Source: Amoebophrya sp. AT5.2 (lineage: Eukaryota > Sar > Dinophyceae > Syndiniales > Amoebophryaceae). From it: a stretch of 64,000 bases of DNA. Below the pieces are notes generated by a model. It was not told the origin of the DNA, did no database searches, and saw only the letters and a program-made list of their open reading frames with translations. This document shows positions 1 through 64,000 of this stretch, piece after piece (position 1 is the first letter of the stretch; the number at the start of each line of letters is the position of its first letter). The translations under genes were made by a program, and so were the position numbers. The DNA lies in the NCBI GenBank assembly GCA_005223375.1, contig RXOD01003797.1:20656-84655 (forward strand), read 5' to 3'.

Positions 1-848
1 TACTACACTGCCTGGAAGATGTCTCCACGCTTGCGGAAACCACACCGCACGCCCGGACTGCCGTCGTCGTGGTCACCAGGATACTTAAGTGCAGGCAAAC
101 GCCTGCTGTCTCTCGGTCTGTCCATTGTTCGTGGTATCCTCGATTGGATCTGTCATCAGGTCGGTCTTTCTCTCGGCGAATGTAGTGCACTTCGGATTTT
201 TTTTGGCGTGTGCATACTGGTACTGCAAGAACAAGATGTAGTAGATGATTTGAAGAGGATTGAAGAAGAAGCTAGCAAGCTAGTAAAATGTGGCTACCAG
301 TAGCGGTACCGAGCCTGAGGAGCGTGAGGGTGAGAGCGATGAGTTGGAGACGAATGAGGAACAAACGGATCTCTCTCGGTCTCGATCGAATCACGGCTTG
401 ATGTTGATGTGATCTTTTCTATTTATTTTGTCGTTGTGGGTCATCCGTGTAAGATGAGCTACGAACCGTCATCCAAGAAGTTCTTGGATCAATCGTGAAA
501 GTGTGCACACGAGGTGGACTTGTCACTCGAATGCCTTCTCGCAAGAAACATCACAAACAGGACCACTAGATGGCGATTTTCATCTATCCCACCCATTCAC
601 ATGTCGAAAACGTAAGTAGCCACTCGCATCGAAGTTTTTAGCGCTTCACCTCCCGCCTCGAAGAAACGTTATGCCCCCCCATGAAGTTTTCCCGGGAAAA
701 ATGTCGACGTATTGGCGGGGCAACATGCGTGTTCGACGTCGAAGGATGCCTACCTACGGCCCACTCCCTGAGTAGCGGAAGGAGCAGCAGGAGCAGCAGG
801 AGCATCATTTCGGAAGAGGAGACATCAGCTTGAACACGAACTGGGAAG
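1..848. other. 5' flanking region, no supported gene
   Basis: There is a 94-codon open frame at 19-303 (+) with no recognisable motif. It could be the tail of an upstream gene or chance, and I do not call it. The rest has stops in all frames. A short CAGGAG-type repetition (AGCAGGAGCAGGAGCA) lies just before 810. No RNA gene was seen. Confidence 0.5.
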
Positions 849-3800
849 ATGCAAAGTATGGAGGGCGTCGCATGTCACCAGCCGGTACAGAGTAAGCCGC
901 AGTCTGGTGTCGTTGTTGAAGCCAGCAGGTCGCGACGGAAGTTCGCACCGTGGCTCACCCCTTACGGCAGGCCTCTTCGACGGCGACCGGAAAGTGGGAA
1001 CGCATATTTCCAGCAGCCGCAGTCCTCCTCGGATGACAGACTTTTTCTTCGCGAGCTGTTTGACGCGATATCGAGTGGCGACGAGAAGGACAATCCATTC
1101 CGCATTCGCCTGGCTGCGTTCGATCTCTTCCATGGGCATGTAATTCAGGGACCGCTTAACGATGTCTTCTTTTCTTCTTCATCATCTTCATCATCTTCAT
1201 CATCTTCTGGGACTGGGATTTCGATTCTGTTTCACGCGAAGGAGTATCCAGTCGAGTACTCGTCCGGGTGTGTGCTGCTTCCTGTCGGCCACAAGGATGC
1301 GGGAGGCGACCAAGACCCCAGGCTTGGATCGGACCTATCCATCGGAGATTCGGACTTCTCGAAACGAAACTTTCTGTACTCACCCCAATTGGATGAGTCC
1401 CGGGTCTTCCTCATCGACGTGAAACACCCAGGCTTCGTAGGAGCAGGAGGTGCAGGCGGCCGCGTGCAAAAAGGAGACGACCACGCCGTCCGCGAAGAAG
1501 TGGAAGTGGGATGCGTCAAGAAACAGGCTGTGGATCTGCTTGCGGAAGGCGTAGCCGGTTCGCAGTTTTGCTCTGTTGACGAGCGCAAAGTAGGGCCGCA
1601 CCAGCTTGGAGTGGTGAACTTGGTTCTGACGAAGAAAAACAACCACGGCGCGAAGGATGGCGATGCTTCTGGAGCACCAACGTTCGTCGTTGAGAGTGTC
1701 GTCTTCGCGGCACAAACTTGCGAAGCGGCGTCGGGTCGCGCGTCTGGAGTAGCCACTGGAAAGCCGCTCACAGCATCACAACTCCAGCAACGGAGCAATG
1801 ATGATGAAACCGGCAAACGCGACCAGGCTACTACAGAGGGCGACATTGACAAGAAGGCAGTAGGAGTAGTAGTGCCAGGCCGTAGATTGGTTTCTGACGC
1901 CGATTTCGCTGAGTTCGTGGCGCAAACTGATGTCCGGCAGCGGTTGCCAACCCTCCAGGAACGAGCACTGAGACTGCAGATGACTGCTCTGTTGCCGCGC
2001 ATCTTCGCTTATGGAGATCACAACCGAAACGGGGACGAGCCATCGGTCGTGGCGCAGGTTCGCAAGCTGCAAGCCAGCACGGAAGCCGTTCTTGGCGGCG
2101 CATCGAGCCACGGAAAGACGTGCCTCGAGACCACAATCGCCAAGGACGCGCATTTTCCGAGGAATCTGTACCGCAGCGTGGACGTCGTGCGCTGCGTCTT
2201 CGTCGCGAGTTTGAAGCACGCGTGGCGGTGCGTGCTGCGGGAAGACGCTCAACATCAAGCTGAAGCTGGTTCCGCGCAGGCAATCGGTGATGTGAAGTCG
2301 CCAGCAACTGCGTCGACTGTTTTCAGTTTCGCAGGCGCTTCGAGCAGCTCCTCGTCGTCGGCTTCGTCGACCAGTGGCCGCGGTGAAAAGGGAAGCAGTG
2401 GCAGCCCTCGAGCCTCTCCGGTAGCGAGCTCTTCATCCACCGCGCGAGGGCCCCCTCCACCTTCGACGTTCCGTGATCTTCCGGGACCGGACGAAGAGGA
2501 CTTGAAAAGTTGGGTGTCTCAGTCCATGAACGGCTGTCGCATCGATCTCCTCCTCCGCATCTCCTCCGCACAATATCGGCGTCCGGGGGACGACGCAATC
2601 CGTTGCTGCTGCGGGGAAATCCGAATGGCGATCGCGCACCGCGCATTGGACTACAGCGACTGGCTGTGTAACGACGCGCGCCTTGGGCTGTTGGTGGCGG
2701 AAGCACTTTCAGCAGATGTGAATGTGGTTGAAAACGGCGCCGGTGGAGGGGGGCTGCGAAGTAGAGATTGGCTCGAGGCTTGTTTTGCGAAACTAGTCGA
2801 AGAAATTGGAGGGGGTGCGAGCGCGACCACTCCTGCAGCAGCGCTGTCTGTGCCGAATCCAACGTCACGAGACGGTGAACAGCATGTAGACACCAACATC
2901 CTGAAGAGGTGCTCGCTGATTGCGCGGTTTGCAGACGTCTTTGCGGACAAGGAGAGAGTCGAGCGGGTGCTGGCTGTCTTGGTTCATGATCTGGGGAAAG
3001 AACAGCAGGATTCCTTCTACCACCCTCTCTCCGCCGACACCAAAGCCCGGCTCAAAAGCATTGTTGACTCCGCACAGCGCGAGTTTGCATTGAAGAGTGA
3101 GCAGCGCTTCATGCGGCAAGTGCGCCGTAATCGCGCGAATTGCTGCGACCAGCATGCGCAAAGAAGCGCCATTATGTACGGAGAGGCCGAGGAAGGGGGT
3201 GGTCAAAACATTCCGTCGGTAAGCGAAAATGGAGTCGTGAATGCGTCCTCGCGCTCATCATCCAACACCACTGGTGTGCCGTGGCCAACCGGCGTCGCGC
3301 AACTTCAAACTATCCAAGAGGCACCGCGAAGAACTACACAGCATTCGTACGAGAAAGACGACGGTGCGTGGTGCATCCTCGTGGGTGGCGAGTTTGGCGG
3401 AACGATGCACTCGGACCGCCTTCGCACGCGGCCTGGGAAGTACCTCGGCGGCCACTGCAGTCTGCAGAACGTCGGTCGTGTTTACGAAAGCCTCCAGCCC
3501 TACTTCGGCAAGGACCGCATAATCGTGATCACGCAGCTGCAAGAGACCCTCGACTGGCTCGAACAGGTGACCTCGTCCATCGAGCAATGCAAGGCGTTGA
3601 CCGGAAAAGAAGGAATCGAGTTCTTCAACACGATGCAGCGACGTCGACGGGAAACGCTGAGGGACTGCGCGGCGTTGCTGGAAAACGGGGGCGCAGACTA
3701 TGACTTCGAGGACGTAAACGTGTGGACGTTGTTAAACGTGCTGCGGGGCGCGAACTCGGGGTTGTTGAGCAGAGCCAATAGCTCCTCGTCGGCTGAATGC

Positions 3801-5444
3801 GAGCGCGAGGATGCTGGAGCTGGGATTGGGAAGCAGGGGGACGACCGCGCATCTCCAGCATCACCAGAACGATCCGGGGCTCGAAATTACCAGCGCGAGC
3901 AAAAGAAGAAGAAGATCCTGCCGCCCAGGCCGAAGTCTGTGTTGGTGCTCATCAACACGCACGGAAACGCGCACCCAGCCGTGCAAGGCGACGAAGCATC
4001 TTGGGACGAGTGGTACTGCCATTTTCCCTACCCGACGCCGCCCCACGTGGACCACATTTACTCCGTCGCCGCGACGCAGGGCTACGTGGACGAAGAGGGT
4101 GGCTGCACCTCTGCGCGCGATTCAGACGCGGCCTCGCCGTTGTCGACGCCGCGGGGGGGAGCGGGGGGTGTGTCGGTCGTGTCGCCACGAGTCCTGGGCT
4201 CGGAGAGGGGCCTCACCGCTACGCCAGGTAGCAGCAAAGGGGGAGCTGTGGAATTCGTGCTGACAGGCGACACAGAGGATAGCTGCATGCTGGCAAAAAC
4301 TCCCGGGGGCTCGCCAACGGCCGGGCCGGATGAGCAAGAAAGTGCAGCTGCACCAGGAGGAGCTGCCGGCTTGACGACCCCAAACGCATTTTCGCCGCCG
4401 CTGCGTCGTTGCTCCACGGCGTCCAGTGGCTCCAACCTTTCTCTTTCGGCGAGTTGTACCTCGTCACAAGCAAAGAGGTCCGGAGTAAAGCAGAAGCACC
4501 AGAGCGCCGAAAACAGAGCCGTCGATTGGGGCGCTCCCAAGTACCGGTTCCGGTTGTACTCGCAGCAGCTTTTCCAAGCTTTCCACGACCTCACCGCGCG
4601 CTCGCCGACGACGCAGATCGTGACGCTGTACCAGTTTTGTCTTTCGGGCGGGTTCGCGAACTTTTTCACGCTGAAGAGCTACCAGAAGTATTTCGACACG
4701 CTCTCCTGGCCGGTCTTCGTGATGGTCACCTCCGGCCAGTACGAGCCGGCGCTCGGCACTTTCGCGTCGCTTTACGTGGACCAGCTCGTGCGGCACCTCG
4801 AGTTCCACAAACGGCACATGCTGCGGCCCTCGTCGGGCGCAGGGGGAACAACTACGCTGCGAGAGCTCTTTGAAGAAGTGAAGGCACAGTACGATGCGGA
4901 GCACGAGTTCGTGTCTACAACTTCTCGGGAAAGCGAGGAGGGGGCGGTAGACCTCGACAGAGCCGAGCAGGAGGTCGAGCAGGACGACCCTGTGCTCTCT
5001 CGCTTGCAGGCGGCGTCGTCGAAAGCGGAGCTGGCACTCACCAGGACGCGCTCGAAGCGCCGCCGCGAGGAAGCGGAAGTAGAGAGTGCACACGTGCTGG
5101 AGCACTGCGCGATCGACCAAGCGACGGGTGCGATCGCGGGTCCGCGCTCCAAGCTGGTGAAGAATCCGCTGTCCGTTGGAACCTTGAGCTGCCACGCAGG
5201 CATGAGCCTTCCCACGCTCTCCATGGATGATGTTCCCATCTCCTCACTGATAAACGTCTTCGAAAGCTTCTCCTCGTCAAGAGCACGCGACGAGCTGCAC
5301 GCTGGAGACGGTTCTGCAGCATCCTCCTCGGATGATATCTTCCTCGCATCTACTTCCCCTGCGTGCGAGCCTGAAACTGAAGCAACTTCTCCTGCGCTTC
5401 TCGGTGGCCAGGGCCACGAGGCAGGAAGCACGAGCAAACTATGA
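849..5444 (+). CDS. Large protein with divergent caspase/legumain-like (clan CD) peptidase domain
   Basis: This is a single open frame of 1,531 codons starting at ATG 849. No intron is needed. Low-complexity blocks occur throughout: a Ser run at about residues 109-120, Ser/Gly/Pro tracts near 500-540, and acidic or Ser-rich linkers. The middle and C-terminal part looks like a clan CD cysteine peptidase fold. A beta-strand start (WCILVGGEFGG, about residue 840) is followed by GKYLGGHCSLQNVGRVYESL. A hydrophobic strand ends in a His-Gly pair (VLVLINTHGNAH, His1038). A second strand ends in Cys (IVTLYQFCLSGGF, Cys1264), and then comes a strand of the form PVFVMVTSGQYEPALG. This order, strand-HG then strand-CxSGxF then an 'Axxxxxes'-like strand, matches legumain (C13) and caspase-like enzymes. 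The usual Asp/Glu-Ala before the Cys is replaced by Gln-Phe, and about 225 residues, mostly low complexity, separate His and Cys. Catalytic activity is therefore inferred, not shown. Residues upstream of 840 are unrecognised. It could instead be a pseudo-enzyme. Confidence 0.62.
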   Translation: MQSMEGVACHQPVQSKPQSGVVVEASRSRRKFAPWLTPYGRPLRRRPESGNAYFQQPQSSSDDRLFLRELFDAISSGDEKDNPFRIRLAAFDLFHGHVIQGPLNDVFFSSSSSSSSSSSSGTGISILFHAKEYPVEYSSGCVLLPVGHKDAGGDQDPRLGSDLSIGDSDFSKRNFLYSPQLDESRVFLIDVKHPGFVGAGGAGGRVQKGDDHAVREEVEVGCVKKQAVDLLAEGVAGSQFCSVDERKVGPHQLGVVNLVLTKKNNHGAKDGDASGAPTFVVESVVFAAQTCEAASGRASGVATGKPLTASQLQQRSNDDETGKRDQATTEGDIDKKAVGVVVPGRRLVSDADFAEFVAQTDVRQRLPTLQERALRLQMTALLPRIFAYGDHNRNGDEPSVVAQVRKLQASTEAVLGGASSHGKTCLETTIAKDAHFPRNLYRSVDVVRCVFVASLKHAWRCVLREDAQHQAEAGSAQAIGDVKSPATASTVFSFAGASSSSSSSASSTSGRGEKGSSGSPRASPVASSSSTARGPPPPSTFRDLPGPDEEDLKSWVSQSMNGCRIDLLLRISSAQYRRPGDDAIRCCCGEIRMAIAHRALDYSDWLCNDARLGLLVAEALSADVNVVENGAGGGGLRSRDWLEACFAKLVEEIGGGASATTPAAALSVPNPTSRDGEQHVDTNILKRCSLIARFADVFADKERVERVLAVLVHDLGKEQQDSFYHPLSADTKARLKSIVDSAQREFALKSEQRFMRQVRRNRANCCDQHAQRSAIMYGEAEEGGGQNIPSVSENGVVNASSRSSSNTTGVPWPTGVAQLQTIQEAPRRTTQHSYEKDDGAWCILVGGEFGGTMHSDRLRTRPGKYLGGHCSLQNVGRVYESLQPYFGKDRIIVITQLQETLDWLEQVTSSIEQCKALTGKEGIEFFNTMQRRRRETLRDCAALLENGGADYDFEDVNVWTLLNVLRGANSGLLSRANSSSSAECEREDAGAGIGKQGDDRASPASPERSGARNYQREQKKKKILPPRPKSVLVLINTHGNAHPAVQGDEASWDEWYCHFPYPTPPHVDHIYSVAATQGYVDEEGGCTSARDSDAASPLSTPRGGAGGVSVVSPRVLGSERGLTATPGSSKGGAVEFVLTGDTEDSCMLAKTPGGSPTAGPDEQESAAAPGGAAGLTTPNAFSPPLRRCSTASSGSNLSLSASCTSSQAKRSGVKQKHQSAENRAVDWGAPKYRFRLYSQQLFQAFHDLTARSPTTQIVTLYQFCLSGGFANFFTLKSYQKYFDTLSWPVFVMVTSGQYEPALGTFASLYVDQLVRHLEFHKRHMLRPSSGAGGTTTLRELFEEVKAQYDAEHEFVSTTSRESEEGAVDLDRAEQEVEQDDPVLSRLQAASSKAELALTRTRSKRRREEAEVESAHVLEHCAIDQATGAIAGPRSKLVKNPLSVGTLSCHAGMSLPTLSMDDVPISSLINVFESFSSSRARDELHAGDGSAASSSDDIFLASTSPACEPETEATSPALLGGQGHEAGSTSKL
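1177..1207. repeat. Ser-encoding minisatellite
   Basis: The 9-bp unit CTTCATCAT is repeated about 3.4 times inside the caspase-like gene. In the gene frame it encodes a run of serines; in other frames it would give His/Leu or Met/Lys runs. It is a likely site of length variation between isolates. Confidence 0.75.
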
Positions 5445-6578
5445 CTGAAAGTGCATAACCAGAAGGATCGGCTTCCTTCGATACTGAACCGCCCGAAAAA
5501 CCGAAATCACACGTCATCATAGCTGAACTTGTGCTGATTTTGCATCTGCAGCGTCCTTGTCAGCTGACCGTCGCTGATGAGAAAGATAGAAGACACTGAC
5601 ACGGAGTGAAAAGGTGTAAGCATCGAGCTTACTTAGCAGCTCTTCTCCGAGCGGATGCGGATAGCGTCACTTCTATCACAAGTGTGTTTGTAAGTTGCCA
5701 CTTCGTAGTTTCATCTGTGTTTCTTCATATTTATACACAGTGTCAGGAGGGGCCGCCCAGTTTCGGTAGCTCAGACACTCGCTCGTGAAGACGCGCTGCA
5801 CTGAAAGATCCTCTTCTTCTTGGCATCGACTCAGCGTGACTACTCAGATTGATGAATTACCAGCTCCTAAAGTAATGCGAAGAATCTACCGCGTTGACAG
5901 GAGATCTTATCTCACGGCATCGATCCATCCATCGTAACAACTGCTTGTTCATCTGCCGGAGTTCGTTGCCGATCATGGTCGATCATGGTCGCGATTTCTT
6001 GGTGGAGTTTGTGTCTGTCCACGACAGCGCGGGCACGCGACAATAAAAATATGTTTGAATTTCTTCCTGTTTCTCCTCAATATGCTCGTAAAACAAAACA
6101 GCGCAGGGAGCAGATCTGTATCTATACGCTTACGCATACGCAGCGCGCACCTACGTACTATGTAAGAAAGTACATGGCTACGGCTAGCATCTGCGAGTTG
6201 TGTTACTAGTGTGGCCTTTTGCTTTCCTCGCCCGCGGCAGGGAGGCTTCAATCTCCTTGCGTTTGATGCGAGAACCACGGCGGGCGCTCTTCGAAATGAT
6301 GTCCGTTTTGGGTGGTCACTGACAGTTCCAGTTGACGCCTACCTGAATTTCTTCAAAACCGTTTAAAAAGCACAGGACCTCACAAAGGTTATACTTATCT
6401 GCACCCAAGCCATGTCGAAGACTAAGTCTCCGACAACTATCGTCGTGGAACTTGTTGGAGCATTTTTGTGCATCCTGCATGTAGATTGCTCTACTACTCC
6501 CTGTTCCAGTTCACGTAGCCGCTTCGGCTTCCGCTGAACTTGCTGAAGTTGCAGGGCGACATGCGCTGATAGCAGAAG
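5445..6578. other. Intergenic region, no supported gene
   Basis: Frames are short and broken on both strands. A tandem GATCATGGTC doublet lies near 5,972-5,992. No RNA gene or recognisable promoter was seen. Confidence 0.5.
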
Positions 6579-9500
6579 ATGCGGGATCAACATCAGCACA
6601 TCAATTACCACCACGGTCCTCCTCCTCCTCGCGGTGGCCGCGGCGAGTACGGGGGAGAGCGAGAACGGGACCCGCACCATCCTCAACCTCCAGGAGCGCA
6701 ATCCAGGCGCGCAGGTGGACCAGGACCACCAGCACCAGACCGCGAAAACAGGTACAGGTACGATGTTGAAGATTACGACGTACGACCTGCACCTCCACCG
6801 CCAAATCGCGGAGTTCCTTCGGCTGGTAGGGGAGGAGGGCATCCACGGGACCGCCAGCACCCCCGCGATAATATAAATCGCCGCGAAGTAGAACCCGGAG
6901 ACGACTATTTTGACGAGCGCGACTACGACGATCATTTGTACCACGACGATCACGACCTTCGGCGGGATCATTTGCCGCCGGCGCACGACCGAGAGCCTCT
7001 ACCGTACTACGAGCGCGAGCGGGACTACGAACGCGAGCGGGACTACGAACGCGAGCAGCCTGCCCGAGGTCCGCTGATGTTGAGAGGAGGTGATGCAGCT
7101 CCTCCATCCCGCCGCGAGCAGCACGGGGGTTCGGCCGCTTCCAAGGCGCGCGTCGGCGGTGACCAGCAGCACCAGAACCCGCAAAAGCTAGGCGGGGGTG
7201 GATCGTCGAAGCGCGACGAACTGCGCGGTGGGCGTGTAGTAGAACCCGCAAAAGGAGCAGCTAGGCGTGGGCGCGGCGACCAGCAGCGCGATGGAGAGCC
7301 CCGGGGGGAGAACGGTGGATCGAAGTTTTGGCTGGTGACGCCGCTGCAGGTTGGATTCTCGCAGGGTCGCATCGCGCCGCAGTTCCAGGACGGCAGGGAG
7401 ATTGAGTATGACGGAACCAGGTCTAGGTGGTAAGTGAACAACTGGTATCAGTAGAAGCATTGTATGTCTATGAATGTTGTAAAAAAAAATGGCAATGGGC
7501 GGTGCACCACGTGAGGAGCAATTGCCTTCGGTGGCGAGTGCGTTAACAAGGCCCCGCTGTGGGTGGTAGGAGGAGGCGGGTTCCTCGCTCGCACGGCGTT
7601 GGGATATGAGCCCTTGGGAGGGAGAGGAAGGTCAAGGTTGGAAGGAAGCACTGAGCCCTGCTTCCGCTACAGCTACTGCTACGACCGCGGTGGGGATGAT
7701 CGTAGAAGAGAAACGCAGAGCAAAAAGGGGCGCGTAGCAGGCTGGTGATCTATTCTTGTCAGCTGTAGGCTGCAGAGGTGGCAGGTCTCCCGATTGCGGA
7801 TGGCTGCTTTTATTCTGCTCCTAGCTACTTCTTTTACGGCGAATCTCTGTCTTACTCTTCCCAGGACACAGCCAAAGCCAAAGGGGAGCCCGAAGATCCC
7901 CCCAACAAAAATTTTTTATACCACAACCACTTCCTACTTGTGTACTAGTACTTCTTACAACCTGGCCCCACCATATTGAGAAGGCGATGTCGCAGATACG
8001 GCTGGTGGCGAACAAAAATTACTACCTCCTGGAACACCCATTCCCTGTGATCGATATCGTGCGCTGGAGAGCAAAGCGACGGAAAGAAAAACCTGGTATT
8101 TATTATTGAAGCTAGTTCTTGTAGTTCGAGTTCGTTTGTGGTGTCTGTATGGGTATCTTTGCGCAAGACGAAATGGACGCGGTGAAGCACCATGATTTTT
8201 AGTTTCATCCGGATGCATGATCACCATCACGACTACGAAGTATGATAAGATCAACATTCAGATTCATACCACTACCAATCCTGGTAAATCTTCACATGAT
8301 CGAGATCGCAGTCGCATTCATATCTATATGATTCACCTTCACGGAACTGGAAGAAGATTTTACATTTACGATTTTGCTGATGTTCGATCGTTGGCTCACA
8401 GATAAAGCCTCTGCCGACAAGGACAAGGCGGACTCGACGGATGCGGCGACCAAGGACGCTGCCACGAGCAATGGAGTTTCCGGCGATGACTCGGGCGAAC
8501 AGCCCGTCCACTTTGAGTCCGTCTGGAAACGAAAAGAGCTCGAGGAGCAGCTCGGGGAGGAGCGTTGGTTTTCTTTCGACAACCGACGGCTGTACTGCTT
8601 GCAGCAGTTTTGCGTGGACCGCGTCGTAGAAATGCGGAAGCGGGTGCAGAACGCGACGAAGGAAGCGCGGCAGGCAACAGTCGCGTTGGAACAGGCCATG
8701 ACATCGTACAACGCCAAGGTGGTAGCAGCATCTTCAGCTGCGGAGAACGCTACTCCAGGAGAAGGAGCTGGTGCTAGTACTACTTCCGTACCGCTGGCGG
8801 TGCCGCCAGCCCCTCCTGCGCAGCACAGCTACATTATGTCGGGCAAGAAGGGGCCCGGCGGTGTGCCCGTGATGAAAGGAGGCACATCAGTACCTACATC
8901 CTCTTCCTCGCCGCCCGTGGGCGGCGGGAAAGGACGAGCTGGGGGGGTTTCTGCGGAGCAAGCCGATTCGGCCTCTACGAGCGCGTCTACTGTCGTGGAC
9001 CTCACGCTTCCCTTACCGTTACCCTCCGCGGTCTCCTCCGCGATCTCTTCCGCCGCCGCCAACCTGAAGCTGCTGGCGGAGGCGAGAAAGCAGGCGCACG
9101 AGGTGCTCCAGGCCGAGCTTGCTCTAATGAAACCGATCTACATCTTGTGCCGTGAGAAGCAGCGCATCTCGAAGGAAATCCGGAAATTTCGGACCGAAAA
9201 CGACGGCGACGCGGTCCGCATCGGGCACCACACGGACGCGTGTCGAGAAATCTGGGACTGGCGCGTGGGGCGCGTGTGCGAATACGAGCAGTGGGACCGC
9301 TTGTTGAGACCCACACCGGATCTGCCGCGTATTTTTTCTCAGACTCATCATGTTACCATTTTTAACCTGGTTTACCGATGCGATCATGATGCATTGTCGT
9401 CGTGTAGTGACTCATTGTTCTCATATTTTTGCTCACTCTTTCAGTTTCAACGACCTCGACCGTCACGTACACGTCGTACGTCACCACCGCCCTATGCTCA

Positions 9501-10070
9501 TCCCATTCGATATCGAACTACTACTACAGCGAGTCCGATTACGCCGGAGCTGCTGGTTCAGATACTGCAGCAATGCAGCGGTCCCGACGTCTTGCTGAAG
9601 ATGCGAGCGGCATATCAGTAAGGCCTAAAGCAGGGGAGAACGATTTTTTGGAAATGCTAAGTTTTTCAAGGCTCTGGCCCACGATCCAAACCTTTTTCTC
9701 GTTCTTAAACGACCTCGTGCGTGAAGCGACGTCGATCAATTTTTTGTCATTTACGGATCTTGTGATTTACGTCATCTCATCGATCTACGATTTCGGCGAT
9801 TGGATTTCTAATGCTTGCGGGCTCTTGCATTTGAACCGTAGAACGTTTTTTGTGTTAGTCACTGCTACACATCATCACGAGCGCGGTGGCACGCTGTTGG
9901 CTTTCGTGTCACATCTTCTTCTTCTTCACTGGACAATATCAAGCGATAAACGACATCGACATGGACGAGAGGATACCCATGGAGAAGGAGAACGATACGC
10001 TGTTTTCCTTTTCCGAGTATTATACGAATGCATGCATGTGAACGTGAAGACGACCATGTTCTGTAGATGA
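6579..10070 (+). CDS. Arg-rich protein with ParB/sulfiredoxin-like domain, split by an introner
   Basis: The proposed exons are 6579-7406, 7981-8095, 8402-9328 and 9445-10070, giving about 831 aa. Exon 1 is Arg/Pro/Gly/Asp-rich with YERERD repeats. Its end (QGRIAPQFQDGREIE), exon 2 (KAMSQIRLVANKNYYLLEH) and exon 3 (EERWFSFDNRRLYCLQQF, about residue 367) together make a ParB/sulfiredoxin-like fold of the form 'GRIxPxFxDGRxIExxxxxI...W.S.DNRRLycLq', which is common in dinoflagellate proteins. Exon 1 joins exon 2 only if the whole TIR element plus one TTGAG copy is removed. The other two introns are canonical and phase 1: GTATTT...CACAG at 8096-8401, and GTATTT...TTTCAG at 9329-9444. After DNRRLYCLQ comes a coiled-coil-like helical stretch and an Ala/Ser/Pro linker. 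The end of the last exon is doubtful: a good donor (GTAAGG at 9618) may cut it short, and the hydrophobic tail after about 9,620 may be untranslated. Biochemical role unknown; nucleic-acid binding is a guess. Confidence 0.68.
7407..7975 (+). mobile_element. Introner-like TIR element, copy 1 (569 bp)
   Basis: The element starts TATGACGGAACCAGG and ends CCTGGCCCCACCATA, so its termini are inverted repeats of each other; the left end carries a 6-bp insertion (TCTAGG). It is flanked by the perfect direct repeat TTGAG at 7402-7406 and 7976-7980. It interrupts a coding exon with stops in frame. Removing the element plus one TTGAG rejoins the ParB-like domain (GREIE|KAMSQIR) in frame. A TGGTAAG block inside the left TIR and CTTAC inside the right TIR are shared with copy 2, as are internal landmarks: GGTGGCGAG, a pyrimidine tract before AGGAC, and AAAAATTT..TATACCAC. 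No transposase frame is present, so it is non-autonomous. Sliding along the TTGAG duplication gives no GT-AG boundary (the nearest are GT-GA and TA-AG). Confidence 0.82.
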
Positions 10071-10853
10071 AGTGAGCCACAATAAATGCGCGCTCTCTCA
10101 TCTTCATCTCTCTCTCTCCCGGAAAAAGAAAGACGCAATCTATCAAACAATGACACGACGGCTAAAGACCGACAATCACAATTGCAATTCACTACAACCA
10201 CCTGTAAACTGGAATCAACCTCCAAGCCGGCCAAGCCTGCATGAGGTGTCACGAAAAAAACGAACCTCGGTTTCGCTGTCGTCTGCGTGTGCAGGACCAG
10301 GATCAAGGAAGCAGGGATCAGAAGGATCATACCGCTCAGATCGCGACTGTCTGCTTGCTTGTTTGCAGTAGTATGTTTCTGTTTGTAGCGGCCGGGGCCG
10401 ATTCTGATTCATTGAAGTTATAGTTACGTCTTAAGTGTCCGTGTCGCTCGGTGAACGTGAAATCGCAATTACCGGCGGACTGCTACTGCATCAATGCGAC
10501 TGAGCATACTAGGAGGTACGTGGCGTTTGCCGAACGTGACGAGATCGAGAATTACCATGCATACTAATTTCGAGAGCGGAACCGGATCTGACTCTGACTA
10601 GGGCCCTAGCTACCCCTAGCCCTAGTACGGTAAAGAATCTTGAGAAAACGGAAAACGCTAACGCAGTACATAGCATACGTAGAAAGAAGATACGCTTCAA
10701 TATCCGAAGGACGACCGCAGCGCAACCTCTTATGATTTGCCAGCACCTCTTCTTCTTGCATTTTTCTCGTAGTGTCCGACTTGCTTTCGTTTCATAGCAG
10801 CTCATACTAAACTGACTCATTGCCTGTGCAGCAAGAACCGAAGTGAAAGTCAG
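10071..10853. other. Intergenic region with possible trans-splice acceptor
   Basis: There is no supported gene; a 99-codon frame at 10072-10371 (+) has no recognisable feature. A pyrimidine-leaning CCTGTGCAG ending at 10831 lies 22 nt before the ATG of the dioxygenase gene. It could serve as a spliced-leader acceptor if this is a dinoflagellate, which is inference. Confidence 0.4.
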
Positions 10854-12649
10854 ATGGTCTCGCCTGACACGCGTTCGTCTACCGCCCCTCCCGAAGGCTC
10901 GCCGTCGATCGAGGGTGCCAATCGTTTCCTGGACGACCTCAAGGTCGTCGATTTCCAGGAAACGGACGCTCCCAAGATCTTTTCCAAGTCGCTGAAGGAC
11001 ACCGGATTTGCTGTGCTGACAAACCACCCGGTGGATGTCGACTTGATCGAAGAAGTGTACCAAGAGTGGCGCGATTTTCTCTCCTGGCTGCACGAGGAGA
11101 AAGACCGCGTGGTCGAAGCAGGAGGTGGAGGTGCGGGGGCAGCTACCGATAACGAGAGCATCGCGAGTACAGCAGGTGACAACACTCCGACGACGGCGCC
11201 GCCCGGCCGAGATTCATTGGATCATGGGGGCGGCACCAGCTGCGCTGCGCCGGGCAAGCACTACGGAAAGATGTTCGCCGCTCCCTGTGCGGCAACGAAA
11301 GAGCTGATGAAGGACGAAAAGCTCCCGTATCTCCGGGACATGAGGACGCAAGACGGGTACTTCCCGGTGAAGCTCGCGGAATCGGCCAAGGGCCAGACCG
11401 TGCGCGACATCAAGCACTACTATCAGTGCTACTTTCCGTGGGGGAGATACCCGAAGGAAGTCTCGAACAGAGCGAAGAAACTCTTCGAGCAAATGATCGC
11501 CTTGGGTATTGCTCTTGCTACTTGATTCAGAATTTATACAGGTAACTAGTACTCTGACCACATTCTGATCGATGTTTCTGCTGCTGGTGGACAAAGATTG
11601 GTGGACTTACTTTCTTAAGTAAGTTAGTCTTAGTTGTACCTGTGTATCGGATATCGCCAGTGCACTGAGCTGCTGGATCGTTTCAGCGCTGGCGATGCGC
11701 GAATGCGCATATTTATATTACGATAGGATTCGTAAAGAATGGTGAGTAATGTGCTTGCGGACGTGCGAGGCCGAATAAATGGCTGAAATGAAATCGTGTA
11801 GCACTCATGCATTATGCACTTGTTGCACAACGACCGGGTACTTACGAACTAGTACAACACAGGCCGCGTGTTGCTCGAGTGGATCGACGAGCATATGGAC
11901 CCCAAGGTGCGCGAGCATCTGTCCTCCAAGGGCATCGGCAAGCTCACGGATGAGCTCTCGGTGGAACAGACCATGCTGCGGATCCTGCACTACCCAGCGT
12001 ATGAATCCAACGACTTCGAGCCCGGTGCGGTGCGTGCGGCGGCACACGAGGACATCAACCTGATCACGGTGCTGCCGGCTGGGTCCGCCCGCGGACTGCA
12101 GGTCCAGAGCAACCAGAGCGGGGAGTGGTAGACCTAGACTCTACATCAACATTTATTCGGCTCCTTTTATTTTTACATAGATATCGCCTTCTCCACCATC
12201 TCCACTTCTTTGCGTTCTTCGTTCAGAAATGCGTAGACAAACATGATCGGCTACATGCTGCGGCATCAAAATAATGTATGACAGGAGGAGATCTGCCGAA
12301 ATGAGGGGCCCATGTGACCCTCCCTCATCTCGATCTCACGAAGACGCCGCCGGCCAACATACATGTCAATCGATGATCTACTGCCGCACCCATGAAAATG
12401 AAACCCTTCACTAGGTACGAGGTTCCTTGCGTGAAGGGCAGCATTGTGATCAACATCGGCGACATGCTGCAGGAGATGACCAACCGTGAGTACATCGCGA
12501 CGACTCACCGCGTCCTCAAACTCGAGGAGGGCGAACGCATGTCGACGCCCTGCTTCGTGCACGCGAAACCCAAAACCTACATCTCCGACAAGTACCCGAC
12601 GGCCCACGACTTCCTCATGCAGAGGCTAAGGGAGCTGGGCGTGCTCTGA
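10854..12649 (+). CDS. 2-oxoglutarate/Fe(II)-dependent dioxygenase, isopenicillin N synthase-like
   Basis: The exons are 10854-11505, 11863-12127 and 12415-12649, giving 383 aa, which is close to the usual family length. Both introns are canonical GT-AG and phase-consistent (phase 1 through a Gly codon, then phase 2 through a Trp codon). The N-terminal half is of the DIOX_N type: IFSKSLKDTGFAVLTNHPVD, then GYFPVKLAESAKG and DIKHYYQCYFPWG. A Gly/Ala/Thr-rich insertion occupies about residues 88-135. The Fe(II) facial triad is visible as HED (His279, Asp281) and the THRV histidine (His337). The 2-oxoglutarate-binding Arg and Ser are RMS (Arg347, Ser349). The core VKGSIVINIGDMLQEMTN matches the family's 'GxxvvNiGDmlq.wSN'. 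The enzyme should couple oxidation of a small molecule to 2-oxoglutarate decarboxylation in the cytosol; its substrate cannot be told from sequence. No signal peptide. Confidence 0.9.
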
Positions 12650-13443
12650 GTAGGATCTGGTGAAGGTGGAGGTGGTGAAAAGAAGGAGGTGTTCAAAAGT
12701 GGACTGGACGAATGTTCCGCGTCCGACCTCACGGCCATACGTCGAAGGTCACGACATTTTGATGTTTTGCGACGATGAACGAGATACTGTGAAGCAGGGT
12801 CGAAATAAGCTCATTTTGCCAGCCAATGCTGGGACTTGGATATTTTCATTTGCGCAAATAAGGACAACGAGGACCACGGAGGTGGTCGCGGTCATGAAAG
12901 TTTTGGTGGACGGTGATAGTAGAACCTAACGAAGCAACACACGAACGCGTAAAATGTAGCGTTGTCGCTAACGTCGTCAACACGAGGCGTAAACTTCGAC
13001 AACAGACTGATGTATGAACTGAATGCGCATAGGGAACAAACTCGAATGAACCTGTTTAGGACGAGGTGGACGAAGGTTATTGCGAGGATTTTTTTTTCAA
13101 GCGCAACGGTCCGCCGCGGTTGCTCAATATCAGTAAGCAAGCCACACTCTGTCACGGACGCTTGGCGTCTGTTTCAAACCAGCTCCTATTGCAGGAGCTA
13201 CAGCGTCCAGGGTATTTTCAATCCAGTTCGTATACCTACGTCGGAACCCCGCCTGATGAAGAGAAGCAAGTCTGAGCGAGATGCACTCATCGTGAGAGCC
13301 GGCTATCGTGCTATCTGGTGGTAGTGCTGGTGGACGTTTTTTTACTAGTCTTTTTTACGTGGTTGTTCCTCGATCTCGGTCGCGATCCCACTTCAAGTCG
13401 CAGCGAACCAAGACAGACGCAGACCAAAACTAACTTCGAAAAG
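12650..13443. other. Intergenic region, no supported gene
   Basis: Only short frames without motifs occur. The frame of the next gene stays open upstream of its chosen ATG back to 13318, reading a hydrophobic stretch. That could be a 5' extension but is more likely 5' untranslated sequence. Confidence 0.4.
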
Positions 13444-16400
13444 ATGAATGCCCCGACGCTGGACTCGAATCTTCTGATGCTGAACGCTGCAACAGCAGGG
13501 CAGGCACACCGTGCCCCGTGGCCGACTGTAGGAGGCGGCGCCGCGCAGCAGATGGGTGGATTTTTCGTGCCAACTCCGGCCGTGTTTCAGCAGCAACAGC
13601 AACTACAACAGCAGCAAGCAGGTGCTTATCAGTTGGGAATGTTCGAGCAGCACAAGCAGCAGCGGGGGCTGTACAGCTACAATGCACAAGTACACCAGCA
13701 GCAATTGCAACAGCAAAATGAGCGGGGGCAGAGAAATCCACAAGCGCAGACGAGCCAAGACAGCAAGCCGATGCCGAGCGGAAGCGCGACCGCAAGCCGA
13801 TGGTCCGCAGGACGAGCAGGAGACAGCCACGTTCCAGGTGTGCGGCTGGACGAATCGAAACCGCAATGGGATCAGCACAGATCTTGGAGCCACTGGAACG
13901 ACTACAACAATTGGAGTTGGGACTATAACAAGGGAGCATGGAAATACTGGGAACCGGGACGGAATGCCAACCACAACCTCGAACGCAGCGGGAATAAATG
14001 GAATGGAAATAGTCGTGCCGGACCAAGCGGGGGGAGCCGAAGTCGTTCGGGACGAGGCGAGCCCTGTTTACCTGAAAGCCCCCAGCAGCACCGCGGTGAT
14101 CAATACCAAACTTTTCTCCGTCAGTCGCCGTCTGCGCGCGATCGAACAGGCTCGGCGTCGCGTAGCCGTAGCCCGAGATCGCGCTCTCCGTCGCCCTCGC
14201 CTGATATTAACGCCGCCAACAGGCGCAAAAGTGGCTACGCGACGGAGTACAAGCGGCAGTATCGAGACCCGTCGCCCAGCGCCGCCGGTGATGGGAACAA
14301 CCGGGGAAGGGGTCGGAGCGCCTCGCCAGGTGGAGCAGGGTGCCGCGGTTTGTCGGAGACAGCGACCCGCCCAACAAGAAGCAGGAGTGGGTCGCCGTCT
14401 CCGACAAAAAGAAATGAAAATGAGAAACTGGACGGCGGTCAGGCTCAGGACTACGAGGGCGCGGCTGGGACATTTTTGAACAAGATCTCCTCTTCGCCCC
14501 TGCTGCAGCCGCAAAGCCTGCTCTCCCCGGGCTTTAACCTGTCGTCGCCGCCACTCAACGTGCCAGACAGTTCTCCAGACCTCGGCGAGGCGGAACAGGT
14601 AGAGGCACAACATCACCAGCAGCACTTCGCCCGGGGCTCGAGTGGGCCCGCAGCACCCCCCGCAGCGTTCTCCGATCGTGTCCGCGGGCAGTTAAAGGCG
14701 GTCTGCGACGAGTACAATACGAAGCAGTCCCTGCAGAAGAAGGTGAGCGAAAAGGCGATCCGGGAGAAGGAAAAAGCCGAGGCAGGGAAGTTGACGGCGC
14801 GGAACACGCTGCTCGAGGCGCTTGAAGAGGACACGCGGCAGTGCGAGAAGGAGGCGCGCGTAGGCGGGCTGCGCGAAGTTCTCCGGGCCAACAAAAAGAC
14901 GGGCGCGCGCGGACAGCTGGTGGGGGGGACCTTTAGCAAGGACCGGATCGGCGGAGCAGTCGAGCCGAAAGCCGCGGATCCCGACGGACGAGGAAACCAG
15001 TACCGGCCAGAACGAATCGAGCCAAGAAACGTGGCCGCGGTGGTAGATGCATTGGTAGTGGAAGAGGAGATAGGGCTGAATGCTGGGGGTGGGGCGAGAA
15101 ATCGTGGTAGTGAAGCCGCAATGTCGCCCAGAGCGGCGCGCAACACCGGGGGGACGGACAGGGATCTATCGTTCAACGTAAAGTTTAAGTTAGCGAGTGA
15201 TGATGAAAACGCATCGTTTGCGAGAAGTGTATGATGCTTCTGCTACTGCTTGTGTTGAAAGTTGAATTATGAGAGGTGAAGTTGAGCCCCGACTTTAAAC
15301 TTCAAGTGATTTTTTCAGCGCGGCTCCTCTGCGCCGGATTCGGAGCGGTCGCCCGGCCGCGGACGTAGGCAGCACACCGCACAGCTTCATCGTAACTACA
15401 GCTCACTTGCGCCCCACGCTTTCAGCGGGGACGACATCCACCAGCGTGAGCAGCCCCTTCGTCGCTCTGCGTCGCTCAGTCCGCGACACCAGAGCAGCCT
15501 CGCTGGCTGCGGTGTTGTCGTGCAGGAAGAGCGCTCTCGCCTCCAGGATCCAGCTTTCGGTTTCTGCAGCCTTTCCCCCGACCGGGATTTCAACACCTTC
15601 TCTCCGGACGAAAAGAAGCACTACATGCAAACGACCTATCGAGAGGACCTCTTTGAACAGATTCGCAGCAAGAAGCAGCTCGTCCCGCACCTGAAACCTT
15701 TCTGGAGCCCGGAACGCAAGAACGAAGTGATGCAGCGGGAAAGAGCTGCGAATACCTCCGGAAACCGTCCGAATATCGACTGGGAAAGGGACGACAAACA
15801 CAATACAGCACTAGCACGATGGGTGGATCAAGCAGTGCGGTTGGAAAACGGGGTTGGTTTCAAGCTCAACCAGCAGAACGTCGCCAGCGGTAGAAGCAGG
15901 CCGCAAAGCGGCGGCAGACCCCACAGCAGCGGCAGCTTAACTGGCACCGGCAGGGGCGGCAGATTGTATTTGCAAGATGAAGAAGAAGTCTATACATAGG
16001 TATAATAGCGTAAATATAGTAAAAGCCCCAACATCAAGAACATTCCCCAAACCCATAGATCACTTGATCATGACGAAACACGACATCAACACTCCAGGAG
16101 GAAGTTTTTTTCCGTCCATCCGGGCGGAGGACCGGTGCGGCCGTCGACTTCTGGGTCGACGTCGCATTCGTCTCGGCGGTCCAGCATGGCGTCGTCCGGC
16201 GGCCGCAACGCCACCGATTTCGTCCGGCGAAACCGCATGCTTGCCGCGACCTACGGCCGCAATCGCCGCGAAAAACAGCTGGAGGCTGCCGCAAACACAC
16301 TCGACCGCTTTTGGAAAAAGGAGAAAGACGCGGGTAATAAACAAAACGAACACACTTTCTCTCCTTGTTGACGGCGGCTTGTCGCTTTCTTGTGCGCAGG

Positions 16401-18279
16401 GAGGAGAGATATGCCACGTCCCCTCCTGCTTGTAGAGGCACTACAGTCAAACTAGCCCAGCGATCGGATTACAGCAATAACACGAGGTAGGCGTAGTTTA
16501 ATATTTTTTTATTTTTTTCCGTTTATGTTTATCCATTGGTTGCACTCCAGCAGGTGATAAAACGCGTATTCTTGCGGCGAGCAGTGTCAGCAACAACTAC
16601 CTGACGCACGAGCAGCGTGTGCAGAAAGACGCTGTTTCCCTTCTTGGGAGTGTGTCGCAACACGAGCACTTGCTCCCGCTTCCCGCCGTCCCAGAGGTGC
16701 CGTCTGGCTCCGAAGCTAGCTCACCGTCGCCATCACCGGATCGCCGCGGAGGTGGAGGTGTTGGAAAGGAGTTGGAGAGCTCCTCAGTACTGATTGGCAA
16801 TCTCTTCACCGCGGAGCAGCCGTTCCAATTCACTTTTGGTGGCAATCACGTGTCGATCTCGCCGGGGAAAACGGTCGGGGAGGTGGGCGTGGAGGTGAGC
16901 AATGCTGCAAATGGGGAGTTGATTGCGAAACAGCAACTGAATGCTAATCGACCGGGATTAAGAAGTGCGACTGTTGATGCTGAGGTGCCCCGACCAGCAG
17001 GGGCAGTATCGTCGTCAGAAGCAGGTAGCGGAGCGAGAACACCACGATTGCGAGGAGAGGCCGTAACAGACACGCACGGGACAGGAAGTACAGCGAATGT
17101 GAAGTCCCAGCCATCTTCGCAGTCGGTGCGCGGGGCGGGAAGACTACGGATCACAGAGGTGCGACAGAAAATGAAAAAGTAGATTCCCCGCAAGAAGATG
17201 ATAGAAAAATTAAGGACACGATCACGATCTTCGAACAAGATGAGCTGACAGATGCTGAAGATTACACGATGTTGAATGTTGAGTTTGTCGAACGAATCGC
17301 CGCGAAACGAAAAATCTTCCATCCACCACAGGCCATGGAGCTTGGCCGTTCGATGGCATATGAACGACGCGACGCCACAATTGGCAAGCAGCAACAAGAA
17401 AGTGCTTGCTCCGGAGCAGATACTATTAGGAACAGGAGCCAGCACGTCCTCGCCCCAGCTGCAAGGAACTTGCTTCCCGAGGAGAAAAGTGCTGGCGACT
17501 TTCCCATGCCGAGTCTCTCGCTGCAGCCTCTGCCGTTCGCTTCTCCGGTTGATCACTTCCCGCCTGTCCGGCTGCCGACGAACGCCAGGCCGCCGGAAAA
17601 AATAAACTGGCACTCTCAACACATACGTGGAATCTCAGAACAGGACCTCGAGCAGCGCGTGGCGCTTGAAAACATGCTTTCGCGCGCGTTACGCCGGGCC
17701 GTATCGCCAACGCCGGACAACGGCAGTACTGTTCCCACGAAAATAACAACACCCTCCAGGAGGACGTCCTCCAGCAAATCTGGCGTCCGCATGCACGCAG
17801 CGGCTTCACGCGAAGACCCCAGGACCGCGCGAGTTTTGCCCGAAGCTGTGGGTGGTAGAAGCGGCACTGACAAACACAATCAAGATCAACGCCATAATGC
17901 CGGCGATCATGGAAGAGATGCGGAGGTGGCGTGCACCAGAATTGATCAATCCTCGAACGCGAACGGCCTACGAGAGCCGCTGATTGTGAGGACAACGTAC
18001 TCTGGGGGTGCTGGTGCAGCAGTTGGGGGGGCGAGTGGAGTTTCTTCACAAAACAAGCACCAGCCGCACGTGCAGCCACCCTCGAGCAATACGTCCTCGC
18101 GCCGACCCTCGCTGTTGACACAGCAACGGGCACTAACCACTCGTGAGGCGCGGCGGGAGGGCGCCTCCTCCGAGAAGGCTCAACGCCCGAAGAGCGCGGG
18201 AATGTACCAGCAAACGCCACTAAATATCACCAAATACGCGAGCGGACGCTCCGCACGGACGCAGACCGGAATGATATGA
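13444..18279 (+). CDS. SR-rich low-complexity protein, about five exons, function unknown
   Basis: The proposed exons are 13444-15228, 15319-15987, 16105-16333, 16554-17024 and 17123-18279, giving about 1,436 aa. The ATG at 13444 opens a Gln-rich region (QQQQQLQQQQ) and a Trp/Asn-rich stretch (WSHWNDYNNWSWDYNK). An Arg-Ser domain (SASRSRSPRSRSPSPSPD) follows at about residues 235-330, resembling splicing-factor SR tails. A Lys/Glu coiled-coil segment occupies about residues 415-480. Exon 2 contains NTFSPDEKKHYMQTTYREDLFEQI. Exon 3 contains RRNRMLAATYGRNRREKQLE. Junctions 1 (GTATGA...TTTTTTCAG, phase 0) and 3 (GTAATA...CCAGCAG, phase 1 in a Gly codon) are firm. The exon 2/3 junction is weak, because a TAG at 15997 could end a first gene and a second could start at ATG 16186. 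The exon 4/5 junction is proposed because the frame changes between about 17,024 and 17,180. No enzyme domain was recognised; an RNA-processing link is only suggested by the RS tract. Confidence 0.5.
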
Positions 18280-19932
18280 GCCAAAAACAAAATGAAAAAA
18301 CAGTGCAGCCAAGTAATAAATAAATAGATACATAGTGTTGCAGCATGCATCGATCTTAATCCTTCGAATGGTACGTAGCCCTCTCGGAAGTAGCGGTAGG
18401 CACACGTATGGCTGATATATTATAGTTAGAAATCAAGGTAAGTGATGATTTAATGCCGCCATCGAGGACGAGGAAGTAACAGTTCTCAAGAACGCGGTCA
18501 GCGTTAGCGGGACGACGCAATCGGAGACCAAGACCAAGTGAGCAATTTTATTTAGATTTTGCAGTGGCTGTAGCACAGTAAAGAAAACAAAATTTAATCG
18601 ATGAACATGAAGTCTAAAAAAATATGATCGAACATAATTTAGCTGTAGCTCGAGTATCTATTCTTCTTGAGCTGCAGCAGCTGCGATGAGACGTGCGGCG
18701 GCGCCTGATTGGTTTGTTTGATCATCATGAAAGAATGGCATACCAGATGCATGAACTTGTACTTTTGCGTCTCTGCCACTGCCACTGCCCGCCTGTGCGG
18801 CGCAGCACACGCACGGCATCGAACTCGCTATAGCCTGTTAAAGCTACGTACAAGTGTAAAAATGGAAGGTCCCACCACGAGAAACAAAGTCATTGGAATT
18901 CGAGGCTCTTGCAAAGCTCTGCGAAGATCCCATCCCGCCCTACATATGGCCGGCACTGACATCAAGATCAAAAAAAATGTACTAAAATTCATTATGGGTG
19001 TGCACAGTGTACTCTACTCCCGCCTGTCTTTCACGTTCTTTCGTAGTCGAAATAGCCCACAGCGATACGACCGACACAAGAGAGGCACGGCCACGATCGA
19101 CGATTCATCGCTCTTCACGAAAAGCAACCGCATGATGTTGATGACGACAAAACAAATGTTGATCTCCTGATCTCCATGATCGTGATGTCTCCTTGGAGAT
19201 CCCACCAGTCGATCTTCGATGTCCTGATGTCCTTCACTACGACTACTGGCTTCCCTAGCGTACCTAAGTACTCCTCCATCCCGTTCGGTGGTCTGTTTGA
19301 CGTTGATGATCGCCATCAAGGATTTACTCCGACGATCTCGAAAAGCGAAGAACCATTGGTCCAATGCATGGTGATAAGACATCCATAACCATATGCATCG
19401 CTGACTGGTGCGCGGATCACAATCATCCTCGTCTTGGTACTTCTTGTCCTTTGTGACGCTACTTTCGCTTGGATTCATTGCTTGGATCGTCGGCCTGCAT
19501 GGATTGGATTGGAACCAACAGCAGGAGCAGGCGATGAAAATAAAGTTGAATGAGGATGATCATGTTGACGTAGGAGCAAAGCTAAAGCGGCGCTCATCCT
19601 GAATACGTCTGCTATATGTATAATCTTGCAGCGAGGCACAGAAGTAGCACTAGCACCTGAGGACACGACGAATCCAATTCTTGTTGATGTCGTTCAAGGA
19701 AGGTGTTGACTCTACTTCCATTGAACAAACTGAAACTCAAGCGACGGACTGCTAGCCACGACGGACTGCTACTGCTAGCTTCGTCGGACTTCTAGCTACG
19801 GAGTGCTAGGCGTCAGCGAATCGTTGCTCCTTTGTGGACGACACGCCGCGAGGTGAGTAGCAATAACCAGGAGCAGAGCCCCACCACCAGCAGCAACCGC
19901 AACGAGCAGAAGCGCTCGGGGCAACGTCGAGA
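18280..19932. other. Intergenic region, no supported gene
   Basis: AT-richer than its flanks. A 153-codon frame at 18709-19170 (+) lacks any recognisable feature. Imperfect short repeats built on CGACGGACTGCTA lie at about 19,743-19,775. No RNA gene seen. Confidence 0.5.
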
Positions 19933-22316
19933 ATGCCCCCGAAGCAGAAGTGTTACGTACGTCTGTGCGACGTGGGTTGGGCGCCCAAGGACGTGCCGGA
20001 CCAGGTTGTGGACCGGCCTGGGCTCTTCTACGCGTACGAGTCCGGAGGTTGGAGCTACTTCCGTTGCAAGTTGTGCCGGAAGTACGTGCAGGACTATTCT
20101 CACGTGGAATCCCGCAAGCACATCCAGGAGCTCCAAGCCTTTGATGCGTCCACGCCAGAGCAACAAATCGCAAAGCTGAAAGCGTGGTCTGTTGAATTTG
20201 GCTTGCAGCAGCCGAAAGACGATCAGGAGGCACTCACTGTCCTGCACGAGCCGTATGGGTTTCTGGAGAAAGAGGACGAAGAAGAAGCTGCGGCTGTTGA
20301 GGGGGCCTCGGACTGGTCGAGGACACCTGCTGGCGCGGGCGTCGTGACAGCGCCGTCGACGACGTCGTGGACGTCCTCTGGTACTTGGGCGAACAAAAAC
20401 AACACGTGGGGGTCGTCCTCTTCATTCTCTGGCGGCGGGTGGTCCGATTTTCGGATGCCGGATCCCTTCGCAACGTCGAACGGCGATCATGTCTTGACGG
20501 ACCAGAACGCGAACAATGCCTCTTCCGCACAAAGAAACTGGACGCCGGGCCACTATTCGAATCGCGACAGCTGGAGCGCGTGGAGCGTGCGGATGAAATT
20601 TCCCGATCCATTTCCTGTGGGAAGAAACTCAACGACCAAAACGGTTGAACCCTCAACACCGGCCACGGGTTTTGACTCGAAGGAATCAGCCAGACAAGTG
20701 CTCGTCCACTTCTTGGGGTCCTTCGAAGAATGGCTCCGGGAGGTGCAAAAAGCTGCGAAGTCATTTCCCGGCCATTCTTGCGAGAAATTGGTGAATGTTG
20801 CACAAATCAACCTCTGGCAGGAGCTCGCCGCTGCGAGGATACAGCCGCGCGCTGCATCTGGGTGCTCGCCTGCGCCTCCACGATTACCTACGGAGATCGT
20901 ACGCATGATGTTCGAGTTCCTTGGACCAATCCCGACCGTGCCAGCTCTTCCGGAGGAACAACCAGGTGTCCTCCAGCCGGTGCCGGAGTCGTTGACGGTA
21001 GTGCAGAGGCTTTTGGCAGGTGGCGCACCGCTTAGCGACGATGACGAGCTGCAGGACGAAGAAGGAGATGCAGCGCGACGAGGATTCGGAACCTCGTCAA
21101 ACTGCAGCAACGGGGGAGCGGAGCTAGGAGCTGGAGGAGAGTCCGACCCGGAACAAAGATCACCAGGACCGGGAGGCATGGTTTCTCCGACCGTTTCAGG
21201 GGAAAGTCAATGGTTCCGCGACGAGGCACAGCGAGAGGTCCAGAGGTACGTCGCGGAGGTGAAAGCCAAAAAAACCACAAATTCACCGGGAACGCCGATC
21301 GTCCCGCTTTCCAACCGGTCTCAATTTTCGTTCTTGAACTACGCCAGTGATATACAACTCGGAAAGGGAAATAAGCTGCGGGAGCAGTCCCAGGCGGCAA
21401 GTTGTGGGCCAGGTACTAGTACGTCGTGCACTGATTGTTCTGATAGTTAGATTGATAGCTCATCCGATTTATATAATATTGGAATCTTCTTGATCTCCTG
21501 TAGTTGTACGATTGTGACAGACGCCAAGCCTGCTGAGTCTTGCAACCGCCGCCACCTGATGACATTCAACTACTTCCAGGTAAAGGCGTTGTTTGGAATT
21601 GGATGCAGATGAAAGCGTGGCCGAAGAGCAAGGACTTTGATGCGACCACGAAAGGCAAGAAACCTTTTGACGCGACGAGCGGGTGCAAGGCGGATTATTC
21701 CAAGACCGGGGTGGGGAAGGACAAAGCGAAGACCTGTGCAGCCTGGAATCCAGCGCAATCACGTGCATCAGAGACGCGTAGCTATCAACGAAACAAGAAG
21801 GGCTGGATCTCGCCGTGGGAAAAAAATGGAGTGAACAGCGAACCGTGGAGGTTGCAGTCCGCTGCTTCGAAGATTTCATGGTCTTCTGAAGGAGCATGGG
21901 CCAATCAAAGTTGCTCGCGAGACAGCTATCGCGACGATGTTGGGGACGATTCTGGTAAGGAACTGTCGCAGATACGCGCAGAGTGTAGCGGAAAGGAAAA
22001 GGACGCCAGTGGTCGCAATGCGATTTCGAATACCGACCTTGCGGGTGCAACTGCCTCGGCATCGGAGGCTGGTCGAGCCGACATGAACGGAAATGACCAA
22101 AAGAAGAAGACGTCCATGTGTACGAGCTACGAAGCCAGTCGGGACCCAAGACTTCGAACGAGTGTTGAGCAGTACCGAAGCAAATCCCGATCTCGACAGA
22201 GGGTCGGCGACGACGAGGATTGCTGTCATTCCACTCCATCCGACGACTTCGAGGAGGTCGACGAATGGGACGAGGACGACATTGCAGCTATGCGCACGAC
22301 AGAAACAGGAGCATAA
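19933..22316 (+). CDS. Protein with N-terminal U1/matrin-like C2H2 zinc finger
   Basis: The exons are 19933-21412 and 21538-22316, giving 752 aa. The intron is GT-AG (GTACTA...GCTGAG, 125 nt, phase 1). Residues about 38-60 read YFRCKLCRKYVQDYSHVESRKH, a C-x2-C...H-x5-H arrangement like U1C/matrin-type zinc fingers that bind RNA or double-stranded nucleic acid. The first Cys pair is followed by a helix with the two His, with slightly short spacing. The rest is Ser/Gly/Trp-rich (GSSSSFSGGGWSDFRMPDPF, NRDSWSAWSVRMKFPDPF), with two related MPDPF/FPDPF blocks. The C-terminal exon has a repeated KxFDATxxxK pattern and ends in acidic residues. A nuclear or RNA-associated role is inferred from the finger only. 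The ATG has an open context with no longer in-frame alternative. Confidence 0.62.
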
Positions 22317-23169
22317 TGGCATTTGCATTTGCAAGAGTAGCGTCTTTTTCTTCACGTAGTGGACTTGGATCAGCACGTAAGTAACATCAGTGAATTTAAG
22401 TTTAGTACCTCGAAGCTCAAGCACCCACAAGGATAAGAAAGTCGAAGTCAAAGTCTGCTCCAGGGCATAAAGTTAACGTCGACTCCTGCGCTCCACCGTA
22501 TTGATTCGCAGCATAAAAAGCAGTACTAAAGTATATTGTTATAAATGTAGCAGAATTATGTGTGTTGTGAAAAGCATCTCCGTTTACTTCCTGCACCGGT
22601 ACAGCTACAACAGGAGAGTGTACTTATCCACGCCGAGCTGCTGACTTCGTCGCGTTACGTATGTGATCATGACTTTTGAACATCGCTTGCGACTGCCGAG
22701 TGCAAGAACGTGTAAGAGTAAGAGTAAGAGTGCGCGGTGCTACATGTTCTCGGAGAAACATCAAAACCAAGGAAAAGCTTCAAAATGGAACAGCAAGCAT
22801 CTCGCTAAAGAATGCTGCACAACCGCGGTTGGCACCAAATTACACACTGTCGATGTGCTGAATGTTGGAAGTTCTGAAAGTATGTCAGTTGAGGCACCTC
22901 ATCGAAGTTCATCAACATGCAAGCAAGAAGCCTCTCCCTCCGGATCCACCAGGGGAGACGCTCAAACGCAGTGCATTGGCTGAAGATCAATTATTTTATG
23001 GTGATCAAGGTTGAGGCTTACCGGATTTAACGATCAGTCAGATGAATACTTAGGATGATCTCTCAAGGTTAAGGCTTTGTAAAAAATGCACATAGGATCT
23101 CCTCCTCGAATTCATCAAGAAGTTCTTCATTGCGTCGATCTGCCATTTTTTTATTGCAATTTGCTGGCT

Positions 23170-23220
23170 CTGGCTCTCACATATCGTATAGCTGTACCTT
23201 ACCTTCTGGCTCTCACATAT
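23170..23220. repeat. Direct repeat, CTGGCTCTCACATAT x2
   Basis: The 15-bp sequence CTGGCTCTCACATAT occurs exactly at 23170-23184 and 23206-23220 in non-coding DNA. Spacing and context give no clue to function; replication slippage is the simplest origin. Confidence 0.7.
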
Positions 23221-23658
23221 TTTTTTTGTGTTCCATGCATTGGTGGTAGTGGTAGAAGTAGATCAACCTCAGCAACGAAATTTCAACGACAGTCGCTCGC
23301 GAGTAATATGTTGAGTAAGTCAATGCTTCTTATAGCTTCTACCGTACCCCAGCCCTACCTCTTCCGCAGCTGTTGGATCTATCAACCTCAACGAATGCGT
23401 TTCTAGAACGACTATGGGCATTTTTTATTCTCCGTCATGTTTTCGCTATTCAGTACCGCCCTGAGGCGGAGCCAGACTGAACTTCGTTAGTATGTAGCGC
23501 CATTTTTGGTAATGGTATCTATGGCATTGTTAAGAAGCAGCTCATGTCAGGACTACTTACAGGCGGTAGAGTCCCTCAGCTGCACCAGCTACCGCGGCAA
23601 CATCATCAAAAGTTCCATTTCCCACACTACAACGAAAAAGATTTAATCCAGGTCGGCC

Positions 23659-23704
23659 TCTGCCGCACACAATAAGTCTCTCTCTCGTCTGCCGCACACA
23701 ATAA
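23659..23704. repeat. Direct repeat, TCTGCCGCACACAATAA x2
   Basis: An exact 17-bp repeat occurs at 23659-23675 and 23688-23704, separated by a CT-rich spacer, about 110 bp before the ATG of the next gene. It could be a duplicated upstream regulatory or processing site, or slippage. Confidence 0.7.
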
Positions 23705-23812
23705 AAAAATCGCAAAGTAGTTCTTACACCCACAACTTGGGTCTCATAGTGCTTGTGGGTTTACTTCATCTTTGACAAGCACCAGCTTCTGCTTCAGCAT
23801 TTTCACGCAAAA

Positions 23813-26485
23813 ATGTCACACTCACACAGGCCTGAGGCTGGCAATGGTGGCAATGAAGGCGCCGGGGCCTCGTTGCAACTCGCCCGCATCCTCCCCATAA
23901 AAACTACTCGAGGAACGGAGGAGGGTGAGGTCGTGTACTCAGTCTCGTCCGAAATCACCGCAGAAACATTGCAGAAGCTCCCCTTTGTTAACTGTCCAGA
24001 AGATTTCCCGGAGCTGAGAGGCGATCTTAAGCGGTCGTCGGCTACATGGTGGTGCCATATGAATGTAAGGCTTACTCCCCGATGCAAACATCAGGCACAG
24101 CAAGCGCTGCCGAGCGCGGATAGCTCTCCTTCGCTTCCTGTCGCTGGCCCGCTCTTGCAGCAACACGATCAAGCAAGGCCAACGTCCAGTGTCGGTGTGG
24201 TTGCCGTGACTTCCACTGGCAGGAGGAGTCGAAGCAGCGGCTGTCGGAGCGTGTCGAGTCCTCCGGGAGAGGGCGAGTGTCACCGCTACGGAGCTCTGCC
24301 CACCATCGAGACACAGCCTGACGCATCGCATCCCAGTTGTGGAGAGAATGAGACAGTGGTTGACGAAAGCGAACGCGGGTACATCGACGTGATTCCTCCC
24401 TCAGCATGCGACGACGTATATGATCCGCTAGACACCCCAGAGTATCACGCCCTCCTGCGGAGGCTGCAGAGAGCTTGCGAACTTGATGCCGCGGCCGAAA
24501 TCAGCTTCAATTGGCGGGAAGTTATCAAAACGCACTTCCTCTCCGTCTTCACTTACCACGAGGAGCCTCTTCCTCCCGCTGCACCCTGGAAAAGCGACAC
24601 TCTCAAGGACCTCGCGACGCTCGTTACAGGAGTCGCTGAATGGTGCGAGGGATTGAATAATTTACTTGAAATACAAAAAGAAGAACGCCGAAGAAAAAAG
24701 CGTGGACTTGATCATCTTGATCCACTACCAGATTGGACGCAAACGGAAGAAGAAATACGCGCGCTAATAGATATGCGCGCTAAGTTAGAAGCTGAAGTAA
24801 GACAGCTCCTGGAAGGCCTGATAGCGCAGGCAATGGGAAGCAAGAAGCGGGCACACGAGAAGGTTTTGGCTTCCTTGAACGAAGGAATGAAAAATTCCGT
24901 CGTAGACGCGTGGTATTACTGCGTCTTCGAGCTTTTCCGAGAAAAGCTCCTTCAGCAACATTTATGCGCACTTTTTAAAAGTGTGTCAGTGTCTGGGTCT
25001 GGTGTCGAAGCCGCTGCGGGCAATCCTGCACGAGGGCAGGTGTACACGGAGCAGGAAGAGCCTACCACTCGTGCAACGGAACAAGTCGAAGGTCGGTTTG
25101 CTCCAGACGAGTAATTGGAATCGACATTGGGAGAGCTCCGAGCGTGCGCATCCGCAGGAGACAACCAGGGCGCCACTTCTCCCGACAAGTCGCCGGAGCG
25201 TATCACCATCACCAGCGACATCAAAACTCGATCAAGTAAGAGTCCTGGCGGTGCTTGCGAGACACAAGCATACCCATACGCAAATGTCGAAACAGAGGAC
25301 CAGCTGGAGCACGTGGCGGGTTGCGGAAACAAGATCTTTCGGCCTCGCTGTGCCGCCACCTGCTCCGACAGCATTAATCGGATGCCAGGGCGTGAACGTG
25401 AGGAAAGAAGCATCATGCACCACGATCCGACGACGGTGCCGACGGAAAGCAGCAGGGGGCTCTTTAGCAAGGAGTCGAAGTTAGGAAAGTGGCTCAAGAG
25501 CAGCCGAAGCCTAGTGGAAAAGCATGCGCGCGACTTGAAGAACGAGCCCCACTACCGCATATTCTGTGACAGTCTACTGTGCCCAGAGACATACGCCACG
25601 TACTACCGCAACATCTTGCCGGGTTCGCTGCTGCGAGTGTTTGAGATGAACATATTTCAAACGGTCGACGAGGAGGAGCTCAGGGCTGCGCGCAAGAGCG
25701 AGATCGAGCAAATGCAGGGTTACGAGTATCTTTTTCCAGGCATGTTTGCGAAAATGGTTCGAAATATCGGAGAGCACATGGGCGAAAACTTCCCTGCTTG
25801 GTACAAACGCTTAAAAGAGCCCGAGCAGCGAAAGATCTTTACGAGAGCCCGGGAGAAGATGAAGAACGACTTGGTCACGATCTTCTTGAACAGTCCAGAC
25901 GCCAAGAGCCACAACATCAGGTCACAAGAGGACCTGACAAAAAGACGAGCCCGACTTGAGGATCTCTTTTACTTCTGCGTTTTCCAAAGTGTACCTGGCT
26001 TCCGACCGGACTTACGTGCGGTTCGACGTGCATGGAGCGAGGGTCTCCAGGTTGAAGGATCGGCGAAGGAAAAGAACTCCCGTGGCTGGTCACAGCTGAT
26101 GATCGCGGTCAATGAACAGGATCCGGAAGGAGTTGCAGAAGAATTGAAGCGACTGCGAGACTTTTCAGAACGAGAGAAAAAGCGAAACGTCACCAGAAGG
26201 CAGGTGGCTGTAGATGGCAGCGAGATCGTAGGGGAGGGGCCAGCAGGCCCAGGCGGCATAAACGGAAATGGACGGATCACCTACGCTGCGCTCCTCGGAT
26301 ACAAAAACAGCTTCGGAGAAACAGCTATCGACCATGCGGAGCAGTACGTCGTGGGATCCCAGTTCGGGTCACCTGGCGAGCGGCGGACTGCCTTTGCCAT
26401 AGCATGTCTTTTGCGCGAACAAACTATTAATGCCGCGAATGATATACTGCATCTGCAAGTCGAAGTCGAAGAAGGTCCAAGCTAA
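23813..26485 (+). CDS. Protein with C-terminal divergent ankyrin-like repeats; single in-frame stop, probably intronic
   Basis: Two consecutive open frames lie in the same reading frame (ATG 23813 to TAA 25112-25114, then 25115-26485). I join them as exons 23813-25110 and 25216-26485 (GTAATT...CATCACCAG, 105 nt, phase 2), giving about 855 aa. The N-terminal part has an acidic segment and a helical region (ALLRRLQRACELDAAAEI). Residues about 280-340 are Lys/Glu-rich and probably coiled coil. The C-terminal half has helical blocks (YRIFCDSLLCPETYATYY, EYLFPGMFAKMVRNIGEHM). It ends in sequence like degenerate ankyrin repeats: RGWSQLMIAVNEQDPEGVAEEL, then ITYAALLGYKNSFGETAIDHAEQ. No catalytic motif was found; a protein-interaction role is inferred. 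The exact splice pair is uncertain, and stop-codon readthrough or two genes are alternatives. Confidence 0.55.
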
Positions 26486-27698
26486 TCCGTCAGATGAATT
26501 GTGAAGTCTACGTAAACTGGAAAGATCCAATGTAGTTCGACCAAACGGTCCCAGCATCAGCAATCATTCTCGCAATTATTTTTACGCTATTTATACGAAT
26601 CATGAGCTTGAGTTCCCTTCCGCTTCAATGATCATACCGATGCACTTCTGGTGCAATGAATAGTCGAATGGTCCTTCTTTCCAGTGCTGAGTATAGGCTT
26701 TCCGTTTCCTTTGGTAATACAAAGTACTTATATCGCTCGGGTTCGACATTCATGAGAACGAAAACGCACACTGACATCATGGCCCGTCCATGGGCGAACA
26801 CGGGCTCGACCGCCACGCAGAGTATCGAAAGTCTTCGTGTGATTTTTTTTGAAGCAAGCAGAGCTTCGGACGACTGCAGGAGCAGGAGACCATGCATGCC
26901 CGCCTCGTCGTGGTATTTTAAATTTGTATAAAAATAAAACAGCAACACGGCTTGCATCTGGATCTGCATGACAATTACTAATACAGTAGTCGTCCTTGTC
27001 CTTCTCCTTGTCGCCGTGACGATGAATCACCGTCACGGTCACAGATGTTGAGCAGCAACAGAGTGTGCTCTAGGCGAGCAGTCGGAATGTCTGGTATCGA
27101 ACAAAGGATATCGATATTTTAATCGAAATCGTGATGAAGAGTGAATGGACCATCGTATGCGTACGAGCTGAGACGGAGAGTATCGTGTTGCTGTCTCTGC
27201 TTGAGACTGCATCAATGAAAGGTGATGATCGTTCCACCTGCTCTGATCCGCCAGTAGTATTACCTATGTTCGTCCTCTGTAGTTGTTATTACTTTAATTT
27301 ATTAAAAATAAAAACTTTTTTAAGTATAACACATCAGGCGCCGGAAATAAAAATAATTTTACAGGCGTAGTCGTGGTACTAGTGGTCGACCGGCTGCGCC
27401 TGCGGCGTTCCTCCCCTAGACGGGAGGTGCTCGTGGAGCAAGTGCAAGTTTATGGCAAGGCCGTAGTACTCCAACCGCTCCTTCGTCGGATACAGGATGG
27501 TCGTCCAGGGGCCCCTGCTGGAGATGCATACCTCCAGCCACTGCATCTTCTGGCGTAGCCACTAATGCGCACTAGCAGGAGGAACAACGCGGTGCGCGAG
27601 CCAGAACCAAACAAGCTCCGCGCTCTACTTAAAGACTCCGCGGCCGCACATTGCTGATTGCGCCTCAGGATGCAGACGCGGCACGTTTTCCGACCAAT
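26486..27698. other. Intergenic region, no supported gene
   Basis: Mostly AT-rich with short frames. The GC rises after about 27,370, where short frames (27373-27558) could be part of an upstream exon or leader of the giant gene, but no splice chain could be supported. Confidence 0.45.
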
Positions 27699-30600
27699 AT
27701 GGAGATAGAAACGGACGCGGGTATTATGTCGGCGCCTGGCCTAGGCTTGCGGCCTTTGAGGAGCGACGGCGCCGGCGAGGCCGACGCCGCGGCAGCAAAT
27801 TGTGGTGACGGTCTTGCGCATTCCGCCCGCCATGTGGTCTTGCTTTCGCAGCGAAGCGAGGCACAGGCACGCAATTCTGTCCACCCCGGCGACGGCACTA
27901 GTGCGCGGCTGCGTGGCGGAGAAGCAGGGCTCCTCCAGGAGCAGTACAACCCGGAGCTCCATGATGACGAGGACCTCCACGGCGACCTGCTCTTCCACTC
28001 GACGACTTCGCAGCCGCACCCGTGGTTACACCAGCGGGACGCTGACATCGATCTGCTCGTTTCGAACCTCGTGTTCACGGCCGGGTCGTCGTCTTCCCCC
28101 GGCCGTCGCCGGCTCCCGAGTCCCGAACACCGGCGGCAGCGGATGACGCGGCTCATCTCGGGCTTGCAGGAGAGCGCCAAGACGCCCGTGCCCCTGAACA
28201 AGAGGCGTGCGGAACTGGCATTCCAGAAACTGTCGGACAAGGACTTCCTTGTCGGGCGAGGGGCGGAAATGATGCAGCTGATGAGCAGCACCCGGCGGCG
28301 AGCGGCGGGGGCGGGGGGGGGAAAGATGATGTTCGCGCCGCTGGCTGCGAAGAGCCCGGAGCTGACGCAGCGGCAGCGAGACGCAGAGAACTACTTTGTG
28401 CAGAGAACGAGGCGAGCAGAAGAAGAGCGACGGCGGATGAACAGCCCGCCGCCGATGCACGTGGGCGGACTTCGGGGCGGATTAAGTCCGGGGCAAATGC
28501 AGCGGTCGCGGTCGCCATCGCCGGTGAATCTGGTGCTGACAATCTCTCCGGGCAGGAAAATATCAAAACTCTACACATCGACGCCCACAGCGAAGGCGAA
28601 GCCAACTTTCGGAGGAAAAGTAGAGGAGCAGAAAAAGCCGGTGTCAGTCTTTCTGCCAGGAGTGCCGCTCCGGCAAACGGGGGGGCGTGCTGCTGCTGCG
28701 TCGAGGTCGGCATCTCCGAAGGCGCGCGAGCGGCCAAAGTCGGCAGCACGAGCAGGCCGAATCCAGCCGAAGGCACAGCAGCTAAAACCAATCGCCGATG
28801 GCGTCGCGGAAGTCGACACAAAAGTAGGGCAAGCGAGCAAGAAATCGACGTCGAACGACAAGTCGGGATCTCCTAAACCTAAGGAAACGGCCACAGCAAA
28901 CAAGCCTGATGCCTTGCAGACCAAGAGCAAGTCTAAGTCATCCTCCAAAGCGGCCGCGCCCTCACCCGACAAGAAAAAGGCGTCGAAGAAGCGACCGAAA
29001 ACCGCCACGACTTCTGCTTCTGTTGACCCCAAGAGGTTCCTCTGCCCGCCGGCAGCCGCTCAGCAAATCGCGCCGCGGTCTGTTCGCTCGGTTTCCAGCC
29101 TTGAGCCGGATGCTAGCGTCGAAGTCCCAACTGACGTCCACGCTCCCGCGCCGGCAAAAACCGTCTTCAAAGAACCGACTGCGGCTGTCGTGCAGGAAGA
29201 GGAAAATGCGGATGAGACCAACCAGCAAGAGCTCGTGATGAATCCTGACTCGGACGCGGACCACGAACGCGAAGTGGCCGAGACTCTTGCTACTGCTGTC
29301 GCACAGAAACTCACCTCAAGCAGCGGCGGCGAGGACGTGGAGCGGTCGCGATCCGGGTCGAAAAGCAGCAGTGGTCGCGCGCATGCAGTTCGGCACATGA
29401 ACTCATTTCCGAACTTGCGGCAGGACGTGCCGGGTTTGGATTTGCGCTCGTCCAATCGGCTGCGGAAATCACAGACAACGGCGGTGCATAAGACTGTGGA
29501 AGCTGCTGGAAGGGACGTCGACGGGGCCGACATCATGGAAGAGGACGATGCAGGTATGCTGGGCAACTCGAACCAATATAATTTTCCGGACGCCGCCGTC
29601 AGGGTCAGCGCCGAAAGTACGTCTAGCCTCGGAGGAGAACAACACGATATCGACTCCGAAGACGCGGAGCTTCTCGAAGCGTTCAAGAAAAGCGACGAAA
29701 CCAACATTGAGGAGCAAGACCCGAAGTTCGCAGGGCCGCAAGCACGAGATGGTGTGTCTGGTGCTGTCGGTCTCGACGCACTCATTCGCGAAGCAGAGGC
29801 TGAAATGCAAGAAGAAGCGGAACAGGCTGGTGGTGCTGCAGACGAGTTCGCGTGCTCGCAAAGTGCAGCCGTTGTCGATCCTCTCCCCGGAGTTGAAGAC
29901 GACGTTGTTGCTCGTGCTGCTGTCCCGTTCCCGCCCGATGCCGAAGATAAAACGGACGCTGCGCCACCATCAGCGGCACCTCCAGGTATTCGGCTTCAGC
30001 CATCGTCCGTGCAAGAACCGGCCGACGCTGTTGAAGCATGCCAGGTGATGCCGAACGACGACCCACCCGCCGTAGTAGACGTAATAAAGGTAGAGGGAGA
30101 TGATGAGGTCGAAGTCGAAGAAGACGAGAACGATGAGAAACTTCATCTGCCACCTCAAGTCGATGAAGCAGGGCGAGAAACAGCTGGGACAATGACGATA
30201 GACGATGGCGACGACTCCCGCACCAAGGCGGGGGACCAGAGCGCAGACCAGGTGACCGCGCCGATCGATGCCGATGTCGACCCGGACCTCCTTGAAGTCG
30301 ACGCCGACACCCTCGAGAATGCAGAGGAAATGGAACAAGCACCGGCTCCACCACCCCCACCCGTCGTTAAGGACCTGAAGTATCGGCTATCCGCGCTGCG
30401 CAACTACGTTCAGGACGGGAAAGAGGAACTCAAAAAAGAAGCCTCTCAGCGCGACGCGACGAAGTCTGCGCTGCGAGATTTCTTTGCGCACCGGGGCGAA
30501 GAGTTCCTCGAAAAAGCCTCCGAGGAACAGCTCGCAGAGCTGGAACTGGAAATGCTGCGACACGAAGCAGAAACAGCCGAGGCCGAGCGGAAGAAGCAGG

Positions 30601-33600
30601 TGAAGCGATCCGCCGCGCAAAAAGTGAAGTCTCTGAAATCATACGTCAAGGCGGAAAAAGAGACGCTGAAGAAAGAAGCACAGGGGCGACAGCGGAAGAA
30701 GAGTCAGCTGGCCGGCTTTTTCGAGAACCGAAACGAAGAATTTTTAGGCGCTCAGAAAGACGAAGAGGACCAGGATGGCAGTTACCTGCTCGGAAGCACG
30801 CGCGATTCCGGTCGCGGCGGACTCCTTTTTCCCACTGCCGACGACTACGAAAAAGCAGCAACTGAAAAAGCCAGAAAAGACGCAGAGAAGGACGAAAAGG
30901 CGCGGCAGAAGCGGCAATCGATAGACCTGGACAAGCTGCACATGTCGCGACGAGAGCGGGGCATTACGCAACTGAAAGGGATGATCTCTGACATCCAGGA
31001 CGAATGCGACCAGCAAATCTACGACGAAAACAAGATAATCGCGGAGGAGGCAAAAGAATCGTCCTTATCACCCGGCGGTGGGCGTCGCACGAAGTCGCCG
31101 CAATCGCGGCGACCCGGCCTGTTGGAGCAGCAGCTTATGGCGCAAGCGGTTTCGGGCGGACTCGGTATGGAGAAGTCGGTACTGGAACAGCAGCTGCGAT
31201 TCTACCATGAAGCGACGGCGGCGGCGACCACAACGTGGAGCATGGACATGACTGCATCAACTTCGGACGGCGCGCCCAGTGGAGCTGCTGCACCGAAGCG
31301 GAAAACTCTTTTCGCGCTGAGCCCGAAAAAGAAGTCGGCCGCAATAAAACCAGCAGCATCATTCTGTCAAGCGCCGCCTGCCAGTGCCGGGAGTGCAGCT
31401 GCGGGTGTTGCCGCCGCCACCGCGGCCGTATGCGCCGGGTCTCAACAACAAACCAGTTCGACCGAACCACGCGCCCGACAGCGAGCCTCCGCGCAGGGAA
31501 TGCCTCTCATCGCACCGAAGAAGCCGCCAGCGCAAGCGGAACAGGAACTACGGCCGTACGGCTCCCCAAGATCGAGAATGCCGCCGTTGGCAAAGCAGCC
31601 TTCAGGCGCTCCTTTGATCAGGCGTGGACAACAAGCCGACGTCCCGTCGGTGGATGCAAGCGAAGCGTCGACGCGGCGCCCGCTGCGGATCCAGCCCAAG
31701 CCCCGGTCTCAAGCCGCTCCTCCTAGTTCTGACCCACCAGCGCAGCTGCCGGCCATGATCAAGGATTCATCGACGGAAAGGGAAAGGCAACGCGAACGGG
31801 GTGACGACCATTTGGACGAGGAGGACGAGGAAACGCGACGAAAGAATGCGCTCAGTCAGAAACTGCTTCATTGGAACTCCCTCATGGAGGACGCGCACGT
31901 TTACGGCGACGTCGAATACGCAGACGAGGAAAGCAACCCCGTGAAGAAAGAAGCCGAGAGCATCGTGCAAAACGGTTTGGTCGCGCAGATCATTAACGTC
32001 GTGCGCGAGGAAAAGAATCTGCGCAGCGCGAGGAGCTTGAGCGGGGAGCGTCGGGGGAAAAGCCGCTCGCGCTCGCCTGCCGGCGCATCAAAGCAGCACC
32101 GGCCGGACCCGTACGCGGGTGTCGCCGGGTACAACTTCTACGCGGTAGAGCTGCCATTGCAGGAGCAGAGGGAGCTTGAACACCCGAACGCAGAGATGAA
32201 CTTCCTCGACATTGAAGAGCAAATTCTCGGTGAACGCGACGACCTCAGCGGCGAAGAGCTGCTGGCCCTGAGGGAAAAAATCTTGCGGATCGAAGAGAGC
32301 ATGGCAGGCCGTCCTCCTGACCATGTGGTATCGCCGTCAAGAAGGAATGTGTTCGAGGACAGGCGGAATGAAAAAGTTCTTGCATTTTTGGAGGACGAGG
32401 ACGACCCCAGCGGCAGAGACCAGGGCAATCTCGAAGTTCTTTTTGCCTCACACTCGCAACGTGGCACCGGTGCACATTTCGGTTCACCGACACGCGGGGG
32501 CGGCGGCCGCCAACACTCCGATATCACGGCGGTCGAGCAGCTTTTCCTGGAGGACCGACCGACGAGCTTCCGCGGGTCCGCGCGTAGCTACGGCTCGCCA
32601 CGCGGCGGCTTGCCGAAGCGGCTGCCCCCGCTTGAAGATTCTCAGGAGCATTTTCTCGCAAATGAGAGCAGGCAGCATGGACTGGAAAGCGAAGGCATGA
32701 CGCTCGACGACGTCGATGATCCTGCGCAAGTAGACGCCGAGCAATTGGCTGTGGGAGCTCTCGATCGGTCCGTGTCTGCGTCACAGCAGCAAGCGAGGAG
32801 AGCAGGTCGGGCGAACACGATGGAAAGCGGACTCAGGAGCGCCGGCGCGCAAACGCAAGATGCGACCCGCTCGGCGCACAGGAGCCAGCAATTTCAAAGA
32901 CACAAGGCGATGTCTGCGTCGCACATCGACGCCGTCGGTATTGCCTCCTCACGAAGCGCGGCTGCTGCTGCAACCTTTGACACCGGCGAGATGAAACATC
33001 GAGACGCAGACCACGGTCCCCGACGGGCGATCACATTTCGCGATGAAATCCTGGACGAGCCGGTGGACGACAGCGACAAGAAGCGGCTCTACCAGCTGCA
33101 GATGGAATTTCAGGCCGTCTGCGATTTGCTCGAACACTACGAGGCTAAGTTTCAGCGGCAGCTCCATGATCGAACCAACAGTCCGACGAAGAGGAGCCCT
33201 CGTGGTAGTTCATCCCGAGCGGTAGAGAACAAGAGACCACCAGCTCGTCCGAATTTGCCGGCCTTCCTCGCGAAGATTCAGGATCTGAGGGGAACTAAGT
33301 TCATCCCTCTGCGCAGGCGGCTCCGGTCGCACGGGCTGACAAAGCGGTGCGTCCGCGAGCTGGCGAGCGGCATCGCGGAAGTGCAAGCGGAATTACGCCT
33401 CGTCGTCGACCGCAAACGATTTGAGGAACAGAAAGCAGCGGAAAGAGCAGAGTTCGTTGCGGCCATGGGCGGTGGTGAAGAGGAAGAGAAGGGTGACGAT
33501 GACACGACCTCTGACGCAGGGATTCCTCTTAGAAGCCAGATGGTCGTTCCTGGCCAGAACTCCGACGAAAACGTTGGTGGCTACCGCGTCTCGGCGAGAG

Positions 33601-36600
33601 GCACCGGAGCTGATCGTACTGGATCGGCGGACGCGGACCCATTCGCCAGCACAACCGGCGAGTGCGCCGGCGTCGTCATCGAGACGGCGCCTTCACCGCG
33701 GCAACGATCACCGAAGGGGGCCAGGAAGGAGCGAGAAAAGTACGTCGAGCCGCCGTTGGTGAAGCCACAGTTCCGAGGCGACTGGGAGGTCACTGCGGAA
33801 AGTGTGGCGTACAAATCTCCACGGCTGCGCAATCAGCTCAAGAGGCGGAACTTCATCGAGCTCCCGCGCTCGGTACTAGCCGACGAGCCGGATACCAAGC
33901 AGTTTGCGGAAGACGGAGAAGTTGAGGTGCTGGACGCGACGGCGTTTCCGCCTGCTCCGTGTGCAGGCAGCGCAAGCGGAGCTCGTCGTGCTGACCACGT
34001 GCCATTTGCAAGGCGGCCTCCGGTAGAGAAGCGAACGGATTGGAGTTACGAATACGCGGACATCTCTGTGCCAGACATGGTGCTGCGAACCGAACAAGCT
34101 CCGTTACCAGTCGCATTTGAACGGCGGGTGGATGTTGACCCTTCACACCCGCTTTCCGCGTTTAATGCGCACCTCCATTCTCAGCAGCCGCGGCCCGTGG
34201 ACGAGCGTCTTCTCCTAGAGTCGTGCGAGAACGACCGCGACGCTTTTTGCCGCATTCTCGCTGGCGGATACGTGCAGCGCCTCGCCGTCTCGCTCGTCTA
34301 CGGTCTGTTCGTGGAAACGCGCCTTACCGACCTATCTCCCCGGGGCGCTTGCCGCGCGGGTTTGAGCTACTGCAAGCAGTTCGTGACTGCGTGGCTGCAG
34401 GAACGGGGTCCGGAGAAGGAATTGGCAATGAGTCCGCGACGAGCTGCTTTGACAGCAACAGGAATGGGGCTTGATCCTTCAACGGGGAAACTGCAACTGT
34501 CGCCCGCGCAGCAACTCGCCGAGCAGATGGGGACGACCGAGATCGGGGGGTCGTCGTCGTCCACGTCCCCCAGTTACACGAAACGCGCCACAGTGAAGGC
34601 GATGTCTCCGCGCTCGCGCGCGCGGAAGATGTACGAGACGGGAGTTTTGGACGCTGGTGATGGTGAACCTCCTGAAGCGTTAGAATCATCTACTTCGGAG
34701 AGAAGCCCCTTGTTAAAGTACGTCTCGGTGGATCCAATCAAAGACCCGGAGAAAGTACTCGCGGACGCAGTACGGACATATTTGCACGTCGGGGACAGAA
34801 AGTGCGAGTCGAATCCCGATCCGGTGATCTTGAGGTACATCTTGACGCGAAGCGCGCACGTGCCTCGGGTAGAGTACTTGCTGCCGACGTGGAAGCGGAA
34901 ACGGAAGCGTAGCGAAAGCGAGCTGGAGGTTGCGATGCGAATGCAAGCAGAGACGGAGGAAGACACCGACGCGCTGCTGAAATACGTGCGGCGACTGGTT
35001 TCGCGGCGCAACGACGCCCTGGTGCGGCGACAGCGAAAACTAAACGAAGTGGAGTTTCTGGTTCCTACCGAACTCGGCGAGCACGACGCACTTGCGGCAG
35101 AGTCAGCACGCCTGGCCCGGGAAGAGGAGTCGGGGCTCCGTCGAGACGCGTGGAATCACGCACGCGCAGCCGACGGTGTTGACGATTCTTTCAGAGAAAC
35201 ATCGAAAAAAAAGAAGAAGCGGAAAAAGACCGATCGCGAAGATGAGGCTGGAGCTACGTCGTCGTCGCCGTCGCACCGGAAACGCAGCAAGAAACGAAAG
35301 AAGAAGGACAGAGACCAGGACGGTGCGAAGAAGGTCAAAGTCAAGCAGATGCCGAAGGTTCCAGCGACCATACCAGAAGACGCTGGACTCACCCTTGAGC
35401 TCGACCTCGGGGACGGCGGGCTGAGTCTGCAGCTTGATCTCTCCGGATCCTCTTCTGCCGATGACGGGGGGGAATTCGAATCCAAATTCTTGCAGCGCGA
35501 CTTCGAGGACGCTGCACCCGCCGCCCACGACAGTCCCAGCGATCCCCCGATCGGCCGCTACCCGGCTCCTGCCTCTCCGTCGACCCGCTACACCACGTCC
35601 GTTCAGGACGGGATCCACGACGTGTCTCTCGACCCGCCCCAGGAGTGGACGGACGAGCTCTGGCAGCGGTACGAAATCACCCGCAAACTTGAGCAAGAGT
35701 ACAGCCACATCTACGAGAAGATCGCCGACCCCGAATTCGAGGACCGCACCAGCCCCATGAAGTTCGCGCCCGGTGCGGGCGGAGAAAACGTGCGACAGCT
35801 CACCTCCCGAAATAGTAAGCGCCGCAGGAAAAAACAGCCACTCATCCGCATTGAGTACGACGACTTCGGCGAGGTGATCGACTCTAAGGCGCGGGAACGG
35901 ATCTCGAACTGCCCGACGCAGGTTTCGAAGGCGTACGTCCGCGACATGACGAACGGGGTGTACACCAAGCTCGTGACGGAGAGAATCATGAAGGAGCAGC
36001 TGGAGCTGTTTCAGTACAACTTCTACCGGTGCCGGGTCGTGCCGCCCTATCTGGACAAGTTGTACAACGACCTGATCGACGACATCCTGCGCAAGATTTT
36101 CGTGCGGGAAAACCTGGAGGAGGTGTACCTGTACGCCCTCGCTTTGTGGCGGAAGATCGAGGACGAGCGACTCGCCGACCTGGCCGCCAAGCGGAGGCGG
36201 GAGGCGGAGGAGGAGCGGCTCCGGCTAGAGCGGCTGAAGCGGTTGAAGGAGGTCGAGCGGATCTTGATGGGCGGGGGAAAGGGCAGCAGCGCGAGCAGCG
36301 GGGCGGGTTCGGAAGTCGGGGACGATCTGTCCGACGATCGCGACGATAATTTCATCGCGGACGATCCGGACCTGGGTGACCTGCGCGCAGCGTTAGGGGA
36401 TCCGGTGCTGTCCCCCAGGACATCGGCCGAGCAGGCGCGGCTGGGGGGACACACCAGCAACACGCCGCGGCGGTACGCGGACCTGCTCGCACAACAGGCG
36501 GTCGCGGAGTCGAAGCTGAACAAAGACATGAGCCACGTGCTGCACCGGTACGCCGAGCATCTGGACTACGACCTGCGGCACCAGGAGGTGCGCGAGTCCG

Positions 36601-39600
36601 TCGAGGAAATCGAGACCGTGGCGCAGAAAACGAAGCGCAAAACGAAAAAAGAGAAGCAGATGGTGAGGAACCACTACGCGTTTCTGCCGTCGATCTTCGA
36701 ACTCGCGTGGCAGGAAATCTACGACCGCGAGGTGATGCGCGCGGAGCTGAAACTGATGGCGCGGGAGGACATCGACATACTGACCGAAGAGGAGCTGCGC
36801 CGTTTGGCGGAGGAGGAGGAGCTGCGGAGACGGGGCATTTTGGAGAAGCAGGAGTTTGCGCGCGTCCTGCTGAGCTTCATCTACATGATGGCGATCGAGC
36901 GAGTCGCTGGCATGGACGACGTCGCCGATGCAGTGGTGGGCGGGGTATTGAATGTAGGCAACTACTTCCTGGACGAGCGCGACGCAGCGCCGCGGGACGA
37001 AATGCTGTTTCAGGAGTTCCTCGAGCGGGAGGCCGCGTATTCGTCACCCGGCGGGGAGGAGTCGGTCTTCATCAGGCATCTGCGCGCGGGCAAGTCGATG
37101 GAAGCAAGCGAGCAGCATCATCCGGACAACGAAGGCCCTTTCGGCGCAGACACTGATTCCCCCCTGCATCTTCCCGTCTTGAACATCGGCAACGCGGACG
37201 AGATGCAGAGTGTTTTCGGCGTGAACTCCGCTTCTGATGCCAGCTACTTTGAGCACGAGAACGACTACCTGGTCATCCGCTCCGTCGCGACCGTCTACGT
37301 CGACTACCTCACCGATCCGAACAAACGGGTGAATGGCGAAATGATTGACCTGGCGAAGTCTCAAGCGGAATCCATCCGTATGATGCAGGACGAGGTGCGG
37401 AGGTTGCGCGAGAATTTGAGGATGCAGCAGCTGATGGGGCCAGATTTTGACGAACACGGAAACGCTTTATTTGGCGATGGAATGCCGGGTATGGATGGGG
37501 CTGGCGACGACGCGCTGTTCCAGACGAACACGGTGACATGGAAGAAAGCGGTGCAGCTCCAGGCCTGGTTTCGGGGAATCTTGGGTCGGAGGAAGTACCG
37601 AGACGCGCTTTTCCGCAAGTTGCGGTGGAAGTACAACCGCATCCGCACCGGAATCGCTTCCGCGCGGTTTCGCGAGTCGCCGCTCGGCTTCAACCCTTTC
37701 GTACTACCCGTGATGACGGCGGTGGGGACGCAGGCCGGAAGTGGTGACGGTGGTGGGGAGGTAGGCGACGATGGAGCTCAGCAGCGTGAACATGGTGATG
37801 CCACATGGGAAGCGCAAGAACCAGGAGCAGGCGAAATTGAGGGTGATGCGACTCAACTGCACACCCCTGAACTCTCGAGCTTCATCATCGACGAGGATGT
37901 CCACGACAACGGTGGTCATCACGAGCTCGACGATGTGGGCGGTGAAGCAGAAGCTGGCAACGATCCTGGTTTTGCTGCTCGGCCCAAGAGTGCGCACCCG
38001 TCGCGGCTCCGGGCTGTGGTGAAAACGAAACTGGCTTTTGGCGGAACGCGCAAATCCACGGAAGAGAGTTGCGGCGATCCCGACATCGACGCCGAGCCGC
38101 TGGCTTTGGAGGGCGAGGGCGTCATGATGGAAACAAACAAAAGCCTGCCGCTTCCAGGAGATGAAGGGGTCTCCTACGGGTCGCGGTATGGCGACGCCGG
38201 GCACAACGAAGACGACGCTTTTGCCGGTGACGACTACGAAGACTTCGACCGGCTCGAGACGGAGTCGGGTCCTGCGGTCTTGGTTGTGACGTCTCCATTG
38301 GACGAGGACGATCCCCTGCTCGCGAGCATCGGCCGCGACAAGTACCTGCGGTCGAGGTCGCCCGCGTTGCTGGCTGGGGACGGCACGAGCGTGCTTTTTC
38401 CGGGAGGCGAAGATAATTCCTGGAACAAAGAGGTAACTATCCGTGCAGATCAAACAGGCAGCATGCAGGAACCATTCTCCGACGCGAGAGATGGGGCCGA
38501 ACAGCAGGAACATCAATCCCACGAAGCCGTTGGACAGGGCAGCGAGCAAGTTCCGGCCAACAAGAAGCCTCTTGCGCACGTCCCGTACTTTCCAACGCTG
38601 ATTTCCCATGCCGACTTCTCACCACGCTACGTGCTGCGGATGCGGCAATGCAGATCTGCGCCCAACTCGCCGCGACTGGCGTACCGGAAACGCCGCTTTG
38701 TGGCAGAGCGGTCACGCGACCCCTCCTCAAAGTACCCCTGGTACGCGTTCGCGGAAGAGCCCTCGCAGCATGACCCAAGGATTCCCAGGTGAGAACTCAA
38801 GCTTGCGTGGATGTTGTCACTAAATTGAAATTGATCGACGATGTAGATCATCATGTTGCATCAATGTACATCTACATTCATGAAAACCCCCTTCCCACCA
38901 GGTTCTCCACCGCTTTCATCGAGCAGAACTACCCGTTCGCTCTGTACACGCCCGTCTCCTCTTCTGCCAGCGATTCGCAGCAAGAAAACAAGAAGCCGCC
39001 CGTCGAGATCCACTATCTCGAGGACTACCTGAAGGCGCAGCTGATCGATAGTCGTCGAACCTCGGAGATCTCCGAAGTCCGCGACTTCCTCGAGTTTCTC
39101 GACGCGGATTTCTTTATGCATCCGGTTCCGGTAGAGGAGCGATTGCTGGATCTGCAGTCTTTAGTCCGGGCGGTCAAGACGATCGTCCGCAAAGTGCTGA
39201 GCGGCGGGAAGTGGCAGAGACCCGTCCACAACAGCGTGCTGGAGGCGATCGCGGGCCGACATCCGCTGGGCGAAGACAAAGAGATTACCAGCGCGGAGAG
39301 GCGGAAACGAGACAAAAAGAAAAATGCGGCAGCAGGGGCCGCTGGTAAGGGCGCAGCAGTAGCTGAAATAATTCCGTCAACTGATCTACTGCCGGAGTAT
39401 CTTCACGAGGAACTTCATCGCTGCAGAACGGAGGTCTTCACGCCTGTGGAACTCGATCTGCTTTCCCGCCTGTTTCCGTTTTGGCGCAAGGTGGCCGAAA
39501 CTGTGGGTGGTGCTGCCGCCGATAATTTGTTGCGCAATCAGGGAAGCCTCCCAGCTTCCGCGTCTTCCAGCACCATCGACGAGCAAGATCGCACGTTCGG

Positions 39601-41515
39601 TCACGAGAAGAACTTCATCGAGTTTTTGCTCAACCTGCGCACCGCTCTCGAGCGGCTCGTGGTCCAGCAAAATGACGGGCTCTTGCAGGGCGTGGCCACG
39701 GATTTCATGGACACGCCCCGGCGAAAAGCCTTCATGAAACGCAAAAAGCGCATGCTTCGTTCCAGAGGGCTGCCCACGAAGAAGCTGGTCCGGGACATCT
39801 ATGCCTCGCCGCGAAGTCCCATGAGCGGCGGAGCTGGTGGAGCGGGCGGCCACGACGCTTCCAGAATCTTCAACAGCGCGACAAATGTCGTCGCGGACAT
39901 GAGTTCATCCTCCTCGTCCTCGGAGGACGGCAACATGCTGCAAAACATCGCCGACTACGCAACGTTGGGCGGCCCGACGGCGAAGAGACTGCGCCATGAG
40001 CACCTGAGCGTGGAAAACTGGGCCGCGTCGCGCAGCGTCCATAGCGCGGACTTCGAGCGGAGTTACGACGATGGCGACCACCAGGGCGAGAAGATCGACG
40101 ACGAGCTGAACGAAATTCTCGGTCGAGGGCTGAAATCCGTGTACACGAAAAGACCCTTGATGAAATGGTACCGCGAGTCGCACCCGATTCCGGATGCAGA
40201 GAGTTTCGCGCGGAACCTGGTCCGGGCGCGTCGCGTGGTCAAACAAGAGGACGAGGTGCAGGACATCGTGCAGGCGGATTTGAACAAAAACGAAAACGCC
40301 GTGATCACCGAGTTTCTGGATTTGAATGAGGTGGAGCAGAAAAACGCCGCTTTTTACGCGCGGCGGGAGCGCGAGGCGGGCTTCCGCGAGGACTTTGCGC
40401 AGCTCTCGGCGCGGCGCTCAGCGAGGGGAGAGCTGGAGGGGGTTGGCCGGGCGGAAGAGGACATCTTTCTGGAGAGAGTGGTGCCGGCGAAGAGAGACGT
40501 CGTGTTTCGCGAGCAGGCGAAAATGCTGAAGCCGCCAGGACTTCTGCAGCCCTTTCATGCGCAGGAACGCGGAGACGCTGGAGAGCAGCACGAACAAACA
40601 ATCGAATCTGATACGACTGCAGCGTTTCTGACGAGGACAGGAACGTTGAACAACGTGACGCTCTCACGGAGTCCTTCGCCGCCTCCGCCGGCTATCAAGA
40701 CGAAGACGACGGCGGCCGCGAAATCACGCAGTGCATCACCAGTTGATGGCACGAAGAAAAAGACCGTCGTCCTCAACATTTCGCAGGAGATGTCGCAAGA
40801 GCTGACACACTTGCGGTCAAAAACGGAGCAATCGTTGTGTGAAGACGATTTCCTGGCGCAGTGCGCGCGTATTGACTCCAAGCGGGCGGCAACGCCCCCG
40901 CACAGGAGGAGCCGAAAAGGAAGCCCTACGCCAGGCGCTGTTCCGCAAACGACGACCGAAGCACTGCGTTCGAGTTACGCGTTCCTTCCAATTCCGCAAT
41001 TGACTCCCCCGCGGCACCCCGACGGACAACTGGCCGGACGAGCGGCTGCAACTGCAAGAACAATTTCGCCTGGAGGCATCTTCACTGGGCCAACATTCGC
41101 TATGCCTGCACCCGCGCGATTTCTGGCGTCCAAAACCGAGGCCCGCATGGCTGGCTACGAGGAAACAAGCATCGTCGGCGACTTTTTGAGAAAAACTTCT
41201 GCACCGCCGGCTCCACCGCCCCCTCCGTCTGCCTTCGGTTTGCTGCCCCAACGATCGCTGCAGCAACCCCCTCCAGCACGAGGGGTCGTTGGGGCCCACG
41301 CTCCTTCGCCAAACAGAAGCAAGACCCTACCTTCCTTCGCTTCTCCCACCAGCAGGCCGCCCCTGCGAGCGGCGCTTTCCATGTCAGAAAGCCCGGAACT
41401 GTTCCAGCGGCAAACGTTGGGAAGCGCGTTGCAGACTGCACTAGAGGGTGCGCGGGGTCGCTCGGTGGCAGATGCTGTGGACGCAGAAAAAGCAAGGCAG
41501 ACGACCACAGAGTAG
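27699..41515 (+). CDS. Giant protein (about 4,567 aa) with IQ motif, coiled coils and internal duplication
   Basis: The exons are 27699-38788 and 38902-41515. The first exon alone is about 11.1 kb without a stop. The intron is canonical (CCCAG|GTGAGA...CTTCCCACCAG, 113 nt, phase 2 through an Arg codon). The N-terminal third is Ser/Pro/Lys-rich with many RSxSP sites. Residues about 890-1060 hold two related helical units, LRNYVQDGKEELKKEA and LKSYVKAEKETLKKEA, each followed by an 'ffxxRxEEFL' block. Residues about 2,500-2,550 form a Lys/Arg-rich stretch (KKKKKRKKTDRED), possibly a nuclear localisation signal. The paired motif LTLELDLGDGGLSLQLDL follows. Long charged helices such as RRREAEEERLRLERLKRLKE come next. 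An IQ-type calmodulin-binding motif (AVQLQAWFRGILGRRKY) lies near residue 3,285. No enzyme domain was recognised. It is probably a cytoskeletal or structural scaffold (inference). The Met at 27699 is the first good start; the frame is open 16 codons further upstream. Confidence 0.7.
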
Positions 41516-42622
41516 CGGCTGGCGGGGCCGCGTGTTGGAGTTGGTTTCTAGCGGCGTCTGCGAACTGTCGTTTTGGAAATGAACATGTACGACTACGATG
41601 TTGAGTAGATCTCTGTACGAGCAAATAAGGGAGAAAGTTGTTCTTATGAAGTACGCAGTACCATTGCCTGTTCCATTGATTTTGCAAACGTATCACAATC
41701 CATCGTGTACGCACAAGTGTCCTTCTACTATATTCCACGTACGGAGCTGCTTGGTATCAAGGTCAATGTTCGGCACGACCACAGTGCTGCCGTTTCATTG
41801 GCTTCTTGGTTTTTCCCTTCATTCATCCAAAATACGCACGAGAAACTGGCATCCATTCGCATTCACTAAGCGAGTCCATTTATTTTGCAACTGCTTTTCT
41901 GAACGCCGATCGTCCAGCAGCCAGCATAGTTCGCTGATGATGTTGAGATGAGTTTTTGCACTAGCAGCCACATCTGGCGTTACAATTAGATGACCGCAGC
42001 AACTGGCACTTTTCCTGTTTTGCGAATCAATCTACGAAAAAAGACGATGTCCCTCACTCGGCAGGAAAAGGAATCTCGGAGTAGCTAGCGTACTTCTTAG
42101 GTCAGATAACCTGCGTGTGCGTGATGTTGGTGTTTTGATGTTCGTCCTCGTTTTCGGAGAATCGCCTCAAGAAACCGACCGCATCGAAGGAGAGATCCAT
42201 TGACTTCGAGGAGCATGTTGACCAAAGGAAAAGGTAAAGTGGTGGAACCCGTGGTTCTACTGCTTGCTTTCGCGGTGCAAGCCTGCAAGCACATCGCTCG
42301 TAAATTATCGCCCATTGTCGACCGTGCGCTGGCATGTCACAGGAAAGAACATCACCCGAAGCCGAACCAACGCAGTCCGTGCGCCCGCAACTACAAGAAC
42401 AAGCAACAAGCATGAGCATCAAATATCGTTTCAATCGCATCGGTCGCTGTCTACGTACATCACAAAGTAAGTAAAGAGCGCTATTGGCACTGCAGCTACG
42501 ACGCACTGCTTGATGCATAGACACGAATTCTCTCAAGTAGATGTAGAAGTCAACCGCGTCGACGCGAATACATAGGGCGACATCTCATTTCTGCGTTAGA
42601 TTGCGAGTAACGATGGAAAAGA
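41516..42622. other. Intergenic region, no supported gene
   Basis: Frames are short on both strands and carry no motifs. A 117-codon frame (41598-41951) has the composition of non-coding DNA here. No RNA gene or repeat stands out. Confidence 0.5.
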
Positions 42623-45600
42623 ATGGGTGAAGGGACCGACGCTGCGGGCACGCCTGCCGCGGCAGCGGTCGGCGCACCGACCAAGTCGGCGCCTGCCGTG
42701 GGCGCACGAAGCAGCTCGCCTGCAGAGCCAGAGGTTGAGGTACTTCATCACCCTAAAACTGATGTGATCATCCTCAACGTTGACGGTCATTCTCGGCAGA
42801 AGAAAAAACTGAGTAAAATTTAGCTTCCATGGAGACGTCTCACTTCAGCTATCAGTTCTTCCAAATACAAACTGAATAATGAATCCACTTTTAGTTTTAC
42901 ATTTACTACGTACAAACTAGATCTAGAACTACTGGCAATTTCTCGACAGTCGTGCTGTCGTGAATCAATGAAACAAAAGCCGTTTTCTCAGTTCGTGCAA
43001 ACGGAGCTGCCGCCAGCAGGAATCGATGGGGCCGATCCTGATCCTGACTACACTGCCACCAAGCTGCGGAAGTCTTCCTTCAAGGACACTCTCGGTCTCG
43101 GCGAAAAAGAAATTGAGTTTTCCGATGCGGTGTCCAATGACGGGAATGGCGACAGCGAAAAGATGGATTACGCGAATCTGTACGTGAGCAGCGCCGGCGA
43201 GCAGGCGAATGCGGCGCCACCTCCAACAGCTGCTCGAGATTCTATCGGCAACGTGATCCCGGAAGACGTTGTGTATGCGGACTCCGAGCGTTCACGTTCG
43301 AGATCTTTGGGGTTGGGTGTTCCGGCTGGGCTCCTTCTAGCTCCCGTGAAAAGTAGTGCGTCCTCTGCGCCCACTGATGAACATGTTCGCAAGCGAAGAC
43401 GGGAGTCAGAAGACGATCCACGCAGCGACGCGCATGCGGGGGCAGCGGCAGCCAGCTCGAGCAGCACGAGCAAAAAACAAGCAGTAGCAGACACAGACCC
43501 AGATGTTGAAGCAATGCCTAATGCCAGCGCACCAGCATCTGCATCTGCTCCTGTTCCTCCGGACGAAGACATGCCGCGAAAGAGTCCGAAACTCGGCGGC
43601 GTGCCAGTCGGCGAGTTCGAGACGCCGGTGAGCGACTTGGACAACTCTTCTGACGGCGGCGGAGGTGGAAGTGCGCGCGCCCTCGAAAGCGGCGACCAGG
43701 GGATGAAGCGCCGTAAATTGCTGCTCGAGCATGAAACGCCGCACAATGTTTTCGCGAAGCGGAGTTCCTATCCTGTGTTTCAGCAGCGCGACTACGCGGG
43801 TAACGCTAGCGCATCGCCGCCACTGAATGCGGCTTCACCAGGGGGCGCCGCAGTACCGCAGGAAGCTCCTTTGGCACCAGCGCCAGATGACGAACGTGAT
43901 ATCATTCGGGAGGAACAATACCGCGGTGAGGAGCCGACCTTCTTCTTCGCTGGTCTGAGCAAGCTGAACGCGGCGCGAACCTCCTCTTCCGCCGAGGAGT
44001 CAGCGAGCCAGCGAGTGCGAGCAGGGCAAGCTGCGCCGCCACCGCCGACGAAAAGTCCAGCTGTTGCGCAGAAATCCTCGCTTACCGGCATGTTCGAGCG
44101 CGCCGCCAACCTCCTGTGGAGCGGCGGCCGGAAACGGAAGAGCAGCTTCAAGGTGCCATCTTTGATCGGGACAGGGGATCCGCTCAGCCCAGAAGTACCC
44201 GGCGGAGCGGATGGCGGCGCGGCGAGTAGTTCCGCACCAGTCGGAAGTCGTCCTTCCGTATCCTGTGTGTCGTCCGGTAGTGTTGTTTTTCCTGATCATG
44301 AAGTAGAAGCTGCGGATGAAAAGAGCAAGTCGAAAGGTGAAGCCGAAGCGTCGTCGGGAGCACCACGACCAGGGGGCGGCACATCATCTTCCCCATCGTC
44401 CGCGCCCGCTGTTGCTGCCGCAGCAGAGCAAAGTGCGCGGCCAGCCGATGCAAATGATGTCGAGAAGCACCCCACTGCGGCCCTGGAGCCAGGTATTTCA
44501 TTTGCCAAGACGCGCGCTCGGTCGCCTCTGAGTTGCGGTTCATCTTGCTCGTGGTCGTGCTCGTGCATGAGCACGGTTATAAGCAAGTACTAGAAACTGA
44601 AGCAGGTTCAAGTTCATGCACTCGCACACCACGCTCATGGTCATGCTTCCATGTTGAAACGGCAACGTTTCAAATGCATCAGGTACAAGCTCAAGTTCGG
44701 CTGTGCTTGCAGACGAAAAGAATCTCCGCTTGTCCGAAGTATCGGCTCAGTCACACCAGTCGGGCGCACTCTCAGCGCGAAGCTTCAGTCTGCGGGAGCG
44801 GGACGACGGTACTTACATACATTGGTGAAGTCCACGTATAAGTAGGCTTCAACACCTTGGTCCTCCCAGTCGAAACTACAGTACGGCGACGGATGATGAA
44901 TCTATGGCAGTCTGATCGCTCCACCTCCACCTTCCTCACAGAATTTCGATCCATCATGATCAGGTCCTGCTGCGAGCGTGGCGTCGAAAGCTTCAGAGGT
45001 TAGTCGGCGACCGTCTGGAAACGCTGTAGGGCCAGCCCCAGCGGGGACGTCGTCGAAGCGCGCTCGGTCAGCAGACCAAGAGTTCGCGCTCGATACCCAC
45101 GAAAACAAGCTTCACAAAGCGGAGGTGCCGAGTGAGGCAGTGGGCGATCAGCCTCGCGACGTGGAACAAGAAATAGTGCGCGCTTCTTCATCAGGCACTT
45201 CGGCGCTTCCCGCGGACAAGATGAAGTCCTCTACTCCATCGAAGTCGAATGCTGTTTGGAGTGCAGCAAGCCCAAAGAACGCTAAGCCTCCGTCACCGCT
45301 CTTCGGGCTATCTGAAGACCAGAACTCGAAGAAGCGGCCGCCGCCGCAACCAGCAGAGAATGAGGCACCTCCTCCAGCAAATCTCGGGACGAAGACGCTC
45401 CAGGTCCAGAAGCCGTCAGTTACAGATGCTGCCGCGCCAGCACTTGCACTTGTGCCAGGCGCCGGATCTGCATCTTCGTCAGCATCATCATCGTCGTCCT
45501 CGTGCGGTCCAGCGCCTGTTCTTCCGCCTGCGCCAGCGCGGCCTGCGTTGTCCGCTTCGTCAAAACAGGCCCAGCAGAATTCGTTCGAACCCGCAGCACC

Positions 45601-48600
45601 CGCCCGGACCTCTTCGAACGCTACCGGGTACAAAGACGTTTCGTTCAAGCGACGGAAGTCGATTCGGGACCACAAATCGCGGTCCATGGCAGGTTATGAC
45701 AGTAGTGGGACAGCAGCGGACGGAGGTGTTCAAGACCACTCTACTGCTCAGCAGCCGTTCGAATCTTGTGACGACTGTACCGCTTTGACGCACCTCGACG
45801 AGACATCCATTCTCCAAAACCTGCGGCTGCGGTACGAAAAGAGCCAGATTTACACCTCCGCCGCGAAAGTGTTGCTGGCCGTCAACCCGCTCGCGAAGTC
45901 CCCAGCGATCAACGACTTGTACACGACGGATCGCAAAAAAGCGTACCAGGAGCAGATGTCGAGCATCCATCGGGGCATAAGGACTGTGAAAGAGACCAGA
46001 CCGAGTTGCGTGCCCTTGAAGCTGGCGCCACATCCTTACGGCATGGCGGACGCGGCGTATCGACAGATGCTGCACGATCAGCAACCGCAGATCGTGATCA
46101 TCTCCGGAGTTTCTGGCTCGGGCAAGACCGAGACGGCGAAGATCACGATGGGGTATTTGGCCTACCGCTCGCGGTCGCACGAAGTTGAAGCGCTCGAGAT
46201 GGCCGAGAAGATGCTGGATTGCAACCCCGTGCTGGAGAGTTTCGGCAACGCAGCCACCGTGCGGAACTGCAACTCCAGTCGCTTCGGAAAGTATAACGCG
46301 CTGCTCTTCAACGTGGTCGGCCATTTGCACTCGGCGGAGATACGTACGTTCCTCCTCGAGTCGAGCCGGGTGACGAATTACGCGAGCAGCGAGCGGAGCT
46401 ACCACGTTTTCTACGAGCTTCTGGCGGCGGGCGGGTTCGGACACGGAGAGTTCCTGTCAAAGCGCGGCATTCGGTGGGAAACATCTTCGTACCGCATCGC
46501 GCGTGAGGAGGATATCGGGAGGGGATCGCCGCACTGCGTCTTCCGGCGTGATGACGCGGCAAACTTCAAGCTGCTGGAGCAAGGGCTGCGCGGGGTGAAG
46601 ATCGACGTGAGCGCGGTTTTCGAGGTTCTGTGCGGACTCATTCATTTGGGAGAGATCGACATCATCTCGGAAGAGCAGAATCTGGCGTCGCACGCGCTGC
46701 GCCTCGGTAACGAAGAAAACCTCGACTGGGCGGCAAAGATTCTCGGTATTACTTTAGCTTAATTTGGTACAAAAATATGTTTTTTTTTGTTGTGCTCTCT
46801 CTCTCTCTCTCTCGCTCGTCAGACATCACAACAATTTTTGAAAACATTGGCTCGCTTGGTTGACCACTGACTCTGACAGACTTTTCAGCTGACTCTGACA
46901 GACTGTGAGGAGCCTGGCTTCGGGATTTTTAGTTTGTGGTTGAATGATCATCTGTCGTCCGCTCAAAAAAGGTAGGCGTGGATTTTCTCTCATACTTTTT
47001 CGCACTTGTTACGTCCAGGTCTCGACGTTTCGAAGTTGCGCGAGGTGCTGACGACAAAGTGGGTGGTGATCGCCGGGCGTGATGCGTATCAGGTTTCTCG
47101 CACGCAGCCGCAGGCCATCGGGCTTCTGCACAGTCTCAGCAAGTATCTGTACCGCAAACTCTTCGACTTCATCGTCGCCAAAGTTAACGTGTCCCTGAAC
47201 CGTTCGTCGCCCCCACCCCCACTTTCTGAGCCTGTGCAACATCCGTGCCAGACCCAGAACAAAGCCGAAAGTCACCAGCAGCACATCAGTCCCCAGGTGA
47301 TCGGGATTCTCGATATTTACGGCTTCGAACAACTGGAAGTGAACTCTTTTGAGCAGTTGTGCATCAACCTGGCGAACGAGCACCTGCAGCAGTTCTTCGT
47401 GGACAACGTCTTACGGGGCGAGCAGGAGCTCTACCGCAACGAAGGTTTGAAGTGGACTGCAGTTACAGTTCCCGACTGCCGCGCGTGCGTTACGGCCATC
47501 ACAGACTGCTTCAAAACGCTCGACGACGCGTGCTTTCGCGTGGGCCGCATGGCGCAGAAAGAGGTGACTGCGGTGACGTTTACGCAGTCTGTGCACGACA
47601 AATTCAAAACGGCGGAGAAGGCGAGAAACCACGGCATAGTCAAAGAACCTAAGCGTGGGCGGGGAGTGGCAGAGAAGGACTCGATTTTGCGGTCGGAGGG
47701 GTTCGTAGTGACACATTTTGCGGGAGACATTACGTACCACACGAGCGGGTGGCTTGAGAAGAACAATTCGCGTCTGGAGAGCGAGCTGGAAAAACTCGTT
47801 GGAAGTAGCAGCAGTCCGGTGGTCCTGGAGTTCTGCGCGCCGTTCCTCGGTGGTGCCGCTGCCGCCGACGCAAGCAGGGCATCTTCCGGCTCATCCGTGG
47901 CGGGGAGTCCCGATGAACCCGCGGGTCGTAGTGCAGTTGCGGCGCCAACGAATTTCCCCAAGCGCCCTCTGGCTCGTCGCGGCAGCAGCGCGACGCTCGC
48001 ATCGTTTGACTCCGTCAGCAAAAAGTACCTCACTGATCTTTCCAAACTCCTGCAAACACTCCAAGAGGCGAACCTGCACTACGTGCGCTGCTTCTGCCCC
48101 AACGCAGCACAAGAGCCGAACCTCTTTGACAAGAGCGTCGTGCTGAATCAGATGCGCGAGTCCGGAACGTTCCAACTGGTCGACATCATGCACCGCGGCT
48201 ACCCTCACCGCTGCGACTACAAGGTCCTCGCGAAAAAGTTCCAGAGTTCGCTCCCGGAGGAGTACCAACAGTACGACGCGCGGACTTTCATCGACCTGCT
48301 CATGCTAGCGTACGATGTCCCTAAGTGCGACTACGTCATGGGCATTTCGAAGCTGTTTCTGAAGTCGGGGAAGCTCGCCATCCTCCAGAAGCTCCTGGCC
48401 GAGAACGCGAGCAGCGAGATGTCGCAAGACCTGCGTCGCTACTTCACGCGCAAGAAGCAGAAGCGCTGCTTCCACGCCGTGCGGTTCTGTATCTTCTTGA
48501 AGAAGTTCACGCGGAAGTGCCGACAAGAGAATCTGGCGCACGGGCTGTTCGTCGCGGCGCGAACTTTTGTCAGGATCGCTAGGTGGCACAAGCGCGCGCA

Positions 48601-51600
48601 AAGGCGACTAGCGGTGGCCGACAAGCAGCGGCAGTTTGCGCGGACGGTTTTGCTGATCGCGAAGTTGCGCGCTTTCGTGAAGAAGAGACTGGAGCGAATT
48701 CGGATACGCGAGCGACGACTGCACATCTTGTACCGGTGGTCGAACTTCTACGTTTTCAATTTGCGGTACATCCGAAGATGGCGTGCGGAAAAAGAGCGGG
48801 AGCGAAAAGCGTTGGCTGAACAAAACGTGAAGTTCTTCGCGCAGATCTGCGTGATAAAGCTCCGACTGCGACAGGCCGTGAAAGGCGCACGAGACAGAAT
48901 TCGACGGCGGGCGGCAAGAAGGAATATTGACGCTCTCGCGAGATTCTGCTTGATCAAAGTCCAGTTTTCCCGGAAACTTCGCTTCCTGCGGCTGACAAAA
49001 GCCGAACAGGAACGGGCGCGGAAAGAACGGGCGATCGAAACTGTCCGCACGTTTGTGCAAATCTGCAAGCTGCAGTTGAAGCTGCGGCGACTCGCCGCCG
49101 AGGCCCGCGACCGGGTGCGCAGAAGAGCCACGGAGAGGAATCTCGAGCTCGTCGCCGGCTACGTAAGAATGACCGTGGTCGTGAGGCGAGCACTCCGGCG
49201 TCGAATGCGTCGGAAGCAAGCCGCTCAGCGCGCGCAGGAGCACTGGCACACGGTCTTCCGGCACGCCGTGCTCCCGTCAATCGGCATTCGCTGGCTCAAT
49301 GGGAAAATCAAGGCCTTCAAACTGGCGAAGCGCGCTGCCGACGCTGCGGACGGGATCAACCTCCTCGTGCGCCACACGAACAACGTGGTACGACTCAAGC
49401 GCGCGATTGCCCGCGCCCGCCGGTCCCTGAAAACGCACCACCACCTGAAAACGTTCGGACAGCACGTTATGCTCTGCATGGCGCTCCGGCGGTACCTAGT
49501 GAATTGGCGGGCAGACAGAGACAAAGCGAAGCGCGTCCTTCTTGCGCAGGCCCGGTTGAAAACCTTCGCGCAGCACGTGGTTCTGTGCAAGGCTATGTTG
49601 CTTTACGTCCGGCATTGGAAAGCCGAAAAGCAGAGGAGGAAGTCCATCCGAGCGCACGCCCACCTGGACACTTTCGCCCGCCATGCGATCCTCTCGATCG
49701 CACTTCGGCGGTACATCAGAAATCGACGGACGAGCAAAAACCTCATTTCCGAAGCGCAAGAGAGACAAGCACACGAGCGCGCAAAGAAGCAGCAACGTAC
49801 TGAGCACCTGCTCACCTCTTGGGCGCGTGGGTGTTTGCTCGCTGTGCACTTCCGCAGTTTTGTGCACGCACGCCGACGGTTAGGGGCGAGACGCATCTTC
49901 GCGTTCCTCGACAAGAGCGCAAAGACGCAGCGTCGACGAACCGCGCTGCTCTCCGTCCTCGACGCCCACCGTCGCAAGCGGCGGCTGGGCCGGATGACGC
50001 TGCCGAAATTCGACGACATAGTGTGCAAGCTGATCTGCTTGAAAAGGCTGATCAGGCGATGGAAGCGACGTAAGGACGAGCAGCGTAAACGCAAAGTCCG
50101 CACCAAGGGGTTACTCGACCAGTTCGTGCGTGGGGTGTTTGTGGCGATCAGGCTCCGTCGCTGGCTCCACGCGATGCAGGAACGGCTGGTGCTGAAGCAA
50201 GTTGACCACCACCTCGCGCGTCGGGAAAACAAGCAGCGGCTGTGCACCATCGTGTGCGGTCTGGTGCTGCTGAAAAGGGCCGTGCGGCAGTGGGCGCTGC
50301 GAAAGAGGCGGCGCAAATCGGTTTCGGTACTGCTCGGCAAGCTGTGTGAAGCCGTGCGAATAATACGCTCGCTGAAAAGATGGATCAGGAGTTTCCGCGC
50401 GTCGAAAAACGGAAATGGAACGAGGAATACGAGAAATGCAGTTGCTGCTGCTCCTGCTGGTGGCTTTGCTGCTTCGAGCTCGCTGCGGATCGACTTTCCG
50501 GAGGACGATCATCAGGCTGCCATGTTGCAGCAGCCTTGTTTGTTTTCCACCGATCTGAGTGATTTGAGCGGCTGTTCGATTGCGGCTCGCGCTTCCGGTG
50601 CGGTGAATAACGCTAATGCATCGCTCGTGCTCGTCGCCCCGCCGCCGACGCTGGCCTCTGCCGCCAGCGGAACGACGGATCTGGTGCAAGCGGAGGCCGC
50701 CATGGCAACCGCGTCGTCCGCCGCGGGTGGAACAATAGCAAACAACCAATCGGCAATCAGTCCCGAAGACCTGCAGCACTTAATGACGCGCATGCAGATG
50801 CTGGAACAGGAGGTGCAATCCCTCGGCGGCGAGGTGCGCCGCAGCCGGAGCTCCCGGCAGCTGGCGCGCAGCAGCACTCAGGCACTTGTGATTGCGGGTG
50901 AGGAAGGAGAACAAGAAAAACTTCTGCCTAGTAGCAGCAGTCGCGTGTCGGAGAACGTGGCGCGACAGGGAGCGAACGGCCTCATGATGGTGGACGCGGG
51001 TGCTGTGGATGTGGTCGGTGGCGTCGAGGTTGATGGTGTGATGCATGCAGATGGCCCTGGTCGTGACGCAGCACTCGAACGAACGCGCACGGGCGGTAAT
51101 ATCGACGTGGCGATGGGTGAGCGCGGCCTGGCGGGTCTCGAAGCCGGGCTCGAGGCCATGCTGAAGGGCATCCGCGGTCGTGGAGGACCTTCACCTTCGG
51201 GAGCAGCTGCAGGAGCTTCCGCGACTGCGTCGTCCTCCTCGCCCGCAGTGGATGTGGAGATGCACCAGGGGCCCCGGGAGTCGCTGAACGGTCGGCAGCG
51301 CCTGGTCGCGCAGTCCCCCTCCGATTTTCTGCACATAAACTGCGTGGAGCAGTGCGGTGCCGCGGGGAGCCCGCCGGTGCAAGGCGTTTCTGAACTACAC
51401 GCCGCACAGAACGGTTCGTCGGCAGCCTCATCGAGCCTGGGCTCGAAGGCGACAAAGCACCTGCACTTCCCCAGCAGCTCAAAGAAGAGCAAAAGCAACT
51501 CGAAGAAAAGCTCGCCGAAAGCCGACAGCGGAACCAGATCGAAACGGTATGACACCATCACCGTCTTCGTCTTCTAGTACTCGTTCAACAACTTTCTTCT

Positions 51601-52241
51601 ACTACTTACCGAGTCTTTCACTGTCACGTTCTGAATCGTGTGATCATTACGACAATGGAGCATCAAACCAAACTTGCTTTTGCCAAAGCCAATTCGAACA
51701 CCGAACTTGTTGGGTAAATCATCAAATCAACTGCAGGTCCTCTTCTGGTCTTCTCGGCGTGAATTTCGGACACGACAGTGCGAGTAAGCGAATCGCAGCG
51801 AATCTCGCGGCGGACAACCACCAGGCCGGGGATACGGTAGCGCATTCACCGGTCGGCCCGGAGGGACAGCACCTACACAACTACAGCGATGAGGCAGGTG
51901 AGGCTGAAGGAGACCGAGACGACATGTCGGCGCAGCACCAGCAACACTTAATCGTGCATGCGGACTCCTCGCTGGTGACCGGGCACGCACACGGCGCGTT
52001 TAACTTTCCGGAAGACCTGGCGGAATTCGAGAAGCAGATCCAGGAGGCATCCGACGACGACAGCGAGGATCATAGGGAGGCCGAGGAGGAAATGAATGCT
52101 GGCAAGATTGACGCGAAGCTCGCGGCCGAGAAAAAATACATCAAGGGAAACTCATTTGGCTCCGCAACGCTGCAGCAACACATGCAGCGTCAGAAAGAGA
52201 GGAGAGGAGCCAAGTCGGTTCCGGGAATAGGGAGGCATTGA
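42623..52241 (+). CDS. Unconventional myosin heavy chain with long N-terminal extension and basic helical-repeat tail
   Basis: The proposed exons are 42623-42812, 42927-44492, 44964-46745, 47019-51546 and 51737-52241, giving about 2,856 aa. Introns 2-4 are canonical and phase-consistent; intron 1 is less certain. Residues 1 to about 850 are Ser/Pro/Ala-rich and probably disordered. The motor follows: HLDETSILQNLRLRYEKSQIYTSA; P-loop GVSGSGKTET (about residue 965, where most myosins have GESGAGKTE); switch I NCNSSRFGKYN; and, after intron 3, switch II and relay DIYGFEQLEVNSFEQLCIN (about residue 1,278). The conserved LNQMRESGTFQLVDIMHRGYPHR and DYVMGISKLFLKSG complete the motor. From about residue 1,650 to 2,300 the neck or tail is a series of roughly 35-40-residue Arg-rich helical repeats (for example LKTFAQHVVLCKAMLLYVRHW), more numerous than a usual neck and without clear IQxxxRGxxxR consensus. 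The end is Ser/Ala-rich then acidic. It should be an ATP-driven actin motor; class and cargo are unknown. Confidence 0.85.
46867..46904. repeat. Direct repeat, CTGACTCTGACAGACT x2, inside a myosin intron
   Basis: An exact 16-bp repeat occurs at 46867-46882 and 46889-46904 within the third intron of the myosin gene (46746-47018). The same intron has a (TC)n run at about 46,796-46,814. The copies may mark slippage or an old insertion footprint. Confidence 0.7.
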
Positions 52242-54410
52242 GCTCCTCTTGTTTCCATTTGCTTTTGCGCTTGAACTCTACTACAGTGCGAAGGTATACT
52301 AACAATGCGAATGCGGACAGGAAAAAGAAGGTACTAAAGGTTCCGCTCGAAGCTGCTTCAGTATCATCACGACAGACAGCATCAGGAAGCTCCTGCACAT
52401 GCTGAAGATATGTCGAATAACTCGAGCTTCCTTTGACTGATGTTGGAGCTCTCATGAATACTTGACGAACTACGAAGCAATCTACTCGAAATACGTTTAC
52501 GTTCTGAAGAAAGAGGCTACTTAATGTCATCGATCACGATCGCCGTTGTATGTCTACGTGTACCACCGACCACTGGGACTAGCACGCCCCCCACGTACTG
52601 AAGTTTTACCTCCCATTTGAGTTCGACTAGATAAAATCCCGCTCACGTCCGATGAACATGAAAACGAAAACGGTGATGAAGCATTCCCGAGAATAAGTAC
52701 ACAGGACGGGCGGGCACTCCAGCACGGCAAGGTCGCTTGAGTTGATGTTGAACCACTGATCTGTAGTACCAGAACCAGCCTACCACCCCATCATCATTAA
52801 CACCGTGATATGTACGCAAACTGCAGCAGCCCTTTGCTCTTCCCAACTCCGAGTCTAGCACTGGCTCAATCTCAACCAATGGATGGCGAAACACGCGTGC
52901 GCGTGCCGCTGCCAAACTGCTCCTGAAGGGACGCCGAAAGTGCTAGTCTCTACTTCCAGCACCAGCGCGACGTCGACTTATTACGCACGCTCCGCAATTC
53001 ATTGTAGACGTTGAAAAGAGGATAAACATAAAGACGTACTAGGCTGACGTAGACCGCAGTAGACTTCATGTCCACCAAAGGAAGAGGAAGAACAACCTCC
53101 TGAATAAGAGGATTCCGGCCGCTAGCTACATGTACATCTACTAGAACCGTTGTTGACTAAAAATATCGTCGAGGCTAAGGCCGCTTAGATAGAAGTACAA
53201 GTAGTATTGGATGTTGCACTGACCCTGACGGCTCGGCTCACGACCCGACTACAGCTACGCGCAGCGACATCTAGCACGACCAGCGAATACATTCAAACGC
53301 CATTCTCGTGATCATTTCTGCCTTCATGTGTTTCGTTTTGAATCAACGAAATGAAAATGTTGTGTCAGCATCTGCATCACACAATTCTGGTGTAGCAGAA
53401 CGGAGCGCTCCTCTGCGGATTATATCACCACGACTACCTCCCAAAATGTACCGACGCGAAAGCGAAATTGCGATACTAATGAACAAACACGCACCAAAAA
53501 CGATCGATCGTGATCGTTGCAAGAGGCTGCCCAGGTTGGTCCTCGTTGCTTGCACTTTAGTGTGTTCGGTGTTCCTGCTCCACGTCCACCACAAAAAAAA
53601 TACCAGTCGTGTGGACTTAGATTTTCTTCGACGTGCTCGGTCCTCGGTTCTTCTTGTTCTTTGGAACATCAGTGAAAATGAAAAAGTACTTCCCCGTTCC
53701 ACGTCCACCTCCACGATCAAGAATCCTATAACCTAAATCCACCCGGTTCATTCCGATCAGATCGATGTCCTCTTTTTGCAGCGGATCCACCTCATGATCT
53801 CGGTCCTGTTGAATGTTTGTAGAAGATGGTGGTTGATGTGGTTTAGTGGTCCCGGAACCTCGAACCTCCCGTGGAAGATCGAAGATAAGTATGAATTCGA
53901 TATGCGAACAGGTACGAAGATGATGTCGACATGACACTCAGTCTGACTTTCCTTTCCCCAGCGTCACCAGCTGCAGCTTCAGGAGCAATCGATCCCTGAC
54001 TGAGAACATCGTAGTTTGCGAAAATCAAATACTTCATGGCATATTTTCTACTCACAGCATTTTTCTGTACAAAGCTAGCCCTCATTCCGAACTACACGAA
54101 CAGCGAACTTCATCCGAATTAGAACTTCGACTTTTTCACAATTTCCTACCACCACTTGAGCTTGCCCTTGCGTGTGCTTCCAAAATCCAAATCAAAGAAA
54201 AAGCAACCCGACGTCAAAAACTGACAACTTCAACTTCAACTACACAACGTACGCATAAGCACTTGCTTTTCTTTCCCTATGGACGTAAACATGATAGCAT
54301 CTTCATCGACTAGTTGTAGAACGAACCACGACGTCGTGAGGACTGCTCCCTCCTGCTCCACTCATGTAATAGCCAGCGGGCGCCGGACAGCTGCACCGCC
54401 TGCTGCAAAA
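52242..54410. other. Intergenic region, longest gene-free gap
   Basis: About 2.2 kb without a supported gene. Open frames at 53308-53736 (+) and 53343-53720 (-) overlap in antisense, lack motifs, and are probably chance. The frame of the next gene is open from ATG 54279, but the chosen ATG 54411 begins a signal peptide. Confidence 0.5.
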
Positions 54411-57400
54411 ATGCGGCGCGCCTCTCTGCTGACAGCACTCGTCGCCGGACACGTCGGCTTCCTGCTTCACCAGGAGTCTCTGACGGTTGTGGAAGCAGCG
54501 GCGCCGATGCAGGTGGACGACCTCCACCGGGAGACAAGCTCCGCGCCGATGCCGAAGACAAACAAGCCGCTCGCGCTACCGAAAAATTTCCGGGGATCGA
54601 AAAAAAGTAAACCGGTAGCGTTTCCGTGGCCGTGCGAGAACTTCGGCGACGTTGAGTTCTTCCCGGCCGAGTTCGAGAATGAAACGCTCACAGAGCGCTG
54701 CTTCTACCAGGGTGATGTTGAAGTGAAATGGGAGTCAAGACAATTATCCGGCGAAGCCGGTGCCGGGGACGCGCCTCTAAAGATTGTGGAAATCAAAAAA
54801 CGAAAGGGCCGCGGAAAGTTCTACCAAGTGGTGCCGGGAACAAAGAAGAACGAACCGGGAGCCACATACGAAGGTAATACCCTCGTCTTGGTGTACGACT
54901 ACGAATACGACCCCTTCATGTAGCGAATGCGAATATATTAATTTGTAAGTATGGCCGCTCTTATTTCTTCGAGTACATTTAATGTAATACACCGCCCACG
55001 CTTGATGCCCACTCTGATAGAAGGACCAGTGCTTCTTGCCCATGCATCGTAGTCCAGTTTCTAGACCAATATACGCCACCCATCGGCTTGACTTACTCCA
55101 GGCAACTTCGAGGACAATAAGTTCGACGGTGCTGGTGTGCTCACGCTGGCAACCGGTCGCGTAATTCGCGCAAACTGGGTTGCTGGGGCGCTGCGCAACT
55201 CCGATCCGAAGACCCGATGCTCCTCTGACTACGGGGAATTGGAGCTGGAGGACTCACACTGGACCCGCTTGCACCGGCTTTCGAAGCGGTTCAACCGGAC
55301 GTTGCATGGCGTCGTCCACGACGAACGCTTAGTCGGGGGGTGGAACAAACTACAAATCAAGGGCGCGATCGTGCACACGTTTTCGGGAGGCCGCCTCTGC
55401 GAGGCCTTCCTGAAGGACAGGCACATGGAGAGCGGGCACCCGGACGTGGCCCGAATCGTCGATCGGGAGGAAGACGACGCCGAAGAGATGAAAAAGTGGC
55501 TCTCCTCCAGAACGGAGGCAGAAATGAGTTCAGCTAGAGGATCCGCCGATCATGGAATTGGAGAGGATCTGCGTGCTGGAGCGCTGGTTGACGAAGGCGA
55601 CAGCAGGGCGGCGCCAGCCAGCATTGTTGCCGACCACTACGACTACGAGTTTGATTCCCTTCCCCAGCTCGGCACTGCTTTTGTGGACGTCGGTCGGAGG
55701 ACGTTACATCGGCTTAACCTTTTCGTCGATACATCTCCGGCGCCTGCCTCTGCTCCTCCTGGTGGCCGTGCCGCAGCGGCGGAGGCAGGAGAAGAGCTGC
55801 CCCTAGGAGGTGATCTCGAAGAGGAAGACGAAGATGAGGACTTTTCCGCCTCGTCTCCGCCGCCGGTGGGGACCCTGACGACGAGCTTTCGGTTCACCCC
55901 GATAGAACGAGGTTTCGGTTCCGATAGAACTTATGTGGCAGAGAACCGCGAAATCGTGGTCGAGCAAATTGTGTCTCGTTTCTGGTCCGGCCCCTTTCTA
56001 GTCGACTGTGAAGCTGCTGCGCGTAGAGCGCTGGGGCTGGACGATGAAGCGGACTCGGGCGCCGGCCCCCCGACCGTGGCCGATTTCTACATCGCGAAAG
56101 TCACGTCGCTGGGCGATGCCGAAGACCGCATTCGAAGCGCCGCGTCCCCGTCAATCAGCGGGGGGGATTCGACGTGGCTGGAAGGACGCCCGGTTTCGAT
56201 CATGCAGGAGCCGGTGGAGCGGTATTCTGTGTACACGGGACCACTGAATTCGCGCCTGCTTGCCGACACGGCTACCAAAATGGCGAGGCACTGCGTCAGG
56301 TACCACGGTCACGACGGAGCAGGGGGGCTTCTGGACAAGCGGAGGTTCGGCGACGAATTTTTTATGATGGGCGGCGAAAAGAGCCCGGACGGGAAGCCGT
56401 TTCTAGCCGCGACGCAGGAAGACTGGGCTGCGCTGCCGAACGAGTTCCAGGTGGGGGGCGAGCCTCAAATAGCCGTGGACGCAGCTGCGATAAACGAAAC
56501 GATCGCGCAAGTCCTCGGCAGGTTTGATCTGCAGTTGGCACAACCACGACCGAATCCGTCGACCAAGTTCGAGCCGCTGGCTGGCTGCCGGCTGCCGGCG
56601 AAGAAGTGGACGCTGCTCGACTGGAATAAATACATCACGGCGGCTAACCAGCGGCGGCCAGATTTGGCCATCCGCGCAAAACTATCCAGTTCGCGGTACG
56701 AAGGAGGGGGTGGCCGCGACGATAAAATTTTGCGCGTGATGAAACAGGTGGTGCACTACGAGGGGGAATGGCGCGCTGGATACCGGCATGGCCTGATCCG
56801 GCTAAACGTGGTTTACGTGATCCCGAAGTCGGAAGCGGAAGTTGGGGCTGCGAGAACCGGCGAGAGCAAGGACGCCAAGGTCGTCGTCGGCACCGGCGGG
56901 CGGATGCAGTGGGGAGCCGTAGACAACTACGACGTTTGGACACAGTTTTTGGCGAATAACGTAGATGAGAGGAGCGAAGAAGGCGGGGCAGCAACCGACG
57001 TCGAACCCGCTTCCAATACGGCAACGGCAGCCGCGAAACTATTGGACGAGCGGATCGCGCGCGCCATTCGGGAAGGCAAGGCCGGCGCGGAAGTCTCGAT
57101 CAGGCTGGCGGACGCGTTGCGGTATCCGCGGTTGTTCGAGGAGGCTGTTGACCGGAGCCCGAAATCAGTGAAAGAACAGCTTGATAAGAGCGCCCAGCAG
57201 TACGAGGACTTTGAACGCCTGCTGCAATACGACTCGCTCAGCGAGGAAGAGCGAGTTCGCAGTCGGGCAAAGGAAGTCGAAGGAGGACATCTTCAAGGAG
57301 CCGACCCCGAAGCCGAGGAGAGGTGGAAGCGAATGCTGGCTTGGTATAACAGCGCGCAGCTGTGGCCTTCTCCCGCGGCCCGAGTGCACATGCTACCGCA

Positions 57401-59864
57401 TCTGAGAATTGCGCTGCCGGGCTTTGTAAGGCGGGCGCAGGGCTGGTGGAGACGCAACGACTTCCGGATTGGCCAGAGAGACGAAGACCAAGGGACGCAA
57501 ACCCGGGGAACGGTGGAGGAGGTAGTTGTGGAGGTCGAGGTGGATGACCAAATGGGAAAGAAGAAGGTGAAGAGAGAAGTCAAGCGCAGGAACCACTTAG
57601 TGCTAGGAAGTTACCTTCTGCTACATGTCAACAGGGGGGACTTCATCAAAGCGAAAGAGCGCGTGTACGGTGGCAGCGGTGCGGGCGGCTATTCCGTGTA
57701 TCCGAATGATCAGATGCTGTTTCTGAAGGGCCGGCTGCTCGTGGAACAAGACCGATTCCGAGCAATCGGCGATCAAAGGCCGGTAGCTGTGGAGAGCCTC
57801 CGGTGGCCGGTTTACAACTTCATGCATAGCACGCAAAGAGAAGGATGGTCGGGAAAGATGTTCCCGATGGAGCACCAGGAGTTCCCGCTTGTTGCCCACG
57901 GGATGGGCGATCTGGCGGAGACGCAACGGCAACAGCGAGAGTGGAAGGTGACGCGGGACACCTTGTGGCGAAAAAACTTCAAGCGGAGAGCAGCCCCCGC
58001 GTTCGCGGTCTTCCGCGCTGGGCAGATGGACGACAAAACGCATTTGTATCTTGTGAGCGATCGCTTCTATGCGCGGCCGGTGGTGGACGACGCTGAGCCG
58101 TACGGTGCTCTTCAAGGTCGCGGACCGCTGCAGCTTCGGGAGGTGGGCGACGCGCTCTCGATTGAGGACGCGCGCGCTTTGGAGGCGGAATTTATGGAGC
58201 ACCACGACCAGGGAACGACGGGGACGTGCTATGCGTACGCGGTCGCAAACCTGCTGCAGATGTACCGAATGTTGTACCACCGATTCGGTGTCGTACGGCA
58301 GTGGCCCCGCAACCCGGAGGTGAGCTGGGAGGCAGATTTCCAACGGCTGGAAACCCGGCGGCTCGCAACCATGTTACAGAGCAGCGAGGTGAAAGGCGTG
58401 GTGAAAGCGCCCCACCTGTGGCAGACGCCAGGCAGAGGGCACCAGTTTCCGAGCTTGGAAGCTGAAGTGGCCGCCGACGACAGGAGAGCTGCTGGACGTC
58501 GTGATAGCAATGATCTAGGAACAGGATCACAATCACGCTCATCTTCCGCCCCGCCTGCGACACCGCCTAGGGCTGCTTCGAACTGGACGCCAAACCTCAT
58601 TTGGCACCCGTCTCAGCTGCCGCCAGTGAACTACAACGAGCAATCATGGATCGGGGCGCCCTGGGACTTTCACCAGGTGCACACACAACTGCAGCAGCAT
58701 CCGCCGCAGCCTCTTCATCCGGCTTGGGCGGGATTCAACACCCCCCCGGTCTGGGGCGCAGCTGGTGGCGTGCACGGAGTCTACGGAGGGCAAAACTTGG
58801 GGCTTCACCTTGCCCCGCAGCGCCGGGTGACGCCCACGCCCATGCCCGAGGCTGTGACGCGTCAAGCGCTCATCGATGGCGGCTACATCGAAGAAGCGCT
58901 GCTGCGTGCCGTCGGTGGCGCCGTGGCGCTGCGGACCGAGCAGGAGGTCATCACCTGGCTCGAAACCAAGGGTCCCGTGGCGGCGCATTACCGAGTGAAG
59001 CCCCAGGCAGCGGCCCCGACTCAAGGACAGCTTCCCTACCCTCAACGACCTGCTGCAGTCGAGCATGGGTTCCACGCGATGGTGGTCATTGGGTACAAGC
59101 GCACGGAAGTCGGCAAGCCGGTCTCATGGGTGCTGAAGAACAGTTGGGACCATATGCGCATCCTCGCGACCGACGACCCGAAATTCCTCGACACCTTCTA
59201 CACTGGACCGCCCGAAAAAAGCGACACCGACCAGGTCGTGTCCAGCAGCAGCGCTGGAGAGGAAGATGCTCATGCTCATGCGGCGCTGCTCCAGCTCCGG
59301 GAAAAAAAGGAATTGGAGTCTTCGTACGAGCCGGCCTTCTGGGCGCCACGCTATCTCCCGCCGCAACAGTACTCGAATACGGAGCAGCACGAGGAGACGC
59401 TAGCGCACCGGTTCGAAGCTCAGGACCAGTGGGACAGGCTGCTGGAGTCACCCTTGCCAGAACACCTGCGTATGGACGAAATAAGTAGACCTCCAAGACC
59501 GACACCGATACCGAATCCGACGCACTATAGACGACCAACTACAGCAACACCAATGATGACCGACGCCGACGCCAACCCCGATACGTGGAGACGAGGTGGA
59601 AACGGGGCGGCAGAAGTCCTTGCAGAGAGCCCCGAGCAGTCGACGTCTTCCGAGGGGCAGGAGGGGGAGGGCGATGCAGCTAGACCTGGAGCGCAAGCGC
59701 CAGCTGTGGGGGGCGGGAGCAGCAGCACCAGGTACAGGACACCGTCGCCAAAGAGGACGAGCACGCTCTGGGGGGCTCGACTGCAGAATGATCCTGCTGA
59801 CGCACTGCCGCGACCTGCTCCAGGAGGGGAGGGAGCTGGTCCCGGGGCGATTTACAGAATTTGA
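54411..59864 (+). CDS. Secreted MORN-repeat / papain-like (C1) cysteine protease fusion
   Basis: The exons are 54411-54873 and 55102-59864, giving 1,741 aa. The intron is canonical (GTAATA...TTACTCCAG, 228 nt, phase 1 in a Gly codon), and splicing itself rebuilds a MORN unit (YEG|NFEDNKFDGAGVLTL). ATG 54411 starts a signal-peptide-like segment (MRRASLLTALVAGHVGFLL). A second clear MORN unit, YEGEWRAGYRHG, lies near residue 706, and a weaker one, LVGGWNKLQIKGAIVHTFSG, lies between them. The protease domain has the papain active-site block QGTTGTCYAYAVANLLQ. Gln1191 is six residues before Cys1197, exactly as in papain (Gln19/Cys25). The catalytic His follows in GFHAMVVIGYK (His1479) and the Asn in VLKNSW (Asn1501). 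About 280 residues lie between Cys and His, roughly twice the papain distance, because of a Pro/Gln-rich insertion near 1,305-1,365. The C-terminus is Pro/Ser/Gly-rich. It probably acts in the secretory pathway or outside the cell. No classical propeptide was recognised. Confidence 0.82.
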
Positions 59865-61444
59865 ATGATTGCATTGATTCTTGATTGATTTTTAAAACTT
59901 AGAGTTTTTTCTTTGCTGTACAACGGTTGAGGACAGAGACAAACACGAACGTCTCTCTGTCTACGTTTGAGCAAAGATCCAACATCAAAAATGAATCCTA
60001 TCGCGGGAGAATTGTGATTCGATTCAATTAGCAAACCAGCCGAATTTGAAGTACTATTTCTACTTGTGCTTTACTTTTACATTTACAATTTCGTAGATAA
60101 AGCCCCGCACCAAGTAGCGTATGTATGTTGATCATCTTCCGCACTTGATGACATCAAGACGTGTGGACAGCTCCGCGATGTCGATGTGAGACTACTGACA
60201 CGACTCCTATTCATTGGAGTAGTCGCGAACTAATTTAATTAAATTAAAACCGCAAGCACATGTTGAAATTGAATCGCAAGGAAACTACCTTACGCTGAGG
60301 ACGCTGACTCTCACGTTATCGCTAAAAAATTGAAAGACAACCGTCGTACAAAACCAAAGCAAGCTCTGCACATCCACATGCACCGAAGAAGCATCTTCCA
60401 TCAAACCGGACTGACCAGCAGAAACAACGAGTACGCAAGGAACAGGAGGACCACGAAGAAAGAAGCTCGCCGAAATTTGAAATGAAATTTATTGAGAAAA
60501 CGACCAAGCCGAAGTCCTTTGGTACCCCGACCAGTCGTCCCGCTGCCAGCTCGCCAGCAATTCGAGGAAGATGAAGGACCGGTAACTGGAAGCATGATCA
60601 TCGATCTCCGTCTACTAAAAAAAAATATTTCACATGTTCGACGCCCGCGTGGTTGATCCTCGTGATGTCTTGTTCTTGGAATCAACAAATAAACACAGGA
60701 ACTGCAAATTCTGAAAGTGATGCTTGATGCCTCAGCTTGGTCCAGCAATCCGTCGTGGTACTGTCCCCTGCGGCAGACTTTTATACGCCGATCAGGATCA
60801 TCATTTCCCCTCTCCCCATAAAACTGCAAAAACTATAGTTCTTCCATCCACCAGCACCGCACCAGAGTCAGTGTGAATGTAGTATCGCAGCGTATCGATC
60901 CTACTAGAAACTCAAGCTCAAACTCAAACAGTATTCTTTCAGGGTCAACCCGCATTCGCGACTCGTAGTCGTAGACGTAGTTTAACACTCATATAACTTT
61001 CTTCACTTTTCTATTGGAGCGCCTGTTCTGTGCCTGCCTATAATGGCCCCTACTAATAAACTCAGTGGAGGTACTGTATGAATGTAGTTGTGACGACAGA
61101 GAAGTAGACGAGTAGAGAACTAGCTCACGTATAGCGTCGACGTCGTGCTACTAGCGGAAGCGGTACTTCGTGCCTTGAAAGCGTAGCAGCAGCTTCATCT
61201 CTTCGACGTACCTTGGTGGGGTGTCTGTGCCTCCTGTGTTGATGCATCGCTGACGAGGAACACAGCTGCGATTTTCATCTCCCCACTGCTGGCACGATCG
61301 GTATGACCACGCGAAACTGAGTGTCGCGAGTGTGTGCGCGAACATTTGAGACTGGCACCATCTTCAAGAGTTCTTCCTTTCTTTTCCTGCTCAAGCTCCT
61401 CTTCGTCTCCCAAACGCTCACCCACCACGTGGCTGCCTCGCGAC
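59865..61444. other. Intergenic region, no supported gene
   Basis: AT-rich with homopolymer runs and short frames only. The frame of the next gene is open upstream to 61334, but the first ATG in it is 61445. No repeat or RNA gene stands out. Confidence 0.5.
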
Positions 61445-63941
61445 ATGGCGGCTTCATCTTCGTCTTCGTCCGCTGCCACCACCCATCATTTGGCTCCTGT
61501 TCGTGGAGCCTCCAGACCAGTACCTTCGAGCCGAGAAGGCAGTCCTGCGAATGCGCCGAGGGGCACTGTAGATCTCGTGCCCAGCGAAAAGAGGAAGAAC
61601 AAGAGAAAGACGAAGAGGAAGAACAAGAAAAACGAAAAGTTGGCTGGCGCAAACGAGCCAGCGACGGAGCAGCACCAGCAGAAGCAGGAGCAGCAGCAGC
61701 AGGGGGCCATCAACATGAGTCCTACTTTTCCGGCGCGCGTGGAGGACGAGGCGGTGCGCGACCTGAAAAAGTGCATCGACAAGACGTTTAGCAGGGGACC
61801 CCACCAGCGCGCGGCGCGCAGCGGCAGCGAGCCGGATTTGCGTCGCGAGCGGCTGCGCACTGCCGGCGGCATAGCGCAGCCCGGAGGCTTTCGCCGCCAT
61901 TTCATTCTGGCCCGCGATCGAGCGCACGCGGTGGAACGGGACCACGACCACCAGCGCGCGCCGTCTTCCTACTTAGCATCGTCCTCCAGCACGGCGACCA
62001 TGAATAAAACTCACGAGCAGCACCGCGGCCGCGCACAATCGAGCAATGTGAGGCTGAAGGCGCGAGTAGAGCAACATCAGACTCAGACACCCACGACCTC
62101 CGTCCAACCGGAAAAGGAGCCGGGAGACAAGCGGAAGCGGAAGCGCTCTGCAAGTAAGAGCAAAACAGTGCTTCCTGCTAATCCAGGAGGGCCTGAGCCT
62201 GTTCTTGATATTGGCTTTGGCAAGAACAGCAGGAAAGAAAACGATGAGGCAGTTGAAATGCCAGCTGCAACGCCGGCGCAGGCGGGCGACAGTATGTCGT
62301 GCCAGCAGCGTGGCGATCTGCGACGCCGCGAAGACCATGAGATGCTGGCAAGTGTTGACGCGGGAGCAGGAGTAGGGATCGACCGCGCGCAGGCGCACCA
62401 CACAGCAGGACAAATAAGTTGTGAGCTTCCTCCCTTCAGCCCCGTTGGCAGTTCGTCTTTCCTGTATGGCGCCAGCAGCTGCACCACTTCTGAGTATCGA
62501 AATCTGCTAGGCTCTGCATCCGTCGAGACAGCCACGGCACCAGACCACGTGGCGTCGCTGCTTCCGAACAAGATGCGCTGTGGAGTGTTTTTCTCTAGGG
62601 TCGAGTCCGCGTCCGCGGCCGTACCCAACGTGATGGACTCGAAGGTGGATCCGGCTTTTGAGTCAGCGCCGGCGGACAATTTCGAGCCGCGGCGAGGAGA
62701 GAAGGTGGATCAGCTGCAGCAGGACTTCCTAGACTTACCAACAAGTGAGGCCGCTGACGACGTGAACGACACGCAAAACTACCGCTTGCTTCGTCTAGAA
62801 GAGTACCCTGCTTCGATTTCGATAGTACCGATGATCCAGCACCAGCAGCCGACGGGTCCCGGACTTTCAGCCTCGGATCCTGATTCGAGCGCGGACTCTT
62901 CGCCGGTGCTTGTTCTTGCGGATTGCGCCACAGTCGTTGGCGGAGTCGGGAGCGGGACGCAGCGACTATGAAGGGACCAGGTGGTAAGAAAGTAACCAAC
63001 TGCATGCGCGAGGCAATGGGCCCCCTTGGGTGGCGAGGGCGTCAAAGCGCTCCGAAAAGCGCCCCCGGGCGGGTAGTTCAGAGATCTCTCATTGTGGGGA
63101 GTAGACGAGGCAGGCGGCACGATGAGAGCTATGGGGGGGTGGGGGTAGCGGGAGCAGGTCAGTTACTAGAATGGTGATAGAGTAGGGCGAAAGAAGGCGC
63201 ATAGAGATAGAGTGGCGCAGCTCTGCTCCTGTCGGCGGTAGGGCGCAACGGGAACGGTGCCAGGCCTTCCAACCGCAGAAAGCCGCCTCTGCCCTTTTCT
63301 TTTTAGGACCACGCCAGAGCGAAACCCGAAGGAAGTGCGCCCAAAAAATTTCACTATACCACTTTCTTAAGTAGCCACTTTCTTACCACTTGGCCCCACC
63401 ATAGCGACCGCATCAGCACTTGCAGCCAGCTGCATCTGCTCGGGGAGGCTCTCCGTCTCCGGCGCGCAAACGCTGCACGACCCACGAGTTGACGCCGCAC
63501 GACCCACGAGTACAGAACGGTCAGCAGCTCCAAAAACCACAAGAAGCGACCGCCGTGCCACTGCCGTCGGAGAGCGAAACAGGTGGACGACATGAAAGAG
63601 AAGATCTTCCAGGAGATAGCAGTAAAAGAACAAATACATCAGAGCAACACCAAGACCTCGACCTCGACCTGCCGCGGAAGAAACTACTAAACCGCCAGCA
63701 CCCGCCAACCGCACCGCCCCCGCGCGTTCCCGCTCGCAAAGCGGACAGAAACCTGCGCGACGATGATCGACGAGCTAGTGGTAGAGCACGAGCTCCGGGT
63801 GCGGCCCCCGCCACAGCCGTCGTGACAAAGCACGCGAAGGCGAAGTCGAAGGACCCGAAGCCAAACTACAACTACGCCCGGATACCGCTCAAAAAACCGA
63901 AGTTACAGCTCAAAAAATGCATTCTTAGACGCATCTTTTAA
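61445..63941 (+). CDS. Basic low-complexity protein of unknown function, split by an introner
   Basis: The proposed exons are 61445-62966 and 63409-63941, giving 684 aa. The first exon begins MAASSSSSSAATTHH, then a Lys/Arg run (KRKNKRKTKRKNKKNEK, about residues 43-60) resembling a nuclear localisation signal. Gln-rich and Arg/His-rich stretches follow, and an acidic region with PTSEAADDVNDTQNYRLL. The second exon is Arg/Pro/Ser-rich and ends in KKPKLQLKKCILRRIF. No domain was recognised. Without splicing the frame stops at 62969, inside the left end of the TIR element. Removing the element plus one GCGAC copy continues the frame (GTQR|PHQHLQPAA) for another 177 codons. An alternative is a 508-aa protein ending at 62971 with the rest untranslated, but the long open continuation in the predicted frame argues for splicing. 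Confidence 0.55.
62967..63403 (+). mobile_element. Introner-like TIR element, copy 2 (437 bp)
   Basis: The ends are inverted repeats over about 27 bp with four mismatches. The left end starts TATGAAGGGACCAGG and the right end is the complement of TATGGTGGGGCCAAG; both then continue GTGGTAAGAAAGT. The flanking direct repeat GCGAC is exact at 62962-62966 and 63404-63408. A second CTTTCTTAAG copy just inside the right TIR suggests local duplication. Internal sequence aligns in order with copy 1 at 7,407 but is clearly diverged. There is no coding frame for a transposase. No register of the junction gives GT-AG; the closest has AG at the 3' end only (CG-AG). Confidence 0.82.
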
Positions 63942-64000
63942 AAACGGCCGTCCCCCTTTTTGGCCCTTTTGGGGCGTTTTTTGCCCCTCCTGTCATCAGA

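What the first reader, a model, noticed from the sequence alone, without database searches (positions are those of the whole stretch)
7402..7980. Introner-like element splits a ParB-like domain and is removed exactly at its target-site duplication
A 569-bp element with TATG...CATA inverted termini is flanked by perfect TTGAG repeats. Deleting the element and one repeat fuses GREIE to KAMSQIR and rebuilds a domain that ends in DNRRLYCLQ downstream. The splice point coincides with the insertion duplication and offers no GT-AG choice. This points to DNA transposon-like elements acting as introns, with excision guided by the paired TIR rather than by canonical sites. Introner elements of this kind are, as I recall, reported in Amoebophrya; this exact family may not be described.
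Basis: partly seen in the sequence, partly recalled or inferred. Interest (0 to 1): 0.92.

Follow-up and report, generated by a model that had tools for sequence, protein, structure and literature searches.

The report
Transposon-like introns removed exactly, either orientation
A short mobile-element-like DNA piece sits inside a gene of an Amoebophrya-like plankton parasite and belongs to a family of perhaps several hundred copies that are cut out of gene messages exactly at their duplicated insertion site, whichever way round they sit and without the usual intron signals; this kind of intron was reported in 2021, but this family makes its unknown removal mechanism easier to test.

Summary
Element 7407-7975 lies between perfect TTGAG copies; deleting it plus one copy restores a protein that aligns without a gap to the Amoebophrya A120 orthologue, better than any GT-AG or GC-AG junction. 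In this copy TIR plus TSD alone is not above chance, but the genome holds 993 matching arms (reversed-pattern control 2), very roughly 840 elements. Two non-overlapping samples (53 and 48 elements) share a 5-bp TSD. Exact excision puts the flanking reading frames in phase in 45/53 and 40/48 (chance 1/3). In an E2 ubiquitin-conjugating-enzyme gene a transcriptome-derived (MMETSP) protein shows the exact junction, whereas a gene model uses the arm's GTAAGT and loses 17 residues. All 53 elements of the first sample are one family; relative to their genes 26 lie like the window copy and 27 the other way. Junctions carry no splice motif. So excision ignores orientation and flanking dinucleotides and is probably keyed to the transposon ends; the machinery is unknown. 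Arm complementarity is not maintained copy by copy, so pairing-guided excision is unproven. The kind is published (Farhat 2021, strains A25/A120); I did not find this family, or orientation-blindness, in the texts I searched.

The parts
7402..7406 (.). left copy of the 5-bp target-site duplication (TTGAG)
   Evidence: the 5-bp register is the only one of 3-7 bp with perfect repeats among 52 arm pairs found without using the repeat: 24 perfect, 12 with 4/5, 8 with 3/5, 8 with fewer
7407..7975 (+). introner element, 569 bp, member of the TATGAAGGGACCAGGTGGTAAGTG-arm family
7407..7448 (+). left terminal arm (left-arm type, TATGAC in this copy), carrying GTAAGT at 7430-7435
7430..7435 (+). GTAAGT inside the arm: decoy donor; the corresponding site in the L085 copy is used only by a gene model, not by the transcript-derived protein
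   Evidence: no gene-side bias of GTAAGT in the second sample (21/39 vs 20/39)
7786..7807 (+). internal conserved core of the family (diverged in this copy)
   Evidence: core pattern has 140 matches in the genome, reversed-pattern control 0; consensus
7935..7975 (-). right terminal arm (right-arm type TATGGY, read on the minus strand)
7976..7980 (.). right copy of the target-site duplication (TTGAG)
6573..7406 (+). upstream coding exon (open from 6573; true start not determined), ends ...FQDGREIE
7981..8095 (+). downstream exon KAMSQIRLVANKNYYLLEHPFPVIDIVRWRAKRRKEKP
   Evidence: A120 orthologue P0002 aligns without a gap across the junction
8096..8401 (+). ordinary GT-AG intron of the same gene, 306 nt
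   Evidence: phase and A120 alignment
8402..9310 (+). third coding exon with WFSFDNRRLYCLQ (right limit approximate)
62962..63408 (+). second family member in the window: element 62967-63403 with TSD GCGAC on both sides, inside a + strand ORF from 61307; exact excision keeps that frame open for roughly 200 codons
   Evidence: the automatic strand call for this copy (as L039) was minus, so its host strand rests on the ORF only

Best explanation
The element is a non-autonomous TIR DNA transposon (MITE-like) that acts as an intron. Insertion duplicates 5 bp of coding sequence. The transcript is then processed by removing exactly the element plus one 5-bp copy, which restores the reading frame. 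The removal does not read GT-AG or any other dinucleotide at the junction and does not depend on the element's orientation in the gene; it is most likely keyed to the transposon ends, which are inverted copies of one another and can pair in RNA. Shown: family, fixed 5-bp duplication, frame restoration, gap-free fit to relatives in five genes, a transcript-derived protein with the exact junction in one gene, both orientations. Inferred: that removal is at RNA level, that the ends are the signal, and that a symmetric end-recognising activity (a modified spliceosome or a separate endonuclease-ligase route) does it.
For: Window copy: gap-free A120 orthologue across the junction and junction enumeration. 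Family: 993 arms vs 2 control. TSD: 24 perfect and 12 at 4/5 of 52 TSD-blind pairs. Frames: 45/53 in phase, 37/40 where both flanks score as coding with a clear frame (binomial P 7e-15); second, non-overlapping sample 40/48, 39/44 with coding flanks (P 4e-14). Conserved genes: methionine synthase, ornithine aminotransferase, E2, cGMP-dependent kinase align without a gap at the junction to solved structures. RNA-derived: P0008, 100% identical over 97% of the exact-excision product of L085; against P0008 exact excision scores 458 and the best GT-AG/GC-AG junction 437. Orientation: 26 vs 27 in sample 1; 729/729 pairwise links consistent; in-phase elements 23:22 and 26:14. No motif: 82 in-phase elements with coding flanks, largest bias 0.17 bit; GT-AG register possible in 1 of 38 perfect-TSD elements.
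Against: 16 of 101 elements are not in phase (8/53; 8/48); most but not all have weak coding flanks or poor TSDs (L061 and L076 have strong flanks; their ends may be misassigned). Twelve of 60 loci of sample 2 could not be resolved, and there the element ends were chosen partly by TSD match. Arms do not co-vary within elements, 4 of 85 in-phase elements show no pairing between their 42-nt ends in the MFE fold, and the window copy has no excess structure. In methionine synthase a GC-AG register gives the same product. RNA evidence is one protein entry labelled MMETSP; its nucleotide sequence was not seen. U1 and U2 were both missed by the Rfam search while U6 was found, so the spliceosome question is untested.
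Confidence: 0.72

Rival explanations
1. Ordinary GT-AG introner: the major spliceosome uses GTAAGT in the arm or a TSD-supplied GT, with an AG nearby, leaving a few extra or missing codons.
For: Each arm carries GTAAGT-like motifs, and a public gene model of the E2 gene uses exactly that donor (P0022; path reproduced). The same gene in the window has an ordinary GT-AG intron. GTAAGT looked more frequent at the gene-5' arm in sample 1 (30/38 vs 17/32).
Against: The transcript-derived protein P0008 contradicts the model. Best GT-AG/GC-AG junctions score worse for the window gene (201 vs 233), ornithine aminotransferase (296 vs 313) and E2 (394 vs 408). The GTAAGT bias vanished in sample 2 (21/39 vs 20/39). 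GT-AG registers exist in 0 of 23 and 1 of 38 (a partly overlapping set) perfect-TSD elements.
Confidence: 0.06
2. A relaxed spliceosome with unusual but polar sites (for example GA-AG, GC-AG or AG at the 3' side) removes the elements; the fit to the TSD is where such sites happen to fall.
For: GA-AG fits the window copy as well as the TSD cut; GC-AG fits methionine synthase. Farhat 2021 found nearly all spliceosomal proteins in A25/A120 but no U1 (passages).
Against: No dinucleotide recurs at the junction of 82 in-phase elements; an AG-ending register exists in only 18 of 38 perfect-TSD elements. Both orientations work, so polar signals would have to come from the inverted arms themselves.
Confidence: 0.17
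3. Programmed DNA elimination, like ciliate IESs: a domesticated transposase excises the elements from the DNA of an expressing stage.
For: Precise, orientation-blind excision leaving one TSD copy is what such systems do (recalled, no call); Amoebophrya is an alveolate, like ciliates.
Against: The assembled DNA contains the elements, and the joined (empty) site of the window copy is not found elsewhere in the assembly: only its two halves at the same locus matched (an assembly can hide minority molecules). Ordinary GT-AG introns occur in the same gene.
Confidence: 0.05

Closest known systems
Introner elements / non-canonical introns of Amoebophrya A25 and A120 (Farhat et al. 2021, PMC7789003; abstract, sections 11, 12, 16 and passages seen)
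   Same: Repeated introns with inverted repeats at the ends and short direct repeats at exon borders, no common GT-AG borders, absence of internal transposase; IRs of A120 also begin with TAT.
   Different: Reported IRs are 8-20 nt and DRs 3-5 nt, variable in length and position, with 252 and 1954 strain-specific families. Here one family has arms of about 40 nt with repeated GGTAAGT motifs, a 5-bp TSD and both orientations. The published A120 IR ends in AAA, the A25 IR starts TTA; these arms do neither.
Introners with GT-AG sites co-opted from the TSD (Gozashti et al. 2022, PMC9860276; passages seen)
   Same: Non-autonomous DNA-transposon-like elements with TSD and TIR that create introns; usually no change in mRNA length.
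   Different: Those families carry or co-opt canonical or GC/GA splice sites; here no such site recurs at the junction.
Nonconventional introns of euglenids (Milanowski et al. 2016, PMC4770533; passages seen)
   Same: Non-canonical borders, direct repeats, ends brought together by RNA pairing, MITE origin proposed, removal mechanism unknown.
   Different: There CAG/CTG pairs lie at +4..+6/-8..-6 and complementarity of the ends is maintained; here the ends start TATG/CATA and the arms do not co-vary.
Ciliate internal eliminated sequences (recalled only)
   Same: Transposon-derived, exact excision leaving one target-site copy, orientation-blind.
   Different: Removed from DNA; here the evidence points to RNA.

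Membership tests
Amoebophrya introner elements (Farhat 2021) | Inverted repeats at the two ends of a repeated intron | tested here: met
   993 arms, 52 arm pairs, consensus ends
Amoebophrya introner elements (Farhat 2021) | Direct repeats of 3-5 nt at the exon/intron borders | tested here: met
   5-bp repeats: 24 of 52 perfect, 36 of 52 at least 4/5
Amoebophrya introner elements (Farhat 2021) | Splice sites that are not GT-AG, supported by RNA | tested here: met
   For the L085 copy, by a transcript-derived protein; for the window copy only by homology
Amoebophrya introner elements (Farhat 2021) | Arm sequence of a described family (A25 TTA-RR...G, A120 TAT...AAA) | tested here: not met
   Consensus arm TATGAAGGGACCAGGTGGTAAGTG against the motifs described in the main text; the supplementary family lists were not read. 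A strain-specific arm is what that paper leads one to expect of a new strain.
Amoebophrya introner elements (Farhat 2021) | Host is an Amoebophrya | tested here: inconclusive
   Nearest named proteins are Amoebophrya A120 and A25 (55% and 82-83% identity); species not identified, rRNA search did not complete
Canonical (GT-AG) introners | GT/GC-AG borders carried or co-opted from the TSD | tested here: not met
   exception: a GC-AG register gives the same product in methionine synthase
MITE (non-autonomous TIR DNA transposon) | TIRs, fixed-length TSD, many homologous copies, no transposase gene | tested here: met
   longest open stretch in any of 53 elements 159 aa, median 97; these stretches were not searched for a transposase
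MITE (non-autonomous TIR DNA transposon) | Mobilised by an identified transposase | not tested
   No transposase family was searched
Euglenid nonconventional introns | CAG/CTG pairing at +4..+6/-8..-6 and complementarity of the ends maintained by compensating change | tested here: not met
   Arm consensus; within-element complementarity not above between-element
Ciliate-type internal eliminated sequences | Absent from the DNA of the expressing nucleus | tested here: inconclusive
   Elements present in the assembly; no empty site for the window copy; no stage-specific DNA available

The most novel reading that the evidence does not exclude
An intron system without splice sites: one transposon family whose two inverted ends are recognised in RNA by an orientation-blind cut-and-join activity, separate from GT-AG splicing and possibly derived from transposon end recognition, so that any 5-bp coding target becomes an exact exon junction.
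Probability: 0.3. Interest if true: 0.9.

Novelty: new member of a known kind. Interest (0 to 1): 0.62.

Why it matters
How Amoebophrya removes introns that lack splice sites is an open question. One family with perhaps several hundred copies in both orientations, diverged arms and a known exact product is a natural mutagenesis series: it shows that orientation and flanking dinucleotides do not matter, and it lets the role of each arm be tested. It also shows that gene models forced to GT-AG can hide such introns. The published statement that strain AT5 has 99.98% GT-AG introns rests, in Farhat's words, on prediction; if the present genome is AT5 or a close relative (my guess from G+C 56% here against 55.9% and from g-number gene models; not shown), that statement would need checking against RNA.

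Tried and rejected
TIR+TSD as proof by itself: rejected, chance gives as much in the window; an earlier general scan with a 14-nt arm and at least 11 matches missed the element and found 16 pairs against 7-12 in three shuffles.

GTAAGT in the arm as a displaced donor (U1-like recognition at a distance): suggested by sample 1 (30/38 vs 17/32 arms), not replicated in sample 2 (21/39 vs 20/39).

U1 loss: no U1 found, but U2 was missed as well while U6 was found; dropped as uninformative.

Arm-arm coevolution: none. Rfam on 8 loci: two sub-gathering hits, both outside the elements. Long autonomous copies were not sought systematically.

Register of the cut: one informative copy. In the kinase gene of L042 the right TSD base gives the conserved glycine-loop Gly and the left one Asp, so the last base of the left copy is probably removed. 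A second attempt (HMG-box-like gene of L008) found only a 73-aa entry that reads through into the element, which says nothing on the register.

By eye I had first taken L003 as one base out of phase; checked by script, removal with 5 bp is in frame. It is in neither sample, nor is L002, which is also in frame.

Full report
What is there. The window holds a 569-bp element at 7407-7975 with TATG...CATA ends and TTGAG on both sides. Its ends match over 12 of the first 16 bases. This is not remarkable by chance: pairs with a 5-bp repeat, four matching end bases and 12/16 numbered 2 in the window and 0-3 in each of 8 shuffles. The case rests on what follows.

Coding evidence for this copy. Removing the element and one TTGAG, plus a canonical GT-AG intron at 8096-8401, gives a protein whose best named relative is an Amoebophrya sp. 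A120 protein (P0002, 55% identity over 97% of the searched region). It aligns without a gap across the junction: FQDGREIE/KAMSQIR against FQDGRDIEMAIADIR. P0003-P0007, five more distant relatives, share the FSQ-RI and FQD blocks before the junction but vary after it. Enumerating junctions, the 14 best listed all remove 574 nt; the best GT-AG or GC-AG choice scores 201 against 233-237. A GA-AG cut three bases to the right ties with the TSD cut, so homology fixes the length but not the exact register.

The family. A similarity search of the 50.7-Mb assembly found 9 places including the window's own, most of them internal pieces; a second search with a better-preserved copy gave 41 matches. The arm pattern TATGNNGGGNCCAGNTGGTAAG with up to 2 mismatches occurs 993 times (507 and 486 on the two strands) against 2 for the reversed pattern. 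Of 34 arms in 17 elements found by similarity, 20 fit the pattern, so about 840 elements is a rough guess; those 17 had been chosen with good arms, so the guess may be low. Fifty-two arm pairs were assembled without looking at the flanks: in the 5-bp register 24 repeats are perfect, 12 have 4/5, 8 have 3/5 and 8 have fewer; registers of 3, 4, 6 and 7 bp have no perfect case. With the window copy these 53 elements form one family; all 729 pairwise links agree on orientation. Median length is 460 (293-594), and length plus 5 is spread over all three residues modulo 3 (19, 19, 15), so the elements are not frame-neutral insertions.

Exact excision as a family property. For each element the coding frame of each flank was scored on its own with codon usage from window ORFs. 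Under exact excision the frames agree in 45 of 53; 37 of 40 where both flanks score as coding with a clear frame (P 7e-15); and 21 of 21 with perfect TSD and coding flanks. A second sample was found by an internal core pattern (140 genome matches, control 0). Of 60 loci fetched, 48 were resolved; 40 are in phase, 39 of 44 with coding flanks (P 4e-14). The samples share no element. In the second sample the ends were chosen partly by TSD match, so its TSD figures are not independent evidence. Exceptions: 8 of 53 and 8 of 48, several with weak coding flanks; L061 and L076 are not explained by that.

Conserved genes. Exact-excision products align without a gap at the junction to solved structures of methionine synthase (271 bits), ornithine aminotransferase (128 bits), a UBE2G-like E2 (133 bits) and cGMP-dependent kinase (57 bits). 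Local enumeration against relatives: ornithine aminotransferase exact 313 (a cut shifted by 3 gives 316), best GT-AG/GC-AG 296; E2 exact 408 (cuts shifted by 6-8 give 411), best GT-AG/GC-AG 394; methionine synthase exact 324, where a GC-AG register gives the same product (the E2 part was empty through a script filter and was redone).

RNA-derived evidence. The E2 product is 100% identical over 97% of its length to P0008, an entry labelled MMETSP transcript. Against P0008 exact excision scores 458 and the best GT-AG/GC-AG junction 437. P0022, a gene-model entry (g981.t1) that shares the rest of the sequence, reads MAGPG in place of 17 residues. Splicing from the arm's GTAAGT, 17 bases into the element, to the next exon AG reproduces it letter for letter. 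So a model limited to GT-AG misreads these introns. That MMETSP entries are transcriptomes is stated in a passage of PMC10624901; the nucleotide sequence of P0008 was not seen.

Orientation and signals. Relative to their genes 26 elements lie as in the window and 27 the other way; among in-phase elements 23:22 in sample 1 and 26:14 in sample 2. Ends are polar (one arm mostly TATGAA or TATGAC, the other TATGGC or TATGGT), yet both orders work. In 82 in-phase elements with coding flanks the flanks and TSD show at most 0.17 bit of bias, at TSD position 2 (more A/T; one exon position also passed the threshold), and of 38 with perfect TSD one allows GT-AG, one GC-AG and 18 any AG end. RNA folding pairs the 42-nt ends by at least 10 bp in 80 of 85 in-phase elements against 41 of 85 with a shuffled 3' end. 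But arms of one element are no more alike than arms of different ones (15.0 vs 15.4 of 22), and the window copy shows no excess structure (z 0.25; the methionine-synthase copy has z -5.4). The simplest reading is that the ends are recognised as such, in either orientation; whether through pairing is open.

Register. In L042 the left TSD ends in A and the right in G; only the right one gives the conserved glycine of the kinase loop (that this glycine is conserved in kinases is also general knowledge). The last base of the left copy is therefore probably removed. One case is not a rule.

What is known. Farhat et al. 2021 (PMC7789003) describe the same kind in strains A25 and A120: over 60% of introns non-canonical, inverted repeats of 8-20 nt, direct repeats of 3-5 nt, U1 not detected, mechanism unknown. 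In the passages I searched, orientation relative to genes is discussed only for genes, not for introners; supplements were not read. Gozashti et al. 2022 describe introners with GT/GC/GA sites (passages). A 2025 paper says the odd introns are confined to a subset of Amoebophrya, with AT5 canonical (passages); Farhat's text calls the AT5 figure predicted. Euglenid nonconventional introns are the closest analogue outside dinoflagellates (passages). The genome here is not named; the nearest named proteins are from A120 and A25.

Verdict. Real, and of a published kind; new family, with orientation-blind exact excision shown across one family in two samples. The mechanism is narrowed, not solved.

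Noticed in passing
window 62962-63408: A second member of the same family with perfect TSD GCGAC inside a long + strand ORF; exact excision keeps the frame open.
   Followed up: partly
window 8402 onward: The public model P0001 (g1484.t1) starts just before exon 3 and runs into a 2OG-Fe(II) oxygenase (PF14226, PF03171); the A120 orthologue P0002 ends without one. Merged models or a real fusion.
   Followed up: no
G000 contigs C273, C1050, C1418: Contigs begin within about 50 bases of the conserved internal core of the family; the assembly appears to break there.
   Followed up: no
element arms, family-wide: Each arm carries two GGTAAGT-like motifs; their reverse complement resembles the 5' end of U1 snRNA (recalled). 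No bias towards the gene-5' side in the second sample.
   Followed up: partly
L042: Two family members sit in one 3-kb stretch that encodes cyclic-nucleotide-binding and kinase parts of a cGMP-dependent-kinase-like protein.
   Followed up: partly
window 27633-38792 and 834-5444: Stop-free stretches of 3719 and 1536 codons; the second had no Pfam match, the first was not scanned.
   Followed up: no
G000:C954 and G000:C1707: Two U6 snRNA genes found; U1 and U2 not found by the same search.
   Followed up: no
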